From contig NZ_PDBS01000001.1 of assembly GCF_002572525.1 (NCBI RefSeq), forward strand, positions 2,666,001 to 2,730,000: 64,000 bases of DNA, given 5' to 3'. The notes under the pieces are model-generated. The model had not been told where the DNA came from and ran no database searches. It saw only the letters and a program-made list of their open reading frames with translations. The translations under genes and the position numbers were made by a program. The DNA is from Natrinema sp. CBA1119 (GTDB lineage Archaea > Halobacteriota > Halobacteria > Halobacteriales > Natrialbaceae). Within the stretch, counting starts at the first letter, position 1; the number at the start of each line of letters is the position of its first letter. Shown one piece after another: positions 1 through 64,000 of this stretch.

Positions 1-243
1 CAGGAACGCGACGTCTTCGTCCTCGGCCGCTGTGAGCATGTCGTCGGGATGCTGTTCGACGCCGGCGCGGTCCCGGACCTCGATCTCGAGGTCGTGATAC
101 GACTCGAGGTCGTCGATCGTCGTCCCGATCAGCTGACTGGTGTAGAACTCGGCGTAGACGCGGTCGGCCGCCCGCAGGGCGTCCCGGCCCTCGACGGTGA
201 TCGAGCGCTCGTCGTAGAGACCGAGGCCGATGAAGGTGAGCAT
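1..243 (-). CDS. dphB: Diphthine synthase, N-terminal part (truncated by window edge)
   Basis: The 81 visible residues start with MLTFIGLGLYDERSI, the glycine-rich SAM-binding start typical of archaeal diphthine synthase, and continue in an unbroken frame to the first base of the window. The enzyme methylates the modified histidine of elongation factor 2 on the way to diphthamide, using S-adenosylmethionine in the cytoplasm. The ATG (complement of 241-243) is the natural start because the conserved motif begins right there. The C-terminal two thirds lie outside the window, so completeness cannot be judged. The gene is followed upstream by the Rieske gene on the same strand, about 80 bases away. 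Confidence 0.88.
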   Translation of the reverse strand, partial: MLTFIGLGLYDERSITVEGRDALRAADRVYAEFYTSQLIGTTIDDLESYHDLEIEVRDRAGVEQHPDDMLTAAEDEDVAFL

Positions 244-323
244 AGGCGGTCGTAGTCGTAGCGCGCGGAATACGTTTTCGAGACGCGCACACCTCTTCGA
301 GCGTCGTTCGCCGTCGCGGCCGA

Positions 324-752
324 TCAGAATCCGATGTGGGAGGTCGACGCGGGACCGTCGTCATCGTCCGCGTCGTCGCCCTCGTCGATCCCGCCCTCGT
401 GGGCGAAGGTCACGTCGTCGTCGGTCAGATAGACGACGCCGTCGTCGACGCTGACTTCGACGGCCGAGAGCGTCGTATCGGCCGCTTCGCCGTTGTCGCA
501 ATAGCCCGAGCAGGAGTCGAACATCGAGCCGTGTTTCGGACAGATGATCTGTCCGTCCCGCATCGCGGCCCCGCGGCCCGTATCGAACCGCTGGGCCTCG
601 TGGGTGCAGCGATTGATCCACGCCTCGACGTTGTCCCCGCATGGCACGAGGATCGCTTCGTCCGGTTCGCCGTACTGATCTCGGATCGTGAACAGCCACG
701 ACCGGTTTTCGTGGACCGTCTCGACGGTCGTGAGCCGTCGGCGCTCGCTCAT
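324..752 (-). CDS. Rieske [2Fe-2S] domain protein
   Basis: A 142-residue soluble protein with one Rieske domain. The cluster ligands are visible: Cys49-x-His51 (within CTHEAQ) and Cys71-x2-His74 (within CPKHGSMFD). Two further cysteines, 81 and 85, follow the second ligand pair. There is no transmembrane anchor, so this is a stand-alone ferredoxin-type Rieske protein and not a cytochrome bc subunit. Such small proteins pass electrons to oxygenases or nitrite-reductase-like enzymes, but no such partner is seen nearby and the partner is unknown. The tail (about residues 120-142) is an acidic low-complexity run, as usual in haloarchaea. Confidence 0.85.
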   Translation of the reverse strand: MSERRRLTTVETVHENRSWLFTIRDQYGEPDEAILVPCGDNVEAWINRCTHEAQRFDTGRGAAMRDGQIICPKHGSMFDSCSGYCDNGEAADTTLSAVEVSVDDGVVYLTDDDVTFAHEGGIDEGDDADDDDGPASTSHIGF

Positions 753-940
753 CTTGAGCGGGGATACGCGCGCCGAACGGAAAAACGCTCTCGAGGCCTC
801 GAACCCATCCCACCGCAGACGAGAATCGGCCGGGGGTCGGATGAAGGAGATGCATCTGCGACGGCCGACGAGGAAATAGCTCGTCGAATGATGGGCTACA
901 CGTTTGATAGAGGGGAACCACCTATCGCTCCAGACCAGGC

Positions 941-1104
941 AACCGGCGTGCGGTGGCGCGCGCTGTCGGCCAGCCGAGTGTCAGCGAGGGTGGCCGACGA
1001 TATTGCGCGAGGGATGAGCGAGAGAGTGGAGCGATCGAGCGAATCGGCTGGGGAGGGTGTGGCTATTCCCTGTTGCCACGCTAGCAGGACGCTTCGTCTC
1101 ACAC
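941..1104. repeat. Dispersed intergenic repeat, copy 1
   Basis: This stretch matches the reverse complement of 37223-37437. Both copies share the blocks GTGCGGTGGCGCGCGCTGTC, GCGAGGGATGAGCGA, GCGAATCGGCTGGGGAGGG and TGCCACGCTAGCAGG in the same order. Copy 1 lacks about 50 bases present in the middle of copy 2. No reading frame is shared between the copies, which points to a non-coding dispersed element. It fills most of the gap between the Rieske gene and the aminotransferase gene. The rest of the gap (753-940) shows nothing recognisable. Confidence 0.75.
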
Positions 1105-1212
1105 CTTCCCATCAGTACCTCTCCGTTCCATTCACGTTCTCTCCCAACAGCGATCGAGACCCCTCCACTCGTCTCGAGAGGTTTTATGTCCGAACGCGCC
1201 GGTACCCACCGT

Positions 1213-2280
1213 ATGACCGACGATCGACTGCGCATGACGCCCGGCCCGACCGAGGTGCCGGCGGCCGTCCGCGAGCGGATGAGCGAGCCGACGCCGAACC
1301 CGGATGTCGAGCCGGAATTCTTCGAATTCTACCGCGACCTCACGGCCAAACTCGAGGCGATCTACGGCGACGACGACATCGCGATCCTCGGCGGCGAGGG
1401 CATCCTCGGCCTCGAGGCCGCCGTCGCGTCGCTGGTCGAACCGGGCGACCGCGTGCTCTGTATCGCGAACGGGCTCTACGGCGAGGGGTTCGCCGATTTC
1501 GTCGAGATGGCCGACGGCGAGGCGGTGGTCTGCGACGCGCCGTGGGACGAGCCGCTCGACCTCGAGCGAGTCGAAGCCCGCCTCGAGGAGGGCTCGTTCG
1601 ACGCGGCGACGCTGGTCCACTGCGAGACGCCGACGGGCGCGCTCAACGATATCGAACCGGTCCTCGAGGTGCTCGACGAGCGCGACGTGATCAGCGTCGT
1701 CGACGCGGTCTCCTCGCTCGGCGGGGTGGCGGTCCCGACGGAGCGAATCGACATCTGTCTCGGCGCCTCGCAGAAGTGTTTCAGCGCGCCGCCGGGACTG
1801 ACGGTCTGCTCGGTCAGCGACCGCGCCTGGCGAAAGATCGAGTCCTTCGAGACCGACAGCCTCTACACCGACCTCGAGCCGTGGCGCGACGCGGCCGACG
1901 AGGAGTGGTTCCCCTACACGCACCTCGCCGCGAACCTGTACGGCCTCGACACTGCGATCGACCTGTTGCTCGAGGAGGGCCTCGAGACCGTCTTCGAGCG
2001 CCACGAAGCGGCTGCGCGGCGGTGTCGCGAGCGAGCCGACGATCTCGGGCTGTCGCTCTATCCTGCCCCCGCGCGGTCGTCGCCGACCGTGACCGCACTC
2101 GAGGTCGACGGACGCGCACAAGCGCTCCAAGAAACGCTGGCTGCCGAGCACGATATCGTCCTCGCGACCGGCCTCGGCGACCTCGCGGACGACATCCTCC
2201 GGATCGGACACATGGGACACAACGCGCGCCTCGAGCGCATCGATCGGACGATGGATGCGCTCGAAGCGGTTCTGGAGTAG
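1213..2280 (+). CDS. Class V aminotransferase (alanine/serine-glyoxylate or serine-pyruvate type)
   Basis: A 355-residue PLP enzyme. MTPGPTEVP near the start and GASQKCFSAPPG around residue 188 (the PLP-binding lysine) are typical of the alanine-glyoxylate/serine-pyruvate aminotransferase group. It should move an amino group between small amino acids and glyoxylate or pyruvate in the cytosol; the exact substrate cannot be read from sequence. The frame is open upstream to an ATG at 1186. The ATG at 1213 is preferred because GTTTTAT at 1181-1187 is a good archaeal TATA box about 27 bases upstream, which fits a leaderless transcript. Codon use is GC-rich like the neighbours. Confidence 0.88.
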   Translation: MTDDRLRMTPGPTEVPAAVRERMSEPTPNPDVEPEFFEFYRDLTAKLEAIYGDDDIAILGGEGILGLEAAVASLVEPGDRVLCIANGLYGEGFADFVEMADGEAVVCDAPWDEPLDLERVEARLEEGSFDAATLVHCETPTGALNDIEPVLEVLDERDVISVVDAVSSLGGVAVPTERIDICLGASQKCFSAPPGLTVCSVSDRAWRKIESFETDSLYTDLEPWRDAADEEWFPYTHLAANLYGLDTAIDLLLEEGLETVFERHEAAARRCRERADDLGLSLYPAPARSSPTVTALEVDGRAQALQETLAAEHDIVLATGLGDLADDILRIGHMGHNARLERIDRTMDALEAVLE

Positions 2281-2462
2281 TGTGTCGGCCCGTTGTACCG
2301 TTCCCGGCCGCATCTGGGAGTCGATCGATCCGTTTCGACCGTCTCGTCCGAAACCGGCACTCGTTCCCTGAGAGGACTGTCGACTGTACGATTTCCTGAG
2401 AAGACAATCCGTGAGATAGAGTAGCCACTGACCGTCACTGCACACCCGATCGCTCGACGGGA

Positions 2463-2858
2463 GCGCGGTTCGGAGCGAGCGCGGTTCGGAGCGAGCGCGG
2501 TTCGGAGCGAACGGAGTGAGCGAGAACCGCGGGGATGCGAACGGCGAGCAAAGCGAGCCGTGAGCGAACGGAGTGAGCGAGAACCGCGGGGATGCGACCG
2601 GCGAGCAAAGCGAGCCGTGAGCGAACGGAGTGAGCGAGAACCGCGGGGATGCGACCGGCGAGCAAAGCGAGCCGTGAGCGAACGGAGTGAGCGAGAACCG
2701 CGGGGATGCGACCGGCGAGCAAAGCGAGCCGTGAGCGAACGGAGTGAGCGAGAACCGCGGGGATGCGAACGGCGAGCAAAGCGAGCCGTGAGCGAACGGA
2801 GTGAGCGAGAACCGCGGGGATGCGACCGGCGAGCGAAGCGAGCCGTGAGAACCGCGGA
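2463..2858. repeat. Tandem repeat array: 16-base units then 57-base units
   Basis: Three 16-base units of GCGCGGTTCGGAGCGA open the array (2463-2510). Six 57-base units follow (2503-2559, 2560-2616, 2617-2673, 2674-2730, 2731-2787, 2788-2844), then a shortened seventh. Each long unit contains GAGCGAACGGAGTGAGCGAG, AACCGCGGGGATGCGA and GCGAGCAAAGCGAGCC. Units differ at only one or two bases, so expansion is recent. Open frames across the array are by-products of the 57-base (19-codon) period and are not genes. It lies between the aminotransferase and the cstA promoter. The 16-base and 57-base parts share GAGCGA-rich words. Confidence 0.9.
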
Positions 2859-3092
2859 CTGTGTGATCGGTGTGTGAATCGTTTCAGTTTTGATATAGTA
2901 TCGGTTGTTCAGATACATCATTAATCATAAGATATTTGTAAAAATGTTCTTCCCTTCTCTTTTACCTTTCAGACGTGGTGTTACGTCCAAAAAACCATAT
3001 TATCCGGTCTAATTAAAAATGGGAAGATAGCCACCAAATAATATAAATAACAATTAAGGTTATCGAACCCACTGGATTTGCGTAGACGTACC
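2859..3092 (+). promoter_or_regulatory. AT-rich upstream region and promoter of cstA
   Basis: This 230-base stretch is strikingly AT-rich compared with its surroundings and has no gene. AATAATATAAATAA at 3037-3050 is the best TATA element. It sits 43-56 bases before the cstA ATG, so the transcript would carry a short leader of about 20 bases. No operator could be identified with confidence. Confidence 0.5.
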
Positions 3093-4931
3093 ATGACTCA
3101 GATAATCTGGATCATCGCGGCAGTGTTAGTAACGTTTACCATGGGGTATGTGGGATACTCGCGGTACCTCACGCAGTTCGTCGAACTCGACGAGGAGGCG
3201 GAAACACCGGCTCACAAATACGAGGACGGACAGGAGTACGTTCCATCGAAGAAACCGGTCCTGTTGGGCCATCACTACTCGAGTATCGCGGGTGGGGCAC
3301 CGATCGTGGGACCGATTACGGCCGGCGCCATCTGGGGATGGGTGCCCGCCTTGCTGTGGATCGCCATCGGGAACCCGTTGATGGGTGCCGTTCACGACTT
3401 CGTATCGCTGTCGGGCAGTCTCCGTCACGAAGGGAAGTCGATCGGGTACATGATCGGCGAGTACGTCGGGGAGAGCGGCAAAAACATGCTGTTGTGGTTC
3501 GCGTTCCTGACGATCATGTTGGTCGTGGCAGTGTTCGCGTTGGTCGTGGGGATCGTCTTCAACGCCTATCCGCAGGTGGTAACGGCATCCCTGATTTACA
3601 TCGGGTTGGCACTGGTGTTCGGCGTCTACCTGTACCAGTTCAACGGCCCGTTCATCCCCGGAACGATTCTATTCGTCGCGGGGGTCTTTGCGGCCGTCTG
3701 GGTGGGGCTCCAGTACCCGCTGGCGCTGTTCGCCGGTGATTATCCGGCCGGGACGATCGTGCTGCTCGGCGGTGACGGGAGTTGGGTGCCGGGAGCTGCC
3801 GCGCTTGGCGGTAACACTGCGGGATGGATACCAGTCGTCATGGTCTATGCCGCGATCGCGAGCGCGCTGCCGGTCTGGGTGTTGCTCCAGCCGCGTGACT
3901 ACCTGTCGTCGTTCCTGCTGTACACTGGCGTCGGGGGTGCTATCGTCGCGATCATCGTCGGGACACTCCTCGGAACGTCGTCCGAGCCGCTCGTTGTCGA
4001 CAGCACCATCGGCGCGTTCGAAGGCTTCTGGGGCGTTGAAGCGGCGGGATACGCTCCGCTGTTCCCGCTGCTGTTCATTACGATCGCCTGTGGGACGATC
4101 AGCGGGTTCCACTCGCTGGTTTCCTCGGGGACGACCGCCAAACAGCTCGACAATGAGACCGACGCTCGGCTGATCGGCTACGGCGGGATGCTCGGCGAAG
4201 GTCTTCTCGCCGCGGTTGCACTCTCGACACTCGCAGTGTGGGGATTCGCCGACCCCGCAGGTGGGATCGGTGCTGCACTGCCGAACTTCGCGTCTGGTGG
4301 TGGACTCATTCTCACGAGTCTCGGCATTCCCCAGAACGTCGGTGCCGTGTTCATGGCGCTGGTCCTCTGTAGCTTCCTGCTCACGTCGACCGACACGGCC
4401 GTCCGTCTCGGTCGGTACATGATGGAAGAACTCGTCGGCACGCCCGCGGGACGGAGCGATACCGGGCTGAACCTCGATCCGCGCTCGATCGCACGCGGTC
4501 GGTACACGAACCCGATCGTCCAGATCGTTCCCGCGTACCTGCTCGTCGTCTCCGGCCAGTGGGTCGTCCTCTGGCAGCTGTTCGGCGGCGCGAACCAGCT
4601 GCTCGCGGCGCTTGCGCTGCTCACCGCGACCGTCTGGCTCGCCAACTGGGATGACAACAAACAGCTCATCTCCACCGGCGTTCCGATGGCGATCATGGTC
4701 ACGATCACCGTCCTCGGACTGTCGATCCTGGTGTTCTACGAGAACCTCTACTTGAACCTGCTCGAGGGTGGGGCAGAAACCACCGAGGCGATGATCTCCT
4801 CGGGCGTGCAGATGGCTCTCGGCCTCGTCCTCATCGGCCTGGCACTCGCACTCGTCCGACTTGGGTACAAGAACATTCGGACCGTCCGTCGCGGCCCCGA
4901 GACGCCCGCGGCGGAACCGGGCGACGACTAG
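3093..4931 (+). CDS. cstA: CstA family carbon starvation protein (peptide/pyruvate transporter)
   Basis: A 612-residue, very hydrophobic protein with about 16 membrane segments. The family signature is clear: KKPVLLGHHYSSIAGGAPIVGP near residues 53-75, then IGNPLMGAVHDF, SGFHSLVSSGTTAKQL and the FGGANQLLAALAL region near the C-terminus. CstA proteins carry peptides or pyruvate across the cell membrane during carbon limitation. The ATG at 3093 is chosen because family members begin with a membrane helix right after it. The short upstream extension would need a TTG start. The gene stands alone, with a long AT-rich promoter region before it. Confidence 0.9.
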   Translation: MTQIIWIIAAVLVTFTMGYVGYSRYLTQFVELDEEAETPAHKYEDGQEYVPSKKPVLLGHHYSSIAGGAPIVGPITAGAIWGWVPALLWIAIGNPLMGAVHDFVSLSGSLRHEGKSIGYMIGEYVGESGKNMLLWFAFLTIMLVVAVFALVVGIVFNAYPQVVTASLIYIGLALVFGVYLYQFNGPFIPGTILFVAGVFAAVWVGLQYPLALFAGDYPAGTIVLLGGDGSWVPGAAALGGNTAGWIPVVMVYAAIASALPVWVLLQPRDYLSSFLLYTGVGGAIVAIIVGTLLGTSSEPLVVDSTIGAFEGFWGVEAAGYAPLFPLLFITIACGTISGFHSLVSSGTTAKQLDNETDARLIGYGGMLGEGLLAAVALSTLAVWGFADPAGGIGAALPNFASGGGLILTSLGIPQNVGAVFMALVLCSFLLTSTDTAVRLGRYMMEELVGTPAGRSDTGLNLDPRSIARGRYTNPIVQIVPAYLLVVSGQWVVLWQLFGGANQLLAALALLTATVWLANWDDNKQLISTGVPMAIMVTITVLGLSILVFYENLYLNLLEGGAETTEAMISSGVQMALGLVLIGLALALVRLGYKNIRTVRRGPETPAAEPGDD

Positions 4932-5012
4932 CAGCGACCGACTGTCATTCGGTTTCTTTCAGCCGCTGGATACGACGGATCGCTAGAACAGTCTGCAACC
5001 GCCGGAACGACG

Positions 5013-5621
5013 CTACCGCCAGAACCGTTTCGCGAACCGCGACAAGAACCCTTCTTCGGGCGAGCTCACGTCGTCCCAGAGGGTAAACGCCTCCACGATG
5101 TCGGCGGCCTCGCTGGCGACGTGTGCTTCGACTTCAGGGACGACGACGAGGAGGTTGATCTCGTAGTGACCGTGATAGCCGAACTTCAGTAACGTTCGGT
5201 CACGGAAGCCGGCAACGAACTCGCGGACGTCGTCGGGTAGTTCGTCCGCGGCGAGGACAAAGGTAAAGTCCGTCCCGAAGTGCTCCTCGTCGGCGACGAC
5301 GCGCTCGTCGGCGAGTTCGTGACCGAGGTCGACGAGCCGCTCGAGTTCCGCGACGGTCGGCCGCGATTCGTGCCGGACGAAGAGGAACTCCTCGGCCTCG
5401 TGATCGGCGTAGCTCAGCGCCGGATGGAAGAACTGCTTCTGGCTGAGAACGCGCATCTCCCCGTAGAGATCCCAGCGCTCGCCGCCGACGCGGCGATCTT
5501 TCTCGAGGTCGTAGTTGTACATCAGTCGGTCGGACACTCGGTCGAGGTACTCGTCGTCCCAGTCGGGGACCGCCTCGCGGATCTCCGCCGGCAGTTCCGC
5601 TGGTTGCGCGTTTTCGCTCAT
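5013..5621 (-). CDS. Conserved haloarchaeal protein of unknown function
   Basis: A 202-residue soluble acidic protein convergent with cstA, 81 bases from its end. I do not recognise a named domain. It has no signal peptide or membrane helix. Visible features are an aromatic central stretch (YGEMRVLSQKQFFHPALSY), an internal histidine-rich FGYHGHYEINLLVVVPE segment and a basic-aromatic end (RFAKRFWR). The high GC at third positions and the acidic composition support a real gene. The ATG at 5619-5621 is the only good start near the beginning of the open frame. The function should not be guessed from position next to cstA alone. Confidence 0.7.
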   Translation of the reverse strand: MSENAQPAELPAEIREAVPDWDDEYLDRVSDRLMYNYDLEKDRRVGGERWDLYGEMRVLSQKQFFHPALSYADHEAEEFLFVRHESRPTVAELERLVDLGHELADERVVADEEHFGTDFTFVLAADELPDDVREFVAGFRDRTLLKFGYHGHYEINLLVVVPEVEAHVASEAADIVEAFTLWDDVSSPEEGFLSRFAKRFWR

Positions 5622-5719
5622 CGTGCGTTGACGGGGTGTGACAGTGATCGCTCACGACCCGGTACCAGTTCCGTTCTCTCCGGATCCATGACTCGTTCTC
5701 TCATACCACCGGTTACCGT

Positions 5720-5762
5720 CGGGGTATCAAATAATCGTCGGTGGAACCGATCCGATACCCCG
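5720..5762. terminator. Inverted repeat in intergenic gap
   Basis: CGGGGTATC at 5720-5728 is perfectly complementary to GATACCCCG at 5754-5762, giving a 9-base stem with a 25-base loop. It lies between two divergent genes, about 100 bases above the start of the minus-strand gene and 75 bases before the small plus-strand gene. It might be an operator or an RNA hairpin. Calling it a terminator is only a placeholder. Confidence 0.25.
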
Positions 5763-5836
5763 CCTCGTCATCGCAGCCCCTCGAGTCGGCAGTAGACTTT
5801 AGCCCTCGGAGACGAACTACCGTGCAAGGGATACAC

Positions 5837-6070
5837 ATGGGAGGAAAGAAGACCGAAGCCTGCGGCCGCTGTTCCATGTCGACGGTCGTCGATGTCGCCT
5901 CGTCCGGCGATGACGATGACGGCGGCGGAGAGGCGACACGGGATCCGTTCGGCGAATCCGCTATCGAGGTCGACGACGAGACGCTCCGGCGCGTCTCGCC
6001 GGGCGCCTGGGCGGGGCGCGTCACCGACCGACTCGACGATCTCGGTCGCCGGCTCATCTACGGCCGGTAG
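5837..6070 (+). CDS. Small CGxC-motif protein, unknown function
   Basis: A 77-residue acidic protein. It has one Cys pair (CGRC at residues 9-12), a run of aspartate and glycine, and a C-terminal amphipathic stretch ending LGRRLIYGR. I do not know its function. A single CxxC pair could bind metal only as a dimer or with a partner. An in-frame GTG at 5822 lies about 25 bases after a CTTTAG box and could be the real leaderless start, adding five residues. The coding quality is typical for the genome, so I think it is a real small gene. Confidence 0.5.
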   Translation: MGGKKTEACGRCSMSTVVDVASSGDDDDGGGEATRDPFGESAIEVDDETLRRVSPGAWAGRVTDRLDDLGRRLIYGR

Positions 6071-6089
6071 CGAGACGAGCGGGCGTCGC

Positions 6090-6314
6090 TTACGACATCG
6101 TCACGAGATACGTCATCGCGAACACCAGTATCGCGGCCGTAGCGACGTTGATGATTCCGAACTCGACGAATCCCAGAAACGACAGTCCCCAGACGATCGA
6201 CCACGCGAACAGCGTGGATAGTACGGCGTTCATCGCGAGCAGGACGCGCGGATCGCCCTGCGAGGACGACACGCCCGCCTCGAACCCGTCCTGCTCGGAG
6301 TCCCCATCGCTCAT
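6090..6314 (-). CDS. Small two-helix membrane protein
   Basis: A 74-residue protein with an acidic N-terminus (about 25 residues) followed by two membrane helices (roughly residues 26-47 and 51-72, ending AILVFAMTYLVTMS). The start at 6312-6314 is chosen because upstream sequence adds only low-complexity serine-rich residues. It is convergent with the CGxC-motif gene. Similar two-helix proteins are common and uncharacterised in haloarchaea. No function can be assigned. Confidence 0.6.
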   Translation of the reverse strand: MSDGDSEQDGFEAGVSSSQGDPRVLLAMNAVLSTLFAWSIVWGLSFLGFVEFGIINVATAAILVFAMTYLVTMS

Positions 6315-6449
6315 ACAGGGAGACGATGATACCGCCACTTAACTGTTCACCGTAACGCCAGTCGCGAATTCACCACCGACGTCAACGAGTTCGATCACGG
6401 CTGCCAGCGCACGGTGTAACTCTTTGCCGCTCGAGGGCGAACGCTTCGT

Positions 6450-6770
6450 ATGCGACTTCGCAACCGTCACGGATCGCACGTGGACCCGGTGCCGTTCGTC
6501 GTGGTCGCCGGGCTCACCTTCATGATTCTGCTATCGTTCGGCCCGCTGTACGGACAGGCGCTGGGGCTGTCGCTCGAGACCGCGATCGTGCTCTCCGGCG
6601 CGCTGTTCGCCGTTGCTACCGTCGTCGCCTTCCACCGCCAGGTGTGGACCGCCCGGCCGGAGACGATCGGCGCCGTCCCGTCGGCCGTCCGCGCCGAACG
6701 ACTGTTTTACCTCATTCCGATCCTCACGGCGCTGATCATCGCGCTCGCGGTCCCGTTAGTCGTCGGTTAG
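6450..6770 (+). CDS. Small membrane protein, three predicted helices
   Basis: A 106-residue protein with three hydrophobic segments: about residues 13-32, 43-62 and 84-105, ending LIIALAVPLVVG. There is a basic N-terminus (MRLRNRHGSH) and a charged cytosolic loop between helices 2 and 3. TAACTCTTTG about 27 bases upstream could be the TATA element of a leaderless transcript. The family is a haloarchaeal protein of unknown role. It lies in a run of small unrelated genes, which gives no functional hint. Confidence 0.62.
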   Translation: MRLRNRHGSHVDPVPFVVVAGLTFMILLSFGPLYGQALGLSLETAIVLSGALFAVATVVAFHRQVWTARPETIGAVPSAVRAERLFYLIPILTALIIALAVPLVVG

Positions 6771-6870
6771 CGGACGAGACCGGTCGGTACGTTCGGCGCG
6801 AACCGCGCGATCGCGAAATCGTGCTAATTTATCGCACAGTATTATCGGTGTTCACGATGAACGATCGACT

Positions 6871-7074
6871 ATGGGGCTCATCGAATCGGTGAAAGCAGCG
6901 CTTGCATCACCCACACCGAAGGACCGCCCTGCCGACGGCTCCGAGGGGGCCTACTGGTGTGACGACTGCGCCGTTCGGATCAGGGACGTCGACCTCGAGG
7001 GGGAACCGGTCTGTCCGGACTGTGGCACGGAGATGCGCTTCGAGCGCTCGACCGGCCGCGACTGTGCGTGCTGA
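6871..7074 (+). CDS. Small zinc-ribbon protein
   Basis: A 67-residue protein with two zinc-knuckle pairs: CDDC near residues 30-33 and CPDC near 48-51, about 15 residues apart, which fits one four-cysteine zinc ribbon. A further CAC ends the protein. Haloarchaea encode many such small zinc-finger proteins, some affecting motility or biofilm in knockout screens, but the target of this one is unknown. GTATTATCGG about 27 bases upstream supports the start at 6871. It is convergent with, and directly abuts, the COG0523 GTPase gene. Confidence 0.72.
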   Translation: MGLIESVKAALASPTPKDRPADGSEGAYWCDDCAVRIRDVDLEGEPVCPDCGTEMRFERSTGRDCAC

Positions 7075-8322
7075 CTACGGCTCTCGGATAACGGTCTCGT
7101 CGCCCTGTTCGGTGGGGAAGGGGCCGTCGAGATCCGTCTCCCGCTCCTCGTCGGTGACGAGTGCGTTCTCGAGCGCCGCCCGGAGCGTCGACTCGTCGTA
7201 GTCGGTGCCGATGAACACGAGTTCGGTCCGGCGGTCACCGTGCTCGTCGTGCCACTCGAGGTTCGGTCGATTCGACCGATACATGTCGCGCTCGACCTCG
7301 GGGAGGCTCGCGATCCAGGGGCCCTGTGCGGTGGCCCTGACGGACGGACCGGCCTGGGCGATCGACACCCGCATCTCGTTGGTTGCGAGCCAGGCGGTCC
7401 CCTTCGAGCGGACGATCGATCCCGGGAGGTCCCGGAGGAAGTCAGCGAACCGTTCGGGATGGAACGGCCGGCGGGACCGGTAGACGAACGACGAGACGCC
7501 GTACACCTCGTCGGGGTGGTGATGATCGCGGTGGTCGCCGTCGGTTTCGTCGTGACGGCCATCGTCGCCGTCGCGGTCTCCGTGTCCGTGATCGCCGTCG
7601 GCCGACGCCAGCGCTCGCTTCCAGCCGGGGAGATCGTTCACGCGGGCGGCGTCGAACAGGTCGGCGCCGAGCAGACGGTCGGGATCGACCGCGGCAAACT
7701 CCGTGCGGATCGTCTCGGCGTCGGGTTGGAGCGCACGGACGAGTTCCTCGGCCTCCGCGAGTTCCGTCTCGCGACAGAGATCGGCCTTGTTCAGCAAGAC
7801 GAGGTTCGAGACCTCGAGCTGCTCGACGAGCAGATCCGAAAGCGGACGGTCGTCCTCGTTCCCGGTTCGCTCCGGCCGTTCCTCCCCCGCGAAGGCCTCG
7901 AGGAAGGCGGGCGTGTCGAGGACCGTTACGAGCGTGTCGACATCGTAGAGTGCGGCGACGCGGGATTCGGTCGTGAACAGCCGGGCGACGGGCGCGGGTT
8001 CGGAGATGCCCGACGACTCGACGACGAGGTGGTCGAAGGATCGGTCGCGAGCCAGCCTGACCACGGCGGTCTCGAGGTCGTCTTGAAGTTCACAGCAGAT
8101 ACAGCCGTTCGAGAGCTCCGCGACGCCGTCGTCGAGCTCGAGTTCCGACCCCTCGGCGACGAGTTCGGCGTCGACGTTGACCTCGCCCATGTCGTTGACG
8201 AGGACCGCCAGCGTCCGGTCGCCGGCGTTCGACAGCAGGTGATTGAGCAGCGTCGTCTTGCCGGCACCCAGACTGCCGGAGAGGATCGTCACCGGGATTT
8301 CATCGTTCGTGTCCGTATTCAT
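7075..8322 (-). CDS. COG0523 (CobW/ZNG1-type) GTPase, metallochaperone
   Basis: A 415-residue G3E-family GTPase. The P-loop GSLGAGKTTLL is at about residues 16-26, followed by the family signature GCICCEL near residue 73, VVESSGISEP for the Walker B region, and LNKADL for guanine recognition. A long loop near residues 248-280 is packed with His and Asp, including DGDHGHGD and DHRDHHHPDE. This is a likely zinc or cobalt store. A CobW C-terminal domain follows. Family members insert metal into target enzymes at the cost of GTP. The target here is unknown because no metalloenzyme gene is in the operon. Confidence 0.88.
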   Translation of the reverse strand: MNTDTNDEIPVTILSGSLGAGKTTLLNHLLSNAGDRTLAVLVNDMGEVNVDAELVAEGSELELDDGVAELSNGCICCELQDDLETAVVRLARDRSFDHLVVESSGISEPAPVARLFTTESRVAALYDVDTLVTVLDTPAFLEAFAGEERPERTGNEDDRPLSDLLVEQLEVSNLVLLNKADLCRETELAEAEELVRALQPDAETIRTEFAAVDPDRLLGADLFDAARVNDLPGWKRALASADGDHGHGDRDGDDGRHDETDGDHRDHHHPDEVYGVSSFVYRSRRPFHPERFADFLRDLPGSIVRSKGTAWLATNEMRVSIAQAGPSVRATAQGPWIASLPEVERDMYRSNRPNLEWHDEHGDRRTELVFIGTDYDESTLRAALENALVTDEERETDLDGPFPTEQGDETVIREP

Positions 8323-8396
8323 ATCCGGTCACTGGGATCGCAGCGCCTTGAAACCGAGCCACGAGGGTTTTTAGCGTGCGGTACAGACGTACGGAC

Positions 8397-8693
8397 ATGG
8401 ATCTGGCCGATCGGATCGAAGCGTTTCGCGAGACGCTCGACGAGTGGCTGCGGGGGCTCTACCACGGGATGATCTCGCACCCGGCCTACGAGAAGATCGA
8501 GAAGGAAGCCGAGGACGCCGAGGACGCGTTCATCCTGGCGTGTTTCCCGGACGCGTTCGGCATCCCGTCGCCGGTCTCGTACTACACCGCGGAACTACTC
8601 CCGTACCTCGAGGACGAGTTCGAATCGTGGGAGCGGCGGCTGTGGGACCGCGGAACGTACCTCGAACGCAAGGGCCAGCAGTACCACTTCTGA
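8397..8693 (+). CDS. Conserved small protein upstream of the ArsA ATPase
   Basis: A 98-residue soluble protein rich in acidic and aromatic residues (YYTAELLPYLEDEFESWERR), predicted helical. I do not recognise a domain. Its stop overlaps the start of the next gene in TGATG, so the two are translationally coupled. This suggests it works with the ArsA/Get3-like ATPase. The ATG at 8397 follows a GTTTTTAG box about 27 bases upstream, as expected for leaderless transcripts. Whether it is a regulator, a substrate adaptor or something else cannot be said. Confidence 0.7.
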   Translation: MDLADRIEAFRETLDEWLRGLYHGMISHPAYEKIEKEAEDAEDAFILACFPDAFGIPSPVSYYTAELLPYLEDEFESWERRLWDRGTYLERKGQQYHF

Positions 8694-9679
8694 TGGAGCC
8701 GTTCGTCTTCTTCGGCGGGAAGGGTGGCGTCGGCAAAACGACCGTCTCCTGTGCGTACGCGCTCCGCTGTGCGCGCGACGGCCAGCGGACCCTCGTCGTC
8801 TCGACCGACCCGGCCCACTCCGTCACCGACGTGTTCGATCAACCGTTCGACGACTCCCCGCAATCGGTCGAGGGTATCGACGGGCTCGACGCGATGGAGA
8901 TCGATCCCGAGGACGAGGTGACGCGCCACCTCGACGAGATCCGACAGGACCTCTCGGAGCAGGTGTCGGCGTCGATGGTCAACGAGATCAACCGCCAACT
9001 CGAGATGTCCCACGGGACGCCGGGAGCCTACGAATCGGCGCTGTTCGATCGGTTCATCGATGTGATGCGGAACTCGGAGCCGTACGATCGCGTCGTCTTC
9101 GATACCTCGCCGACTGGGAGTACGCTCCGACTTCTCGGACTTCCCGACCTGCTGGAGGACTGGATCGACCGGCTGATGCACAAGCGACGGACGAGCATCG
9201 ATCTCTTCGAGAAGGCCGCGATCGGCAACAACGAACCGCGCCGCGTGATGGAGGGCGACCCCGTCCTCGCGCGGCTCCAAGAACGCAAGGAGTTCTTCGA
9301 GTTCGCCGGCTCGGCGCTGCACGACGACGCCGCCTTTTTCCTCGTCGTGAACCCGGACGAACTGTCGCTAAACGAGACCGAGCGAGCGATCGACGATCTC
9401 CGGGAGAAGGACCTCGCGGTCCGCGGCCTCGTCGCCAACAAACTCACGCCGTCGCCGGACCCCGACGAGAACGGCCGCGGCGCTCGCTACCTCCGCGAGC
9501 GCGTCGAGACGGAAACGGAACGCCTCGAGACGATCCGCTCGGAGTTCGAGCCGCCGCTGGTCGCCGAAATCGGCTGGCGGAGTTCGGAGGTCAAGGGTGA
9601 TCTCCTGGCGGACGTCGCCGGCGAACTACACATCGAGACGGCCGCTGAGCCGCCGACACACGTCTATAGTAGCCACTGA
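8693..9679 (+). CDS. ArsA/Get3 family ATPase
   Basis: A 328-residue P-loop ATPase. The deviant Walker A FFGGKGGVGKTT is at residues 6-17, then STDPAHSVTDVF (switch I), and VVFDTSPTGSTLRLL (switch II). It is the single-domain length expected for archaeal Get3-like proteins and not the double ArsA of bacteria. Get3 homologues dimerise and carry tail-anchored membrane proteins. Arsenite pumping would need ArsB, which is not here. I see no CxxC zinc pair. The last four residues and the stop codon (9677-9679) lie within an 85-base palindrome, so the C-terminus may have been reshaped by that element. Confidence 0.85.
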   Translation: MEPFVFFGGKGGVGKTTVSCAYALRCARDGQRTLVVSTDPAHSVTDVFDQPFDDSPQSVEGIDGLDAMEIDPEDEVTRHLDEIRQDLSEQVSASMVNEINRQLEMSHGTPGAYESALFDRFIDVMRNSEPYDRVVFDTSPTGSTLRLLGLPDLLEDWIDRLMHKRRTSIDLFEKAAIGNNEPRRVMEGDPVLARLQERKEFFEFAGSALHDDAAFFLVVNPDELSLNETERAIDDLREKDLAVRGLVANKLTPSPDPDENGRGARYLRERVETETERLETIRSEFEPPLVAEIGWRSSEVKGDLLADVAGELHIETAAEPPTHVYSSH

Positions 9680-9748
9680 AACGATTCAGCACTGATCGGA
9701 CAGCTGTCGTTCGATCAGGCGTGCAATGACTTTCAGTGGCTGCTATAG
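9664..9748. repeat. 85-base near-palindromic element overlapping the ArsA stop codon
   Basis: The sequence begins CTATAGTAGCCACTGAAA and ends TTTCAGTGGCTGCTATAG. These ends match as inverted repeats at 17 of 18 positions. The centre contains GACAGCTGTC, flanked by CTGATCGG and CGATCAG, so almost the whole element can fold back on itself. This is the shape of a MITE or a long hairpin RNA. The left arm is read as the last codons and stop of the ArsA-like gene. Confidence 0.75.
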
Positions 9749-9920
9749 CTCGAGTGCCGATCGACGGCCACTCGAGTCCGGTTCGGCGGTCCGTACTGAT
9801 TCGTTCGTACCGATATTCCGCGAGAGCCGATTCGATTCTGTTATCGTCGTGCCAGGGATGCCCATACCACTCCGCCGTCGGACAGAAACCCGTTTAGGCG
9901 CTGCTCGCCCACTCCGGATA

Positions 9921-11120
9921 ATGAGTGCGAGTTACCGGATTGGACTAGTCGGCAAACCGTCAGTCGGCAAGTCCTCCTTTTTCAACGCCGCAACGATGAA
10001 CGACGTGCCCGAGGGGGCCTACCCGTTCACGACCATCGATCCCAGCGTGGGCGAGGCCTACGCCCGCGTCGACTGTGCCGCACCGGAGTTCGACGAGGAG
10101 TGCACCCCCAACGTCGGCTACTGTACGGACGGCACGCGGTTCGTCCCGACGAAACTCGTCGACGTGGCCGGACTGATCCCTGGCGCACACGAGGGCAACG
10201 GCCTGGGCAACCAGTTCCTCTCCGACCTCAACGAAACCGACGTGCTCGTCCACGTCGTCGACTTTTCCGGCAAAACGGACGCCGAGGGCGAAGCGACGGA
10301 GGGCCACGATCCGCGGGACGATATCGCCTTCCTCGAGGAGGAACTCGACCAGTGGTATCTGGGCGTCCTCGAGAAGGGAATCACTCGATACGAGACGGGC
10401 TACACCACAGAGGACGACGCCATCGAGGAGGAACTCGCCGAGCAGATGAGCGCGTTCAAGACCAGCGAAGACGAGATCAAACGCCTCATCCGGCGCGTCG
10501 GCGTCGGCTTCGACCCCGCGGAGTGGGACGCGGACGACCAACTCGAGTTGGCCCGCGAGATCCGTAAAGAGACCAAACCGATGGTCATCGCGGCGAACAA
10601 GATGGACACCCCCGAGGCGCAGGCGAACTACGAGGAGATTACCGGCGATCCCGAGTACGATCACCTGACGATCGTCCCCTGCAGCGCCCACGCCGAGAAG
10701 GCGCTGAAGTCGGCCGAACAGGCCGGCGTCGTCGACTACCGACCCGGCGACGCGGACTTCGACATTCTGGGTGATGTCTCCGGCGATCAGGAGGAGGGCT
10801 TAGAGCAGATCCGCGACTTCCTCGAGGAGTTCGGCGCGACGGGGGTCCAGGCGGCCCTCGAGACGGCGCTGTTCGACGTACTCGGCGTGACGCCGGTGTT
10901 CCCCGGTGGCGCGAACGGGTTGGGGAACGAACGTGGCGAGGTGCTGCCCGACTGCTATCTGATCCCGCCGAACTCGACCGCGGAGGACTTCGCGTACAGC
11001 CTCCACTCCGACATCGGCGACGGCTTCCTGCACGCGATCGACTGTCGGAGCAACCGGCAGCTCGGCAGGGACTACGAGGTCGAAGCGAGGGATGTGATCG
11101 AGGTCATCACGACGAACTGA
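9921..11120 (+). CDS. YchF/Obg-family GTP-binding protein
   Basis: A 399-residue GTPase of the Obg-HflX group. The P-loop GLVGKPSVGKSSFFNAAT lies at residues 7-24, the YPFTTIDPSVG switch near residue 34, DVAGLIPGAHEGNGLGNQFL (G3 with the Obg-type glycine run) near residue 77, and NKMDTP near residue 227. The last is the guanine-type NKxD, unlike the NxxE of ATP-using bacterial YchF. An insert of about 80 charged residues and a C-terminal TGS-like domain follow. These proteins associate with ribosomes; the exact role is unknown. The ATG at 9921 puts the P-loop in the usual position. Confidence 0.85.
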   Translation: MSASYRIGLVGKPSVGKSSFFNAATMNDVPEGAYPFTTIDPSVGEAYARVDCAAPEFDEECTPNVGYCTDGTRFVPTKLVDVAGLIPGAHEGNGLGNQFLSDLNETDVLVHVVDFSGKTDAEGEATEGHDPRDDIAFLEEELDQWYLGVLEKGITRYETGYTTEDDAIEEELAEQMSAFKTSEDEIKRLIRRVGVGFDPAEWDADDQLELAREIRKETKPMVIAANKMDTPEAQANYEEITGDPEYDHLTIVPCSAHAEKALKSAEQAGVVDYRPGDADFDILGDVSGDQEEGLEQIRDFLEEFGATGVQAALETALFDVLGVTPVFPGGANGLGNERGEVLPDCYLIPPNSTAEDFAYSLHSDIGDGFLHAIDCRSNRQLGRDYEVEARDVIEVITTN

Positions 11121-11397
11121 ACGATCGCTTCGACTCGAGCGGTGGTTGCGCTCGGTGTGCGCCCCGGGATCCGCGGAACCGACGCGAGCACTGAGGTGCG
11201 CCCCGGTCGAATTGTCGGCGGCTCGACGACGATGTGAACGAAAACCGAGGCACCTCTCCTCATGGTTGTGATTTCTGCAGTATCTACCGACCACGAACGA
11301 TGGTTCCGAACTGGAAGTGGCGATTCCAAGACATACCATGCTATTTTGGCGGAAGGATAATTGCCCCTACCTGTGAGTAAGAAAGTGTGCTATCCGA

Positions 11398-11844
11398 ATG
11401 AGTATGACAGCTACTACAAATCAACCCGCCGACGTTTCAGACGCGAGCGATAGTGAATCGCCGACTGAAGAGACGGCGGACCTCTCTCTCGACGACGTGT
11501 TTCACATTCTGCAGACCTTTCGCCGTCGAGAGGCGATCCGGTACATGCTGCAGGCGGGCGACCTCGTCAAGATGTGTGATGTCGCCGAACACGTTGCCGC
11601 GAAAGAACACGAGACGACCGTCAATCAGTTGATATCGGATGAGCGCCAGCGCGTCTACATCTCACTCTACCAGTCCCACCTGCCGAAACTCGACGAAGCG
11701 GGCATCATCGACTACGACAAACCTCGCGGCATCGTGCGGCCGGGCGAGTGCCTCGAGCAGTGCCGGCAGTACCTCGATTCCGCCCCTTTGGAGACGGACG
11801 ACGCGAAGGAGGATGCGACCGGTACGAGCGCCAACGACCGGTAG
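11398..11844 (+). CDS. DUF7344-type winged-helix regulator
   Basis: A 148-residue protein. After a 30-residue acidic leader comes LSLDDVFHILQTFRRREAIRYML, the start of the haloarchaeal DUF7344 winged-helix domain. It continues through LYQSHLPKLDEAGIIDYD, typical of the wing region where the protein notes whether promoters are repressed. It is likely a DNA-binding regulator; targets are unknown. Two start codons (ATG AGT ATG) are possible at 11398 and 11404. The same frame continues past the TAG into 42 hydrophobic codons (see next entry). The 277-base gap upstream holds a direct repeat of TGCGCCCCGG but no gene. Confidence 0.72.
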   Translation: MSMTATTNQPADVSDASDSESPTEETADLSLDDVFHILQTFRRREAIRYMLQAGDLVKMCDVAEHVAAKEHETTVNQLISDERQRVYISLYQSHLPKLDEAGIIDYDKPRGIVRPGECLEQCRQYLDSAPLETDDAKEDATGTSANDR

Positions 11845-11970
11845 TGCGCTGGTATCGGCGTCAGCCTCAGCCTTCTCCTCGCGCCTGCGGTGAGGATACT
11901 CCAGCTTCCCGGGTTGATCCTCGGTGTGATCATCACGGCGCTGTTCATGCTTGAAACGACCGCGTTCTGA
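11845..11970 (+). pseudogene. In-frame hydrophobic coding remnant after the DUF7344 stop
   Basis: Reading straight on from the TAG at 11842-11844 in the same frame gives 41 codons to a TGA at 11968-11970. The residues are strongly hydrophobic (GIGVSLSLLLAPAVRIL, then LILGVIITALFMLETTAF), like one or two membrane helices. There is no start codon of its own. Either the regulator once had a C-terminal membrane anchor that a stop codon has cut off, or a small membrane gene has lost its start. Which is right cannot be told from one genome. Confidence 0.4.
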
Positions 11971-12142
11971 GCGATTGTGTTCTCTGCACCGCCGTTACCA
12001 CCGTCTCAGGAAGCGGTGATCGACTCATACCGAACACCAGAATGGACAGCAGTGAAGCGCCGTGGCGACCTCGCCGCTCGAGTCCCGGCGACTGTCGGTG
12101 TGAGGCGACAAGTTCTCATTACGGGACCGCTACTGTCCGATA

Positions 12143-13831
12143 ATGAGTATGCGGCAGCTGTCCGGCTATCGACCGACGAAACCCGACGTCGCGGTATTCG
12201 TCTCCGGCGTCACCAGTATGGGGCTGGAGATACTTGCGGGCCGGATCATCGCCCCTCAGTTCGGCAGCAGTATCTACACCTGGGGGAGCATCATCACCGT
12301 GTTTCTCGCCGCGCTGAGCCTGGGGTACTGGCAGGGCGGAAAACGAGCGGAAACGGCATCGAACCGTCGAATGACCTGGATTTTGCTCGGGACGGCGGCC
12401 TACGTCGCCATCGTGGTCTACGGGAGCGGCCAACTGCTGCTCTCGGCGTCTGCGATGCCGCTCCCGGCCCGGTACGCCTCGCTCCCGGCCGTGCTCATCC
12501 TCTTCGGGCCGCCGACATACCTGCTGGGCTTTATCAGCCCCTACGCGGCCGAACTCTCCGAGAAGAAGGGGATCGGCGAAGCGTCGGGACACGTCTACGC
12601 GCTCGGCACCATCGGCAGCATCGTCGGTGCGGGTGCGACGACGTATCTCCTCATTCCGACGCTCGGCATCGACATGATCGGGCTCCTGTTCGGGCTCATT
12701 CTCGTCGGAACTGCGTTCGCGCTCACGCTCCCCGCCCTCTCCCCGCGGCCGGCGGCGGCGAGCGTCGCGATCGCGCTCTTGCTCGTCGTCGCGGCCGGGC
12801 TCGGGCCGGTGGCGTTCGACCACCGCGGCGACGTCGTCTACCAGACCCAGACGGCCTACCAGGAACTCGAGGTCATCGACGACGGCGATGTCCGGACGCT
12901 GTACCTGGACGACGCCCGCCACAGCGCGATGGATCTCGATGATCCCGACCGGCACGTCTTCGAGTACACGCGATATTTCCACCTGCCGATGTTGATGGTC
13001 GACGATCCCGACGAGGTCGAGAACGTGTTGTTCATCGGCGGGGGCGGCTATACCGGGCCGAAGGACTTTGAACGGAAATACGACGTCAACGTCGACGTGG
13101 CCGAACTCGATCCCGCGGTGACGCAGGCCGCGAAGGACTACTTCCGCCTCGAGGAGGGCGAGAACATGACCGCCCACACGGAAGACGGCCGCCGGTTCCT
13201 CCGTGATACCGACACGACCTACGACCTGATCATCCTCGACGCCTATCAGAAGGATCAGGTCCCGATCCACCTGACGCAGCTGGGGTTCATGGAACTGGCC
13301 GAGGAGCGACTCTCCGATGACGGCGTCTTCCTCGCGAACGTCATCGCCTCGCCCAGCGGGGCCGGCTCCGAGTTCTACCGGGCGCAGTACAAGACGATCG
13401 ACGAGGCCTTCGCCTCGACCTACAGCTATCGCACCTCGGACACGGGTTCGGTCCAGAACATCGAGGTGGTCGCCACGAAGGCCGACACGGACTTCACCGA
13501 AGCCGAGCTCGCCGAACGAAACGAGCGCCGCGACGTGGGGATCGACCTGAGCGGCGAAATCGAGACCTCATTGGACGAACCCAGAACCGACGACGTCCCG
13601 GTGTTGACCGAGGACCACGCGCCCGTCGACAGCCTCCAGGCGTCGACGGTCGGCCAGAAGTACGTCATCGAACAGACCGGGGAGGAGGAGACGCAGCCGG
13701 AACCCGCATCGATCGGGACGGGATCGGAACCGCTCGGGGTCAGACCGGATCCGATCGCGCTCGCACGGCCCGCACCGGTGCTCGAGTCGGTGACAGTCGA
13801 CCCAGCACAGACCAGGCCAGTTCCAGCGTAG
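12143..13831 (+). CDS. Membrane-bound spermidine-synthase-like protein
   Basis: A 562-residue fusion. Residues 1-230 hold about seven membrane helices, with SGVTSMGLEILAGRIIAP at the first, as in the 'fused MFS/spermidine synthase' family. Residues 240-480 are a Rossmann methyltransferase-like domain of the spermidine synthase superfamily: VLFIGGGGYTGPKDF (nucleotide-binding loop), VDVAELDPAVT and YDLIILDAYQKDQVP. The last 60 residues are a proline-rich tail. Aminopropyl transfer is possible but unproven. Such membrane forms may act on other small molecules. GATAATGAGTATG gives two adjacent start codons at 12143 and 12149. Confidence 0.8.
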   Translation: MSMRQLSGYRPTKPDVAVFVSGVTSMGLEILAGRIIAPQFGSSIYTWGSIITVFLAALSLGYWQGGKRAETASNRRMTWILLGTAAYVAIVVYGSGQLLLSASAMPLPARYASLPAVLILFGPPTYLLGFISPYAAELSEKKGIGEASGHVYALGTIGSIVGAGATTYLLIPTLGIDMIGLLFGLILVGTAFALTLPALSPRPAAASVAIALLLVVAAGLGPVAFDHRGDVVYQTQTAYQELEVIDDGDVRTLYLDDARHSAMDLDDPDRHVFEYTRYFHLPMLMVDDPDEVENVLFIGGGGYTGPKDFERKYDVNVDVAELDPAVTQAAKDYFRLEEGENMTAHTEDGRRFLRDTDTTYDLIILDAYQKDQVPIHLTQLGFMELAEERLSDDGVFLANVIASPSGAGSEFYRAQYKTIDEAFASTYSYRTSDTGSVQNIEVVATKADTDFTEAELAERNERRDVGIDLSGEIETSLDEPRTDDVPVLTEDHAPVDSLQASTVGQKYVIEQTGEEETQPEPASIGTGSEPLGVRPDPIALARPAPVLESVTVDPAQTRPVPA

Positions 13832-13865
13832 CGTTCCGACCACGCACCACTTTTGATCGAACCTC

Positions 13866-14010
13866 GGTCGGATACTCTTCGGTCGGATACTCTTCGGTCG
13901 GATACTCTTCGGTCGGATACTCTTCGGTCGGATACTCTTCGGTCGGATACTCTTCGGTCGGATACTCTTCAGTCGGATACTCTTCGGTCGGATACTCTTC
14001 AGTCGGATAG
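13866..14010. repeat. 15-base tandem repeat array
   Basis: Nine full copies and one partial copy of GGTCGGATACTCTTC, with exact 15-base spacing (13866, 13881 and so on to 14001). Two copies begin AGTCGG and the rest are identical. The array begins just after the end of the spermidine-synthase-like gene, and its last copies overlap the 3' end of the minus-strand regulator gene, whose stop is at 13999-14001. Because the unit is a multiple of three, it is open in several frames, but neither gene reads through it. Confidence 0.92.
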
Positions 14011-14793
14011 CGTCTCGCCCTCGAGCGGCGTCGCCGTCCGCCAGTAGTGATCCAGCGAGTCCTCGGCCCACGAGCGGACGGCGTCGTCGTCGGTATCGAC
14101 GGAGGCCCGGAGGATGCCGTTCTCGTCGCGCAAGAGGAGGTAGACGACGTCGTCGACGATCATTATCGCGATCGGGACGCCCTCCTCGCGGACCCGTATT
14201 TCGGCGTCCTCGGCTGCAAGTAGCGCCTCGAGTTGGTCTCGAAGCTCCGACTCGTCGGCCAGCGCGTCGATCGCGCTGCGGCCGAAGACCCCGCTGAACC
14301 GCTGGTTACCGGCGGTCACGCGCTCTCGAACGACGCGCAGCGTCTGTCCGTTGAACGTGTGGGAGAACGTCCGGACATCGTCACCGTCACGGATGAAATC
14401 GAGTAAGCGACTCAGCGGCGCGTTCGGCCGCGTCGCGCTGGGGACCGTGATCGTGGCGTCCGAGAGCCGCCGGAGATCGAAGTCCATCGCGTGCGTCGGC
14501 AGGTAGTCCACGATATCGCGGAGTTTCCCTTCCGTCTCGAGGATCTCCTGCAAGTCGGTAAACCCCTCCGCGACGAGCCGACCCGTGGCGGTCGCGACGT
14601 ACTCGCTCCCGTCGTGTCTGATCCACGATCGATCCTCGAAGTCGCCGAGAATCCGTCCCAGCGTCGCCTGCGAAGCGCCGGTCGCGGTCGCCAGTTCGTT
14701 GCGCGTGTGTCGTCCCTCCGCCAGCAGTCCGAGCACCTCGACGCGGTTCGCCGAGAGCGCGAGAAACTCGATCTCCTCGAGCGCCGATTCCAT
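13999..14793 (-). CDS. HTH transcriptional regulator with FilR1-like middle domain
   Basis: A 264-residue protein. Residues 5-75 form a winged helix (SANRVEVLGLLAEGRHTRNE, then ATGASQATLGRILGDFE as recognition region). The rest resembles the haloarchaeal FilR1 middle-domain type (PF08350-like), with ITVPSATRPNAPLSRLL and an MIVDDVVYLLLRDENGIL strand pair that may sense a ligand. It is probably a single-input regulator, perhaps of the divergent EamA transporter gene 240 bases away. That link is inference from position. The last residues ETLSD end at the edge of the 15-base repeat array. Confidence 0.78.
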   Translation of the reverse strand: MESALEEIEFLALSANRVEVLGLLAEGRHTRNELATATGASQATLGRILGDFEDRSWIRHDGSEYVATATGRLVAEGFTDLQEILETEGKLRDIVDYLPTHAMDFDLRRLSDATITVPSATRPNAPLSRLLDFIRDGDDVRTFSHTFNGQTLRVVRERVTAGNQRFSGVFGRSAIDALADESELRDQLEALLAAEDAEIRVREEGVPIAIMIVDDVVYLLLRDENGILRASVDTDDDAVRSWAEDSLDHYWRTATPLEGETLSD

Positions 14794-14923
14794 ACGAGTA
14801 CTCCGGGTCGCCGCGGGAAATCGTTTTCGTAGCGTGAAAGGCTTTCATGGTCTGGCGGTCTATCGTGGGTCCCGGCTATTTTCCCCGCCCGCCGACCTTT
14901 CTTCCTGTGAAATAATTTCTGAA

Positions 14924-14935
14924 CGAAACTATATG
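14924..14935 (+). promoter_or_regulatory. BRE/TATA promoter before the leader ORF and EamA gene
   Basis: CGAAACTATATG fits a haloarchaeal BRE plus TATA box. Its centre lies about 30 bases before the ATG at 14961, so transcription should begin at or next to that ATG. CGAAACTATA also occurs at 29924-29933 and in the pst upstream region near 56579. Confidence 0.5.
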
Positions 14936-14960
14936 CCCGGCGCTCTTACGGTGTAACACG

Positions 14961-15032
14961 ATGATCTTCGCTATTCGCGCGTCGGCCGGTATCGGTTCGA
15001 CGCACACGATTCGTTCGGGGGTACCGGCATAG
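14961..15032 (+). CDS. Possible 23-residue leader peptide ahead of the EamA transporter gene
   Basis: An ATG at 14961 opens 23 codons (MIFAIRASAGIGSTHTIRSG then VPA) and ends in TAG at 15030-15032, directly touching the ATG of the transporter gene at 15033. A TATA box centred about 30 bases before 14961 predicts a leaderless transcript starting here. The peptide would then be translated first and the transporter reached by termination-reinitiation. The codons are ordinary. No run of regulatory codons is obvious. It may be a true leader, or only a chance frame in the 5' untranslated region. Confidence 0.4.
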   Translation: MIFAIRASAGIGSTHTIRSGVPA

Positions 15033-16040
15033 ATGGTCTCCCGTCGCACTGCCGTTTTCTTCGCCCTCTCGAGTCTGTTCTTCGGCGGGACGTTCGTCGC
15101 CGCAAAGGCCGGACTCGCCTACTTCCCGCCGCTGCTGTTTGTCGCACTTCGGTTCGACGTCGCCGCAGTGGTCATGCTTGCGTACGTCGGTCTGACGTCG
15201 TCCCGGTCGGAGCTACTTCCGCGGACGCGCGGTGACGTCGGGGGCATCCTCGCGACCGGCGTGCTCGCGATCGGCCTGACGAACGCGCTGTTGTTCGTCG
15301 GCCAGCAGTACGTCACCAGCGCGGTCGCTTCGATCATGTACAGCCTCAACCCGATCATGACTCCGGTGTTCGCCGCGTTCTTGCTCTCCGACGAGCGCCT
15401 CTCTCCGCGCGGTGGGGCCGGCATGGGACTCGGCCTGCTCGGGGTCGGCCTCGTCGTGAGCCCGGACCCCGCGAACCTGCTGGGGGGTGCCGTCGGCAAG
15501 GGGATCCTCTTCGTCGGCGCGATCGCCGCCGCGCTGGGGGCCGTCCTCATCCGCCGGGCCGACAGCGATCTCTCGAGCACGGTCCGCGTCGCCTGGGGAC
15601 TGCCCTTCGCCGCGGCGCTAAGCCACCTGCTGGCCTGGGCAAGCGGCGAGTCGGCGACCGCGATCACGTGGTCTACCGAGGCGATCCTCGCGCTGGGCTA
15701 CGTCAGCATCTTCGCCGGCGTCATCGCGTACATCGCTTACTTCGGCCTCATCGATACGGCCGGCGCGATCCGCGCGAACCTGATCTTCTACGTCGTCCCC
15801 GTCGTCTCGACGCTCGGCGGCTGGGCGCTGCTCGGCGAGACTATCGACGCGCTCGCGATCGCCGGCTTCCTGACGATCTTCGCCGGCTTCGCGGTCCTGG
15901 GAAGCGCCTCGATCGACGTCCGCTCGCTGCTCCCGAGCGCCCTCACTGACGGGATACTTCCGGACGCTATCACCGACGCGTCGCTTCCCGACGACGAGTC
16001 GGGGGTCAGGGAGGAACCCCGCGGCTACCGCTCGGACTAG
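15033..16040 (+). CDS. EamA/DMT-family transporter
   Basis: A 335-residue membrane protein with ten helices in two EamA repeats: [20 protein letters not shown] starts repeat 1 and [20 protein letters not shown] starts repeat 2. [21 protein letters not shown] and [20 protein letters not shown] are the paired helix ends typical of drug/metabolite exporters. The C-terminal 45 residues are hydrophilic. It probably exports amino acids or related metabolites; the substrate is unknown. The ATG at 15033 comes right after a possible leader ORF. The stop overlaps the convergent pth2 stop by three bases. Confidence 0.85.
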
Positions 16041-16375
16041 AACAGCGAGAGTTCGCCGGTCACGCTATCGACACGATCGTCCGCCGCCGGGCCGACGGCC
16101 AGCGCGGTGACGGTCCCGGGCTCGAGTTGGGTGTGTCCGGCGTCCCGGATGATGGCGGTCGGAATCCCCTCGCTCTTGGCGATCTCGGAGAGTTCGTGCA
16201 GTTGCCGCTCACTTTGGCCCTTCAGGACGACTTTCTTCTGGCCGCCCTGTTTCCACTGATCCTGTAGCTGGCTGTCGGCCTTTTCGTAGGCCGACAGCGA
16301 CGCGTGGGCGACCTGCGCCGCGAGCTTTCCCTGTCCCATGCCGATGTCGGTGCGAGCGACGATTGCCTGTTTCAT
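16037..16375 (-). CDS. pth2: Peptidyl-tRNA hydrolase 2
   Basis: A 112-residue Pth2. The family motifs are [18 protein letters not shown] (residues 13-30, with the catalytic-site lysine and histidine), KKVVLKG near residue 47 and [15 protein letters not shown]-like sequence (here [15 protein letters not shown]) near residue 75. The enzyme frees peptidyl-tRNAs that drop off ribosomes by cutting the ester bond. The start at 16373-16375 matches the usual N-terminus [12 protein letters not shown]. Longer upstream starts would add unrelated residues. It ends convergently with the EamA gene, sharing CTAG. Confidence 0.93.
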
Positions 16376-16574
16376 AGCCGAGACGAGGACGGGGGCGATG
16401 TTAGCATTGACTATCTCGGCCCCGCCCGATGGCAGTGCCGTGCTCACCGTCATGGCTGGAGACGAAAATCAGGGCGGGAGATAACGATCATGGCAGGAGA
16501 CGAAGACGAAGAAGGAGAAAGATAGTTGGCGGCCGACCGAAATGTACAGCACGGTTCGGCACCTTTCCGTCCGT

Positions 16575-16853
16575 ATGTCACCGACCGTCGACGACCTCCG
16601 GAACGAGATCCGACTCGCCGTGGGCCGGTACGAACGCGTCGAATCGACCGCGTTCACCAAGGAAGCGCTCGCCGCGATCTGCGACGCCGTGGACGCCGAT
16701 ATCGAGACGGACCGTCTGCCCCCGAAATCGGAGATGCGAGCGGCCGTTCGCCGCCGGACCGATCTCGAGGAGGGGGACGATCCGGACGCCGCCGAGCGCC
16801 CCTTCCGGAAAGCGGAACTGGAGTCCCTCGCAGCGTCGCTTCGGAGCGAGTAG
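16575..16853 (+). CDS. Small charged protein, unknown function
   Basis: A 92-residue soluble protein, helical by composition, rich in Arg and Glu (RNEIRLAVGRYERVE, then LPPKSEMRAAVRRR). I recognise no domain. An upstream in-frame ATG at 16542 exists, but the ATG at 16575 gives a start like other leaderless genes here. Just before it (16450-16537) are two tiny frames both starting ATGGC(T/A)GGAGACGAA, probably chance. Related small proteins may exist in other haloarchaea; I cannot check. Confidence 0.5.
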   Translation: MSPTVDDLRNEIRLAVGRYERVESTAFTKEALAAICDAVDADIETDRLPPKSEMRAAVRRRTDLEEGDDPDAAERPFRKAELESLAASLRSE

Positions 16854-16933
16854 CGACTACCGAATTGGGCGACGGAACGGTCGAGAATCCGATCGGCGGA
16901 CGCTTCGATCAGGTCGCCGATCGGCGTGCCGAG

Positions 16934-17749
16934 TCAGCAAACGATTTCGCCGTCGAGACAGAGCTCTCGTTCGGTTCGTCTCGCCTCCGGCCCCGCTTCG
17001 ACGAGCGTCGGCTCGTCGACCGGTTCCGCGAACCGATCCGGGTCCGGGTCGACGCGCTCGAGCATCGCCGAGAAGACGGAGCCGCGCCGGCCGCTGGCCG
17101 AGACGACGCCGCCGTACTTTCGCTCCTCGAACGCGGTCTCGTCGGGATCGGGGAACTCCTCGCGTATGAGCTCCGCCGTCTCTCTGAGGTACGTTGCCGC
17201 CTGTTGCTGGGAGTACAGGCTCTCCTCGTAGTACGTCTCCGCGTGCTCGTCGGCCAGTTCCTCGGCGGAGTGTTCCGGTGACTCGTAACAGACGGACTCC
17301 CTGGTGGTGTACCCGCTCGCGAATCGGATATTCAGCGTGAAGCTATCGGGGTAGCGGAGGGTCAGCGGGGAGAACAGCATATCCGTAATGGTCGTCTGCT
17401 GTTGTGTCCGCCACGCTCCCTCGAAGTAGTACGCGGCGACCGCTCCGATCCGGTCGTCGCGCTCGCCGCGGTTGTACGCCATCGCGGCCTCGTGGAAGTC
17501 CTCGCCGGCGATCCGTCGAAGCCGCCGTCTGAAACTCTCGGCGACGTGATCGCGTTCCGCTTCGTAGGCGTCCAGCACGGACGCCGCAGGGTCAGCGAGG
17601 AGGTCCGCCTTTCGCTCTCGAGCGTCCGCCACGGTCATCATGTTCTCGTGGAAGACCCGCTCGGCCTCCAGATCGGGAAGCGGTATTCTGACCGCTCGCT
17701 GATGCAGAACCCTCGTGTCACCGTTGAATCGGGTCCGGGTCCCGTCCAT
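16934..17749 (-). CDS. Hypothetical protein
   Basis: A 271-residue soluble protein with no signal peptide or membrane helix. It is Arg/Glu-rich, with helical stretches (LDAYEAERDHVAESFRRR, then DEHAETYYEESLYSQQQA) and a central beta-rich stretch including SPLTLRYPDSFTLNIRF. I do not recognise its family. It might be a larger cytosolic scaffold or enzyme, but no catalytic motif is apparent. Codon use is like that of the neighbours. It is divergent from dcd, with 240 intergenic bases that hold only promoter-like AT patches around 17765-17815. Confidence 0.6.
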   Translation of the reverse strand: MDGTRTRFNGDTRVLHQRAVRIPLPDLEAERVFHENMMTVADARERKADLLADPAASVLDAYEAERDHVAESFRRRLRRIAGEDFHEAAMAYNRGERDDRIGAVAAYYFEGAWRTQQQTTITDMLFSPLTLRYPDSFTLNIRFASGYTTRESVCYESPEHSAEELADEHAETYYEESLYSQQQAATYLRETAELIREEFPDPDETAFEERKYGGVVSASGRRGSVFSAMLERVDPDPDRFAEPVDEPTLVEAGPEARRTERELCLDGEIVC

Positions 17750-17989
17750 ACGACGGCCTTCGTGATACAGCGTTATAATCGGTTAGGCCGTCTGAGAGAG
17801 GATTTCGGATAATTCACACGATCGTGATGGTATCGTGAGCGAGAGTATCTGGCCCGCTTTTTGGTTGTCGGTGCCGTTCGGGGCGCACTCGAGTCGCGGG
17901 GTCGGATCGCGGCGCCGGATCGCAGCGCTTCCGTCGAGCCCCGACCGCGGACCGGGAAATTTAGGGCCCCGTACTCGCTCTGACACGGT

Positions 17990-18592
17990 ATGATCCTCTC
18001 CGATGCGGACATCCTCGAGCGCCTCGAGGCCGGCGACCTCGTCGTCGACCCCCTCGACGATCCGAAACTGCAGATACAGCCCGCGAGCGTCGACCTCCGA
18101 CTGGGCCGAGAGTTCCTCGAGTTCCAGCGGACGAACATTCCCTGTATCCACCCCAACTCCGAGGACGAGGTCGACGACTACGTCACTGAAACGCTCGTCG
18201 AGGACGGCGACGACTTCATCCTGCACCCCGGCGACTTCGTGCTGGGGACGACCCACGAGCGGGTCGAGATCCCGGATGACCTGATCGCCCACGTGGAGGG
18301 CCGCTCCTCGCTGGGCCGCCTCGCCGTCGTCGTGCACGCCACTGCGGGTCTGTGCGACCCCGGGTATCGGGGCCAGATCACCCTCGAGCTATCGAATCTT
18401 GGCTCCGCACCGGTCGCGCTCACCCCGGGGATGCGCATCTCGCAGCTCACCTTCACCGAACTCAAGACGGCCGCGGAGCGGCCCTACGGTAGCGAGCGCG
18501 GCTCAAAGTACCAGGATCAGGACGGGCCGCAGGCCTCCCGGATCCAGAGCGACGACGAGTTCGGCGGCGATCAACTCGAGCGCGAGGATTGA
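17990..18592 (+). CDS. dcd: dCTP deaminase
   Basis: A 200-residue protein beginning [19 protein letters not shown], the standard start of dCTP deaminase. The active-site stretch [19 protein letters not shown] is near residues 102-120, followed by [12 protein letters not shown] and the nucleotide-binding [14 protein letters not shown] near the C-terminus. It converts dCTP to dUTP, feeding dTMP synthesis and limiting dCTP levels. Some archaeal forms also cleave dUTP; the sequence alone does not settle this. Length and motifs are complete. Confidence 0.93.
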
Positions 18593-18687
18593 CCCCGGTC
18601 GCGGGAGCCAGCCGACCGGCGACGGCTGAACACGCCGGCAGGGGATTCACTTCCAGGTCGCTCGTAGCCGGGATACCAACGCTACCG

Positions 18688-19767
18688 ATGTCTCTCTCGA
18701 ACTACGAACTCCACGAGCGACTCGACCGTCTCTCGAGCGCGTCGGCGGACCGCGACGTCCTCGTCACGCTGACCGTCCCGCCCGAGGAATCGATCGGCGA
18801 GGCACGACAGCCCGTCGAGACCGACTACGCCGAGGCGACCCAACTCGACGAGCAGTCGGCTCCCAGACCGCTGGTCGACGCCCTCGAGAACATCCGGAGC
18901 CGCCTGAACGACTACGACGAGATTCCGGAGACCGGGCTGGCGATTTACGCCGGCGTCGTCGACGGCGACCTCGTCTCCGCGACGTTCGATGACCTTCCCG
19001 TTCCAATCGACGAGTCGCGCTACGAGCACGGCAACGAGTTCGATCTCGAGCCCCTCGAGGACCTCACGGAGCCCGACTCGACCTACGGCCTGCTCGTCGT
19101 CGAGCGCGGCGGGGCCGCGCTGGGCCGGCTGGACGACGAGGGCGTCGACCCGATCGAGACGTTCAACAGCACCGTCCCGGGAAAATCGAGCGCCGGTGGG
19201 CAGTCCGCCGAACGGTTCGAGCGCGATCGCGAGCGTCAGAAGCGCGAGTTCTTCGACGAGGTCGCCGAGCGCGCCGAAATGGAGTTTCTCGGCAATGATC
19301 CGGCCGATGGGGTCCTGCTCGGGGGCACCACCGGCACCGTCGAGGATTTTCGCGAGGAAGCCGATCTCGATCACCGACTCGAGGACCGCCTCGTCGGCGA
19401 GTACGCCGTCGAGTACGCCTCCGAACAGGGCCTTCGTCAGCTCGCGGCGAAGGGTGAAGAGGCGATCGAGGAGCGCGACCGCGGAGCCGTTCGCGAGACG
19501 CTGTCAGACTTCTTCGAGCGAGTCCGCGACGACGAGGAACCCGTCGCCTACGGGCACGACGAGGTCGACGATGCCCTCGCATACGACGCGGTCGGGACGC
19601 TACTGCTCTCGACGGGGCTCGAGGCCCCCGAACTGCAGGAGTTCGGCGACCGTACGGCCGAGCAGGGTGGCGAGACCGTCGTCATTCCGGACGACTTCCC
19701 GGACGGGGATCGATTCCGCGAGGCGTTCGACGGCGTCGGCGCGCTGTTGCGGTTCCCGATAGACTGA
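18688..19767 (+). CDS. Vms1/eRF1-like protein with GGQ loop (probable peptidyl-tRNA hydrolase)
   Basis: A 359-residue protein of the baeRF/Vms1 branch of the release-factor superfamily. The catalytic-type loop GKSSAGGQSAERFERDR lies at about residues 168-184, with the same GGQ that releases peptides in eRF1. It is followed by a helical stretch and a C-terminal domain with GTLLLSTG and a two-strand hairpin. The codon-reading N-domain of eRF1 is not recognisable, so stop-codon decoding is unlikely. Eukaryotic Vms1 frees nascent chains from stalled 60S subunits. A matching role in ribosome rescue is the best inference. pth2 lies only 2.6 kb away. Confidence 0.78.
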   Translation: MSLSNYELHERLDRLSSASADRDVLVTLTVPPEESIGEARQPVETDYAEATQLDEQSAPRPLVDALENIRSRLNDYDEIPETGLAIYAGVVDGDLVSATFDDLPVPIDESRYEHGNEFDLEPLEDLTEPDSTYGLLVVERGGAALGRLDDEGVDPIETFNSTVPGKSSAGGQSAERFERDRERQKREFFDEVAERAEMEFLGNDPADGVLLGGTTGTVEDFREEADLDHRLEDRLVGEYAVEYASEQGLRQLAAKGEEAIEERDRGAVRETLSDFFERVRDDEEPVAYGHDEVDDALAYDAVGTLLLSTGLEAPELQEFGDRTAEQGGETVVIPDDFPDGDRFREAFDGVGALLRFPID

Positions 19768-19893
19768 CGGCCTCGAGGAGCGATTTCCGATCGACTTGTG
19801 GCCTCGATGCGGTCGGAGACTGGAAGCGTCCCGCGGCGTCGACTGGCTGTTGCAGGCACCACCGGCTTGGCTCGAGTCGCGATAGCTGACGGT

Positions 19894-20625
19894 ATGTGTG
19901 CCACGTTTTCGGACGACGACGTCGACAAGCCCGTCGAGAACGACGCCGGCGAAGCGGTCGGGGTCGTCACCGCTGTCGAAGGGGACGTCGCCCACGTCAG
20001 GCCGGATCCGTCGGTCGTCGAGTCGATCAAGTCGTCGCTCGGCTGGGAGAAGGGGGCCGAGGAGACGGTCGCGCTCGAGCGGGAATCGGTTCGCGAGATC
20101 ACCGCAGACGCCGTTCGGCTCGAGGGTCCCCTCCCGATACGGGACGATTCGACGACCGACGCGGAGGCAGAGCGCAGCGAGTCGTCGGACCGAACGCCGG
20201 AGACGGAGCCGGCCGGCGGAATGAGCGGGGTCGACGAGACGGAGATCGCCGAGGATATGGCTGACGACGACGGTCTGAGCGCGGTCGACGAGATGGATAC
20301 GGTCGAGGAACGGGCTCGCGGCGCAGAGGTCGACCCGACCGAACTGGCAGACCGCGATTCCGGGCTCTCGGTCCGACCAGATGACGATGATCGGCGGACG
20401 GACACTGCAGTCGATATCGACGACGACGCGCAGCGGACGGACGCGGCAGTGGATCCCGACGAGGACGCCAGCCGTACCGACGCCGCGGTGGATCCGGACG
20501 CGATCCGCGAGTCGGACGCGACCGATCGCGGGCCGACGACCGAGGACGGCGCACAGGGGCTCGCAGACGACCCCGAAACGGAGCGGCTCGCGGACGCCGG
20601 TTCCGACGACGGCGAAGACGAGTAA
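19894..20625 (+). CDS. Acidic protein with N-terminal PRC-barrel-like domain
   Basis: A 243-residue very acidic protein. Residues 1-75 look like a small beta domain found in haloarchaea (EAVGVVTAVEGDVAHVRPDPS, then SIKSSLGWEKGAEETVALERE), resembling PRC-barrel proteins. The rest is low complexity and probably disordered. It includes three 13-residue repeats RTDTAVDIDDDAQ, RTDAAVDPDEDAS and RTDAAVDPDA, encoded by a 39-base repeat at 20395-20502. The function is unknown. The start at 19894 is chosen because upstream residues do not fit the domain. Confidence 0.65.
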   Translation: MCATFSDDDVDKPVENDAGEAVGVVTAVEGDVAHVRPDPSVVESIKSSLGWEKGAEETVALERESVREITADAVRLEGPLPIRDDSTTDAEAERSESSDRTPETEPAGGMSGVDETEIAEDMADDDGLSAVDEMDTVEERARGAEVDPTELADRDSGLSVRPDDDDRRTDTAVDIDDDAQRTDAAVDPDEDASRTDAAVDPDAIRESDATDRGPTTEDGAQGLADDPETERLADAGSDDGEDE

Positions 20626-20726
20626 CGTCGTCTCGTTTCGTCAGCGGAGTTTGCTGACTGCGCCAGCGGACTGCTGCCGTGGTTCGCCGGGCCGCCTACT
20701 AAGCCCCTCCTGGTGCTACGGGGGCT

Positions 20727-21523
20727 ATGGCTTGGACAGACGAAAGCGGCGGCTCCGAGGGCGTCGACGTCACCGGCCCGTCGGACGCACAGTCGATCGT
20801 GTTCGTACACGGTGCGATGTTCACCCGGAAGATGTGGCTTCCCCAGCAACGGGAGCTCTCCGAGTCGTTCCGCGTCGTCTCGCCGGATCTCCCCGGTCAC
20901 GGCACTCGAGCCGGCAAACCGTTCCGGATGGAGCCGGCGATCGACGTCCTCGAGGACACCCTCGAGACGCACGCCGACGGTCGGCCGTCCTCGTCGGGCT
21001 CTCGCTCGGCGGCTACGCGGTTACGGAGTACGCTCATCGCCATCCCGACGAGGTCGACGCGCTGGTGCTGTCGGGGAGCAGCGTGAACCCGGTGAAGACG
21101 ATGGAACTCGGCACGCGACTGACCGGGGGGCTGTCCCGGCTTCTGACGAAACCCGATATCGGAAAGCGCGCCGTCGAGAAACTCGCGACGCGCTGGGTGC
21201 GGAATCGGGACCTCCCACCGGATATCGAGCGGGAAATCATCGACGCCGGCTTCTATCCGAAGCAGTTCGGCGACGCGGGGCCGGACATCGCGGGCGAGGA
21301 TTTCCGGGCGAAACTCTCGACGTACCCCGGCTCGACGCTCATTCTCAACGGCGAGAACGACAAGCTGATGCGCCGCGGCGAGCGGGCCCACGCCGGGGCT
21401 GCGCGGGACGGCCGCGTGGAAGTACTCGCGGATGCCGGCCACATCTGTAACCTCCACCGACCGGCGACGTACACGGATCGGGTTCGACGGTTCGTTCAGC
21501 AGACCGTCCCCACGAAACAGTAA
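20727..21523 (+). pseudogene. Alpha/beta hydrolase broken by a one-base frameshift
   Basis: The first frame (from ATG 20727) encodes SIVFVHGAMFTRKMWLPQQ and VVSPDLPGHGTRAG, the oxyanion and strand signatures of an alpha/beta hydrolase. It then loses the family pattern near 20982. The second frame takes over at 20984 with AVLVGLSLGGYAVTEYAH (nucleophile Ser in GLSLGG), SGSSVNPVKTMELG, NGENDKLM (acid region) and DAGHICNLHRP (catalytic His). The two parts abut exactly and would make a normal 265-residue enzyme if one base were added to the GG in TCGGCCG. Either a real deletion or a sequence error is possible. Confidence 0.82.
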
Positions 21524-21583
21524 GACAGGACGGGGGTGATCGTCGTCGGGCGCGTGTGCTCAAGCGTCGGTCGCCGCGGCGGT

Positions 21584-22900
21584 TCACGAACGCCGATCGC
21601 CGATCGCATTGCGCAGCCGACCGGGGAGTCCGAGCAGAGAGATTCCGAACCCGAACAGCACCATCAGCACGTACAGGCCGAGCGTCGAGGTCCAGACGAC
21701 GAACATCGCGAGGATCGACCAGCCGCCCGCCAGGAAGTAAAACGCCGCGATCGACATCGCGGTTCCGTACAGCAAGACGAGGTATGGCCCCCAATCGGTC
21801 GCGTGGCCGCGTCGTACTCGCCGTCGAACGTAGCGTTTGAGCTCGCTCTCGAGAGATTCTTTCCTGACGGTTCGGCTCTCGACGTCGTCCTCGAAGGCGT
21901 CGACGCGATCGCGCAGTCGCTCGATCTCTTCGCGCAGTACCTCGGGGTCGTCCGCGCGGTCGCGCGTCCGAGCGCTCGTTCGACTCGCCCTCGCGCTGGC
22001 GCGGTCACTGGCCCGGTCCTCCGTGGCCCCCTCGTCGGCACCCGTGGCGTCGTCGGTCATCGCTTCTGTCGGAATCTGTCGATGTCCGGGACTTTGTAGC
22101 TGCCGATCCACTTCACGGTTGGCGAGGACTGCGTTGAGGACCGCACCGAAGACGAGGATGATCGCGCCGGCGTAGAGCCAGACGAGGACGAGGAACACGG
22201 CCCCGAGCGCACCGTAGACCGCGTACTCCGACAGCAGGCCGGCGTACAGCGAGAACGTCCGGCTCAGGACGAACCAGCCGACCGCGGCGATGACCGTCCC
22301 CGGTGCGGCCTCGCGGATCCCGACGTTCGCGTCCGGGAAGATCACGTACAGCGGGAGAAAGGTGACGAACAGCCCCAAGACGACGAACAGCTGTCCCACG
22401 ACCGCCACCGCGATCGTCACCTCGAGCCCCGGCAGGAATCGAACGACCAGCTCGAGCGCCCCTAGCAGCGCGAGACCGACCGCGATGACGATCGAGACGA
22501 TCGTCGCGTCCCAGATCGTATCCAGCAGCGACTTCTCGCCGACCGTCCCGTAGACCTGCGAGAAGGCCCGGTCGAGCCCTCGGAGGACGCGGCTCGAGCC
22601 CCACAGCAGGCCGAGGATGCCGACGACAGTCGCCCCGCGCCGCCCGGTCTCGTCGGTGACGGCGTCGGCCAGCAGTGTCTGGGCCTGGACGGTGAGGATG
22701 TCGGTCGCGGCCGCGGAGAGGCGGTCCGCGAGGGCCTCGCCGCCGATCGACGCCGCGAGGCCGAGCGCCAGCAACATGAGCGGTACCAGCGAGAGAAAGC
22801 CGTAGAAGGCGACCCCGGCCGCCAGCAGCGTCAACTGCTGGTCCTTCGCGAGCCGAAGGACTCGTCTCGTCAGGTCCACCCCTCGTCCCCGATTGATCAC
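21584..22900 (-). CDS. YihY/BrkB-family membrane protein with coiled-coil and extra helices
   Basis: A 438-residue protein. Residues 1-270 carry the six-helix YihY domain, including LLAAGVAFYGFLSLVPLML and WLYAGAIILVFGAVLNAVLA. Some family members were once mis-annotated as RNase BN. Residues 280-350 are charged and include a predicted coiled coil (LREEIERLRDRVDAFEDDVE). Two more helices end the protein. The membrane core may be an exporter or channel, but the role is unknown. The coiled-coil tail is not part of the basic family and could anchor a partner. The gene faces, convergently, the frameshifted hydrolase. Confidence 0.8.
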   Translation of the reverse strand: MINRGRGVDLTRRVLRLAKDQQLTLLAAGVAFYGFLSLVPLMLLALGLAASIGGEALADRLSAAATDILTVQAQTLLADAVTDETGRRGATVVGILGLLWGSSRVLRGLDRAFSQVYGTVGEKSLLDTIWDATIVSIVIAVGLALLGALELVVRFLPGLEVTIAVAVVGQLFVVLGLFVTFLPLYVIFPDANVGIREAAPGTVIAAVGWFVLSRTFSLYAGLLSEYAVYGALGAVFLVLVWLYAGAIILVFGAVLNAVLANREVDRQLQSPGHRQIPTEAMTDDATGADEGATEDRASDRASARASRTSARTRDRADDPEVLREEIERLRDRVDAFEDDVESRTVRKESLESELKRYVRRRVRRGHATDWGPYLVLLYGTAMSIAAFYFLAGGWSILAMFVVWTSTLGLYVLMVLFGFGISLLGLPGRLRNAIGDRRS

Positions 22901-23132
22901 GACCCGCCGTTCGAGGTACCGCCCAATATGTAATCACCGAACACAGGTCCCCAACGGGACGTTACGTCCGGACGGACCGTCCGTACTCTCGAGCCGGTGC
23001 GGCCCGGCGACCTGTAGCGGTCGGTTTCGGGCGGCCCGGATCGATAGCGTCACGCTATCGGTCGTCTCCCGTGATCTCGTGACGATCACGCAAACGACGA
23101 GCTTCTTTGTGTTGAATATCCAATGCCATCGC

Positions 23133-23333
23133 ATGGAGCAACGACGCTGTCCCGACTGCGGCGTGACGATGGAGGAGACGAAGGTCCGCGACACCGAGTC
23201 GAGTCGGCTGTTGATCTCGACCGGGAAACGCGACGGGCTGTTGGGAACGATCGGCCTGGAGAACAGGGCGGAGCTACAGGGCGTCTGCTGTCCCGAGTGC
23301 GGGCTCGTTCGCCTCTACGCTGACCTCGAGTAG
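23133..23333 (+). CDS. Small zinc-ribbon protein
   Basis: A 66-residue protein with CPDC (residues 6-9) and CCPEC (about 52-56), a four-cysteine zinc ribbon with a 40-residue middle. The start at 23133 follows a GCTTCTTTG-type AT stretch about 30 bases upstream. Its last codons CTACGCTGACCTCGAGTAG are repeated just after the stop as CTACGCTGACCTCAAGTAG. This is a short tandem duplication of the gene end. The partner or target is unknown; comparable short ribbons usually help bind proteins or nucleic acids. Confidence 0.7.
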   Translation: MEQRRCPDCGVTMEETKVRDTESSRLLISTGKRDGLLGTIGLENRAELQGVCCPECGLVRLYADLE

Positions 23334-23391
23334 CCTACGCTGACCTCAAGTAGCGGACTCGCGGCGACGCCCGAGACTCGGACCCGACTGT

Positions 23392-24513
23392 TCAGTCGAG
23401 GTTTCCTTCGGTTGCCGCGCGGATCTCGCCCACGCTGGCGTCCGTCTTGAACGTCGTTCCCCCATAGTGGGCTCTCGAGGCCGCATACCCCGCCTCGCGA
23501 AGATCGGTCAGGAACTCATCCATCGCGTTCGCGGGCAGTCCCCAGTTCCGACAGAGCTTGTGCTGGTCGTAGTGTGTCGGCTCGTCCAGTTCGGCCGAGA
23601 GCGCGTCGCAGAGCTCTCGAGCCTTAGGTGCGGTATCGAACGTGTACGGAATTTCGTCGCGGACCGCGGCGACGAACGTGGGATTCCGGACGGGGCCGAG
23701 CCAGACGGGACCGGCGGTGAGCATTCGATTCCCGCCACAATGGGGACACGTCTCGAGCGGATCGGCGATCAGTCCGGAATCGCTCTCCCGGTAGAGACAG
23801 TCTTCGCAGTGGTAGAGGTGGCCTAACTCGTCGATCGCGGCGTCGGCCGCAGTGGGCTTGTGCTCGAGCTCGAGGTAGGTCCGAACGTAGTGGCTGGTCG
23901 CGTGGGTCAAGAGCGGTTCGACGCCGACGTCGACGCGCGCGGCGCTGCGTGCGAGTGCCGAAATAAGGATTCGAACGCCCATCTCCGCGTGGTAGTCCGT
24001 GTTCCGGGGGATCGCGGAATAGGAGCGGACGCCGCTGTTGAAGTGAGCCCCGCACAGCGGCGCGGTGTCCGTCGCGGTGACGCAGACGAGGTCCCGACAG
24101 TTCGCGAAGGCCGCGTCGGCGAACGGCATCGGCGTCCCGTAGGGGTCGAGATCGATCACGTCGAACGGCTCCTCGTGCATGAGGGCGGAGACGTTGCGGT
24201 GTTCGACCCGCGCCCGCTCGTCGCAGTCGTTTCGCTCGAGGTTCTCCCGCGCGAGGGCGACCGCCTCCTCGTCGACGTCACAGCAGGTGACCTCCCAGCC
24301 GTCGGCGGCGGCCCTGACGCCGCGGACGCCGCTCGCGGTCATCGCGTCCAGATACGAAGTGGCGCGATCCTCGCGCTCGCGATAGGCTCGCAGCGTCGCG
24401 ATCGTCAGATCCCGGTTCAGTTCCTGTCGCGGATTGTAGAAGACCGCCTCCTCGATGCCCTCGGTCTGCTCGCCGGGGACCTCGAGTTCGACCCCGCCCT
24501 CAGTGACGCGCAT
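23392..24513 (-). CDS. trm1: tRNA (guanine(26)-N2)-dimethyltransferase Trm1
   Basis: A 373-residue methyltransferase. The SAM-binding regions are [15 protein letters not shown] near residue 67 and [19 protein letters not shown] near residue 118. [13 protein letters not shown] is strongly conserved in Trm1. A four-cysteine zinc site, CEDC and CPHCGG, lies near residues 240-270, typical of archaeal Trm1. The enzyme adds two methyl groups to G26 of tRNA using S-adenosylmethionine. The start at 24511-24513 gives the known N-terminus [11 protein letters not shown]; longer starts only add low-complexity residues. Confidence 0.93.
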
Positions 24514-24653
24514 ACCACGTCTCGTCGGTAGCGGGCGAAAAGCGGTGTGGTCTCGCGCGACTCGAGCGGCCGGAAACCGGGGCGGATCCGGTCGGTCCAC
24601 GGTCGCGGTACAACAACCAAACCGATTTTACAGTTGGGGACACAGTTCCGTTC

Positions 24654-25010
24654 GTGTCGGAGGCCAACCCCGTCGAGCGATGGCAAGCCGCCCTCGAGGA
24701 AGCCGGCGAACTCACGCCCGCGATTGTCGGCGACATCTCGCAGGTCCACGGCGACCGCGGGGTTCGCGCCATCGAGGCGGTTGGCGAAAACCGAGTGAAG
24801 GCCTACCGGGATTTCACGATCGTCGTCGGCTACGACGACGAGTACATCGTCGAGGACGGCGGCTGTACCTGCAAGGACAGCGAATACAACCTCGACGCGG
24901 ACGATCCGACCGAGAAATGCTGGCACTCGCTGGCCGTCGCGATCGCTCGTCGAGTCGGCCACGTCGACTACCACGATATGTGGTACTCGGAGGTCCGCGA
25001 ACTGCTGTAG
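24654..25010 (+). CDS. SWIM zinc-finger protein
   Basis: A 118-residue protein with the SWIM signature: Cys-x-Cys in GGCTCKDSEYNL (about residue 70) and Cys-x-His in EKCWHSLAVAIARR (about residue 88). SWIM fingers bind DNA or proteins and occur beside recombination, transposase and kinase domains. Alone, its function is unknown. It begins with GTG at 24654; ACCGATTTTACAG about 27-33 bases upstream is a reasonable promoter. It is convergent with the orc1 gene, with 73 bases between. Confidence 0.8.
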   Translation: MSEANPVERWQAALEEAGELTPAIVGDISQVHGDRGVRAIEAVGENRVKAYRDFTIVVGYDDEYIVEDGGCTCKDSEYNLDADDPTEKCWHSLAVAIARRVGHVDYHDMWYSEVRELL

Positions 25011-25083
25011 CCGATTACCGTTGTGCGTAACTGTTATTGCCGTCGTTTCGGGTTCGAATTACCGGTCGGTCGATCGATTTCCG

Positions 25084-26283
25084 TCATTCGGATTCGTTGC
25101 AAGCGGCGATAATGACTTTCGCATCGTCGATCAGCCGATTCTCCATGTAGTTCCCTTTCCCTCTGCCGGCCCACTTGCGCTCCTGGTCGATAATCGAGAG
25201 GAACTCGAGTTCCGAAAGGATGTCCCGGACGCGCCGGAGCTTCAGATGCTCGGACTGATCGCGATCGCACAATCGCTTGTACAGGTCGTACGCTTCGTTC
25301 GTCGTTATCGGCGCGTCGTCCCCCTCCTTTTGCTGGGTGAGCAGCGCCATCGCCTCGAGAACCAGTTTCGCGTGACTCGGGCTCTTGGAGATCAGTTCGG
25401 CGAGGCGACTGGTCTCCTCGCGCTCGTGAGCGTGATCGACGCAGTCCTCCGTGACGGCGTCGTGGTCGTTCTCCTCGGCGATCTCGCCGGCGAATCGGAG
25501 GATATCGATCGCTTTTCGCGCGTCGCCGTGTTCGCGGGCTGCGAGCGCGGCGACGCGAGGGACGACGCCGTCCTCGAGAACGCTCTCGTGGAACGCGTCG
25601 GAGCGCGACCGGAGAATCTCTCGGATCTGGGTCGCGTCGTACGGGGAGAAGACGTACTCCCGCTCACAGAGGCTCGATTTGATCCGCTCGTCCAGCGAGT
25701 CCTTGTACCGGACTTTGTTCGAGATTCCGATGACGCCGATCGTGCTCTCGGTGAGTTTTCCCGATTCGACCGCCCGCGAGAGCTGCATCAGGATTTCGTC
25801 GTCTTCGATCTTGTCCACTTCGTCCAGGATGATCAGCGCGACATCGTACCGAGTGTCGACGATGCGCCAGAGGCGGCGGTAATACTCGGCCGTACTCAAC
25901 CCCGAATGGGGGATCGAGATCTCCGTTTCCGTCTGCTCGTTGAGTTGATGACCCGCCGACTGCACGGCCTGTGTCTCCGTCGATTCCTGGAGACAATCGA
26001 CGTAGGCGACGCCGATCGATACGTCGTTGTCCTTCGCACGCTCGACGGCGTGATTCGTGATGAATTTCGAACAGAGGGACTTCCCGGTGCCCGTCTTTCC
26101 GTAGACGAGAACGTTGTTCGGCGTGTTCCCGCGCGTGGCCGGTTTGATCGCGTTCGCGAGGTTCGTCAGTTCGTCCTCGCGGCCGATAATCCGGTCGCCG
26201 TCCGGAAGGTGTGAGACCTGCAGGAGTTCCTTATTCCGGAAGATCTCATTTTCGCTGCCGAAGTAATCCATCGAGTCGGACAT
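25084..26283 (-). CDS. Orc1/Cdc6-family replication initiator (divergent)
   Basis: A 399-residue AAA+ ATPase with C-terminal winged helix. Visible motifs are IIGREDEL, Walker A VYGKTGTGKSL near residue 60, Walker B ALIILDEVDK near residue 145, sensor 1 GVIGISNKVRYKDSLDERI near residue 180 and sensor 2 HGDARKAIDILRFAGE near residue 250. The protein binds ORB elements at replication origins. The short N-terminus and overall shape suggest a lineage-specific initiator, not the main OriC1 Orc. Eight ORB-like repeats lie immediately upstream, between 26321 and 26645. The start at 26281-26283 gives a normal N-terminus. Confidence 0.92.
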   Translation of the reverse strand: MSDSMDYFGSENEIFRNKELLQVSHLPDGDRIIGREDELTNLANAIKPATRGNTPNNVLVYGKTGTGKSLCSKFITNHAVERAKDNDVSIGVAYVDCLQESTETQAVQSAGHQLNEQTETEISIPHSGLSTAEYYRRLWRIVDTRYDVALIILDEVDKIEDDEILMQLSRAVESGKLTESTIGVIGISNKVRYKDSLDERIKSSLCEREYVFSPYDATQIREILRSRSDAFHESVLEDGVVPRVAALAAREHGDARKAIDILRFAGEIAEENDHDAVTEDCVDHAHEREETSRLAELISKSPSHAKLVLEAMALLTQQKEGDDAPITTNEAYDLYKRLCDRDQSEHLKLRRVRDILSELEFLSIIDQERKWAGRGKGNYMENRLIDDAKVIIAACNESE

Positions 26284-26320
26284 TCAGTTGGTCGAACGAT
26301 TCAGCGGAGACCACTTAACC

Positions 26321-26645
26321 CATTCGGACCGTGGTGCCGCTGTATATTGTCTGAATGCTCTTTAGAGGATTTAAAGCTGGGAATTTAGACCCCTCAATGC
26401 CGCTGTATAGCCGGAAGACAACTCCGTATTTCCGCTGTATTGTTCGTCCGTGACCGTGCGGTCTCGCTGTATCGTATTCGGAACCTTCCTCTCGAGAGCC
26501 GATTCGCCGGGTTCACCTGCAGTTGCGCACCGAATTTCTGCTGTATCTCATCGGAACGGTTTATAGATGGGCTGATACAGCTGTTCATCACCCCTCGGTG
26601 CCGCTGTATTCGGAGTCACACACCCCGTGGTGCCGCTGTAACGAC
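26321..26645. other. Candidate replication origin: eight ORB-like repeats
   Basis: The core CGCTGTAT or a close variant recurs beside the orc1 gene. Four longer copies share GTGCCGCTGTA or ATGCCGCTGTA, and three of these have ACCCC or CCCC nearby (GACCCCTCAATGCCGCTGT, CACCCCTCGGTGCCGCTGT, CACCCCGTGGTGCCGCTGTA). They end near 26346, 26410, 26609 and 26640. Four short cores are at 26432-26440, 26465-26472, 26539-26546 and, inverted, 26575-26582. The spacing is irregular. TTTAGAGGATTTAAAG near 26361-26376 is an AT-rich stretch that could melt. Repeats, AT stretch and an adjacent initiator together make a convincing origin. Confidence 0.62.
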
Positions 26646-27135
26646 GCGGTGGTGGGAGCGTACCAGAAACGATGGTTCGAGCGTATAGATCATGTGAAAG
26701 ACCGGCTCAAGAGATTGATTAGGTGGACGGCGGTACTGGCATGAATCGACTCGAGTGACAATTCTGCGTTCGAAACCGACCGAACGTACTTGCGTTCAAA
26801 ACACTCAGTGGATGGTGACACACCAGTAGTATTTAAGAGCACTGTCTCCCGGTTCGGACGACGTGACAGTTGGATTCGTGACTCAGCCAGATCGGTCGAA
26901 ATATCGCATTTCGGTCAGTATCACGGGGACTTACAGCGGAACTCCGGGGTGTGTCGCTCCGTCACTTGGCTCGGTCCAGCTCTCTCCATCTGGTGGATGC
27001 AGTCACGTTTCTTGACCAACTCCAGTACCCCCACTCCGCTGCGCAGTTCCCGAGGAAGTTCCGCAGGATCCCCACTCACGCAAAAACCTAGACCAAAAAG
27101 GACTGCTCACTCCCAGTGGTCGTTCGCGGTCAAAA
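26646..27135. other. Gene-free stretch with a diverged copy of the hisH 3' end
   Basis: No convincing gene is present. Repeated TGCGTTC(G/A)AAAC words lie at about 26765 and 26792. Bases 27035-27070 match the last codons of hisH (27140-27175) at about 29 of 36 positions, in the same orientation, 105 bases apart. Read on the minus strand they encode ILRNFLGNCAAE beside the real ILRNFVEICAEE. This looks like a leftover 3' end. Confidence 0.45.
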
Positions 27136-27798
27136 TCATTCTTCGGCGCAGATCTCGACGAAGTTCCGCAGAATCTGCAGCCCCGTCTCGCCGCTCTTCT
27201 CGGGGTGGAATTGCGTGCCGAAGACGTTCCCCGCCTCGTTGGCCACGATCGACGGGAACTCGAGTTCGTAGTCCGTCGTCGCGACCGTCGCGTGCTCATC
27301 GTCCGGGGCCGCGTAGTAGGAGTGGACGAAGTAGGCGTAGTTTCCGTCCACGCCCGCTACGAGCGGGTGATCCCGCTGGACCTCGAGTTCGTTCCAGCCC
27401 ATGTGCGGAACCTTCTGGCCCTCGGCGAATCGGACGTTGGTTCCGGGGATCAGATCCAACCCCTGGACGGCCGACTCGCCGTCGGTTTCGCCCTCTTCGC
27501 TCGTCGTGAGTAGCATCTGCATCCCGAGACAGATACCGAAGAGGGGGGTGCCGCTGTCGGCCACTTCGAGGAGGTCCTCGCGGAGCGGGTCGGCGTTCTC
27601 GACGCCCTCGCGGAACGCGCCGACGCCGGGCAGGACGACGCCGTCGGCCGCGGCGAAGGCGGCGGGGTCGTCAGTGATCTCGACGTCGGCACCCGCGCGC
27701 TCGAGGCCGCGAGTGACGCTGCGGAGGTTCCCCAGCCCGTAGTCGACGATGACGACGGAGGCGAGGGACTGCTCCTGTGGAGACGAAACGGTGCTCAT
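27136..27798 (-). CDS. hisH: Imidazole glycerol phosphate synthase, glutaminase subunit
   Basis: A 220-residue class I glutamine amidotransferase. The catalytic cysteine is in FGICLGMQMLL (near residue 85), and the His-Glu pair is in FGTQFHPEKSG near the C-terminus. IVDYGLGNLRSV and LPGVGAFREG are also typical of HisH. It releases ammonia from glutamine for HisF, which makes imidazole glycerol phosphate and AICAR in histidine synthesis. HisF is not in the window, so the two subunits are encoded apart. The start at 27796-27798 is chosen over an upstream ATG because the family N-terminus follows closely. Confidence 0.92.
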   Translation of the reverse strand: MSTVSSPQEQSLASVVIVDYGLGNLRSVTRGLERAGADVEITDDPAAFAAADGVVLPGVGAFREGVENADPLREDLLEVADSGTPLFGICLGMQMLLTTSEEGETDGESAVQGLDLIPGTNVRFAEGQKVPHMGWNELEVQRDHPLVAGVDGNYAYFVHSYYAAPDDEHATVATTDYELEFPSIVANEAGNVFGTQFHPEKSGETGLQILRNFVEICAEE

Positions 27799-27889
27799 AC
27801 CGGCAATCGGTGCGGCGCGGTAAAATGTATTCCCCTTCCAGTCAATTTTCACCGGACGCGTTCGCTATCTCCGGTGAGCAACACCCGCC

Positions 27890-28486
27890 TCAGAAGCCGT
27901 CGAGTCGCGACTGCCCGCCCTCGTGATCGGTGACGCCTGCGAGATCCGCCGCCCGCTCGAGGGCGTTCTCGAACGTCTCCTCTTGGCTGCGGTCGTACAG
28001 CGTCGCCGCCGGGTGCACGCAGATCAGCAATCGGCGGGGCGTCCCGTCGATCCGGATCTCCTCGAGATCGCCCGCCTCCTTGGTCACCGCGACCGAGCGC
28101 TCGAGGAGGTGTTCGCTCGGAACCTTCCCGAGCGTGACGATCACCTCGGGATCGAGGCGATCGATCTCCCGCTCGAGGTAGCCCCGGCAGTTCGCGAGTT
28201 CGTCCTTTTTTGGATCGCGATTCTCCGGCGGGCGACAGCGCACGCAGTTGCTGATACGGATGTCGCCCCGTGCGAGGCCGACGTCTCGGAGCCCGTCGTC
28301 TAGGACGGTACCGCTGCGGCCCACGAACGGTTCGCCCTGCTCGTCTTCCTTGGCACCAGGCCCTTCGCCGACGAACAGCAGGTCTGCATCCTCGGGTCCG
28401 GCACCGTTGACGATCCGGCTTCGAGAGTCGACGAGCGCCGGACAGCGCGTACAGTCCGTCACGCAGAGATCTTCCATCTCTCCCAT
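27890..28486 (-). CDS. udg: Type 4 uracil-DNA glycosylase (Fe-S)
   Basis: A 198-residue family 4 UDG. CTRCPAL near residue 12 and NCVRC plus a later NCRGYL supply the four cysteines of the [4Fe-4S] cluster. GEGPGAKEDEQGEPFVGRSG near residue 41 is the catalytic and uracil-binding stretch, and HPAATLYDRS near residue 160 matches the HPSPL-like loop. The enzyme removes uracil formed by cytosine deamination, the first step of base-excision repair. The ATG at 28484-28486 is preferred; another at 28475-28477 would lose three residues. Confidence 0.9.
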   Translation of the reverse strand: MGEMEDLCVTDCTRCPALVDSRSRIVNGAGPEDADLLFVGEGPGAKEDEQGEPFVGRSGTVLDDGLRDVGLARGDIRISNCVRCRPPENRDPKKDELANCRGYLEREIDRLDPEVIVTLGKVPSEHLLERSVAVTKEAGDLEEIRIDGTPRRLLICVHPAATLYDRSQEETFENALERAADLAGVTDHEGGQSRLDGF

Positions 28487-28541
28487 GGTCGTGGCTCGAA
28501 CGGCCACCTACTACGTCTTTCTCCTTTGAATACCGTTCGGA

Positions 28542-28589
28542 GGCGGTGAATAGACCAACGCATCGGGCGGTGAATAGACCAACGCATCG
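28542..28589. repeat. Exact 24-base tandem duplication
   Basis: GGCGGTGAATAGACCAACGC followed by ATCG occurs twice without any difference (28542-28565 and 28566-28589), upstream of the UDG gene. It is a recent small duplication with no coding meaning. The surrounding gap (28508-28734) contains no gene I can support. Confidence 0.92.
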
Positions 28590-28734
28590 ATTTTTGGAGC
28601 CGCTATCGCACCTTCCGAATGTCGCTTAAGCTCTGTGTCAGGGAACTGTTGATGGATCATGAACAACTATCAACCGTACCTGTAACCCGTATCATCCAAC
28701 AAGTGGACGAACGCGGCCGGTTCGATTCCACCGT

Positions 28735-28941
28735 TCACTCCCCGAGTCCCATTTTCTCACCGGCCCAGTATCCTGCCCCAGCTATCCCAAACGCGACGAG
28801 TACGATCAACACATACGCAGGAGCGAAAACTATCCCAACCCAGTCCTCTCCGCCGGTGAAAAGAACGACCCAAACTGCGGCCCCTATATAGACGAAGAGA
28901 AAAGCACCGACGCAACGGAGAACTGTACTAGTATCCATCAT
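28735..28941 (-). CDS. Small two-helix membrane protein
   Basis: A 68-residue protein with two membrane helices (about residues 9-28 and 38-60; AFLFVYIGAAVWVVLF and IVFAPAYVLIVLVAFGIAGA) and a short acidic tail ending KMGLGE. Two adjacent ATGs are possible at 28939-28941 and 28936-28938. The base composition is lower in GC than neighbours, so it may be a recent arrival or poorly conserved. No homologue or function is known to me. Confidence 0.5.
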   Translation of the reverse strand: MMDTSTVLRCVGAFLFVYIGAAVWVVLFTGGEDWVGIVFAPAYVLIVLVAFGIAGAGYWAGEKMGLGE

Positions 28942-29083
28942 CGCTTAGATTCGGACTCGGAGAAGGAACGTATTTTGGCAGGATCGACGCGAAATTCGGA
29001 ATCCGGTGCTGCGAAACCGATAGCAATGGTGGAAAACGGCGATCGTACGCTCTCCGATGGAGCTCGTTTCGGGGAGGGGATCT

Positions 29084-29659
29084 CTAAACGGACCGAGCGT
29101 ACGAATCAGCCGCTCGAGCCGCCTGCCTCGCGATCCGAATCGGCTCCGGACGGCCGCCCGCGGGCGTGAACGCCCGAACGACTTCGTCGGCGTCGGCGGG
29201 CTCGAGACCCACGCACCTCACGTAGACGGTCTCCTCGTTGATCGTCAGTTCGTGTCGCTCCGGTAACGCCCGGTAGGTCTCGAGTCGTTCCTCGAGTTCG
29301 GCTCCCGAAAACGCGTCGCGAAGACCGGGCTCGAGGCCGCCGCTCGCTTCGAACGTAACGGCGAGTACCGGTCGGTCGACTGCGCGGTGTATCGTCGAAA
29401 GATCGAGAAGGTTGTACCAGGCCGGGGCGACGGCGCCGAGCAGGACGTACCTGGCGTCCGGTCGGCCGAGGTCGTCGATCAGGTCAATGACGGCAGCGGT
29501 TCCGTCGGTACCGCCGACGCGACAGGAGCCGTACGCGAGCCCGTCGAACACGCGATCGGCGCGAACGACGGCGCCGGCGAGCGTACTTCGGGTTCGGCCG
29601 CCGGTCCAATCGTCGCGGTACGATTCGGCGATGCCCAGCGCCCGCACCCCGGACTTCAT
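29084..29659 (-). CDS. DUF99 family protein (UPF0215)
   Basis: A 191-residue protein with the DUF99 start MKSGVRALGIAESYRDD and the motifs VRADRVFDGLAYGSCRVGGTD and DARYVLLGAVAPAWYNLLD. DUF99 proteins are thought to share the endonuclease V fold, but their biochemical role is not settled. The gene follows the DUF5786 gene with an ATGA overlap (stop and start share 29659), so the two are probably co-translated. All parts expected for the family are present. Confidence 0.82.
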   Translation of the reverse strand: MKSGVRALGIAESYRDDWTGGRTRSTLAGAVVRADRVFDGLAYGSCRVGGTDGTAAVIDLIDDLGRPDARYVLLGAVAPAWYNLLDLSTIHRAVDRPVLAVTFEASGGLEPGLRDAFSGAELEERLETYRALPERHELTINEETVYVRCVGLEPADADEVVRAFTPAGGRPEPIRIARQAARAADSYARSV

Positions 29660-29850
29660 CAGCCGTCGTCTTCGTCGTCGCTGTCGTCTTTGATGGCTTT
29701 AAGTCGGTCGAGCAACTCGTCGCTGGACGCGCCGTTTTCGAATTCGATCGTTCCGTCGTGGCTGTTCTCTTCCGATGTCACTGCGTCCTCGTCGTCAAAG
29801 TCAGCGTCAACGTCCTGCTGTTCGGATTCATCGTAGCTCCCGAATCCCAT
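29659..29850 (-). CDS. DUF5786 family small acidic protein
   Basis: A 63-residue very acidic protein starting MGFGSYDESEQQDVDADFDD, which I recognise as the haloarchaeal DUF5786 family. It has no cysteines and no membrane helix, and is probably disordered in part, ending with a helical KAI stretch and a DDSDDEDDG tail. Its role is unknown. The overlap with the DUF99 gene makes a two-gene operon. The promoter probably lies in the AT-rich region just above 29850. Confidence 0.78.
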   Translation of the reverse strand: MGFGSYDESEQQDVDADFDDEDAVTSEENSHDGTIEFENGASSDELLDRLKAIKDDSDDEDDG

Positions 29851-30218
29851 ACGGTGTTACCTACGAGAGTCCGAGTAAAAAAATCAGCGGTAATAGCGGT
29901 CTCAGCGGTCTCAGAGTTTTCAACGAAACTATAGATCTCGAACTATACCCAATGCTGGGATGCTGTGAGTACTGGTGATTGACGTAACACGCCGCAAGAA
30001 CTCGTTAAGCAGATTCTCAAATATGGCGATATACTGATTAATTGGGTACTTCTTCTCGGAAGTTATGTGTTACCAATACGCATTCTCAAGATTCAGTTGG
30101 GTCCTCCACCACATTACTTACTAATGCTATGTTTATTATCAAAACTTTCATGACAGTATAATCGTGCACGGCTGTTCCATTCGATGGGGTGCAAGAGAAC
30201 TGCACTCAGGGAGAGAAC
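29851..30218. other. AT-rich intergenic region with promoter elements
   Basis: This 368-base gap has no gene. ACGAAACTATAG at 29923-29934 resembles the BRE/TATA at 14924. ATGTTTATTATC near 30128 and CAGTATAATCG near 30153 are possible promoters for the cupredoxin gene at 30219. A tiny 8-codon frame at 29951 is probably chance. Confidence 0.4.
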
Positions 30219-31463
30219 ATGACCAAACTTGATGGGGAGACACCAGAGGAATCGTTCGACAATCTGAGTGACACAGTAGCGCGATTTGAACGGCGGCCTG
30301 TACTAAAAGCATTGAGCGCGGGGGCCGTCGTATCACTGGGAAGCGGTATCACGGCTGCGTCCGGCGACGACGACCAAGATGGTGGAGATCAGCCCTCCCA
30401 ACAGATTGACCCTCAGTTCGGGTATTCGACAGCTGACGCCGCTAACATTCCCGACGGTCTCGCGCCAGATCACGAGGTTGAACTCCACACGAATGAGCCA
30501 GCGGATCCACAGAATCCAAGTCGGCCATTGTTCTTTCACTTTGAGCCGAGCGGAATTCACGTGGACGCTGGCGATATCGTGCAGTTCACTCTCGTATCCC
30601 CTGATCACTCGATTACGGCCTATCACCATGGTATGGGCTTCCAACAGCGGGTGCCCGACGGAGTGCCACCGTTCTCGTCGCCAGTGCTGAACGTTGGTGG
30701 CGCTTGGCTCTACGAATTCACCGAATCAGGCGTGTACGACGTGTACTGTGGGCCACACCACATTCTCGGGATGGATATGCGGATTGTCGTCGGAGATCTC
30801 ACAGAAGAAGACCTCCCCGACTACGTGGAGACGTTCGAAGGGAGTGAGGACCCGCCACTCCTTCCACCGTTCAGCAAGGAGTTCCTCGAACACGAACTCA
30901 ATGCACCCAGCGACGAAAACGAGGGGTGTGAGTGGACCTGGGTGACGCCCCAGGAGATACTCGGCGCGGACTCACTGGATCCGCTGTCGATTCAAGACCG
31001 AGGGGCAGTCCCGTTCACGGACGTCCTCGCCGATATCGACCGCTTCGCGGACGTGACGCTGGAGCACGGTGACGCCGGTGAAGCCGATGAAGACGCTGAA
31101 GCTACGGCGACCGTTCAGGTCCGCGACCACGCGGAGTACGGAGAGATTCTAGTTGGTCCGGATGAGATGACGTTGTATATGTTCGTCCCCGACGCCGAAG
31201 CGGGGGGTGAAAGCACCTGCTACGGGAACTGTGCCGTGACCTGGCCGCCGCTTACAGTCGATGGCGAGCCTACTGCCGGCGACGGCGTGACAGCGCCCCT
31301 TACGACAATCGAACGACAAAACGGTGAGATGCAAGTGGTTGCAAACGACCGGCCACTGTACCACTTCACTCAAGACGAAGAACCGGGCGACGCCACCGGA
31401 CAAGGAGTCAACGAGGTGTGGTGGGTGCTCGATCCGAGCGGCACTCCCATCCAATCCGGCTAA
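30219..31463 (+). CDS. Secreted cupredoxin with C-terminal COG4315 domain
   Basis: A 414-residue exported protein. The N-terminus has a twin-arginine-like pair (FERRPVLKALSAGAVV) and then a plastocyanin-type domain, with copper ligands likely in SPDHSITAYHH (near residue 130) and YCGPHHILGM (near residue 177). After a linker, residues about 290-410 carry the COG4315 pattern, with TLYMFVPDAE, YGNCAVTWPPL and PLYHFTQDEE ending at a WWVLDPSGTPI strand. The first half should carry electrons at the cell surface. The second half is found in predicted lipoproteins of unknown role. The base composition looks slightly more AT-rich than its neighbours. Confidence 0.75.
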   Translation: MTKLDGETPEESFDNLSDTVARFERRPVLKALSAGAVVSLGSGITAASGDDDQDGGDQPSQQIDPQFGYSTADAANIPDGLAPDHEVELHTNEPADPQNPSRPLFFHFEPSGIHVDAGDIVQFTLVSPDHSITAYHHGMGFQQRVPDGVPPFSSPVLNVGGAWLYEFTESGVYDVYCGPHHILGMDMRIVVGDLTEEDLPDYVETFEGSEDPPLLPPFSKEFLEHELNAPSDENEGCEWTWVTPQEILGADSLDPLSIQDRGAVPFTDVLADIDRFADVTLEHGDAGEADEDAEATATVQVRDHAEYGEILVGPDEMTLYMFVPDAEAGGESTCYGNCAVTWPPLTVDGEPTAGDGVTAPLTTIERQNGEMQVVANDRPLYHFTQDEEPGDATGQGVNEVWWVLDPSGTPIQSG

Positions 31464-31872
31464 CAAAAGACTCTGGCTCTAACAGGTTATTTTTCGTTTC
31501 GACATCATCGGCTGATCGCGGTGACCACCCTCTTTCGTCGGGGTATCGGTGAGTGCCTTCGACGCTCGCTTCAAGCCCCGACAAATCCGATACCTCCAAA
31601 AGGCCACCTTGTGGTTTTTCACTCCGCTCCAGCGGATAACCGCTCGCTCCGATCGCAGATGCGTGGGCTCTTCCGCAATGTCGCATTCGCATCTGTAGTT
31701 ACCGAACTGGACTGCTCAGTTTCGCACCAAATTCTGAATAAAGAGACCGTCTTCCCAACTACTGCTGGACGAATATCACTCGAGAATCGATAGCGTCCGT
31801 AGGGGGCTCTCGGCGAGAGTTCCTGCGGTAGCGATGCCACCGTTTTTGCCGTCGGCCCGCAAGTGTCCCCGT
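31464..31872. other. Gene-free stretch with nested inverted repeats
   Basis: No gene is supported. GTCGGGG at 31537-31543 can pair with CCCCGAC at 31576-31582, and the overlapping GGTATCGG at 31542-31549 can pair with CCGATACC at 31588-31595. These two pairings compete for the same 5' arm. AGCGGATAACCGCT at 31631-31644 is another hairpin. The combination suggests a structured RNA or a decayed element, but chance cannot be excluded. Confidence 0.3.
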
Positions 31873-32499
31873 ATGGAGGTTCACCACGTCACCGAGGACG
31901 CGGAGACGTTCACGTGCAACGCCTATCTGGTCGTCGGCGATCGGACGACGCTGGTCGACGCCGGTGCAATGGATGGCGTCGTCGACGAGATCCGCGAGCA
32001 CACCGACGACCTCGAGGCCGTCGTCATGACCCACCAGCACGGCGATCACGTCGCCCAGCTCGAAACAGTCTGTGATGCGTTCGATCCCGAGGTGTACGCC
32101 TACGACGATCACCCGACGCGGACGCACGAAATCGACGACGGCGATACGGTCCGGATCGGCGACGAGGACTTCGACGTCGTCTACACGCCGGGACACGCCG
32201 ACGATCACGTCTCGTTCGTCTCCGATTCGTCGCTGTTCTCCGGCGACGTGGTCGTCCACGACGACGGCGCGTTCGAGTACGGGAGCTTCGGCCGCACCGA
32301 CATGGCCGGCCAGTCCCGCGAGCGACTCATCGAGAGCATTCGGGACCTGCTCGAGCGCATGCCCGACGGTAGTCAGTCTGCCGGCGTCGAACACATGTAT
32401 GCGGGCCACGGCGGCGTCTTCCACGGCGACGTGCGCGACGTAGTGGCGACGGCGCTCGAGCGAGCCGAAAAGCGAGAACCGAAGTATCCCGACGAGTAG
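31873..32499 (+). CDS. Metallo-beta-lactamase-fold hydrolase (glyoxalase II-like)
   Basis: A 208-residue hydrolase with the metal motif MTHQHGDHVAQL near residue 54, a further histidine in YTPGHADDHVSF near residue 110, aspartate in LFSGDVVVHDD near residue 125 and the final histidine in MYAGHGGVFHG near residue 180. It should bind two zinc or iron ions and split thioesters or similar bonds in the cytosol. The specific substrate is unknown. The ATG at 31873 lies well in front of the first strand; upstream codons do not match the family. Confidence 0.85.
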   Translation: MEVHHVTEDAETFTCNAYLVVGDRTTLVDAGAMDGVVDEIREHTDDLEAVVMTHQHGDHVAQLETVCDAFDPEVYAYDDHPTRTHEIDDGDTVRIGDEDFDVVYTPGHADDHVSFVSDSSLFSGDVVVHDDGAFEYGSFGRTDMAGQSRERLIESIRDLLERMPDGSQSAGVEHMYAGHGGVFHGDVRDVVATALERAEKREPKYPDE

Positions 32500-32594
32500 C
32501 AGCCGTTTCGACCGTCCGCGGTTCGGACGGCGTCGTCACTGGAAGACAGGAAGCGGAAGAAAACGGATCGATATTGGAGATCCGTCGCGGTCGA

Positions 32595-32744
32595 TTATGC
32601 GGCGCGTGCTTCCTTCGCCTTGGGGCGAAGCTTCTTGTAGCCGCACTTCCGGCATCGGTTGGCTCGCTTGGAGTTGCGAGCGTTACAGCGCATGCAGATC
32701 ATCTTCTCGAGCGTTCGTTTCTCAGCGGCATCGAAGCTGGCCAT
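32595..32744 (-). CDS. rpl40e: 50S ribosomal protein L40e
   Basis: A 49-residue protein, too short for most automatic gene finders. It is basic in the middle and has a zinc ribbon, CMRC near residue 17 and CRKCGYKK near residue 33, between an N-terminal [13 protein letters not shown] and a C-terminal [12 protein letters not shown]. This matches archaeal L40e, which binds the large ribosomal subunit. The start is ATG at 32742-32744 and the stop TAA at 32595-32597. It has far more lysine and arginine than its acidic neighbours, as expected for a ribosomal protein. Confidence 0.93.
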
Positions 32745-32897
32745 ACCCCGCCTTCGCCCGTGGTGCATTTAATCGCTGTGATCCGACTGGCGCGGTTCGA
32801 CTCTCACAAACGGTCGCGGACGGGTGGCGATACGCTGTCCGCTGGGAACTGAGGACGGGAGTCAGTCGCCACCGTCGATCCGTCATGCCGTACTCCG

Positions 32898-33401
32898 TCA
32901 CTCTTCGTCGGCTAGATAATCCTCCTGCACCGCGACGACCTCGCTCGAGTCCGTACACTCGCTGTAGCGGCGGAGCGGTTCCTCGTTGAGCGTCAGAAAG
33001 GTCTCGCCCCAGCGGAACGGCTCGAGGAGGTCCTCGGCGCGCTCCCACTCGTCGAAGATGCAGCACGCGCCGGCGAGCGCTTCGACGGTGGTCAGCCGAA
33101 ACGGCCGACCGTAGTTGATCGGATTCGCGGCGACGAGGAAGGGGAGCGCCCGGTGGACCCCGCGCATCTCGAACGACGCCGCTTCGGCGGATTCCCACGA
33201 GCAATCGAGGGCGACCAGCGTCCCCAGCCCCTCCTCGAGATCCGCCGGCGAGAGCGCCTGCTCGGCGTGGGGGTTGAGGACGACCCCGTAGGGCACCTGC
33301 CCCATCGACCGATAGAGGGTCGCTTTATCGAACTTCTCGAGGCGACGCGCGGTACACTTCTCGGGGTCGTCGTCGCCCTCGTAGTAGACGTGACACTCCA
33401 C
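32898..33401 (-). CDS. tsr3: Tsr3-like 16S rRNA aminocarboxypropyltransferase (DUF367)
   Basis: A 167-residue protein with the Tsr3/DUF367 motifs [15 protein letters not shown] (near residue 15), [11 protein letters not shown] (near residue 62), [15 protein letters not shown] (near residue 86) and [14 protein letters not shown] (near residue 105). The enzyme moves the 3-amino-3-carboxypropyl group of S-adenosylmethionine onto a uridine of small-subunit rRNA. I chose the GTG start at 33399-33401 ([11 protein letters not shown] follows) because a GCTTTTC box lies about 27 bases upstream. An ATG at 33432-33434 would add eleven residues and cannot be excluded. Confidence 0.85.
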
Positions 33402-33488
33402 GACGGATGAGAGGAGGAGCCGAGAGAAAAGCATACGGTTCGAGGACCGGAGTCGTACGTTTTTGCCGGTGGCGACGAATGGAGTGGT

Positions 33489-33848
33489 ATGGATACGGAG
33501 TCGGATGCGAGAGACGACTCGGACGGCGATATGCGCGCCCTCGTCCGGCGATACTACGACGCACTCGACGACCACGACTACGACGCGCTCGAGGAGACTC
33601 TCTCACCGGAGTTCGTCCAGCACCGTCCGGATCGGACGTTCGAGAGTCGGAACGAGTTCGTCGAATTCATGCGCGAGAAGCGACCGAACCCGGACACCAG
33701 TCACGACCTCGAGTCGGTGATTGCTGAGGACGGTCAGATCGCGGTGCGCGGCCGCGTCATCGAAGCGGGGACGACGCTTTTCGAATTCGCCGACTTCTTC
33801 GAAACCGACGGCGGACGGCTGGCTCGACTCGAGACGTACTCGCGGTGA
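33489..33848 (+). CDS. SnoaL-like / NTF2-fold protein
   Basis: A 119-residue protein with the NTF2/SnoaL pattern: an N-terminal helix [20 protein letters not shown], then [10 protein letters not shown] and a beta sheet ([20 protein letters not shown], then [15 protein letters not shown]). Such folds bind small hydrophobic ligands and can isomerise polyketide-like or steroid-like molecules. The catalytic residues are not clearly seen, so the role is unknown. The ATG is at 33489. It is divergent from tsr3, with about 90 bases between the two starts. Confidence 0.75.
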
Positions 33849-34013
33849 CGACGAATGTAGTGTCGTGTCGTGCGGCCGGCGATGACGGCGGGTACGGTAT
33901 CGTGCGTCTCGTGTGCGAGTTCTCGAGCGGGATCTAGTGACTCCCGTTTCGAGTATGGACACGGGAGAGTGTCCTGCGCAAATTCTTCCAGGATAGCCAA
34001 CCAATCTACGGAC

Positions 34014-34337
34014 ATGGTTCACTGCCCCGAATGCGACGCAACTCTCTCGGAGAAGACCGATGTCGAGTTCGTCGAAATGGATGCCACGACCGGTTTCTTC
34101 GCGGCGTCGAAGCGGTTCTACCTCGTCGCGTGCACCGAGTGCGGCGCGGCGATTGGGAGCGGCGTCGCCGGCGCGAAACACGAGCCTTCCCACGGCGAAT
34201 CGAACCCTGCGGCCAAACGGGTCGCGCCGGAGCGTTCGACTCACGCCGAGCAGTTGTTCGGTCCCAATTCGAGTTCGACCCGTTCTTCGGGTGGAACCTC
34301 GGCTACGCCGCGGTTGTACTCGATAATTTCCTCGTAG
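34014..34337 (+). CDS. Small zinc-ribbon protein with long antisense C-terminus
   Basis: A 107-residue protein. HCPECDATLSEK near residue 3 and ACTECGAAIGSG near residue 39 form a zinc ribbon around DATTGFFAASKRFYLV. Related short haloarchaeal zinc ribbons usually end soon after the second knuckle. Here the frame runs on for another 50 residues of Ser/Pro-rich sequence, and the last 97 bases overlap the 3' end of the MBL-rhodanese gene on the other strand. The extra tail may be non-functional if the original stop has been lost. It starts with ATG at 34014. Confidence 0.55.
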   Translation: MVHCPECDATLSEKTDVEFVEMDATTGFFAASKRFYLVACTECGAAIGSGVAGAKHEPSHGESNPAAKRVAPERSTHAEQLFGPNSSSTRSSGGTSATPRLYSIISS

Positions 34338-35434
34338 TTCGACGGCTTCTCGCCGGCATCAGCCATGCGCTCGACGAACTCGTCCTCCTCGAGTCCGAGC
34401 AGGTCGATCCCCGTCCGCGCAGCGCGGATCGTCGTCCGGATCGGCTCGCCGGGTGCACCGTGTTCGAACTCGCCGTCGGCGGTGACCGTCACGTGTCCCG
34501 GAAGAACGACGACGCTCTCGGGTTCGGCCAGAATCGTCCGGTGGAGCGTCTCGTAGAGCATTCGAGCCCCTCTCTCTCCCTCGCCCTCGCTCGCGGTTCC
34601 ACCGCTCGCATCTTCCGAGGCACTGCGTGCCTCGCTCTCCCTGAACTCGAGTTCCGTCCGCCCCGTCGAGTCGACGTGCAGCGTGTCGGCGGTCAGCAGC
34701 GCCGCGTCGTCCACCAGCAGATTGATCATCTCGCTGGTGTGTCCCGGCGCGGCTACCGCCTTGACCTCGCGCTCGCCGACCGAGAGTACCTCGTTGCGCT
34801 CGAGCGGCGTGTACTCCCGTTCGACGTCGCGCTCGCTCGCGCGCTCGCTGAGGTAATACGGTACCTCGAGGTCGTCCGCCAGATCGCGACCGCCGGAAAT
34901 GTGGTCGGCATGTACGTGCGTGTCGATCACGCCGGTAACGGTCAGACCGGCCTCCTCGGCCGCGGCCGCGTACTCGTCGGTGTCCGCGGTCGGATCGATG
35001 ACGAGGGCCTCGCCCGTCTCCGCACAGCCGACGACGTAGCCCAGACACCCCTTCGCGCGTCGCTGAATCTGGACGATCGTCAGCCCGTCACCGGCATCGA
35101 TCTCAACTCGGTCGTAGACCCCGCTCCAGCCCTTCATCCCGCCGTCGACGGCCGCCACCTCGTACTCGTTGGTCGCCGACTCGAGGCGCGTCGCGAGATT
35201 GCCCGAGGAGAGCCCCTTCGCACAGACGGTGATGACGCGGTCGGCGTCACCGACGACGGTCTTGAGGTCCTCGAGTCGGCCGTCCAGTTCTTCCTCGGGA
35301 CCGAACGGAAAGTGGAGCGCGCCCGCGATGTGCCAGGACTCGTAGCTGTCTTCGGGACGGGTATCGACGAGCGCGAAATCGGCGTTCTCGTCTTGCAACT
35401 CTGCGAGCCGTTCGGGCGAGATTGTGGTGACCAT
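34241..35434 (-). CDS. Rhodanese-MBL fusion, persulfide dioxygenase-like
   Basis: A 397-residue fusion. Residues 1-115 are a rhodanese domain: LVDTRPEDSYESWHIAGALH and TVCAKGLSSGN, with the active-site Cys in the latter. Residues 120-390 are an MBL-fold domain with DTHVHADHISGGRD (near residue 183), AAPGHTSEM and LLTADTLHVD. The order resembles ETHE1-type persulfide dioxygenases joined to rhodanese, which handle sulfane sulfur and oxidise glutathione-like persulfides to sulfite. In haloarchaea the thiol carrier would probably be gamma-glutamylcysteine. A gap between MBL motifs has a Ser/Glu-rich insert (near residue 275). The start at 35432-35434 fits the rhodanese N-terminus. Confidence 0.82.
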   Translation of the reverse strand: MVTTISPERLAELQDENADFALVDTRPEDSYESWHIAGALHFPFGPEEELDGRLEDLKTVVGDADRVITVCAKGLSSGNLATRLESATNEYEVAAVDGGMKGWSGVYDRVEIDAGDGLTIVQIQRRAKGCLGYVVGCAETGEALVIDPTADTDEYAAAAEEAGLTVTGVIDTHVHADHISGGRDLADDLEVPYYLSERASERDVEREYTPLERNEVLSVGEREVKAVAAPGHTSEMINLLVDDAALLTADTLHVDSTGRTELEFRESEARSASEDASGGTASEGEGERGARMLYETLHRTILAEPESVVVLPGHVTVTADGEFEHGAPGEPIRTTIRAARTGIDLLGLEEDEFVERMADAGEKPSNYEEIIEYNRGVAEVPPEERVELELGPNNCSA

Positions 35435-35621
35435 ACACGACCGTACGGCGACGAGGGACCTAAATACTGAGTCGTCAGTTGCCAGGGTCGTCACCGACAG
35501 CGCGGCAGGTGCCAGGATTGCCATCGACTTCGCGACAGCTGTTTCGACGCGGCGTCGACCGGTTACAGTTCACGGCCGCCGAGAGCGTTCATTTAACTGA
35601 TACGCCGTTCAACCGTCGGGT

Positions 35622-37148
35622 ATGGCTCTGTCAAATTTCGTCGCCGCCGTCATCGCCGTCTTTCGTCGTCGCCCGGGTGATCTCCTCCCCCTGTACCTGC
35701 TCGGCGTCGCGATTCCCGCGATCGTCCGCGTCGTTCCGTTTCTCGCGATCGGCATCGCGTATCTCTTCCTCTCGAGGTCCGGACGCCTCGAGGCGATCCG
35801 AACACACCTCGTCGAACTCGATCCCCCGCCGAGCCCCGACGCCGATCCCGAGGCGTTCGACGCGTGGGCGAGCGGCCTCGAGCCGATCTTCGACCAGCTG
35901 GTGACGCTACCGCTAGCGGTCCTCGCCGTCGTGACGATCATCGCGAGCGTCCTGTTGTTCGTGGTGCTGTCCGCCGTCGTCGCCGCCGGCCAGCTCGCGG
36001 CCTGTTACGGTCGGCTCCGTGACGAGCGCGGCCTGATCGCCGGGATCGACGGCGTTCGCCGCTACTGGCTTCGGTTTCTCGGCCTGTTCCTCCTCGAGGG
36101 GCTGTGCTGGGTGGCGGTACTCGGTGCCATCGGCATCGGAGCGACGCTGTTCGGCGGCATCGTCTCGCTTGCGACGGGGTCCGCGGCACTCGCTCTCCCC
36201 GTGGTCTTGCTCGGTGTGTTCGTCGCGTTCGTCGTCCTACTCGTCGTCCGCGCGTTGTTCGCCTTCGCGCCGGTCGCGGTCGTCGTCGACGACGCGGGCG
36301 TGTTCGGATCGCTGCGGAGCGCCGCGGGGTTCATTCGCGCGCAACCGGTGGAGGCGGCCTTTTACTACGTGATCGCGATCGGGATGCTGGTCGGACTGTC
36401 GACGCTCACCGGACTGTTCTCGCTCGTCGACGTCGTCACCGTCGGCTCGCTGGTCTCCGCGCTGGTCGCGATGCCGGCCCTCGATCTGCTCAAATCCGCC
36501 GTCTACTGCGGCTATCGGGACCGATTGAATCCGCCGGAGCCACGGACGCGATCCCTTCGGGACGGGGTCCGGGCCGGACTCCGCCGCGGCTGGCGCGAGA
36601 TGGTGTCGTTCGTCCGGGCGCGGCCCGGGACGCACGCGTTCGTCCTCGGCCTCGGTCTTCTCGGATTCTGGATGGGGTGGGCCGCCGCCGGACCCTACGT
36701 CGGGACGTTTGACGCGTCGATCGCGGCTCGCCTCGAGGGCATCTTCCCGCCGACGATGGCGGCCAACCTGTTCGGCAACAACTGGTTCGTCGCGCTCACG
36801 ACGGCCTACGCCGGAGTCGCGCTCGCGGTCCCCGCGATCGTCTCGCTGCTGTTCAACGGCGTCTTCCTCGGGATCATGGCCCGCCTCGAGGTCGATCCGC
36901 TGGAACTCGCCGCGTTCGTCGTTCCCCACGGCGTTCTCGAGATCCCGGCGATCCTGATCGCGGGAGCGCTAGGGGTGTCCGTCGGCGTCACCGCGTGGCG
37001 GACGTGGCGGGGTCGCGCGAGTCGAACGGCTTTCGCGGACGCGCTCGAGCGGGCGTTCTGGGTGTTGATCGGGATCGGGATCCTGCTGGCGATCGCCGCG
37101 GTTATCGAGGGGTTCGTCAGTCCGTTCTACTATCGGCTCTTTCTCTAG
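35622..37148 (+). CDS. Stage II sporulation protein M (SpoIIM)-domain membrane protein
   Basis: A 508-residue membrane protein. The C-terminal part (from about residue 325) is a SpoIIM domain with GTHAFVLGLGLLGFWMGWAA, NLFGNNWFVALTTAY and HGVLEIPAILIAGA. The N-terminal 300 residues hold six to seven helices and are not recognisable as a named family. SpoIIM relatives occur widely outside spore formers and may take part in cell-envelope remodelling or metal uptake. The role here is unknown. TTCATTTAAC about 30 bases upstream is a good TATA element for a leaderless start at 35622. Confidence 0.8.
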   Translation: MALSNFVAAVIAVFRRRPGDLLPLYLLGVAIPAIVRVVPFLAIGIAYLFLSRSGRLEAIRTHLVELDPPPSPDADPEAFDAWASGLEPIFDQLVTLPLAVLAVVTIIASVLLFVVLSAVVAAGQLAACYGRLRDERGLIAGIDGVRRYWLRFLGLFLLEGLCWVAVLGAIGIGATLFGGIVSLATGSAALALPVVLLGVFVAFVVLLVVRALFAFAPVAVVVDDAGVFGSLRSAAGFIRAQPVEAAFYYVIAIGMLVGLSTLTGLFSLVDVVTVGSLVSALVAMPALDLLKSAVYCGYRDRLNPPEPRTRSLRDGVRAGLRRGWREMVSFVRARPGTHAFVLGLGLLGFWMGWAAAGPYVGTFDASIAARLEGIFPPTMAANLFGNNWFVALTTAYAGVALAVPAIVSLLFNGVFLGIMARLEVDPLELAAFVVPHGVLEIPAILIAGALGVSVGVTAWRTWRGRASRTAFADALERAFWVLIGIGILLAIAAVIEGFVSPFYYRLFL

Positions 37149-37222
37149 CGAAGCGCCGTTCTCTCCGAAGACCGTTCGATACGTCTCTCGTGCGAATGGA
37201 ACAGTGGGTTCTGCTAGTACTG

Positions 37223-37437
37223 AGTGAGATGAAGCGACCTGCTAGCGTGGCAGCAGGGGATCGCCACGCCCTCCCCAGCCGATTCGCTCACTTCGTCTGC
37301 TCACGGCCGCTGCGCGCCCGTTCGCATGGTATGCGGGACCTCTGGTCCCGCACTATTCGCTCATCCCTCGCACAATATCATCGGCCGCCTTCGCTAACGC
37401 TCAGACGGCCGACAGCGCGCGCCACCGCACGTCGGTT
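37223..37437. repeat. Dispersed intergenic repeat, copy 2 (inverted relative to copy 1)
   Basis: The reverse complement of this stretch matches 941-1104 in several long blocks (see copy 1) and in the same order. It carries an extra middle part with TGCGGGACCTCTGGTCCCGCA at 37332-37352, a perfect 9-base hairpin with a 3-base loop. The copies have opposite orientation. The remaining sequence up to the MFS gene (37438-37479) has nothing notable. Confidence 0.75.
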
Positions 37438-37479
37438 GATCAGACTGAGCGAGATATAGTGTGAGAGGTTCCCACGCCA

Positions 37480-38856
37480 CTATTGATAGGCCTCGAACTC
37501 CTTCCCGAACATCAGGAAGTAGGCGGTACCGACGAGCCCGATCCCCGTCGCGATGGTGAACGCGACCGTCGGATCGCCGGCGAACACCTGCGTGCCTGTC
37601 AGCGGGTTCGAGAACCCGTCCCACAGCAGTCCGCCCAGCGCCGCGCTCGGGATGACGATCAGGTTCCGCAGGAGGTAGTACGCGCCGGTCACCCGGCCGC
37701 CGGCACCCCGTTCGGCCGGGCCGACTATCAGCGCCTTGTGGGCGGGCAGCCCCGCAAACCGCAGCCCCGAGAACGCGAAGAGGGCCGCGAGGACCGCCGC
37801 GTCTTCGGGCGCGTTGATCAGCACAATCGGGAAGATCGCGTAGACCGCGAACCCGAGCGTGACCACCGGTTTGAGGCCGACGCGTTCGGCTGCCTTCGCG
37901 ACCGGAATCATCGTCACCAGGGCGACCACCATTTCGATCCCCAGCAGGATCCCGAAGTACGACTGTGGCGAGAGGTCGACCGCGCCGACGGCCGGCAGGG
38001 AAACGGAGAGACCGACCTCGAGAAACCGCGTGACGACGATCACGAAGAAGACGTAGACCATCCCGTTCGCGAACCGGACGAGGGTATCGCCCACGAGCAG
38101 GGGTCGAAGCTCGTCGGGCATCGCCCGGAGGTCGGCGATGAGCCGTGACGCTCCCTCGAACTCCGTGCCGAAATCGTCGTCCGCGGACCGATAAAGGACG
38201 TGCTGGACGACGGTCCCGAAGACGCCGAAGACGACGGCGACGAGCAGGATGAGCTGAAACGCGGTCACGATCTCGCCGTCGCTCGAGCCGAACGGAGAGA
38301 AGAGCGCGGCGGCGAGCAGCGGGCCGACGAGGAAGGCGGTGCGGCGGAACGTCTCGGTGCTCGCGAAGCCGGCGGCCAGTTTCGAGGGCGAAACGGACTG
38401 CTTGACGATGGCGAACGTCGCCCCGAGCCCGAACGACTTCCAGGCCTGCGAGAGCGCCAGTCCGACGAAGATCGCGACGATGGCCAGAGAGGTCGAGCCG
38501 ATCGAGACGCCGGCGAGCGCGGGCGCACCGAGCCAGATCCCGAAGCCGAGCGTCGAGCACAGGCCAAACGCCGTCAGGGCGTACCGCGAGCCGATTCGAT
38601 CGGAAATCGCTCCGCCCGGATAGGGATAGACGGCGCTGATGACGTTCCCGAACGTCCCGAACAGCCCGACGACGAACACGGACGCGCCCAGCGCCGACAT
38701 GTACTCGGCCATGTATCGGCTCGTCATCTGGAAGCCGAGACTGAACGCGAACATCGCCACCGAGAGGACGAGCACGTCCCGCTCGAGCGCGAAGAACTGC
38801 CGGAACGGATCCAGCGGATCGGCCTCTTGATCCGTGGACTCCTGCTCGAGGCTCAT
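37480..38856 (-). CDS. Major facilitator superfamily transporter
   Basis: A 458-residue membrane protein with about twelve helices. GGAISDRIGSRYALT at the loop between helices 2 and 3 is the MFS signature (GxxxDRxGRR-like). The first half (after a 35-residue cytosolic start) and the second half (after a central charged loop with DDDFGTEFEGASRLIADL) are typical in length. MFS proteins use ion gradients to carry small molecules. The substrate cannot be inferred. The start at 38854-38856 gives MSLEQESTDQEAD and the usual helix 1. Longer starts add only low-complexity residues. Confidence 0.8.
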   Translation of the reverse strand: MSLEQESTDQEADPLDPFRQFFALERDVLVLSVAMFAFSLGFQMTSRYMAEYMSALGASVFVVGLFGTFGNVISAVYPYPGGAISDRIGSRYALTAFGLCSTLGFGIWLGAPALAGVSIGSTSLAIVAIFVGLALSQAWKSFGLGATFAIVKQSVSPSKLAAGFASTETFRRTAFLVGPLLAAALFSPFGSSDGEIVTAFQLILLVAVVFGVFGTVVQHVLYRSADDDFGTEFEGASRLIADLRAMPDELRPLLVGDTLVRFANGMVYVFFVIVVTRFLEVGLSVSLPAVGAVDLSPQSYFGILLGIEMVVALVTMIPVAKAAERVGLKPVVTLGFAVYAIFPIVLINAPEDAAVLAALFAFSGLRFAGLPAHKALIVGPAERGAGGRVTGAYYLLRNLIVIPSAALGGLLWDGFSNPLTGTQVFAGDPTVAFTIATGIGLVGTAYFLMFGKEFEAYQ

Positions 38857-38985
38857 GCGCGTCGCTTCGCAGGCCGACGGCTTGAAATTTGATCCGTCGG
38901 CCGACGCTGGCGCTGCCACCGACGCTGACAGCGTGGGATACGACAAAGGGAAGGGCTCATTAGCCAGTAGTGTGAGATCCAGCAC

Positions 38986-39759
38986 ATGGCTTCGTGGAAG
39001 CGGGATTTCGCGAGCGGGCTCGTCGTCCTCGGTCCCATCCTCGTTACGCTCTACGCGATCTACTGGCTCTACGGACTCGTTGCCGGGCTGACGCCCGGTC
39101 TCATTCTCGATTCTGGCGCGCTCACGCCGCTTATTCCCGGCTCGAGCGATCAGGCCGTCCAGACGCGCGAGCAACTCGCGCAGTTCCTTCGCGTGATCGT
39201 CGCGTTGACCGTCTTCGTCATTCTCACGTTTTCCGTCGGCTATCTCATGCGGACGACCGTCGGCGGGCTGGTCGAACGGCTGGTCGACAACATCGCGAAC
39301 CGCGTTCCTGTGATTCGCGTCGTCTACAACGCCTCGAAGATGGCCGCCGAGACGGCCTTCGGCGAGCAGGATTCGCTCCAGAAACCGGTCAAGATCGAGA
39401 CCTGGGAGGGGCTACGGATGACGGCGTTCAAGACCGGAAAGGTGACCGGCGACGGCCGCGAGGTACTCTTCTTGCCGACCTCGCCGAACATCACGACGGG
39501 GTACGTCGTCGAAGTCGAGTCCGACGAGATCACCGAACTCGACGAGGATGTCGAGGACGCGCTCACCCGCGTCCTGAGCGCCGGCTTCGGCGACGCCAAC
39601 CACCGCGGCATGGACGCCGGCATCTCCATCGACGTTATCGACGACGCGAAAGCGAACGAATCCGACCGCGCCGGAACCGACCGCGCCGGAACCGACCGCG
39701 CCGGAACCGACCGCGCCGGAACCGACCGCGCCGGAACCGACCGCGCCGACGACGACTAA
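38986..39759 (+). CDS. DUF502 family membrane protein with repeat tail
   Basis: A 257-residue protein. Residues 5-215 show the DUF502 pattern: FASGLVVLGPILVTLYAIYW as first helix, then VIVALTVFVILTFSVGYLM as second helix, and a cytosolic domain with NRVPVIRVVYNASKM and VLFLPTSPNITTGYV. DUF502 is widespread, and members may help membrane or cell-wall functions; the mechanism is unknown. The last 31 residues are five and a half repeats of DRAGT, encoded by a 15-base tandem repeat. These probably arose by slippage and are not part of the family. Upstream lies a 130-base divergent promoter gap with the MFS gene. Confidence 0.82.
   Translation: MASWKRDFASGLVVLGPILVTLYAIYWLYGLVAGLTPGLILDSGALTPLIPGSSDQAVQTREQLAQFLRVIVALTVFVILTFSVGYLMRTTVGGLVERLVDNIANRVPVIRVVYNASKMAAETAFGEQDSLQKPVKIETWEGLRMTAFKTGKVTGDGREVLFLPTSPNITTGYVVEVESDEITELDEDVEDALTRVLSAGFGDANHRGMDAGISIDVIDDAKANESDRAGTDRAGTDRAGTDRAGTDRAGTDRADDD
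39664..39753. repeat. 15-base tandem repeat coding for DRAGT units
   Basis: GACCGCGCCGGAACC repeats five times exactly at 39664, 39679, 39694, 39709 and 39724, followed by a partial unit at 39739. It encodes the C-terminal tail of the DUF502 protein in frame. Like the array at 13866, the unit length is 15 bases, so changes in copy number never break the frame. Confidence 0.95.
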
Positions 39760-39762
39760 CAC

Positions 39763-39815
39763 CGACCTTTTGCTCTGCGCTCACTCCCGTCGGTCGTTCG
39801 CTCGGCAAAAGGTCG
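39763..39815. terminator. Inverted repeat after the DUF502 gene
   Basis: CGACCTTTTGC at 39763-39773 pairs perfectly with GCAAAAGGTCG at 39805-39815 (11-base stem, 31-base loop), starting four bases after the DUF502 stop. Placement suits a 3' processing hairpin or terminator-like element for both convergent genes. The rest of the gap to 40079 is C/T-rich with CGCTCG-type words and shows no gene. Confidence 0.35.
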
Positions 39816-40079
39816 ATCAAAAGCACTCCTCCTTCCTTTCCGCTCGTTTCTCTCGCTCCAAGTCAGTCGTCGGCCCGCTCGCTCCCTGCGGTCGCTCGCG
39901 GTGAGTGTCGGTTGACCGCCTGCCCTCCCCCGAGTCGCGCGCCTCTCGCAGTGCTCGAGGCGCGCTCCCGGCCACAGCACGCAATCGTGCACAGATCAGT
40001 AGAAGAATCCGGTTCACTTCGTCCTGAAGTCGCTATCTCGAGATCGATCAGACGCGTTGCTGTCGGGAATCAGCTCTCC

Positions 40080-41015
40080 TTACACGTCGACGTACTCGAA
40101 CCACTCGTCGTACTCCTCGGAGCCTTCCTCGACGATCTCGAAGAATTTTTGCTGGATCTCTTCGGTGACGGGGCCGCGGGAGCCGTTTCCGATGACAACG
40201 TTGTCGACTTTCCGGATGGGCGTCACTTCGGCCGCGGAGCCGGTGAAGAACAGCTCGTCGGCCGTGTTGAGTTCGCCGCGCGAGATCGAGACGTTGTCGT
40301 GGACGGTGTACCCCAGATCCTCCGCGATCCGAATGACGGAATCTCGAGTGATGCCGTCGAGGATCGACTCCGAGAGCCCGGGCGTGTAGAGTTCGCCGTC
40401 GCGCACGAGGAAGACGTTCTCGCCGGGGCCCTCCGCGACGTTCCCCTCCTTGTTGAGGACGATGGCTTCCGCGTAGCCGTTCCGGCGCGCTTCCTCGCCG
40501 GCGAGCATGCTGTTGACGTAGAGACCGGTGGTCTTGGCGTTCGTCGGAATCTGACTCGAGGCGTGTTTTCGCCACGAGGAGATCATCACGTCGATGCCGT
40601 TCTCGAGGGCCTCCTCGCCGAGGTACGCACCCCACGGCCACGCCGCGACGGCGGTCCGGGTCGGGCAGTCCTCGGGACTGACGCCCAGCGAGTTGTAGCC
40701 GTAGAAGGCGATCGGCCGGATGTAACAGGAGGGAAGCTCCTGGCGCTTGATGAGCGCTTTCGTCGCCTCGGTGAGTTCCGCTTTCGTGTACTCGATGTCC
40801 ATCTCGTACGGTTTCGTGGACTGGAACAGGCGCTCCAAGTGTTCCTCCCAGCGAAAGAGCGCCGGTCCGTTGTCGGTGTCGTAACAGCGCGCGCCCTCGA
40901 AGACGCCCGATCCGTAGTGGAGTCCGTGCGTGAGCACGTGGATCTGCGCGTCGTCCCAGTCGACGAACTCGCCGTCCAGCCAGATCGTGTCGACGTCCAT
41001 CTCGTCGAATCCCAT
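40080..41015 (-). CDS. ilvE: Branched-chain amino acid aminotransferase
   Basis: A 311-residue class IV PLP aminotransferase. IWLDGEFVDWDDAQIHVLTH near residue 12 and HYGSGVFEGARCYDT near residue 33 are typical. The PLP lysine is in SSQIPTNAKTTGLYVNSMLA near residue 158. EAIVLNKEGNVAEGPGENVF near residue 187 and ELFFTGSAAEVTPI near residue 264 complete the signature. The enzyme makes the last step of isoleucine, valine and leucine synthesis, swapping amino groups with glutamate. The ATG at 41013-41015 gives a complete protein. Confidence 0.93.
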   Translation of the reverse strand: MGFDEMDVDTIWLDGEFVDWDDAQIHVLTHGLHYGSGVFEGARCYDTDNGPALFRWEEHLERLFQSTKPYEMDIEYTKAELTEATKALIKRQELPSCYIRPIAFYGYNSLGVSPEDCPTRTAVAAWPWGAYLGEEALENGIDVMISSWRKHASSQIPTNAKTTGLYVNSMLAGEEARRNGYAEAIVLNKEGNVAEGPGENVFLVRDGELYTPGLSESILDGITRDSVIRIAEDLGYTVHDNVSISRGELNTADELFFTGSAAEVTPIRKVDNVVIGNGSRGPVTEEIQQKFFEIVEEGSEEYDEWFEYVDV

Positions 41016-41140
41016 GATCGGGAGTGTTGCAAGCCACCGTACTAAGTGTTCGCGGTTCCGCTCGAGGAACCGGTCTACCGGGAACTTCGCGTCGTTCTCT
41101 CGGAACGTCGACGGTGCGCTCCGATTCGAAACGACGGCGA

Positions 41141-41890
41141 CTACCGACAGCGCTCGAGGACCTCGCGACCCTCGAGGTAGGCGAAGCCGTGGCGGTCCGC
41201 GTAGGCGCGGGCGTCGGCGGGCGAAAGCGCCTCGCCGGTCTCATCGTCGAGCATCTCGCAGACGACGACGGCGGGCGACAGGTCGGCGGCCTCGGCCAGG
41301 GCGACCCCGAGTTCCGTGTGGCCCTCGCGCTGGACGAGCAGGTCCGGCGCGGCCTTGAGCAGGTGAACGTGGCCGGGGACCCGGAACTCCGCGGCGAACT
41401 CGGTTTCGTCAGGTGTGGCGGCGGCGTCGCCGAGCGCCCGGATGGTCGTCGAGCGATCGTCGTCGGTGATCCCGGTATAGGTGTCCCGGTGGTTGACCGT
41501 CAGCGAGAACGACGATCGGTCGTCGTAGCCGAGTTCGTGGTCGGCCGTCGCGGGGTGATCGATCACGTCCGAGTAGAACGGGAGGTCGAACGCCTCCGCG
41601 ATATCGTGGCCGAGCGCGACGCAGACCAGGCCGCCGGCGTCGTTTCGCAATCGGGTGACGGCCTCGGGTGTCACGCTATCAGCGTGATAGATCAGGTCCG
41701 TCTCGCCCTCGCGGTCGGCCGCGTCGTGGACGAGAATCGGCTCGCCCGCCCGGAGCGACTCGAGGGCGTGCTCGAACGAGTTCGCAGGCGGATCGACGCT
41801 CGAGTTCGCCCCGGTGTCGGCGTTCGTTCCACCGTCGGCATTCGTTCCGCCGTCGGCATTCGACTGCGGACCGGCGTGGTGCCCCGTCAT
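41141..41890 (-). CDS. ribB: 3,4-dihydroxy-2-butanone 4-phosphate synthase
   Basis: A 249-residue protein. After a low-complexity Asn/Gly-rich start of about 40 residues, [17 protein letters not shown] near residue 55 holds the acidic metal and substrate site. [14 protein letters not shown] near residue 81 and [17 protein letters not shown] near residue 195 are also conserved. The enzyme turns ribulose 5-phosphate into the four-carbon precursor of riboflavin and releases formate, with Mg(II). The ATG overlaps the stop of rbkR (41887-41889), so the two are co-translated. The odd N-terminal extension is typical of haloarchaeal insertions. Confidence 0.9.
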
Positions 41891-42594
41891 TCGCGATCCC
41901 CCACGGAGACGGTGACGTGATCGCCGTCCTCGAGGGAGAGTTCCTCCCGGAGTTTTTCGGGGGCGATGACCTCGAGTTGGTCGTCGTCGTGGTGGGTGCG
42001 TTCGGGGGCGATGGTGTAGGCGTTCTCGTAGGTCTCGCCGTCGGCGGTCTCGATCGTCGCGGGGTAGCAGACGGCGGGGCCGTAGGTCCGCTCGTCGGAC
42101 TCCCAGCCGTCGATGGGGACGGGTTCGAGCGAGGCCATGGCGCTGCGCCGGCGGACGCTGTCCTCGCGGAGGTCGACGTTCAGCGTGCCGGGGAAGGGCT
42201 CGTAGCCGAGTCGCTCCTCGAACTGGCGTTGGTAGCCCGACAGCGAGATGTAGTGTCGACCTTCGCCCATCCCGCTGGTGACGGTCCCCTCGAGGCCGAT
42301 CTGGGAGTCCGTCTCGAAGATGCGACGGTAATCCTCGTACTCGGCGTGGAGCGCTCGCTCCCCGATCTCCGTGATCGCGACCCACTGGCCGTCGCTGACG
42401 GTGTCGCGCTCGAGCAAGTCGGCGCTCTCGAGGCGCTGGAGTCGTCGCGAGGCGGTCTGGTTCGACGCGTCGAGGCGCTCCGCGAGGTGAGAACAGGAGA
42501 TCTTGACGTCGCCCTCGAGTCCGCCCTCGAGCGCGAGGAGTTTGAGCACGGCGAGTTCGTCGTGCCCGACGGCGGACTCTGCTAGCACTGACAT
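41887..42594 (-). CDS. rbkR: Bifunctional riboflavin kinase / transcriptional regulator RbkR
   Basis: A 235-residue fusion. Residues 10-85 are a winged helix ([20 protein letters not shown], then [20 protein letters not shown]). Residues 100-235 are the archaeal CTP-dependent riboflavin kinase domain, with [30 protein letters not shown], and a final strand [16 protein letters not shown]. It phosphorylates riboflavin to FMN using CTP and, by its HTH, binds flavin-gene promoters; this dual role is known for the RbkR family. The start at 42592-42594 fits. Two TATACCG repeats 21 bases apart lie just upstream and are candidate autoregulatory sites. Confidence 0.9.
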
Positions 42595-42603
42595 ACACGC
42601 ATC

Positions 42604-42631
42604 TATACCGTAGCCCCGTAAAAGTATACCG
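42604..42631 (-). promoter_or_regulatory. Paired TATACCG repeats at the rbkR-ribB promoter
   Basis: TATACCG occurs at 42604-42610 and 42625-42631, exactly 21 bases (two helical turns) apart in the same orientation. On the minus strand, the TATA-like stretch ACTTTTAC, about 27 bases above the rbkR start, sits between them. The upper copy abuts the TATA/BRE region and the lower lies near the start point. This is where a repressor such as RbkR would bind to block transcription. The link to RbkR is inference. Confidence 0.42.
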
Positions 42632-42945
42632 AATGTGGCATGCGTAACGGAACTGTGATGATGTTCACGACCGTTTATCGCGTACTCGGAAATGACCGAC
42701 CGGGTGGAAAAAGCCACCGGTCCGATCGATACCGCTCGAGTGCGTTGGATCAAGTAGCACGTTTCGTCCCCACCGTATAGCCGATTTCTTCGCAGTAATC
42801 GCTTATACGGTCTGTTGGATTACAGCGCAAGATGACCTTCTCTACGTCATGACTTTCGTAGAATAAATAAATTAACTATTTCTATCTTTTATAATGCAAG
42901 GAGACCGGTTTTACCGTAGAATATAGAGCGTATAGGTACATTCGC
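42632..42945 (+). promoter_or_regulatory. AT-rich upstream region of the polysaccharide locus
   Basis: A 314-base gap between divergent operons with no gene. 42850-42890 is a run of A/T (AATAAATAAATTAACTATTT), notable in this genome. TTTTACCG at 42909-42916 and ATATAG at 42921-42926 are possible TATA elements for the GT2 gene starting at 42946. The AT-rich block may hold activator sites; I could not find a clear repeat. Confidence 0.4.
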
Positions 42946-44109
42946 ATGAAACGTTTCTTCGAGGCCCTGTTCGGGCTGATCGCACTGACGGGCCTCCCGT
43001 ATCTGATCTACCTCGTCGTGTACTACGTTCGGCGGCCAACGGGGACGCCCGCCGACACGTGGCCTCGAGAGCCGTCGGTGAGTATCGTCCTCCCGACGTA
43101 CAACGAGGCCGCCATCGTCGAGTCGAAACTCGAGGAACTGGTCGAACTCGACTACCCCATGGAGAACGTGGAAATCGTCGTCGTCGACTCGAGCGACGAC
43201 GGGACGGCGGAGCTGGTGGAGACCTTCTTCGCCGGCCGTCAGGAGCCGAAGCTGACGCTCATCCGGGAGGACGAGCGGCGAGGACTGGCGACCGCCTTGA
43301 ATCAGGCCTACGCCGCCGCGGCGAACGAGGTCGTCGTCAAGACTGACTGCGACTCGCGGCTCGCACCCGACGCGGTTCGAACGGCGGTCGCGAACCTTGC
43401 CGATCCCGACGTGGGAGCGGTGACCGGCCGCAACGCCGAGGTCATCGGCGATAGCGAGGTCGAACAGGGGTATCGCGACATCCAGACGATGATCCAGATC
43501 CTCGAGTCCCACATCGACTCGACGCTGATCTTCCACGGCCCGTTCTCGGCGTTCGAGCGCGACGCAATCGTCCCAATCGACGATGACTCGATCGCCGACG
43601 ACACCGAACTCGCGCTCAAAATCCGGCGAAACGGGGACCGGGTCGTCTTCGATCCCGATATCCATTACAGGGAGGCCGCTCACTCTGAATTCAGTAAGCG
43701 CCGGGAGCAAAAGGACCGCCGCGCGATGGGGCTCCTCCGATTGCTGTGGCGACAGCGCGACGCACTCGGCCGCCACGGGGCCTACGGCCGCATCGTCCTG
43801 CCCTTCAACTGGTGGTTCATGGTCGTCTCTCCGTGGCTCGTCGCCACCGGAATCGCCGTGGCCACGATCGGGTCGCTGGCGGTCGCCGGGCCCTTCGGGC
43901 TGGCGACTCCGGCCGGCGTTCTCGCCTTTACGGCGCTGGGCTCGCGCGATGCGCTCGGGCCGCTCCAGCCGCTGTACTCCCTGTTCGATACCCAGATCTC
44001 GCTCCTTCGGGCGAGCGTCTCGCTCGTCCGCGCTCGAGTCGCCAGCGACGAAGCGAGCCACGACGGCACCTGGTCGCCCGACGAGGAACTCCGGGAGGTG
44101 TTGCAGTGA
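42946..44109 (+). CDS. Membrane glycosyltransferase family 2
   Basis: A 387-residue GT2 enzyme. A first membrane helix (residues 6-28) precedes SVSIVLPTYNEAAIVESKLE, then VVVDSSDDGTAEL and VVVKTDCDSRLAPDAV (DxD-type metal site), and SIADDTELALKIRRNGDRVVF for the acceptor and catalytic aspartate. Two or three further helices (about residues 290-335) end the membrane part. It uses nucleotide sugars at the inner face of the membrane, probably to lengthen a lipid-linked glycan. It is the first gene of the polysaccharide locus. Its TGA overlaps the GTG of the next gene by three bases. Confidence 0.85.
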   Translation: MKRFFEALFGLIALTGLPYLIYLVVYYVRRPTGTPADTWPREPSVSIVLPTYNEAAIVESKLEELVELDYPMENVEIVVVDSSDDGTAELVETFFAGRQEPKLTLIREDERRGLATALNQAYAAAANEVVVKTDCDSRLAPDAVRTAVANLADPDVGAVTGRNAEVIGDSEVEQGYRDIQTMIQILESHIDSTLIFHGPFSAFERDAIVPIDDDSIADDTELALKIRRNGDRVVFDPDIHYREAAHSEFSKRREQKDRRAMGLLRLLWRQRDALGRHGAYGRIVLPFNWWFMVVSPWLVATGIAVATIGSLAVAGPFGLATPAGVLAFTALGSRDALGPLQPLYSLFDTQISLLRASVSLVRARVASDEASHDGTWSPDEELREVLQ

Positions 44110-45362
44110 CGGACGTCGCGATCCTCCACGATCGCTTCCCCGGCATCGGCGGCGGCGAGGAGTTCGCACTCGAGGCCGCCCGGGTGCTCGACGCACCGAT
44201 CTACACCGCCTACGTCGCCGAGGGGACCGACATCCCGGACGACGTCGACGTGATCCCGTTCCGGCAGGCCAAGTACACCTCGCTGCCGTGGCGGCCCTTC
44301 CTCGAGTGGACAAACGAGGGAATGAACCCCCTCGAGACGCTCAACGTCGCGCTCGATATGACCGACGCCCACCCGGATCTCGCGGCGTACGACGTGATCC
44401 TCGAGAGCGCGCCGCTGTCGAAGTACTACGTCCCCGATGTCGGTCAGCGGATCGTCCACTATCCCCACAGCCCGCCTCGGTGGCTGTACGACCTCTATCG
44501 CGATCGACTCTCCTCGTTCGAGTATCCGTTCGTCGAGACTGGGATCAAGGCCTACGCGAAGGGGTGGCGGGCGCTGGACAAGGAGGCGAACGACTACGTT
44601 GACCGCTTCGTCGCGAACAGCGAACTCGTCCGTGATCGGATTCGACGGTTCTACGACCGCGACGCCACGGTCATCTATCCGCCGGTGACCGGCGACTGGC
44701 GCAACGACGGCGACGAGGGCTACTTCGTCACCTGGTCTCGACTCGCCCCCGAGAAGCGGATCGATCTGATCGCGAAGGCCTTCGCCGGACTCGACGAGCG
44801 CCTCGTGATCGCCGGCGACGGGGAGCAGCGCGAGCGACTCGAGGAGTTCGCGTCGAACTACGACAACATCGAGGTTCGGGGGTACGTCGAGGACATCGAA
44901 TCGCTCGTCGCGCGGGCGACCGCGGTCGTCTACGCCCCCAAACAGGAGGACTTCGGCCTCGTCGGGGCCGAGGCCATGATGTCCGGCAAGCCGCTGCTCG
45001 GCGTGAACGAGGGATTCACGCGGTACCAGGTACGGGGCGGTCGAACGGGATTGCTCTTCGAGCCGACGGTCGCATCGATCCGGGACGCGGTTCGGCGGTT
45101 CGATTCCGACGACTACGATTCGACGGAGATTCGGGCGGCTGCGAGGCGATACGAGTACGATCGGTTCGCCGAGGGGCTTCGCGACGTCGTCGAGCAAACG
45201 GCTGCCGCCGACATCGAGACACCGGAACGCAAAGCACAGCGGCAGCCGGAGCGCCCGACCGAAGCGAGACGAACCGCGGACCAGCAGCGCATCGAGGAGG
45301 CATCACAGCCGGTCGACGACGCCGACGAACCCCCCGATCTCGAGGAGGCGACGGATCGATGA
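44106..45362 (+). CDS. Glycosyltransferase family 4
   Basis: A 418-residue GT-B enzyme starting with GTG at 44106. AILHDRFPGIGGGEEFALE is the N-terminal glycine loop. FVTWSRLAPEKRIDLIAKAF near residue 205 and PKQEDFGLVGAEAMMSGKPLL near residue 277 (E-x7-E type) are the sugar-nucleotide binding signatures. The last 50 residues are low-complexity Glu/Arg and probably non-catalytic. It should add a sugar to a growing glycan in the cytosol. Its stop overlaps the next start in ATGA. The donor sugar cannot be told. Confidence 0.88.
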   Translation: MTDVAILHDRFPGIGGGEEFALEAARVLDAPIYTAYVAEGTDIPDDVDVIPFRQAKYTSLPWRPFLEWTNEGMNPLETLNVALDMTDAHPDLAAYDVILESAPLSKYYVPDVGQRIVHYPHSPPRWLYDLYRDRLSSFEYPFVETGIKAYAKGWRALDKEANDYVDRFVANSELVRDRIRRFYDRDATVIYPPVTGDWRNDGDEGYFVTWSRLAPEKRIDLIAKAFAGLDERLVIAGDGEQRERLEEFASNYDNIEVRGYVEDIESLVARATAVVYAPKQEDFGLVGAEAMMSGKPLLGVNEGFTRYQVRGGRTGLLFEPTVASIRDAVRRFDSDDYDSTEIRAAARRYEYDRFAEGLRDVVEQTAAADIETPERKAQRQPERPTEARRTADQQRIEEASQPVDDADEPPDLEEATDR

Positions 45363-46480
45363 CGGCGAGCACGACCGCTCGCGGTCGAGGCGGCGACTCG
45401 AGCGGTGCTAGTCGAGACAGTGATTCAGTGGGACAGACGGGGACGGAGACGCCGCGTCCGCGGCGCGCTGCGACGAGCGACCGGTGTTTGCTCTATCAGA
45501 ACAGCGACGCACACCCCGCACACCGCGTCTTTGCCGACGCCGTGAACGCCGACCGTCGTCACTTCGAGACCGGCGCTCGAGCGCCCGAACCGAACGGAAA
45601 CACCGAGCGGACCATCGATCGACTTCGGACCGCAGGGACGTTGCCGGCGTACGATACCGTCATCGCGGAGGGGAGCGCGCCGCTCCAGACCGGACTCGCG
45701 TACAAACTGCGGCGGCCGGGAACGACCCTCGTCTATCTCGCCGCAGACGAGACGTTTGACACCCTTTCCGAGCGGCCGACGCGACACCTCTGGCGCGGTC
45801 TCAGACCCCTCTCGAGCCGGCTGCTGGACGGCGTGATCGCGGTCGGTCACGACGTCTACCGCTGGGCGCGGCCGTACATCGGCGATGTCCCGGTCGCGTA
45901 CGTCCGGCCGCCGATCGTCGCCGAGAAGTACGAGCGACTCGCGTCGCTCTCGCCGAACTCGCCTCAGGATCCGTTCACGATCCTCTCGGCGGGCGAGGCC
46001 AAACCCGCGAACGGCTACGACCGACTGACTCGAGCGGTCAGACGGTTTGCGAGGACCGTCGACGCCGACGTTCGACTGGTTGTCCTCGGCGAGGGCCACG
46101 AGGTGGAAGCGTACGCGGACAGATCGCACGTGATCACGCCCGGATTCGTCGATCTGGATACCTTCGCTGACTGGTTCGACCGCGCGAGCGTCTACGTCCA
46201 GTCGTCGCGGGGCGACGCGTTTCCCGTCGCGGCGCTCGAGGGGATCCTGTCGGGGACGCCGACGATGGTCACCGACGCGACCGGCGTTCGGGAGTTACTG
46301 CCGTCTCGACAGGTCGTTCCGCCGACCGAGGCGGGCCTGCTCGAGGGTCTGTTTGACAGCTTCGAGCGGGCGCCGTCGGAGCGCCGAGCCGTCGGTCGCG
46401 AGCAGCGAAGCCTCGTGACCGACCTGACCGAATCGAATCAGGGCGACCGATTCAGCGCCGCACTCGCGCAATTCACATGA
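45359..46480 (+). CDS. Glycosyltransferase family 4-like
   Basis: A 373-residue GT-B-type enzyme with a 40-residue low-complexity start. ILSAGEAKPANGYDRLTRAV near residue 203 and SSRGDAFPVAALEGILSGTP near residue 283 mark the C-terminal nucleotide-sugar domain. The glutamate pair typical of GT4 is weakly seen (ALEGILSG). The N-terminal domain is short and lacks the usual glycine loop, so this member is diverged. It sits between the GT4 gene and the first sulfatase-like gene, with ATGA overlaps on both sides, so co-translation is likely. Confidence 0.8.
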   Translation: MTASTTARGRGGDSSGASRDSDSVGQTGTETPRPRRAATSDRCLLYQNSDAHPAHRVFADAVNADRRHFETGARAPEPNGNTERTIDRLRTAGTLPAYDTVIAEGSAPLQTGLAYKLRRPGTTLVYLAADETFDTLSERPTRHLWRGLRPLSSRLLDGVIAVGHDVYRWARPYIGDVPVAYVRPPIVAEKYERLASLSPNSPQDPFTILSAGEAKPANGYDRLTRAVRRFARTVDADVRLVVLGEGHEVEAYADRSHVITPGFVDLDTFADWFDRASVYVQSSRGDAFPVAALEGILSGTPTMVTDATGVRELLPSRQVVPPTEAGLLEGLFDSFERAPSERRAVGREQRSLVTDLTESNQGDRFSAALAQFT

Positions 46481-47931
46481 CCGGGGCCGACCGACCGGAC
46501 CGACCGAACATCGTCGTCGTCTGTCTCGACACCGTCAGAAAGGACGTCTACGACCGAGACGCGACCCGACTCCGGGAACTGGCGTCCGTCCGCTTCGAGG
46601 GGATGCGGGCGCTCGCGGGCTGGAGCGTCCCGAGCCACGCCGGGATGCTGACTGGCTCGGTCCCGTCGGAAACGGGCGTCCACGCTCACCAGCGCCGGTT
46701 CGACCCGATCGACGTCGCGGACACCTGGATCGCGCCCCTCTCGAGGGCGGGATACGAATCGGTCTGCGTCACGTCGAACATCTACGCTAGTCCCGTCTTC
46801 GGGTTCGACCGGTTCTTCGACCGGACGGTCCCCGTCTCGCCGAGTCGCAGGCTGCCAGCGGGGATGGACGTTCAGCGACACATCTCCAATCGATCGACCG
46901 AGGGCATGGAGGCTTACGCCGATTTCGTCCGGCAGGCCCTCGACCACGATTATCCGCTGCGATCGCTGGCCAACGGCGTCCTCCTCAAACTGGACGACGT
47001 GAGTCGGAAGCTGCCGATCGAGAAGCCGACCGACTTCGGCGGTCGGTCGATCGCTCGAGCCCTCGAGCGCGAGGTCACCGAGCCAGACGGGCCGGTGCTC
47101 GCCTTCGCCAACCTCATGGACGCCCACGGCCCCCACACCCCGTTTCGCGGGTTGGACGACTCGATTCACGGCGTTTCCGCGGCGTTCCACTCGAGTTCGT
47201 TCCGGGACTCGGACGTGAACGCCGCGAACGGTCTCGGCGAGTTCGAATCGTCCGTCGAGCACGTCCGCCGACTGTACGCCGCGACCGTCGACTACCTCGA
47301 CCGGCTCGTCGCCGACCTCGTGAGGGCACTGGAGACCGGCGACGACCGCGAGTCGATCCTGATCGTGACGGCGGACCACGGTGAAAACCTCGGCTACGAA
47401 TCCGACGGCTACCTCATGAACCATATGAGCAGCCTCTCGGAGGGGCTGTTGCACGTTCCGTTCGACATCGTTTCTACGAGCGACCGCGCCCTCGAGGTCG
47501 CGGAAGAGACTCCCGTCGACGTGGACGGGCTCAGTTCTCACGCCGATCTCGGCGACGTGATTCGCGCGCTCGCGAGCGAGGAGCCGTTCGATCCGTTCGC
47601 GTTCGAACGCGAGCGCGCTCGAACCGAGATCGTCGGTTCGGGCTCCGGGATCCCGGAGGACGGAGACGAATCGTACTGGGACCGGGGACAGCGGGTGCTC
47701 TATCGCGGCGATCGGAAGTACTACCGCGACCAGCTCGGCACCGAGGCGGTGTACGATGTCTCCGGCCCGCCGTCGAAGCAAGTCGAACGCCCCGACGAGA
47801 CGGTGCCCGATGGCCTCTTCGAGTCCGCCTTCGGCGATTGGATCACTGACGAGGAGCACGATGAGTCGGCGTTCGCCGAGGAGGTAGACGCGGCGAGCCG
47901 CGCGCGACTCGAGGATCTGGGATACCTATGA
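46477..47931 (+). CDS. Sulfatase-like alkaline phosphatase superfamily enzyme
   Basis: A 484-residue protein. NIVVVCLDTVRKDVYD near residue 11 gives the first metal aspartate, and ADHGENLGYESDGY near residue 296 the second metal site. The nucleophile region is GWSVPSHAGMLTG (Ser50-x-Pro52-x-His54), with Ser in place of the formylglycine Cys and His in place of Arg. The enzyme is therefore not a classic sulfatase. A phosphatase or phosphotransferase acting on a surface polymer is more likely. It has no signal peptide, so it may work on cytosolic or membrane-linked intermediates. It ends RLEDLGYL, an ending shared with other members here. Confidence 0.8.
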   Translation: MTGADRPDRPNIVVVCLDTVRKDVYDRDATRLRELASVRFEGMRALAGWSVPSHAGMLTGSVPSETGVHAHQRRFDPIDVADTWIAPLSRAGYESVCVTSNIYASPVFGFDRFFDRTVPVSPSRRLPAGMDVQRHISNRSTEGMEAYADFVRQALDHDYPLRSLANGVLLKLDDVSRKLPIEKPTDFGGRSIARALEREVTEPDGPVLAFANLMDAHGPHTPFRGLDDSIHGVSAAFHSSSFRDSDVNAANGLGEFESSVEHVRRLYAATVDYLDRLVADLVRALETGDDRESILIVTADHGENLGYESDGYLMNHMSSLSEGLLHVPFDIVSTSDRALEVAEETPVDVDGLSSHADLGDVIRALASEEPFDPFAFERERARTEIVGSGSGIPEDGDESYWDRGQRVLYRGDRKYYRDQLGTEAVYDVSGPPSKQVERPDETVPDGLFESAFGDWITDEEHDESAFAEEVDAASRARLEDLGYL

Positions 47932-47965
47932 GCACGAATTCGATTCGAACGGAGAGCACGAACAC

Positions 47966-49075
47966 ATGACGGACACGACCCTGCTAGTCACGGTTGACTC
48001 GCTTCGAACCGATCACGTGCAGTTTATGCCCCGGACCCTGTCATTTCTGGACGATACTCACGACGCCGCCTTCGCCACGAGCACCGCGACGCCCGGCAGC
48101 TTCCCGGCGATCATCGGCGGGGAGTACCCGGCCGGCAACGGGCTCGAGCCGACGGTCAGCGTCGCCCACGAGTTCGACGCCCACTGCGTCGGAATCACGA
48201 CGAATCACCTGCTGTCCGCGGAGTACGACTACGCGACCGGGTTCGACTCGTTCACATCGCCCAAAGGCGGCGGTGAGTCGCTGAAGGACAAGGGGGCGAT
48301 CGTGCTCGAGCGCGGTTCGCTTCCCTACAAAATCGCCAGTTGGGGCTACAACCGATACCAGCAACTCCGGAGTTACGTCGACGAGACCGAGAAGTCGTTC
48401 CGGCCCGCGGACGACGTCGTCGACCAGTTCCGAGCCGAAATCGACGGCCGCGAGGAGTGGTTCGGCTGGCTGCACTTCATGGAACCCCACCATCCCTACG
48501 ACCCCGACGGCGCGGATATCGACCGAGCGGCGGCACAGCGGATCACTCGCCGCGTGCTTTCCGGTCGCGGCTCCGACGAGGACGAGGCCCTCGTTCGAGA
48601 GCTCTACCGGCAGGAGATCGCCGAACTCGACGCGGCCCTCGAGTCCCTCTGGAACGCGATCCCCGATGACGCTCGCGTCGTCTTCTGCGGCGATCACGGC
48701 GAACTCCTCGGCGAGGACGGCCTGTGGGGCCACCCCGGCGAGATGCGGCCCGAACTCCTGAACGTCCCCTTTGGCACGCGGAACGCGCCCGACCTCGGCG
48801 AGGTCGTCTCCCTGATCGACGTTCCGACGATCCTGACTGGCGTCGAACACCGCCAGGGGACGCTCGAGCGCGAAATCGCCTTCGCCGCCTACGGGGATCG
48901 AAAGGCCGCGATGACCGCCGACCGCATCGCGACGAAGGAGGGAACGTATCGACTCGAGGACGGCGAGAGGGTGGAAGACCCCGGTCTCGAGGGGGAACTC
49001 GAGCGGTTCGATCCCGCCTACGTCGTCAAGGAGGACGCGCTGCAGGAAGATCTGGAGGATCTGGGATACGCATGA
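47966..49075 (+). CDS. Sulfatase-like alkaline phosphatase superfamily enzyme
   Basis: A 369-residue protein. LLVTVDSLRTDHVQFMP near residue 6 gives the first aspartate; the nucleophile loop is TSTATPGSFPAIIGG near residue 38, with Thr42 or a neighbour as candidate. CGDHGELLGEDGLWGHPGE near residue 240 holds the remaining metal ligands. No Cys-x-Pro-x-Arg is present. It ends EDLEDLGYA. The gene begins after a 34-base gap that contains a short frame (47928-47969, ATG to TGA) overlapping both genes. It probably acts with its neighbours on a shared polymer. Confidence 0.78.
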   Translation: MTDTTLLVTVDSLRTDHVQFMPRTLSFLDDTHDAAFATSTATPGSFPAIIGGEYPAGNGLEPTVSVAHEFDAHCVGITTNHLLSAEYDYATGFDSFTSPKGGGESLKDKGAIVLERGSLPYKIASWGYNRYQQLRSYVDETEKSFRPADDVVDQFRAEIDGREEWFGWLHFMEPHHPYDPDGADIDRAAAQRITRRVLSGRGSDEDEALVRELYRQEIAELDAALESLWNAIPDDARVVFCGDHGELLGEDGLWGHPGEMRPELLNVPFGTRNAPDLGEVVSLIDVPTILTGVEHRQGTLEREIAFAAYGDRKAAMTADRIATKEGTYRLEDGERVEDPGLEGELERFDPAYVVKEDALQEDLEDLGYA

Positions 49076-49989
49076 CTGTCGTCGTCCTGGCGCTCGACGC
49101 GCTCGACGCCGGACTGGTCGACCACTTCGACCTCGACGCCGTCCGCCTCGAGTCCGGCGGCGAGATCGAGACGTTCGCGAACACGCAGTCCGTGCCGTAC
49201 ACGCCGGAGGTCTGGGCGACCGTCGCGACCGGGCTCGAGCCGGCCGAACACGGGATCACCGGCGGCGGCACGAGCGAGTGGAAAAACCCCGCGCTCGACT
49301 TCGCGTCGTCGTTCACCGGTCGCCTCGACGAGTCGACCAGGGGAACGCTCGGCAAGCTCGTCCGGTCGCGGACCGGTAACCGCGAGCGCATCGGCGAGAC
49401 GGACCGCGAGTCGATGTTCGACGCCGACGATGCGGTCGTCCACAACTGGCCGGGCGTCCACGACGGACGGCCGCTCCAGCGGGCCTGGGACCTGATGAAC
49501 GCCGTCGCGGAGGGGATGCCTCGCCACGAGTTCGAGCGCGAACTGTTCGGCCTCTGCGCCCAGCAGTTCGGCTGGGCCCGCGAGATGCTCGCGCACCCGG
49601 TCTCGATCGCCGGGGTCCACATCCACACGCTCGATGCGGCGGGCCACGCCTACGCCGACGACGAAGCCGCGCTGGGTCGCGCCTACGATCGAGTCGGCGA
49701 GTACGTCGCGGAGGTCGTCGCCGCTCTCGGCGAGGACGACGACCTCCTCGTCGTCAGCGATCACGGGATGCGCGCCGCGTTCTATCCGCCCGACGCGGGC
49801 GAGAAGCCGGCGAGTCACTCCTGGCGCGCGTACGCGAGTTCCACGACCGAGACCGCTCCGGAGTCGGTGTACGACGTGCGGCAATGGGTGGAGGAACGCG
49901 CGGCGGCGTCCGGAGCGAGCGCGCCCGGGGGCGACGAGGGGATCGACATGCCGACCGACCGCCTGCGCGAACTCGGCTACCTCGATTGA
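49072..49989 (+). CDS. Alkaline phosphatase superfamily (NPP-like) enzyme
   Basis: A 305-residue protein of the nucleotide pyrophosphatase/phosphodiesterase type. VVVLALDALDAGLVDHF near residue 3 has the first aspartate, and YTPEVWATVATGLEP near residue 43 has the threonine nucleophile. HIHTLDAAGHAYADD near residue 184 and LLVVSDHGMRAAFYPP near residue 223 hold further metal ligands. It should cut or transfer phosphodiester bonds. The ATG overlaps the previous stop (ATGA). It ends LRELGYLD, close to the ending of the sulfatase-like proteins beside it. No membrane anchor is visible. Confidence 0.8.
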   Translation: MTVVVLALDALDAGLVDHFDLDAVRLESGGEIETFANTQSVPYTPEVWATVATGLEPAEHGITGGGTSEWKNPALDFASSFTGRLDESTRGTLGKLVRSRTGNRERIGETDRESMFDADDAVVHNWPGVHDGRPLQRAWDLMNAVAEGMPRHEFERELFGLCAQQFGWAREMLAHPVSIAGVHIHTLDAAGHAYADDEAALGRAYDRVGEYVAEVVAALGEDDDLLVVSDHGMRAAFYPPDAGEKPASHSWRAYASSTTETAPESVYDVRQWVEERAAASGASAPGGDEGIDMPTDRLRELGYLD

Positions 49990-49997
49990 CGGTTCAG

Positions 49998-50054
49998 CGA
50001 TGCAGCAATGCGGCGATGCGGCAATGCGGCGATGCGGCAACGCAACGATGCGGC
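49998..50054. repeat. Short tandem repeat ATGCGGC(G/A)
   Basis: Just after the NPP-like gene, AATGCGGCGATGCGGC occurs twice (50007-50022, 50023-50038), with looser copies on both sides. The unit is about 8 bases. No gene covers it. It separates the first and second halves of the polysaccharide locus and precedes a new promoter. Confidence 0.85.
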
Positions 50055-50108
50055 GGTCGGAACGAGTGAGCAGCGTCGAAACGGACCGTTCAACGGTCGT
50101 AGTCGCTG

Positions 50109-50118
50109 CATAATTATC
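50109..50118 (+). promoter_or_regulatory. TATA element before the pyruvyl transferase gene
   Basis: CATAATTATC lies about 27-35 bases before the ATG at 50144, the spacing expected for a leaderless transcript. It follows the only large gap (154 bases) inside the polysaccharide locus, so the downstream genes probably form a second transcription unit. Confidence 0.5.
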
Positions 50119-50143
50119 ACCGATTCCGGTGGAGCAACCCGCA

Positions 50144-51160
50144 ATGCGAATCCTGCTTCTCCGGACGTGGACGACGAACATCGGGAACGGCTTCATCGAC
50201 TACGGGGCGAGAGCGATGCTCGAGCGGGCGTTTCCCGACGCGGAGATCGTCGAAACGGGCGGCTATCCCAACCACGCGGCGGACACCGCGGCGCTGTGGG
50301 GCGGCACCCGGAAGCTCGCTCGGATGACGGGGATCGGGCAGTCCGACTACGAGTCGCCGACCCACCGGATTCGGCGGAATACGATGAACGTCAGCGAACT
50401 GATCGACGCCGACCTGGCCGTCTTGCCTGGCTGCGTGCTCTCTCGACCGACCTTTCGGAAGTACTACGACACGCTCCGGCAACTCAGGGAGCGAGATATT
50501 CCGATCATTATTATCGGCGGAGGCGGCGAGGAGTACGACGAGGACGAGCGGCGGTACGTCGAGGCCGTCTTCGACGCGCTCGACATCGGCGTGTTGCTCA
50601 CTCGGGACCGGACCGCCTACGAGGAGTACGGCGACCTCGTCGAGTACCTGTACGACGGCATCGACTGCTCGCTGTTCCTGGGCGACGCTCACCAGCCGCC
50701 GGAGGCGAACCGCGAGTTCGACGTCCACACGTTCGACAAGGGCGAGGAACCCGATATCGACGAGACCTCGACGCCGACGATCGTTCGGCCCGATCACGCC
50801 CCCTTCGACGAACCGTATCACTTCCCGGTCGGCGAGCGAGCGCGGGAACTGGTCGGCCTCGAGACGCCGCTGTTCGAGGCGGAGAACGTCTTCGTCTCCG
50901 ACCTCGTGACCGATTACCTCTTCCTCTACGCGAACGCGGACGTGGTGCGATCGGACCGGATCCACGCCTGCCTTCCTGCGCTGACCTACGGCAACCGGGC
51001 TCAGTTCTACTTCGACACTCCTCGAGCGAACCTGTTCGATCGGGTCCCGATCGACGGCGACGTCACGAGCGAGCCGGTCCGGTTCGAGATGGACGAACTC
51101 GAGCGCGAGAAGGACGCGCAGGTCGACGCGCTCGAGGAAGGAATCGCAACGGTCCTGTGA
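50144..51160 (+). CDS. Polysaccharide pyruvyl transferase family protein
   Basis: A 338-residue protein. ILLLRTWTTNIGNGFIDYGA at the N-terminus, the glycine-rich PIIIIGGGGEEYDEDE near residue 116, and RSDRIHACLPALTYGNRAQF near residue 270 are typical of the pyruvyl transferase (CsaB/WcaK) family. These enzymes put pyruvate from phosphoenolpyruvate on a sugar as a ketal, adding negative charge and often anchoring surface-layer proteins. No S-layer homology domain is known here, so charge or binding is the likely purpose. The ATG at 50144 fits the promoter spacing. It is followed by a sulfatase-like gene. Confidence 0.84.
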   Translation: MRILLLRTWTTNIGNGFIDYGARAMLERAFPDAEIVETGGYPNHAADTAALWGGTRKLARMTGIGQSDYESPTHRIRRNTMNVSELIDADLAVLPGCVLSRPTFRKYYDTLRQLRERDIPIIIIGGGGEEYDEDERRYVEAVFDALDIGVLLTRDRTAYEEYGDLVEYLYDGIDCSLFLGDAHQPPEANREFDVHTFDKGEEPDIDETSTPTIVRPDHAPFDEPYHFPVGERARELVGLETPLFEAENVFVSDLVTDYLFLYANADVVRSDRIHACLPALTYGNRAQFYFDTPRANLFDRVPIDGDVTSEPVRFEMDELEREKDAQVDALEEGIATVL

Positions 51161-51242
51161 GCGGAGCCGTGACGGTGACTCGACGGCCTCCTGCAGCCGG
51201 TTCCATCGCCGGGAGTAGGTTCTTTACCGGAGATATGGAACG

Positions 51243-52655
51243 ATGAACGGAACCGCGACTATGGGAGACGAGCCATCCATCGCCCTCGTCGTGCTCGACA
51301 CGCTTCGCGCGGATTCGTTCGACGAGCACTTCGAGTGGCTGCCGGGCGTGCAGTTCACGAACGCGTGGAGTACGACCCACTGGACGGCCCCGGCCCACGC
51401 CTCGCTGTTTACCGGTCGCTACGCGGTCGAGGCCGGCGTGACGATCAAATCACAGGAGTTCGATCGAGAGACCACGCGTCTTCCCGAACTGTTGCAGCAT
51501 CGGGGGTATCGCACGCGGGCGTTCAGCTGTAACGTCAATATCTCGGCGCAACTGGGCTGGCACCACGGGTTCGACGAGTTCGACGGCGGCTGGCGGCTCC
51601 GCGGCCTCGGTGAGGACGTCTTCGACTGGGACGAGTTCATCGCCGAACACCGCTCCGACGGCCCCGAGCGCTACCTCCGGGCGCTCTGGCGCTGCGTCGA
51701 CGACGACTGCGACACGACCCAGTCGCTGAAACAGGGCGCCCTGATGAAGCTCCGAGATATGGGACTCACGGGCCGCCACCCCGACGACGGCGCGGCCGAG
51801 TTCCGCGAGTACGTCCGCGATAGCTCGTGGAACCGAGATTCCGAGTTCCTCTTCGCGAACCTCATGGAGGCCCACCTGCCGTATGATCCGCCCGACGAGT
51901 ACCGCACCTATCCGGACGAGGAGTCGCCCCACTTCGACAGCGTGAAGGCTACGCTCCGGGAGCCGTCGGCCGATCCGGACCGGATCAGGACCGCGTACGA
52001 CGACGCCGTGCAGTACCTGTCGGACATATACCGCGACATCTACGGCGAACTCGCGGCGGAGTTCGACTACGTCGTGACGCTCGCCGACCACGGCGAAGCG
52101 CTCGGGGAGTACGGTGCGTGGCAACACGGCGGCGGGCTCCACCCGCCCGTGACGCGGATTCCGCTGGTCGTCTCCGCGCCCGGACCGAACCCCGACGATC
52201 GAACCCCGAACGCGGACGGCGCGGGGCGAGCGACGCGGGACGCCCTCGTGAATCTGCTGGACGTCTACGCGACGGTGCTCGACCTCGCCGGAATCGAGTC
52301 CGACCACCGCCGCGGGAAGTCGTTTCGGCCGCTGCTCTCGAGCGACCCAATCGTGACGGACCCGCGGGCGAACGCGCTGCTCGAGTACCACGGCATCTCG
52401 AAGCGACGAGCGCTCGCGCTCGAGGCGGACGGCTACGACATCGCGCCCGTCGACCGCGAGCGCCACGGTATCGCGACGGCCGACTGCTACTATTTCGAGG
52501 GCCCGTTCGGAACCGAACTGCTCGGCGACTGCGACCCGGCGCCCCTCGAGTCGGACCTCGAGGGACTGATCGCCGACCTAGAGATGCGAGACGGCCTCGG
52601 CGAGGCGGATCTCTCCGGGCTCGAATCACAACTCGAAGATCTGGGGTATCTGTGA
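51243..52655 (+). CDS. Sulfatase-like alkaline phosphatase superfamily enzyme
   Basis: A 470-residue protein. SIALVVLDTLRADSF near residue 12 gives the first aspartate; STTHWTAPAHASLFTGRY near residue 43 has Thr48-x-Pro50-x-His52 as the nucleophile loop. TLADHGEALGEYGAWQHGGG near residue 280 holds the second metal site. Like the gene at 46477 it lacks Cys and Arg of the formylglycine motif. It ends QLEDLGYL. Alternative ATGs lie at 51243 and 51261. The flippase gene follows after 19 bases, so the two are probably co-transcribed. A signal peptide is not visible. Confidence 0.8.
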   Translation: MNGTATMGDEPSIALVVLDTLRADSFDEHFEWLPGVQFTNAWSTTHWTAPAHASLFTGRYAVEAGVTIKSQEFDRETTRLPELLQHRGYRTRAFSCNVNISAQLGWHHGFDEFDGGWRLRGLGEDVFDWDEFIAEHRSDGPERYLRALWRCVDDDCDTTQSLKQGALMKLRDMGLTGRHPDDGAAEFREYVRDSSWNRDSEFLFANLMEAHLPYDPPDEYRTYPDEESPHFDSVKATLREPSADPDRIRTAYDDAVQYLSDIYRDIYGELAAEFDYVVTLADHGEALGEYGAWQHGGGLHPPVTRIPLVVSAPGPNPDDRTPNADGAGRATRDALVNLLDVYATVLDLAGIESDHRRGKSFRPLLSSDPIVTDPRANALLEYHGISKRRALALEADGYDIAPVDRERHGIATADCYYFEGPFGTELLGDCDPAPLESDLEGLIADLEMRDGLGEADLSGLESQLEDLGYL

Positions 52656-52674
52656 CTGCCGTCTCAGTACAGCC

Positions 52675-54117
52675 ATGAGCGACGCGACGTCGGTCAGCCT
52701 CGGGGGCGAGACGGTCAAGGCGACGGCCGCGAAGTTCACGATGGCCGCGATCGGGTTCCTCGGAACGATCGTCTTCGCTCGAGCGCTCGGACCGACCGGA
52801 TTCGGCGGCTACTACCTCCTCTTTTCGCTGGTGAAGATCGCCGATCGAGCGGTCAACGGCTGGGGAACGGCGGTCAAAAAGCGGTATTCGGAGGCCGACG
52901 CCCCGTCGGGGGAGCTGATCGGCAGCCAGGGGCTGTTCACGCTAGTGTGGATGGCGCTGGCCATCGCAGCCGCCGCCGTCGCCGCGAGCTGGCTCGCCTC
53001 CTACACGGGCCTCCCCGACGCGCCGGTGTTGTTCGTCGTCTTGCTGTTCGCGGTCACGCTGTTCGAACCGCTCGATCTGATCGTGCAGGCCCGCGGCCGC
53101 GTCGGGGCCTCGATGTGGACCGATACGCTCCGGTCGCTGCTCACATTCCCGCTCCAGCTCGGCCTGATCGTCCTCGGATTCGGCGCTGCGGGCATGGCCT
53201 ACGGGCTGGCCGCGGCGACGTTCCTGACGGTCCCGGTCCTCTGGTACTACGTCCGAACGCGGCCGGTCGCGCCGAGCCGGGCGACCGTGTCGAACCTCTG
53301 GTCGTACGCCAGGTACAGCATTCCGAACTCGTTTCTCGGACAGGCCTACGACCGCTTCGACATCATCCTGCTGGGCTATCTGCTCGCCCCCGCCGCCGCC
53401 GGACGGTACGAGGTCGCGCTCAAGCTCACGGTGCCGGCGACGTTCGTGACGATGGCCGCCTCGAGCGGCCTGATGGCTCGCGTGAGCCACCGCCACAGTA
53501 AGGACGAGGAGCTTGGAACGGACGTCTCGAACACCCTCTCGTTCACGAGCATTTTTGCGATCCCGATGTTCTTCGGTGCCGTCGCGCTGTCCGAACAGCT
53601 CGTGGTGACGTTCTTCGGTCCCGACTACGCCGCGGCCGCGGGACTCCTCGTCGGACTCGCGGCGTACCAGATCGCGAAGACCCAGGCCGGCGTGCTCACG
53701 AGCGTGCTCTACGGGATCGACCGCCCGGACGTCAACACGCGCGTCTCAGCCCTGACGCTGGCGATCAACGTGGCTCTCGGCGTCGCGCTGACGCTCGCCT
53801 ACGGCGCGATCGGCGTCGTGGTCGCGACGGCCGTCGCCGAGACGCTCCGATACGTGCTCTCGGCCGCCGTCGTCAAGCGGGAGCTCTCGTCGGTCGTCCT
53901 GTTTCCCCGGACGCTCGGCGAGCAGTTCGCGGCCGGCGCGGTGATGTTCGTCGTCGTCGTCGCCGCCGAGCGCGCCGTCCCGATCGACCACTGGTATCAG
54001 CTCCTCGCGATCGTCGCACTGGGTGCGGCGGTGTACGGCGTCACGCTGACGGCCATCAGCCGGAAGCTCCGCGTGACGATCAGAGGCGTCGTCCGCAGTT
54101 CGCGACTCGAGTTGTAG
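52675..54117 (+). CDS. Polysaccharide flippase (Wzx/MATE-like)
   Basis: A 480-residue protein with about fourteen membrane helices, typical of lipid-linked oligosaccharide flippases of the MOP superfamily. TAAKFTMAAIGFLGTIVFAR at helix 1 and ALGPTGFGGYYLLFSLVKIADRAV at helix 2 match the family start. FDIILLGYLLAPAAAGRYEVALK near residue 225 is the conserved mid-helix stretch. It would move the finished glycan-lipid from the cytosolic to the outer face of the membrane. It ends the locus; the next genes run in the opposite direction. Confidence 0.86.
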   Translation: MSDATSVSLGGETVKATAAKFTMAAIGFLGTIVFARALGPTGFGGYYLLFSLVKIADRAVNGWGTAVKKRYSEADAPSGELIGSQGLFTLVWMALAIAAAAVAASWLASYTGLPDAPVLFVVLLFAVTLFEPLDLIVQARGRVGASMWTDTLRSLLTFPLQLGLIVLGFGAAGMAYGLAAATFLTVPVLWYYVRTRPVAPSRATVSNLWSYARYSIPNSFLGQAYDRFDIILLGYLLAPAAAGRYEVALKLTVPATFVTMAASSGLMARVSHRHSKDEELGTDVSNTLSFTSIFAIPMFFGAVALSEQLVVTFFGPDYAAAAGLLVGLAAYQIAKTQAGVLTSVLYGIDRPDVNTRVSALTLAINVALGVALTLAYGAIGVVVATAVAETLRYVLSAAVVKRELSSVVLFPRTLGEQFAAGAVMFVVVVAAERAVPIDHWYQLLAIVALGAAVYGVTLTAISRKLRVTIRGVVRSSRLEL

Positions 54118-54147
54118 GCCCCGGCCGCTCATGGTGGTTGGACGTTG

Positions 54148-54963
54148 TTACAGGTTCTCGGCGATATAATCGGCGATCGTTGCGACCTGTGCCGGATCGG
54201 CAGTCCAGAACCCGTCCCAGATGCGCGGCTCGGTTTCGAGACAGAGCAATGCCAACGGCTGGGCCGCCTCTCCGTCCGCGCGGGCGGCGGAGTCGTCCGG
54301 TTCGTAGACGACGAACCAGGCGTCCCGATACTCGGCCTCCGTTCCGGTGTGGACGGTCAGATCGAGGCCGACCGCCGTCCCGTCGTCGACGCCGTAAACG
54401 TGGGTCTCGACGTCCGTCGCCGCCAGTTCGGCGTAGACCTCGGCGGTCCCGATCTCGTCGTCGATGCGCGAGAGTCGCTGAAACGCGCTGTGAAGGGTCC
54501 CGCTGCCCGCGTTCCAGGTCCGTTGCTCGATGTAGCGCGAGACGAGGATCAACAGCAGTTTCTCCTTGTGCGCGAGCGGATAGCCGCGAAGCCGAAGTCG
54601 CGTGTTCTCGAGGCCCGCCAGGACGTCGGGGAACTCGATCTCGCCGATGCCGCGCGCGCCGGTGACGAATAGATCGGAATTGATCGCGAGCAACGAGTCG
54701 TACAGTTCGAGCATCGAGGAGGCAGCGACCGGTCGCCCGTCCTCGAGCAGGACGGCCGTGTCGCCGTCCGCCTCGAGCGTCCGGGCCACTGCCGGCGGCG
54801 GATCGGCGATGTCGTCCGCCCTGAGCCCGCTCTCGACGGCGATCGGCTGGTCCCCGAACGTCTCGGCGAGCATCGACTCGAGGGGACCCATCGCGTCGTC
54901 GCTGATAACCGCGATCGTTTGGTTCGGGGGGCCAACCTCGTCGATAAACGATCGAAGTGTCAC
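54148..54963 (-). CDS. DICT sensory domain protein
   Basis: A 271-residue soluble protein of the haloarchaeal DICT type. It starts TLRSFIDEVGPPNQTIAVIS, has the mid-region LRLRGYPLAHKEKLLLILVSRYIE near residue 120, and ends RIWDGFWTADPAQVATIADYI, the part that I most readily recognise. DICT domains are linked to light or stress signalling and may bind a small ligand. Alone, this gene may be a sensor that acts on another protein. It is convergent with the flippase gene, 30 bases apart, so the start at 54961-54963 is divergent from nothing in the locus. Confidence 0.72.
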   Translation of the reverse strand: MTLRSFIDEVGPPNQTIAVISDDAMGPLESMLAETFGDQPIAVESGLRADDIADPPPAVARTLEADGDTAVLLEDGRPVAASSMLELYDSLLAINSDLFVTGARGIGEIEFPDVLAGLENTRLRLRGYPLAHKEKLLLILVSRYIEQRTWNAGSGTLHSAFQRLSRIDDEIGTAEVYAELAATDVETHVYGVDDGTAVGLDLTVHTGTEAEYRDAWFVVYEPDDSAARADGEAAQPLALLCLETEPRIWDGFWTADPAQVATIADYIAENL

Positions 54964-55032
54964 CTGTACACGTTGTCGAATTCGATTCTTAAACGTTCTC
55001 GCCGATCGGGGAGTACCGGCGAAACGGCAGTC

Positions 55033-56066
55033 TCAGTCGCTGGTGACCGGATCCCGCTCCCAGAACTCGCTGTCCTTCTGGAGCTTCGGGACCCACGTGT
55101 CCGAGGTCTGCGAGAGGAGCGCGACGCGGGAGGCCGGCACCCCCATGACCTCGTCGAATCCGGGCATGTACTCCTGTACGTCCTCGGTGAACTCGATGAC
55201 TTCCTCGTGTTCGGGCATCGCGGAGCGATCGAGTCGCCCTCTCGAGTGGCCGACGTGCATGTACGCCTTCAGCTCGATGAAGTCGGGGTCGGCCTGCTGG
55301 TAGAAGCCGGCGTACCAGTCCGGATTCCGCATGTTCTCGCCCTTGACGAGCGTCGTTCGGAGGACCGTCCGGGTCTCGTCTTTGTCCGCGAGGACGTCCA
55401 TCGTCTCGAGGAGTTTCTCCCAGGCGTCCGCTTCCATCGCGCCGACGACCTGATCGAAGGTGTGGCGCTCGGGGGCGTCGACGCTGACGTACAGTTGCGT
55501 GGGATCGCAGTCCCGGAGCATCTCGGGCCGGGTGCCGTTCGAGACGAGGAACGTGGTGATGTCGCGGTCGTGGAAGGCCTCGATGAGTTCGGGGAGGTAG
55601 GGGTAGAGCGTCGGTTCGCCGTCCAGCGAGATGGCGACGTGGCGGGGCTCCATCGCCTGGTCGAACACCTCGCGGGGGACCTCCTCGTTCCCACCGAAGC
55701 CCGAGAGGAGTTTCTTCTGCAGTTTGATCGAGGCGTCGACGACTTCCTCGGGTCGTCCCACTGGACGTCGTCCATCTCGTAGGAGTGGCCCTTGTGGTCG
55801 CGCCAGCAGAAGACGCAGCGCTCGTTACACCGGACGACCGGCGTCATCTGGATGCAGCGGTGTGACTCGATGCCGTAGAAGATGTTCTTGTAACACTTCC
55901 CCTCGCCGCGCAGGGCGTTGGCTGTCCAGCCGCAGGTCTGGGCGGCCGTGTGATTCTCGCTGTGATAATCCGGGCTCGAGACCTGTGCCGGCCCGCCGTC
56001 GTCGCCGTCGCCGCTGTCGACGTCGGCGCTCGCGCCGTCGGCCCCGGGGTTCGCGGAGTCGCTCAT
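55033..56066 (-). pseudogene. taw1: 4-demethylwyosine synthase Taw1, broken by a one-base frameshift
   Basis: The first part (to about 55753) encodes a radical-SAM protein: Cys45, Cys58 and Cys71 of the extra cluster, then VVRCNERCVFCWRDHKGHS with CxxxCxxC at residues 80-87. The second part begins in another frame with EEVVDASIKLQKKLLSGFGG and continues with AISLDGEPTLYPYLPELIE and FYQQADPDFIELKAYMHVGH to the end. The parts abut exactly at GGG (55750-55752). One extra base there would restore a full-length 344-residue Taw1, which makes the tricyclic base of wyosine on tRNA-Phe. Because the rest is intact, sequence error is as likely as real loss. Confidence 0.85.
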
Positions 56067-56128
56067 GTTGTCGGCCGTTGGACGGGCGCAGTCAAAAGAC
56101 GTGTGGTGTGGCGAGTTCGTTGAATCAG

Positions 56129-56464
56129 TCACTCGTCGCCCTGCCGCTCGCTCGAGGAATCGCCGCCTGGCCCCTCCGGCAGCGAGTGGGGATCCGGCGG
56201 CTCGTCGCCGTGTCGGGTGTCGTCGCGCTCGAACAGGTAGAGCGCCGGCCCGCCGACGACGAGCACGAGCAGGCCGGGGATCGGCACGTCCGGGGGAGCG
56301 AGATAGAGGGCCAGCGCGCCGCCACAGGCGGCGAACACGATTCCCGCCCAGAGCGCGGGTCTCGAGATCTCGAGCCGAATTGCATCTCGGTAGACGACGC
56401 CGGCACAGCCGAGGACGACCGCGAACCCGACCACCGCGACGGCGACCCCCTGCAGCGAAACCAT
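56129..56464 (-). CDS. Small membrane protein with three helices
   Basis: A 111-residue protein with hydrophobic segments at about residues 4-24, 36-55 and 58-76 (VAVAVVGFAVVLGCAGVVY, IVFAACGGALALYLA, GLLVLVVGGPALYLF), followed by a long acidic tail (ERDDTRHGDEPPDPHS). The ATG at 56462-56464 is chosen because the longer frame begins with ordinary residues. The function is unknown. It lies 63 bases above taw1 on the same strand and may share a transcript. Confidence 0.6.
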   Translation of the reverse strand: MVSLQGVAVAVVGFAVVLGCAGVVYRDAIRLEISRPALWAGIVFAACGGALALYLAPPDVPIPGLLVLVVGGPALYLFERDDTRHGDEPPDPHSLPEGPGGDSSSERQGDE

Positions 56465-56623
56465 ACCTCGTCTTACGAGAACGAGGGGAAAAGCGTTCTG
56501 AGAGTCTCCCACGAGCGGACGCGTTAATAGGGCGATTCGCGGCGATAGTCGCCTCGAGCGGTCACGCCGGCACCCGTTCGAAACTATATAGGGCTATGTG
56601 CTCACTGATCGATATATATGGCT

Positions 56624-56643
56624 CATAGCATCCTATTTTTATA
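56624..56643 (+). promoter_or_regulatory. Promoter block of pstS1, shared with pstS2
   Basis: CATAGCATCCTATTTTTATA at 56624-56643 matches CATAGCATCGTATTTCTATA at 63174-63193 at 18 of 20 positions. TATTTTTATA is the TATA box, about 28 bases before the pstS ATG at 56665. CTATATAG also occurs upstream of each (56584-56591 and 63162-63169). The shared block may contain a phosphate-responsive site. No known Pho box is claimed. Confidence 0.6.
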
Positions 56644-56664
56644 GCCTCTCGAATCACTCACGTG

Positions 56665-57726
56665 ATGGCAGACAACCAGTTCGGACGCTCTGCTGACGGG
56701 GTATCGCGACGGAAGTTCATTGCGGCGACCGGCGCTATTGGGACGATGGCGGCCGCCGGCTGTCTCGGAAACGCAGACGAGGGCAACGGTACCGAACCGC
56801 TGACGGCCGACGGCTCGTCGACCGTTTATCCGATCACCAACGACGCCGATTCGCTGTGGAACGGGAACCCGCCGGCCGACGACGAGGAGTACTGGGGTCC
56901 GGGACAGTACGACATCGATACGGACGAGAACCTCGCTGACTACTGGGCGGGCCTCTACGGCTTCGAACCGACCGAAGAGCGCAGCGTCCCGCCGTTTTCG
57001 ACACAGATCGCGTTGAGCCACTCCGGGACGGGTGTCGAGGGCGTCATCAACGAGCGCGTCGATATCGGTGACGCGAGTTCGACGGCTGAATCCATCCTCG
57101 GATCGGACCACGAAGAACTGGACAACATCGTCGACCACGTCGTCGCCGTCGACGGCCAGCCGATCGTCGTGAGCCGGGAAATATACGACGCGGGCGTCAC
57201 GCAGGTCACCGGCGACGAACTCCGCGCAATCTACAAACAGGAGATCACGAACTGGAGCGAACTCGGCGGCCCGGACCAGGAGATCTACGCCATCGGCCGC
57301 GCGGAGGACTCCGGGACCGACACCGCGTTCCGTAACAACCTCTACGGTGACCCCGAGGAGCCGATCGAACCCGACACACGGAAAGGTCAGAACCAGCAGG
57401 TCGCGACCCTCGTCGAGCAAAACGACAACGCGATCGCCTACATCGCGCTCGCGTTCGTCGAACCGGACGGCGCGACCCCGCCGATCGGCCTCGAGCTGGA
57501 TGGCACCCTCTACGAGTACGGCAACAACCTCGGTGCGAAGGAGTACCCGCTCAGCCGCGACCTTCACTGTTACACCTACGAGGATACCGACAATCGCGAG
57601 AGCGCCTTCCTCAACATGATCCTCTCGGACTTCGGGCAGCAGAACTTCGTCGAACCGAACAACTACTTCAAACTCCCGACGGAGCGCCGCGAGGAGGAAC
57701 GAGGAAAGCTGGCGGACCAGGCCTGA
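56665..57726 (+). CDS. pstS: Phosphate ABC transporter substrate-binding protein PstS (first copy)
   Basis: A 353-residue exported lipoprotein. Twin arginines (SRRKFIAATGAIG, near residue 16) and a lipobox (MAAAGC, Cys near residue 33) direct Tat export and lipid attachment. TADGSSTVYPITNDADSLW near residue 47 is the phosphate-binding motif, and ALSHSGTGVEGVINERVDIGD near residue 113 continues the binding pocket. The protein binds phosphate outside the membrane and passes it to PstCA. GTG at 56662 is possible, but ATG at 56665 is preferred. Its promoter block is shared with a second pstS at 63214. Confidence 0.9.
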   Translation: MADNQFGRSADGVSRRKFIAATGAIGTMAAAGCLGNADEGNGTEPLTADGSSTVYPITNDADSLWNGNPPADDEEYWGPGQYDIDTDENLADYWAGLYGFEPTEERSVPPFSTQIALSHSGTGVEGVINERVDIGDASSTAESILGSDHEELDNIVDHVVAVDGQPIVVSREIYDAGVTQVTGDELRAIYKQEITNWSELGGPDQEIYAIGRAEDSGTDTAFRNNLYGDPEEPIEPDTRKGQNQQVATLVEQNDNAIAYIALAFVEPDGATPPIGLELDGTLYEYGNNLGAKEYPLSRDLHCYTYEDTDNRESAFLNMILSDFGQQNFVEPNNYFKLPTERREEERGKLADQA

Positions 57727-57806
57727 GCCGCGCTTCCGACTCGCGTCACCCGGCTCTCGTCCGGCCTGACCGTCTCCAAGCCGAGAACCATACGCTATCA
57801 TGTTAG

Positions 57807-57821
57807 GTATATTGAATATAC
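57807..57821. promoter_or_regulatory. Perfect palindrome before pstC
   Basis: GTATATTGAATATAC is a perfect inverted repeat (6-base arms, 3-base centre) nine bases before the proposed pstC ATG at 57830. It overlaps an earlier in-frame ATG (57800). It may be an operator, an internal promoter, or chance in an AT-rich gap of 103 bases after pstS. Confidence 0.35.
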
Positions 57822-57829
57822 GCACGACG

Positions 57830-58918
57830 ATGTCGCAAGCGGCGTCGCAGACGTCGCGCCGAACGCTGTCGCTGGTTCGAACGGCGATGGAACTGGACCG
57901 GCCGAGTCTGCTCCTTGCGACGGCACAGATACTGCTGATCATCGGGGCGTTCGTCGGTTTCATCGTCCAGTCGGCGTGGACGATCACGTTCCTGTACGGC
58001 TTCCTGCTGGCCGTCGGCGCCGGCTGGCTTGTCCGACAGGCGCTGACCGCGAAGATCGTGACGTTTCTGATGACCGCTGCAACGCTCTCGACGCTCGGCC
58101 TGATCGCGGCGTTTCTGGTCCGCGAAGCGATTCCGATGTTTCGCTACGCCGGTCTCGATCTCATCTGGCCGTTCGGCTCGAACGCGTGGAGCACCTCGCA
58201 GGGACAGTTCTCGCTCGTCCCGATGATCTGGGGGACGCTGCTCACGACGGTCATCGCGATTCTCGTCGCGGCACCGTTCGGCGTCGCCGGCGCGCTATTT
58301 ATCAGCGAGATCGCGCCGGAGTGGCTGCGCGAACTCGTCAAGCCGGCCGTCGAACTGTTGGCGGGGATCCCGTCGATCGTGTACGGGTTCATCGGGTTCA
58401 CGATCATCAACCCGTACGTCGGGAGTATGCTGTCGATCAGTCCGGGCGCGCTGTTCGCGATCGGACTCGTGATCGGGTTCATGGCGCTCCCGACGGTCGT
58501 CTCCGTGGCCGAAGACGCTCTCTCGGCTGTCCCGCAGTCGATGAAAGACGGATCCATGGCGATGGGTGCGACGGACTGGCAGACGATGAAAAGCGTCTCC
58601 ATCCCGACCGCGTTCTCCGGTATTTCGGCGGCCGTGTTGCTCGGAGTCGGCCGAGCAATCGGAGAGACCATGGCCGCGACGGTCATGATCTCACACAGTC
58701 GCAGGCTGCCCCAACCGGAACCGTACAACGTCTTCGATAGCACGGAAACGCTGACGACGCTCATCGCTTCCAGTTACGGACACGTGACGCCCGGCGAACT
58801 GTTCTGGAGCGCGCTGTTCGCCGCCGGCGTCCTCCTGATGACCATCGTCACTGGTCTCGGTATCGTTTCGGAGCTCATCGAACGGCGGATGCACCGCAAG
58901 CTGCGGGGTGGACAATGA
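57830..58918 (+). CDS. pstC: Phosphate ABC transporter permease PstC
   Basis: A 362-residue membrane protein with about eight helices. IWGTLLTTVIAILVAAPFGVAGALF near residue 132, ELLAGIPSIVYGFIGF near residue 178, and VSVAEDALSAVPQSMKDGSM near residue 223 (the EAA loop for the ATPase) are typical of PstC. IPTAFSGISAAVLLGVGRAIGETMA follows. It forms the membrane channel with PstA. The ATG at 57830 is chosen because upstream codons overlap a palindromic, promoter-like stretch; ATG at 57800 would add ten residues. Its stop overlaps the pstA start in ATGA. Confidence 0.9.
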   Translation: MSQAASQTSRRTLSLVRTAMELDRPSLLLATAQILLIIGAFVGFIVQSAWTITFLYGFLLAVGAGWLVRQALTAKIVTFLMTAATLSTLGLIAAFLVREAIPMFRYAGLDLIWPFGSNAWSTSQGQFSLVPMIWGTLLTTVIAILVAAPFGVAGALFISEIAPEWLRELVKPAVELLAGIPSIVYGFIGFTIINPYVGSMLSISPGALFAIGLVIGFMALPTVVSVAEDALSAVPQSMKDGSMAMGATDWQTMKSVSIPTAFSGISAAVLLGVGRAIGETMAATVMISHSRRLPQPEPYNVFDSTETLTTLIASSYGHVTPGELFWSALFAAGVLLMTIVTGLGIVSELIERRMHRKLRGGQ

Positions 58919-61065
58919 GCGACGCCTACGACGTGCAACTCGTCGACAGCGGCGGGACGACCTACGAACGATTCGCGATAGCCGTCGTCATCGGTTCGTT
59001 CGGGGCGTTCGCCCTCGGGACCGCGGCGCTGTTCGAGTGGATCGCCGTCGAGAGTCTGGCAACGTACTTCGGCGTCGCACTACTTTCGCTCGGTCTGGCA
59101 ACCGGGATGCTCGGTGCGTTCTCGCGGTGGGGCGGCGTTCGGACGACTCCCGACCGCTCGCCCGGTCTCGGCGCCGTGCTCGTTCAAATGCCGCTCTGGA
59201 CGGTCACCGCGGGCTTTCTCGCCGGAACTACGCTCGGACTCGGCGCGCTGGGATGGGTCGTCGCGGCGTTCGTGGGGCTGCTCGTCGGCGCGCTGACGAT
59301 CACCGCCCGCGAGGATCTCGGCGCGACGATCCCCACCGCAGTGTTCGTCTGCTTCCTCGGCATCGTCTTCCTGACCGGCGTGATTTCCCCGACATGGGTG
59401 TGGGAATCATCGTCGTTCGACGCCGTCATTCCGGGGCAGATCGCGATTCCGTTGCTGACGATGGTCGGCGGCCTCCTCGCGGGTCAATCCAGCGCGATCG
59501 CGTACGAGGGATTCGGAACGCGCGGCAGGCAGAACGGGGCGTTCTTGCTGATATCGTTCGGCGTATTGCTCACGCTCTCGGTGCTCGTTTTCCTGCTTAC
59601 GTTCGTGTTCGAACGGGGGATCACGGTCGTACTCGAGAACCTCACGGTCGGTGCCGGGACGGCGCTACTTCTCGCCGTCGCGGCGCTGGTCCTGTCGGTG
59701 AGAGTCGGGCACGTCAACCCGGCGACGGCCGACGGCACGGACAAAATCGTCTCGTTCGTTCATCTCGCCGTGGTGGTCGTGCTCTCCCTCGTCGGTATCG
59801 TCTTCGCGTATACGATCGCCGCGAATCACACCCTCTCGGGATACGCGGTGACGGTCGAACCGACGAGCACCGTCGGTGCGCTGCCGGGGCTGCTCGTCGG
59901 CATCGTCTTCCTGGACGTGCTCCGCCGCTCGACTCGGCCGTGGTCGCCGGAAATTGGCGCGGGCCGTACCGTCGCCCGTCTCCTCGCCGTCGCCGTCGGC
60001 GCGATGGCCGTTCTCGTCCTCCTCGAACTCGTCGCGGGGATCGAGCTCGCGGTCGTACCGATACTCGCGATAGCCGTGGGTGGCGTTTCGGCGGCTACCG
60101 CCGTCGTGACCGCTGGCGCGCACGTCAGCGGTCGGCATCTTCCGACGTGGATCCCGCCGTTGTCGCGGATGGGGGCCGTCGCAGTGGGCGCGTTCGTCGT
60201 CTGCTGCCTTCACGCGACCGTCACGGGTACCGACGTCGGCGGTACGGTCGGTATCGCCGCCAGCGGTGCCATCGACTGGCCGTTCGTGATGAACCCGTCG
60301 AAGGGGCTCGGCATCCAGAAAGGCGTGATGCCGGCGATGGTCGGGACGATCTGGCTCGTTCTCGGCGCGGTCGTGTTCGCGGTTCCCTTGGCCGTCGGTG
60401 CCGCCGTCTTCCTCACCGAGTACGCCGAAGACAGCATCTTCACCCGCGCGGTCGACATCGCCACGAACGGACTGTGGAGCACCCCAAGCATCGTCTTCGG
60501 CCTGTTCGGCCTCGCGTTCCTCGTCCCGCGCTTCGGCGGTACCCCCTCCATCTTCGCGAGCCAGTTGGTGCTCGGATTCATGCTGCTCCCGCTCGTGCTC
60601 ATCACGAGTCGGGAAGCCATGAAGAGCGTGCCCGACGAGTACCGTGACGCGAGCGCCGCACTCGGCGTTTCGAAATGGGAAACGATCAGAAGCGTCGTCG
60701 TCCCCGCATCGATGCCGGGGGTCATTACCGGGGTTATCCTCGGTGTCGGTCGAATCGCCGGCGAAACCGCACCCCTGTTGCTTGTCCTGAACGGGCCGAA
60801 CTTCTCGACCAGGTCGCCCGGTATCCTCTCCAGTTTCATGGTCCGGGTCAGCCTCCAGCCGCCGTTCGTCCACGTCTCTAACCCCGCACTGCTCGAGCGG
60901 GCGAGCGCACTTCCCTACCAGCTGTACGCGGTTATCACCGCCGGTGTCGCTGCCGAAGAGCCATTCGGCTGGGGAACGGCGCTCGTCTTGCTCTGCGTCG
61001 TCCTCTCGTTCTTCGCGATGGGTGTCGCGAGCCGACGCTACTTCAGGAGGAAACTACACCAATGA
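58915..61065 (+). CDS. pstA: Phosphate ABC transporter permease PstA, with long N-terminal membrane extension
   Basis: A 716-residue protein, more than twice the length of bacterial PstA (about 290). Residues about 455-716 are the normal permease: [62 protein letters not shown] (EAA loop) and [19 protein letters not shown]. The first 440 residues hold about ten further hydrophobic helices with no recognisable motif. The extension may add a membrane domain to the transporter. Its stop overlaps pstB (ATGA). No internal start makes a standard-length gene more likely, since the coding is continuous. Confidence 0.88.
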
Positions 61066-61985
61066 CAGAATCCAGCGTTACCACGGCAGCGGACCGAACG
61101 GAAGCCGACGGATACCCGTCGAGCAATGAAACGACGACCGGCGAGAGCGACGAGCGCACGAAAGCGGAGTGGCGCGAGTACGCGTTCGACGGCGACCCGG
61201 TCCTTTCGGTCGAGGATTTGAACGTCTGGTACGGCGACGACCACGCGCTGCAGGACATCTCGATCGACATTCCCGAACGGAGCGTGACGGCGCTCATCGG
61301 TCCGTCGGGGTGTGGCAAGTCCACGTTCCTCCGGTGTCTCAACCGGATGAACGATCGGATCAAAGGCGCTCGCGTCGAGGGAGAGGTCGCGTTCAACGCG
61401 CAGAACGTCTACGCCGATGGAACCAACCTCGTCGAACTGCGGAAACGCATCGGCATGGTGTTCCAGCATCCGAACCCGTTCCCGAAGTCGATCCGGGACA
61501 ACGTCGCCTACGGCCCGCGAAAACACGGTGACATCGACCGTGGGTTGGTTCCCAGGTTACTCGGACGCGACGAGAAAGCGAGAGAGGACGAACTGGTCGA
61601 ACGGTGCCTTCGCGACGCCGCCCTCTGGGACGAGGTTGAAGACCGCCTCGATGACAACGCGCTGGGACTGTCCGGCGGCCAGCAACAGCGGCTGTGCATC
61701 GCCAGGTGTCTCGCCGTCGACCCCGAGATCATCTTGATGGACGAACCGGCCTCGGCGCTCGACCCGATCGCCACCGCGAAGATCGAGGACCTCATCGAGG
61801 ACCTCGCCGAGGAGTATACGGTCGTCATCGTCACGCACAACATGCAACAGGCTGCCCGTATCTCGGACCAGACCGCCGTCTTCCTAACCGGCGGGGAACT
61901 CGTGGAGTACGGCGATACCGATCAGGTGTTCGAGAACCCGCGGAGCCAGCGCGTCGAAGATTACATCACCGGCAAGTTCGGGTGA
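61062..61985 (+). CDS. pstB: Phosphate ABC transporter ATP-binding protein PstB
   Basis: A 307-residue ABC ATPase with a 45-residue acidic leader. Walker A is [19 protein letters not shown] (near residue 84), then Q-loop [15 protein letters not shown], signature [15 protein letters not shown] near residue 206, Walker [14 protein letters not shown], and switch histidine [20 protein letters not shown] and FPKS are typical of PstB. It drives phosphate import by ATP hydrolysis under PstC/PstA. The long N-terminus is an acidic haloarchaeal addition. Confidence 0.93.
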
Positions 61986-62702
61986 ATGGCCCGCGAGGAC
62001 TACCGGAAACGCCTCGAGCGCCTCCGCGAGGCGGTCGTCGCACTGGGTGACCTCGTCCGCGAGCAGCTCGCGGACGGACTCAGCGCGCTGTTCGCCGGCG
62101 ATCGAGAACTCGCGCGCGACGTTATCGCGGGCGACTCGGCCGTCAACCGTCGCGCCCGCGAGATCGAAGGCGACTGTCTCGACCTGCTCGCGCTCGAGCA
62201 GCCGGTCGCCGGCGACCTGCGATTCGTCGTCGCCGCGTTCAAGATCGTCACCGACCTCGAGCGGGTCGGAGATCTCGCGACGAACCTGGCCGAGTACACG
62301 CTAGAGTCGACCGGCTCCGCCCCGACGCTTCCGGATGTCGACTTCGAACGGATCGCCGCGCTCGCGCTCGAGCAACTCGAGCGGGCGATCGAGGCGTTCG
62401 TCACGGACGACCCGGACGGCTGTGTTGCCGTCGCAACGCGCGACGACGAACTGGACGCCCGCTGTGCCAGCGTCGCCGAGCGCGTCGTGCGGACCCTCAT
62501 CGATCTCCGTGCCGGGGGCGGGACGAACGAGAAGCAGCGAGTCGGGGACGAGGCCGGCGGCCCGCCAGTCGCGGACGTGTTGACCGATGTCTCGCGGACG
62601 TTCGTGATCGTTCGCGACCTCGAGCGGGTCGGCGATCACGCGGTGAACGTGGCCGCCCGGACGCTGTACGCGCTCGAGAGCGACGAGGAGCTACTCAGGT
62701 AG
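61986..62702 (+). CDS. phoU: Phosphate signalling protein PhoU
   Basis: A 238-residue helical protein starting with ATG one base after the pstB stop. LVREQLADGLSALFAGDREL near residue 21 begins the first PhoU repeat, and VAAFKIVTDLERVGDLATNLAEY near residue 82 holds its acidic metal motif. The second repeat ends with RTFVIVRDLERVGDHAVNVAARTLY near residue 202, with the matching acidic cluster. PhoU interacts with Pst and lowers uptake when phosphate is plentiful. No PhoR/PhoB-type kinase is in the window. Confidence 0.92.
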   Translation: MAREDYRKRLERLREAVVALGDLVREQLADGLSALFAGDRELARDVIAGDSAVNRRAREIEGDCLDLLALEQPVAGDLRFVVAAFKIVTDLERVGDLATNLAEYTLESTGSAPTLPDVDFERIAALALEQLERAIEAFVTDDPDGCVAVATRDDELDARCASVAERVVRTLIDLRAGGGTNEKQRVGDEAGGPPVADVLTDVSRTFVIVRDLERVGDHAVNVAARTLYALESDEELLR

Positions 62703-63173
62703 TGCACAGATCGTCGAGCTATTGATTCAAACTCGCTCGCTAAACCGTTCGAATCTGCCGACGCTCGAGGAGATTCTTGGCGAGTAAGCCGACGATCCGA
62801 ACGGGATCGATTCTGGTGGCGGTGACCCAGTTCCATCGATACTATTGGGCGACGGCCGTCCGGCGCGGGGCGGTCGGTACGGTCGATGGTTTGAGCGGAG
62901 ACGACTGATACTGAAATAATCGTATCCTCGGTGGGACCGTTATCCACATCTCTGAATTAGGTCGACGGTCAGTTGCTTCGCCCGATTGGGGCGGTACTAT
63001 AGTTCTGTGAAATCTATAGCTCTCTTCCGATATAATCATCTATGTAACACCTCGTGAACGTGTTTCCATCATTCGTCGCCGAAATATGGAGTTTAAGACT
63101 CTCTAGACGCCGTATCTATTCCAATCTCCAGACCGCTAGTAGCTACATCTGGTATTTAGATCTATATAGCTAA
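62703..63173 (+). other. AT-rich intergenic region between the two pst loci
   Basis: About 470 bases without a gene. CTATAG occurs at 62997-63002 and 63014-63019, and CTATATAG at 63162-63169. The left 200 bases are GC-rich and featureless. The right part is AT-rich and leads into the pstS2 promoter. No reading frame here looks like a real gene. Confidence 0.4.
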
Positions 63174-63193
63174 CATAGCATCGTATTTCTATA
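63174..63193 (+). promoter_or_regulatory. Promoter block of pstS2
   Basis: CATAGCATCGTATTTCTATA is nearly identical to the block before pstS1 (18 of 20). Its TATA box TATTTCTATA lies about 27 bases before the ATG at 63214. Even the start context TCACGTGATG is the same, so the upstream regions are duplicates. Confidence 0.6.
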
Positions 63194-63213
63194 CACACTC
63201 GAACGTTCACGTG

Positions 63214-64000
63214 ATGACTGATATGGACCGTTCGGCTCGATCGATTTCTCGACGAAAGGTTCTGGCGGCGACGGGCGCGGTGGGCGCGCTCTCGCTTGCC
63301 GGCTGTACCGAAAATACTGGCAACGGGGACAACGAGCGCGTCATCGTCACCGGAAGCAGTACGGTGTTTCCGATCTCCGACACGCTCGCCGAAGCGTTCA
63401 TGGACGAAAACGACGGCGTCAACGTCACCACCGACCCGACCGGCACCGGTGGCGGGTTCAACAACAACTTCTGTCCCGGCGACTCCGACATCAACGGCGC
63501 GTCGCGGCCGATTGCGGACGAGGAGGTCAGCGACTGTAACGACGACGGCGTCGAGCCGATCGAGTTCCAGATCGGCGCCGACGCGGTCACCATGGCCGTC
63601 CACAACGATTCGCCGGTCGACTGCGTCACCTACGACGAACTCGCACAGATATGGTCCGAGGACGGTGCGGAGACGTGGTCCGATGTCAACTCCGACTGGC
63701 CCGACGAGGAGATCAAACGCTACGGCCCACCCTCGACGTCCGGCACGTTCGACTGGTTCAGAAACAACGTGATCGGCGACAGCGGGACCCACGTCAGCCA
63801 GTACGAGAAGACCGAGGACGACAACAAACTCGTCGGGGGAATCTCCTCGAACGAGAACGCGATCGGCTACTTCGGCTACGCGTACTACCGAGAGAACGAG
63901 GACGACCTCAAGGCGCTCGAGATCAAGGAGAGCGAGGACGGCGAGTGTACCGCGCCGAGTCTGGACGCGGCCAGCGAGGGAACGTACCCGATGGCACGGC
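63214..64000 (+). CDS. pstS: Phosphate ABC transporter substrate-binding protein PstS (second copy, truncated by window edge)
   Basis: An open frame of 262 codons runs to the window end with no stop. Twin arginines (SRRKVLAATGAVG) and a lipobox (SLAGC) direct export. VIVTGSSTVFPISDTLAEAF near residue 46 is the phosphate-binding start, and DINGASRPIADEE and KRYGPPSTSGTFDWF continue the fold. It is clearly PstS-like but diverged from the first copy (motif GSSTVFP instead of GSSTVYP). The last part and any following pst genes lie outside the window. The promoter is shared with the first pstS. Confidence 0.88.
   Translation, partial: MTDMDRSARSISRRKVLAATGAVGALSLAGCTENTGNGDNERVIVTGSSTVFPISDTLAEAFMDENDGVNVTTDPTGTGGGFNNNFCPGDSDINGASRPIADEEVSDCNDDGVEPIEFQIGADAVTMAVHNDSPVDCVTYDELAQIWSEDGAETWSDVNSDWPDEEIKRYGPPSTSGTFDWFRNNVIGDSGTHVSQYEKTEDDNKLVGGISSNENAIGYFGYAYYRENEDDLKALEIKESEDGECTAPSLDAASEGTYPMAR

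Follow-up and report, generated by a model that had tools for sequence, protein, structure and literature searches.

The closest described relative of the locus analysed here is the aglB-anchored cluster of H. salinarum, which encodes three proteins of the alkaline-phosphatase (AP) superfamily: Agl30, Agl31 and VNG1063H (PMC11980604). Agl31 is a soluble, published N-glycan sulfotransferase, whose deletion lowers N-glycan sulfation and whose expression in Hfx. volcanii creates it (PMC11980604). Agl30 is the second tested sulfotransferase of this species, and VNG1063H is no sulfotransferase for that glycan; sulfation acts on the DolP-linked glycan, and the evidence for Agl30 and Agl31 is genetic and mass-spectrometric rather than from purified enzymes (PMC11980604). 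Further comparisons are offered by bacterial capsule and O-antigen loci and by the alternative glycosylation clusters of Haloferax, where surface types have been likened to serotypes (PMC5867893). Here, we describe a locus from Natrinema sp. CBA1119, contained in a 64,000-nucleotide stretch of contig NZ_PDBS01000001.1 (hereafter, the window).

Gene content and cassette exchange

Nine open reading frames lie on the + strand at positions 42946–54117 of the window, all of them confirmed in place (Table 1). An earlier note on this DNA had listed three glycosyltransferases, four AP proteins (AP1–AP4), a pyruvyl transferase (here PT, a PF04230 pyruvyltransferase-like protein) and a flippase (FLIP); all are present, and Pfam supports each. 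The note also described the genes as mostly joined by ATGA or GTGA overlaps. Four of the eight junctions are indeed 4-base overlaps, but the others are gaps of 34, 154, 82 and 19 bases. The hydrophobic segments of GT2 lie near residues 4 and 290 (hydropathy). Scans for tandem repeats, promoters (bacterial sigma-70 sites only) and terminators gave nothing bearing on function.

Table 1. Genes of the Natrinema locus and its boundaries, with positions in the window
Feature	Position	Strand	Description	Basis
RFK (left boundary)	41887..42753	-	outside the system; label from gene context only	74–97% in relatives
GT2	42946..44109	+	membrane glycosyltransferase, family 2	PF00535/PF13641; hydropathy; same site in relatives
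GT4a	44106..45362	+	soluble glycosyltransferase; GTG start; 4-base overlap with GT2	PF00534
GT4b	45359..46480	+	variable-cassette glycosyltransferase	PF00534/PF13692
AP1	46477..47931	+	putative N-glycan sulfotransferase of the Agl31 (VNG1057C) type; AP superfamily, soluble	Sulfatase PF00884, 62 bits
AP2	47966..49075	+	soluble AP-superfamily protein; core gene of locus	PF00884, 37.5 bits, partial
AP3	49072..49989	+	PF01663-type AP protein; core gene	Phosphodiest PF01663, 52 bits
PT	50144..51160	+	PF04230 (PS_pyruv_trans) pyruvyltransferase-like protein	27.2 bits vs cut-off 25.3
AP4	51243..52655	+	soluble AP-superfamily protein; variable cassette	PF00884, 84 bits
FLIP	52675..54117	+	MOP/Wzx-type flippase; many hydrophobic segments	PF13440/PF01943 (Polysacc_synt_3); hydropathy
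Right boundary	54148..55761	-	DICT-domain-like protein and TYW1-like gene; conserved, outside the system	

The comparison of gene order that the earlier note had proposed reveals an identical nine-gene order in 11 relatives from two genera, with 78–96% identity per gene. Since the same order recurs this widely, the arrangement is not a product of chance. Beyond these relatives, the middle of the locus varies. GT4b is 78–91% identical among type A loci, only 37–40% identical in three type B loci, and missing from most others; PT is confined to type A cassettes. Most type B cassettes, which occupy the same site, carry Agl30 homologs (34–36% identity). The number of AP-type genes at this chromosomal site ranges from three to five per locus.

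The locus is one chromosomal site between conserved genes, at which cassettes are swapped between lineages, like serotypes. It has in common with bacterial capsule and O-antigen loci, and with the Haloferax clusters (PMC5867893), fixed flanks, conserved end genes, a variable middle and the exchange of cassettes. It differs from both in that it contains no polymerase or chain-length genes and carries an unusual load of AP-superfamily proteins.

Linkage to aglB and the acceptor of the glycan

The aglB gene encodes the N-glycan oligosaccharyltransferase. In the Natrinema genome it lies ~89 kb from the locus and has a glycosyltransferase cluster of its own, so the product of the locus could be destined for a different acceptor (an exopolysaccharide or a glycolipid, for instance). 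The relatives provide closer links. In two of them (L049 and L052), a module with homologs of GT2, AP2 and FLIP and a GT4a-like gene is followed directly by AglB, recognizable by its STT3, AglB_core and AglB_L1 domains, and in a third (G049) the same site lies ~10 kb from aglB. More broadly, of 392 genomes from the order, 90 contain Agl31-type genes. In a set of 72 genomes, 20 have AP1/Agl31-type genes no more than 30 kb from aglB, where ~1.1 would be expected under a null that carries no phylogenetic correction.

The H. salinarum genome used for comparison was reached through the bacteriorhodopsin sequence, which matched it at 100%. The H. salinarum cluster and the Natrinema locus both join glycosyltransferases with AP proteins that lack the sulfatase motif (three in H. 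salinarum). They further share a full-length Agl31 homolog (AP1 in Natrinema), a GT4a counterpart (35% identity to the GT4 gene of the Agl30/Agl31 cluster), and AP proteins with a C-terminal LxxLGY. The Natrinema locus differs in its chromosomal site, its distance from aglB, its pyruvyltransferase-like gene, and its four AP proteins, which include the NPP-type AP3 and two families (AP2 and AP4) that have no close H. salinarum counterpart. The earlier note knew of no described haloarchaeal pathway with such a gene set. The H. salinarum cluster, with its three AP proteins, comes close, which counts against that claim, although it contains no pyruvyltransferase.

On balance, we favour the reading that this is an N-glycan-type locus: it would assemble, modify and flip a lipid-linked oligosaccharide for the surface, which AglB would most likely then receive for protein N-glycosylation, with the AP proteins acting as cytosolic group transferases and a strain-specific anionic glycan as the outcome. 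It is unlikely that the locus makes an exopolysaccharide or capsule instead. Such a product would fit the membrane segments of GT2, the Wzx-type flippase and the distant aglB with its separate cluster, and it has a precedent in Haloarcula hispanica AepG, which is encoded in an aglB cluster yet acts in exopolysaccharide synthesis (PMC9943897). However, a Wzy-type polymerase, a chain-length regulator and an export system are all absent from the nine genes, and homologous modules adjoin aglB in relatives.

Active sites of the AP proteins and PT

AP1 and the gene assigned to Agl31 align at full length (479 columns, E=1e-83, 37% aligned identity), while the next H. salinarum match of AP1 reaches only E=1e-11. 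The match is mutual: AP1 is the best match of Agl31 among the AP proteins compared from the Natrinema genome. The alignment reveals eight invariant, putative catalytic residues shared by the two proteins (D18, S50, H54, N101, H217, D300, H301 and H316), of which Ser50 of AP1 occupies the nucleophile position in the loop SVPSH. By this homology, AP1 is most likely an Agl31-type sulfotransferase.

AP2 and AP4 have an invariant Thr at the nucleophile position of their alignments: Thr42 in AP2 (whose loop reads TATPGS) and Thr48 in AP4 (TAPAH). The top Foldseek matches of the AP2 AlphaFold model (pLDDT 78) are sulfatases, followed by LtaP/LtaS and a phosphonate monoester hydrolase. PDB sequence matches of AP4 are carbohydrate sulfatases, and it shows a weak profile match to phosphoethanolamine transferases. 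By analogy with AP1, both are probably sulfotransferases too. The reaction cannot be read from family membership, because AP2 and AP4 are only ~25% and ~28.5% identical to Agl31 (a range of about 25–29%, which is below orthologue-level full-length homology) and because VNG1063H is no sulfotransferase for the glycan of its own cluster.

AP3, with the loop TPEVW, is of a different kind. Residues D9, T44, D188, H192, D230, H231 and H249 are invariant in its alignment and make up the full NPP-type two-metal ligand set, Thr nucleophile included; D188–H231 were assigned to NPP ligands from a PDB alignment, and the remaining residues are presumably ligands as well, judging by known NPP structures. 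Both by sequence and by fold, the PDB matches are ENPP4 and Xac NPP: the sequence matches are weak (E about 1e-4), and so are the fold matches (TM about 0.4) of a low-confidence model (pLDDT 69). AP3 thus resembles the NPP/ENPP phosphodiesterases in all seven two-metal ligands and in Thr44, and differs from Xac NPP and ENPP4 in being shorter, predicted cytosolic and encoded in a glycan locus. It may carry out phosphodiester chemistry.

PT resembles CsaB, Pvg1p and WcfO in its PF04230 match and C-terminal R-x-H motif (R272-I-H274, invariant in the alignment). Unlike these, it lies barely above the Pfam cut-off and has no PDB relative by sequence. In the consulted passages of a review of ketal pyruvyltransferases (PMC6801904), Pvg1p is said to pyruvylate the N-glycans of a yeast and, in a model, to contact PEP through R337-L-H339; an archaeal enzyme is not described there.

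None of AP1–AP4 carries the C-x-P-x-R nucleophile loop, and the loops quoted in the earlier note are all present, so its statement that these are not canonical formylglycine sulfatases stands. A comparison of AP1, AP2 and AP4 shows further that Asn occupies the GKWH site and that an invariant His stands where a sulfatase has the Lys near the DHG metal loop. This motif test can detect a sulfatase, because a PF00884 protein of the same genome (C1:2003288-2004388) shows the C, the GKWH and the K. For a formylglycine-generating enzyme, a search of the Natrinema genome with PF03781, whose scope leaves aside the anaerobic radical-SAM maturase, returned no match. On the missing motifs and the missing PF03781 match, we reject a canonical sulfatase identity.

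From the absent sulfatase motif, the earlier note had inferred that the AP proteins more likely move phosphate or phospho-groups onto a glycan. This step is not supported: Agl31, the best-matching tested homolog of AP1, is likewise motif-free and yet is an N-glycan sulfotransferase (PMC11980604). Because Agl31 carries the same signature, motif loss does not point to phosphate, and we have dropped the argument from motif loss alone; a tempting shortcut, from missing sulfatase motif to phosphate, is thereby corrected.

The phosphate reading can also be put on other grounds. The AP enzymes would then transfer phosphate-linked groups (e.g., phosphoglycerol from archaetidylglycerol), yielding a phosphodiester-rich, teichoic-acid-like polymer. 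The Thr or Ser at the nucleophile position, the invariant His near the sulfatase Lys site, the LtaP/LtaS fold matches of AP2, the phosphoethanolamine transferase profile match of AP4 and the two-metal site kept in AP3 are all compatible with it, and like LtaS and EptA/MCR the AP proteins combine an AP fold and a Thr nucleophile position with putative group transfer to surface glycans. In bacteria, however, LTA synthases and phosphoethanolamine transferases are anchored in the membrane, with their catalytic domains outside the cell. AP1–AP4, only distantly related to them, have no transmembrane segment by hydropathy and are predicted to be cytosolic; with no membrane segment, action before flipping fits. 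Nor does the locus hold a polymerase or a polyol-phosphate synthesis gene. Together with the shared signature of Agl31, these points make the phosphate reading rather improbable. Of the anionic, teichoic-acid-like polymer in the earlier note, an anionic surface glycan remains sensible, with PT keeping its R-x-H, but the teichoic part does not: none of the nine genes encodes a polymerase, a membrane phosphoglycerol transferase or a TagF-like protein, and the comparative context points to AglB-type N-glycan assembly.

A further alternative, that the AP proteins trim or recycle precursors by hydrolysis (as phosphatases, phosphodiesterases or sulfatases) and add no groups, is very unlikely. Most of their neighbours in Pfam and the PDB are hydrolases, but a locus with three to five AP-type genes is a better fit for several decorations of a single glycan than for recycling, and the two tested haloarchaeal relatives add sulfate (PMC11980604).

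A proposed pathway and the search for a sulfuryl donor

For the preferred N-glycan-type locus we infer, in Natrinema, each substrate and enzyme activity, the donor, and the attachment by AglB as follows: (i) GT2, GT4a and GT4b would build a chain, attached to a polyprenol carrier, on the cytosolic side of the membrane; (ii) AP1–AP4 would serve as cytosolic group transferases for this glycan, AP1 adding sulfate in the manner of Agl31, AP2 and AP4 probably doing likewise, and AP3 working as a two-metal NPP-type enzyme on a phosphodiester or sulfuryl substrate; (iii) PT would add a pyruvyl ketal; (iv) FLIP would move the finished oligosaccharide outward; and (v) AglB, encoded ~89 kb away, would attach it to protein. 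The outcome would be a strain-specific anionic glycan.

Searches of the Natrinema genome for APS kinase, the PF01747 ATP sulfurylase and CysD gave nothing over the cut-off. The same searches were also empty in H. salinarum, even though H. salinarum sulfates. A weak APS-kinase match in H. salinarum proved, on reading, to be an FtsY-like P-loop; other weak APS-kinase matches span the same 50 positions.

AP-fold sulfotransferases were named only in 2025, and in one species. In the Natrinema locus and its relatives, exchangeable cassettes bring together related AP families. This provides a defined gene set with which to ask (i) which AP protein moves which group, (ii) what the sulfuryl donor is in archaea with no detected APS kinase, and (iii) whether pressure from viruses or mating drives the swapping of surface types. 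Tentatively, we suggest that haloarchaea may possess a cytosolic toolkit of AP-fold transferases with a Ser/Thr nucleophile, which would take sulfate from a non-PAPS donor (AP3 possibly taking a phosphodiester group instead) and place it on lipid-linked glycans. Different sets of such enzymes, together with pyruvyl transfer, would be swapped as cassettes at a single chromosomal site and would thereby determine how the cell surface is charged and which type it has.

Gene order of the locus

All nine ORFs lie on one strand, and Pfam places each in the family that the earlier note had named: three glycosyltransferases (GT2, GT4a, GT4b), four alkaline-phosphatase-superfamily (AP) proteins (AP1–AP4), a pyruvyltransferase-like protein (PT; Pfam score barely above the cut-off) and a flippase (FLIP). 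Four of the eight junctions are 4-base overlaps, the others gaps of 19–154 bases. The same order is kept in 11 relatives from two genera (per-gene identity 78–96%), and the locus is therefore a maintained unit.

The AP3–PT gap, which contains a short tandem repeat, ranges from ~0.1 to 1.6 kb among relatives with the same gene content (type A, below) and is a possible insertion point. Three AP genes in relatives look broken or split (sequencing error or decay). The PstS-like gene and the apparent phosphate-transporter genes just past the right boundary are probably unrelated to the locus.

Features of the window, the Natrinema genome (contig C1) and relatives
Feature	Location	Position
Nine-gene locus (+ strand)	window	42946–54117
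AP3–PT gap	window	49990–50143
Tandem repeat, ATGCGGCA-type	window	49997–50055
PstS-like gene, apparent phosphate-transporter membrane and ATPase genes	window	56662–62702
Sulfatase-like PF00884 protein	L067	C1:2003288–2004388
Second, weaker AglB-like match	L064	C1:2863987–2865858
AP protein near that match	Natrinema genome	C1:2877633–2878625
AP3, broken or split	L037	8320–9027
AP3, broken or split	L039	10707–11216
AP1, broken or split	genome G023	C1:353448–354938

Active sites and closest tested relatives of the AP proteins

Residues were compared in alignments with orthologues and with AP proteins across the Natrinema genome and other haloarchaea. AP1, AP2 and AP4 retain the first Asp, the DHG loop and, as the residue at the nucleophile position, Ser or Thr. 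Three hallmarks of type I sulfatases are missing: the C-x-P-x-R loop, the GKWH motif (Asn in its place) and a Lys close to the DHG loop, for which an invariant His stands instead, within ~1 residue of the sulfatase Lys site (PDB alignment). The comparison is able to recognise a sulfatase, since one other PF00884 protein, alone among those compared from this genome, combines GKWH and Lys with a Cys loop (CSSAR); despite its presence, the genome gave no match for an FGE. AP3 differs from the other three in being a PF01663 protein with an invariant NPP-type two-metal ligand set; its nearest PDB relatives, by sequence and fold, are ENPP4 and Xac NPP (both weak). Hydropathy gave no membrane segment in AP1–AP4.

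An AP-type N-glycan sulfation pathway has been known since 2025 from H. salinarum, whose aglB (N-glycan oligosaccharyltransferase) cluster contains three AP proteins: deletion of VNG1056C (Agl30) or VNG1057C (Agl31) lowers N-glycan sulfation, expression of either in Hfx. volcanii yields sulfated glycan, and VNG1063H has no effect on sulfation (PMC11980604). We located this cluster in strain DSM 3754 and, because that contig lacks VNG tags, assigned the genes by order, length and the hydrophobic N-terminus reported for Agl30 (PMC11980604). The match between AP1 and the assigned Agl31 gene is full-length (E=1e-83) and includes the putative catalytic residues; identity is lower for AP4 (28.5%) and AP2 (~25%).

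The closest tested relatives of the locus APs thus add sulfate. The earlier note rightly excluded type I sulfatases; its phosphate reading is not the best supported, since Agl31 itself reads SVSSH at the nucleophile loop and a missing C-x-P-x-R is no argument for phosphate. Nor is its teichoic-acid-like polymer, given a gene context that points to N-glycans. The note knew of no haloarchaeal pathway with this exact gene set; the pathway type is that of H. salinarum.

Among the AP proteins of the window, L031–L063 and L161, nearly all, including AP1–AP4, Agl30, Agl31 and VNG1063H, carry L-x-x-LGY within their last residues. LGY occurs in the last nine residues of 117 of 568 roughly predicted ORFs from 33 loci, where AP orthologues are over-represented.

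Probable links to N-glycosylation and a proposed route

In two relatives' loci (L049, L052), a module with GT2, GT4a-like, AP2 and FLIP homologs is followed directly by AglB, and in genome G049 the RFK/TYW1 site lies ~10 kb from aglB. An AP1-type gene occurs within 30 kb of aglB in 20 of the 72 genomes carrying one (~1.1 expected; the nominal p-value exaggerates the excess, as these genomes are related). The context of related modules points to N-glycans. In the window's own genome, aglB lies ~89 kb upstream, alongside other glycosyltransferases, which makes AglB a presumed acceptor step here. The second AglB-like match, near glycosyltransferases and an AP protein, suggests a further glycan locus. 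Glycosyltransferases also accompany several AP-like proteins in L050, L061 and L062 (genome G027; e.g., 519, 533 and 451 aa), so AP-rich glycan loci are not confined to the RFK/TYW1 site.

In the proposed route, the glycosyltransferases would assemble an oligosaccharide on a lipid carrier, on the inner side of the membrane. Sulfation would fall to AP1 and, judging by analogy, to AP2 and AP4 as well. The substrate of AP3 would be either a phosphodiester or a sulfuryl compound; PT would add pyruvate from PEP; FLIP would export the product and AglB attach it. PT R272-I-H274 matches the R-L-H of Pvg1p, which contacts PEP in a model (PMC6801904); the open-access literature searched yielded no paper on a haloarchaeal pyruvyltransferase. 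For the sulfuryl donor, neither this genome nor that of H. salinarum gave a PF01747 (ATP sulfurylase) match or a CysD over the cut-off, and APS kinase searches gave P-loop matches only (that of H. salinarum was rejected as FtsY-like); H. salinarum sulfates its N-glycans although none of these was found.

Probable cassette exchange at the RFK/TYW1 site

Twenty-four of the compared loci lie between RFK/DHBP genes and, where the stretch extends that far, a TYW1-like gene. The window's type A cassette comprises GT4b, AP1, PT and AP4; type B loci keep GT2, GT4a, AP2, AP3 (L053 gave no match to it as such) and FLIP, with other genes in the middle. In most type B loci the middle holds an AP protein of the Agl30 type, one of the AP4 type and an AP3-type gene in reversed orientation; in three (L041, L054 and L055) it holds AP1- and GT4b-type genes. 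In quick trees, with groups set by gene content and genus, flanking genes reject type A as one clade (p-AU 0.0036) and AP2+AP3+FLIP reject the genus as one clade (p-AU 1.4e-5). These results fit an exchange of cassettes between lineages.
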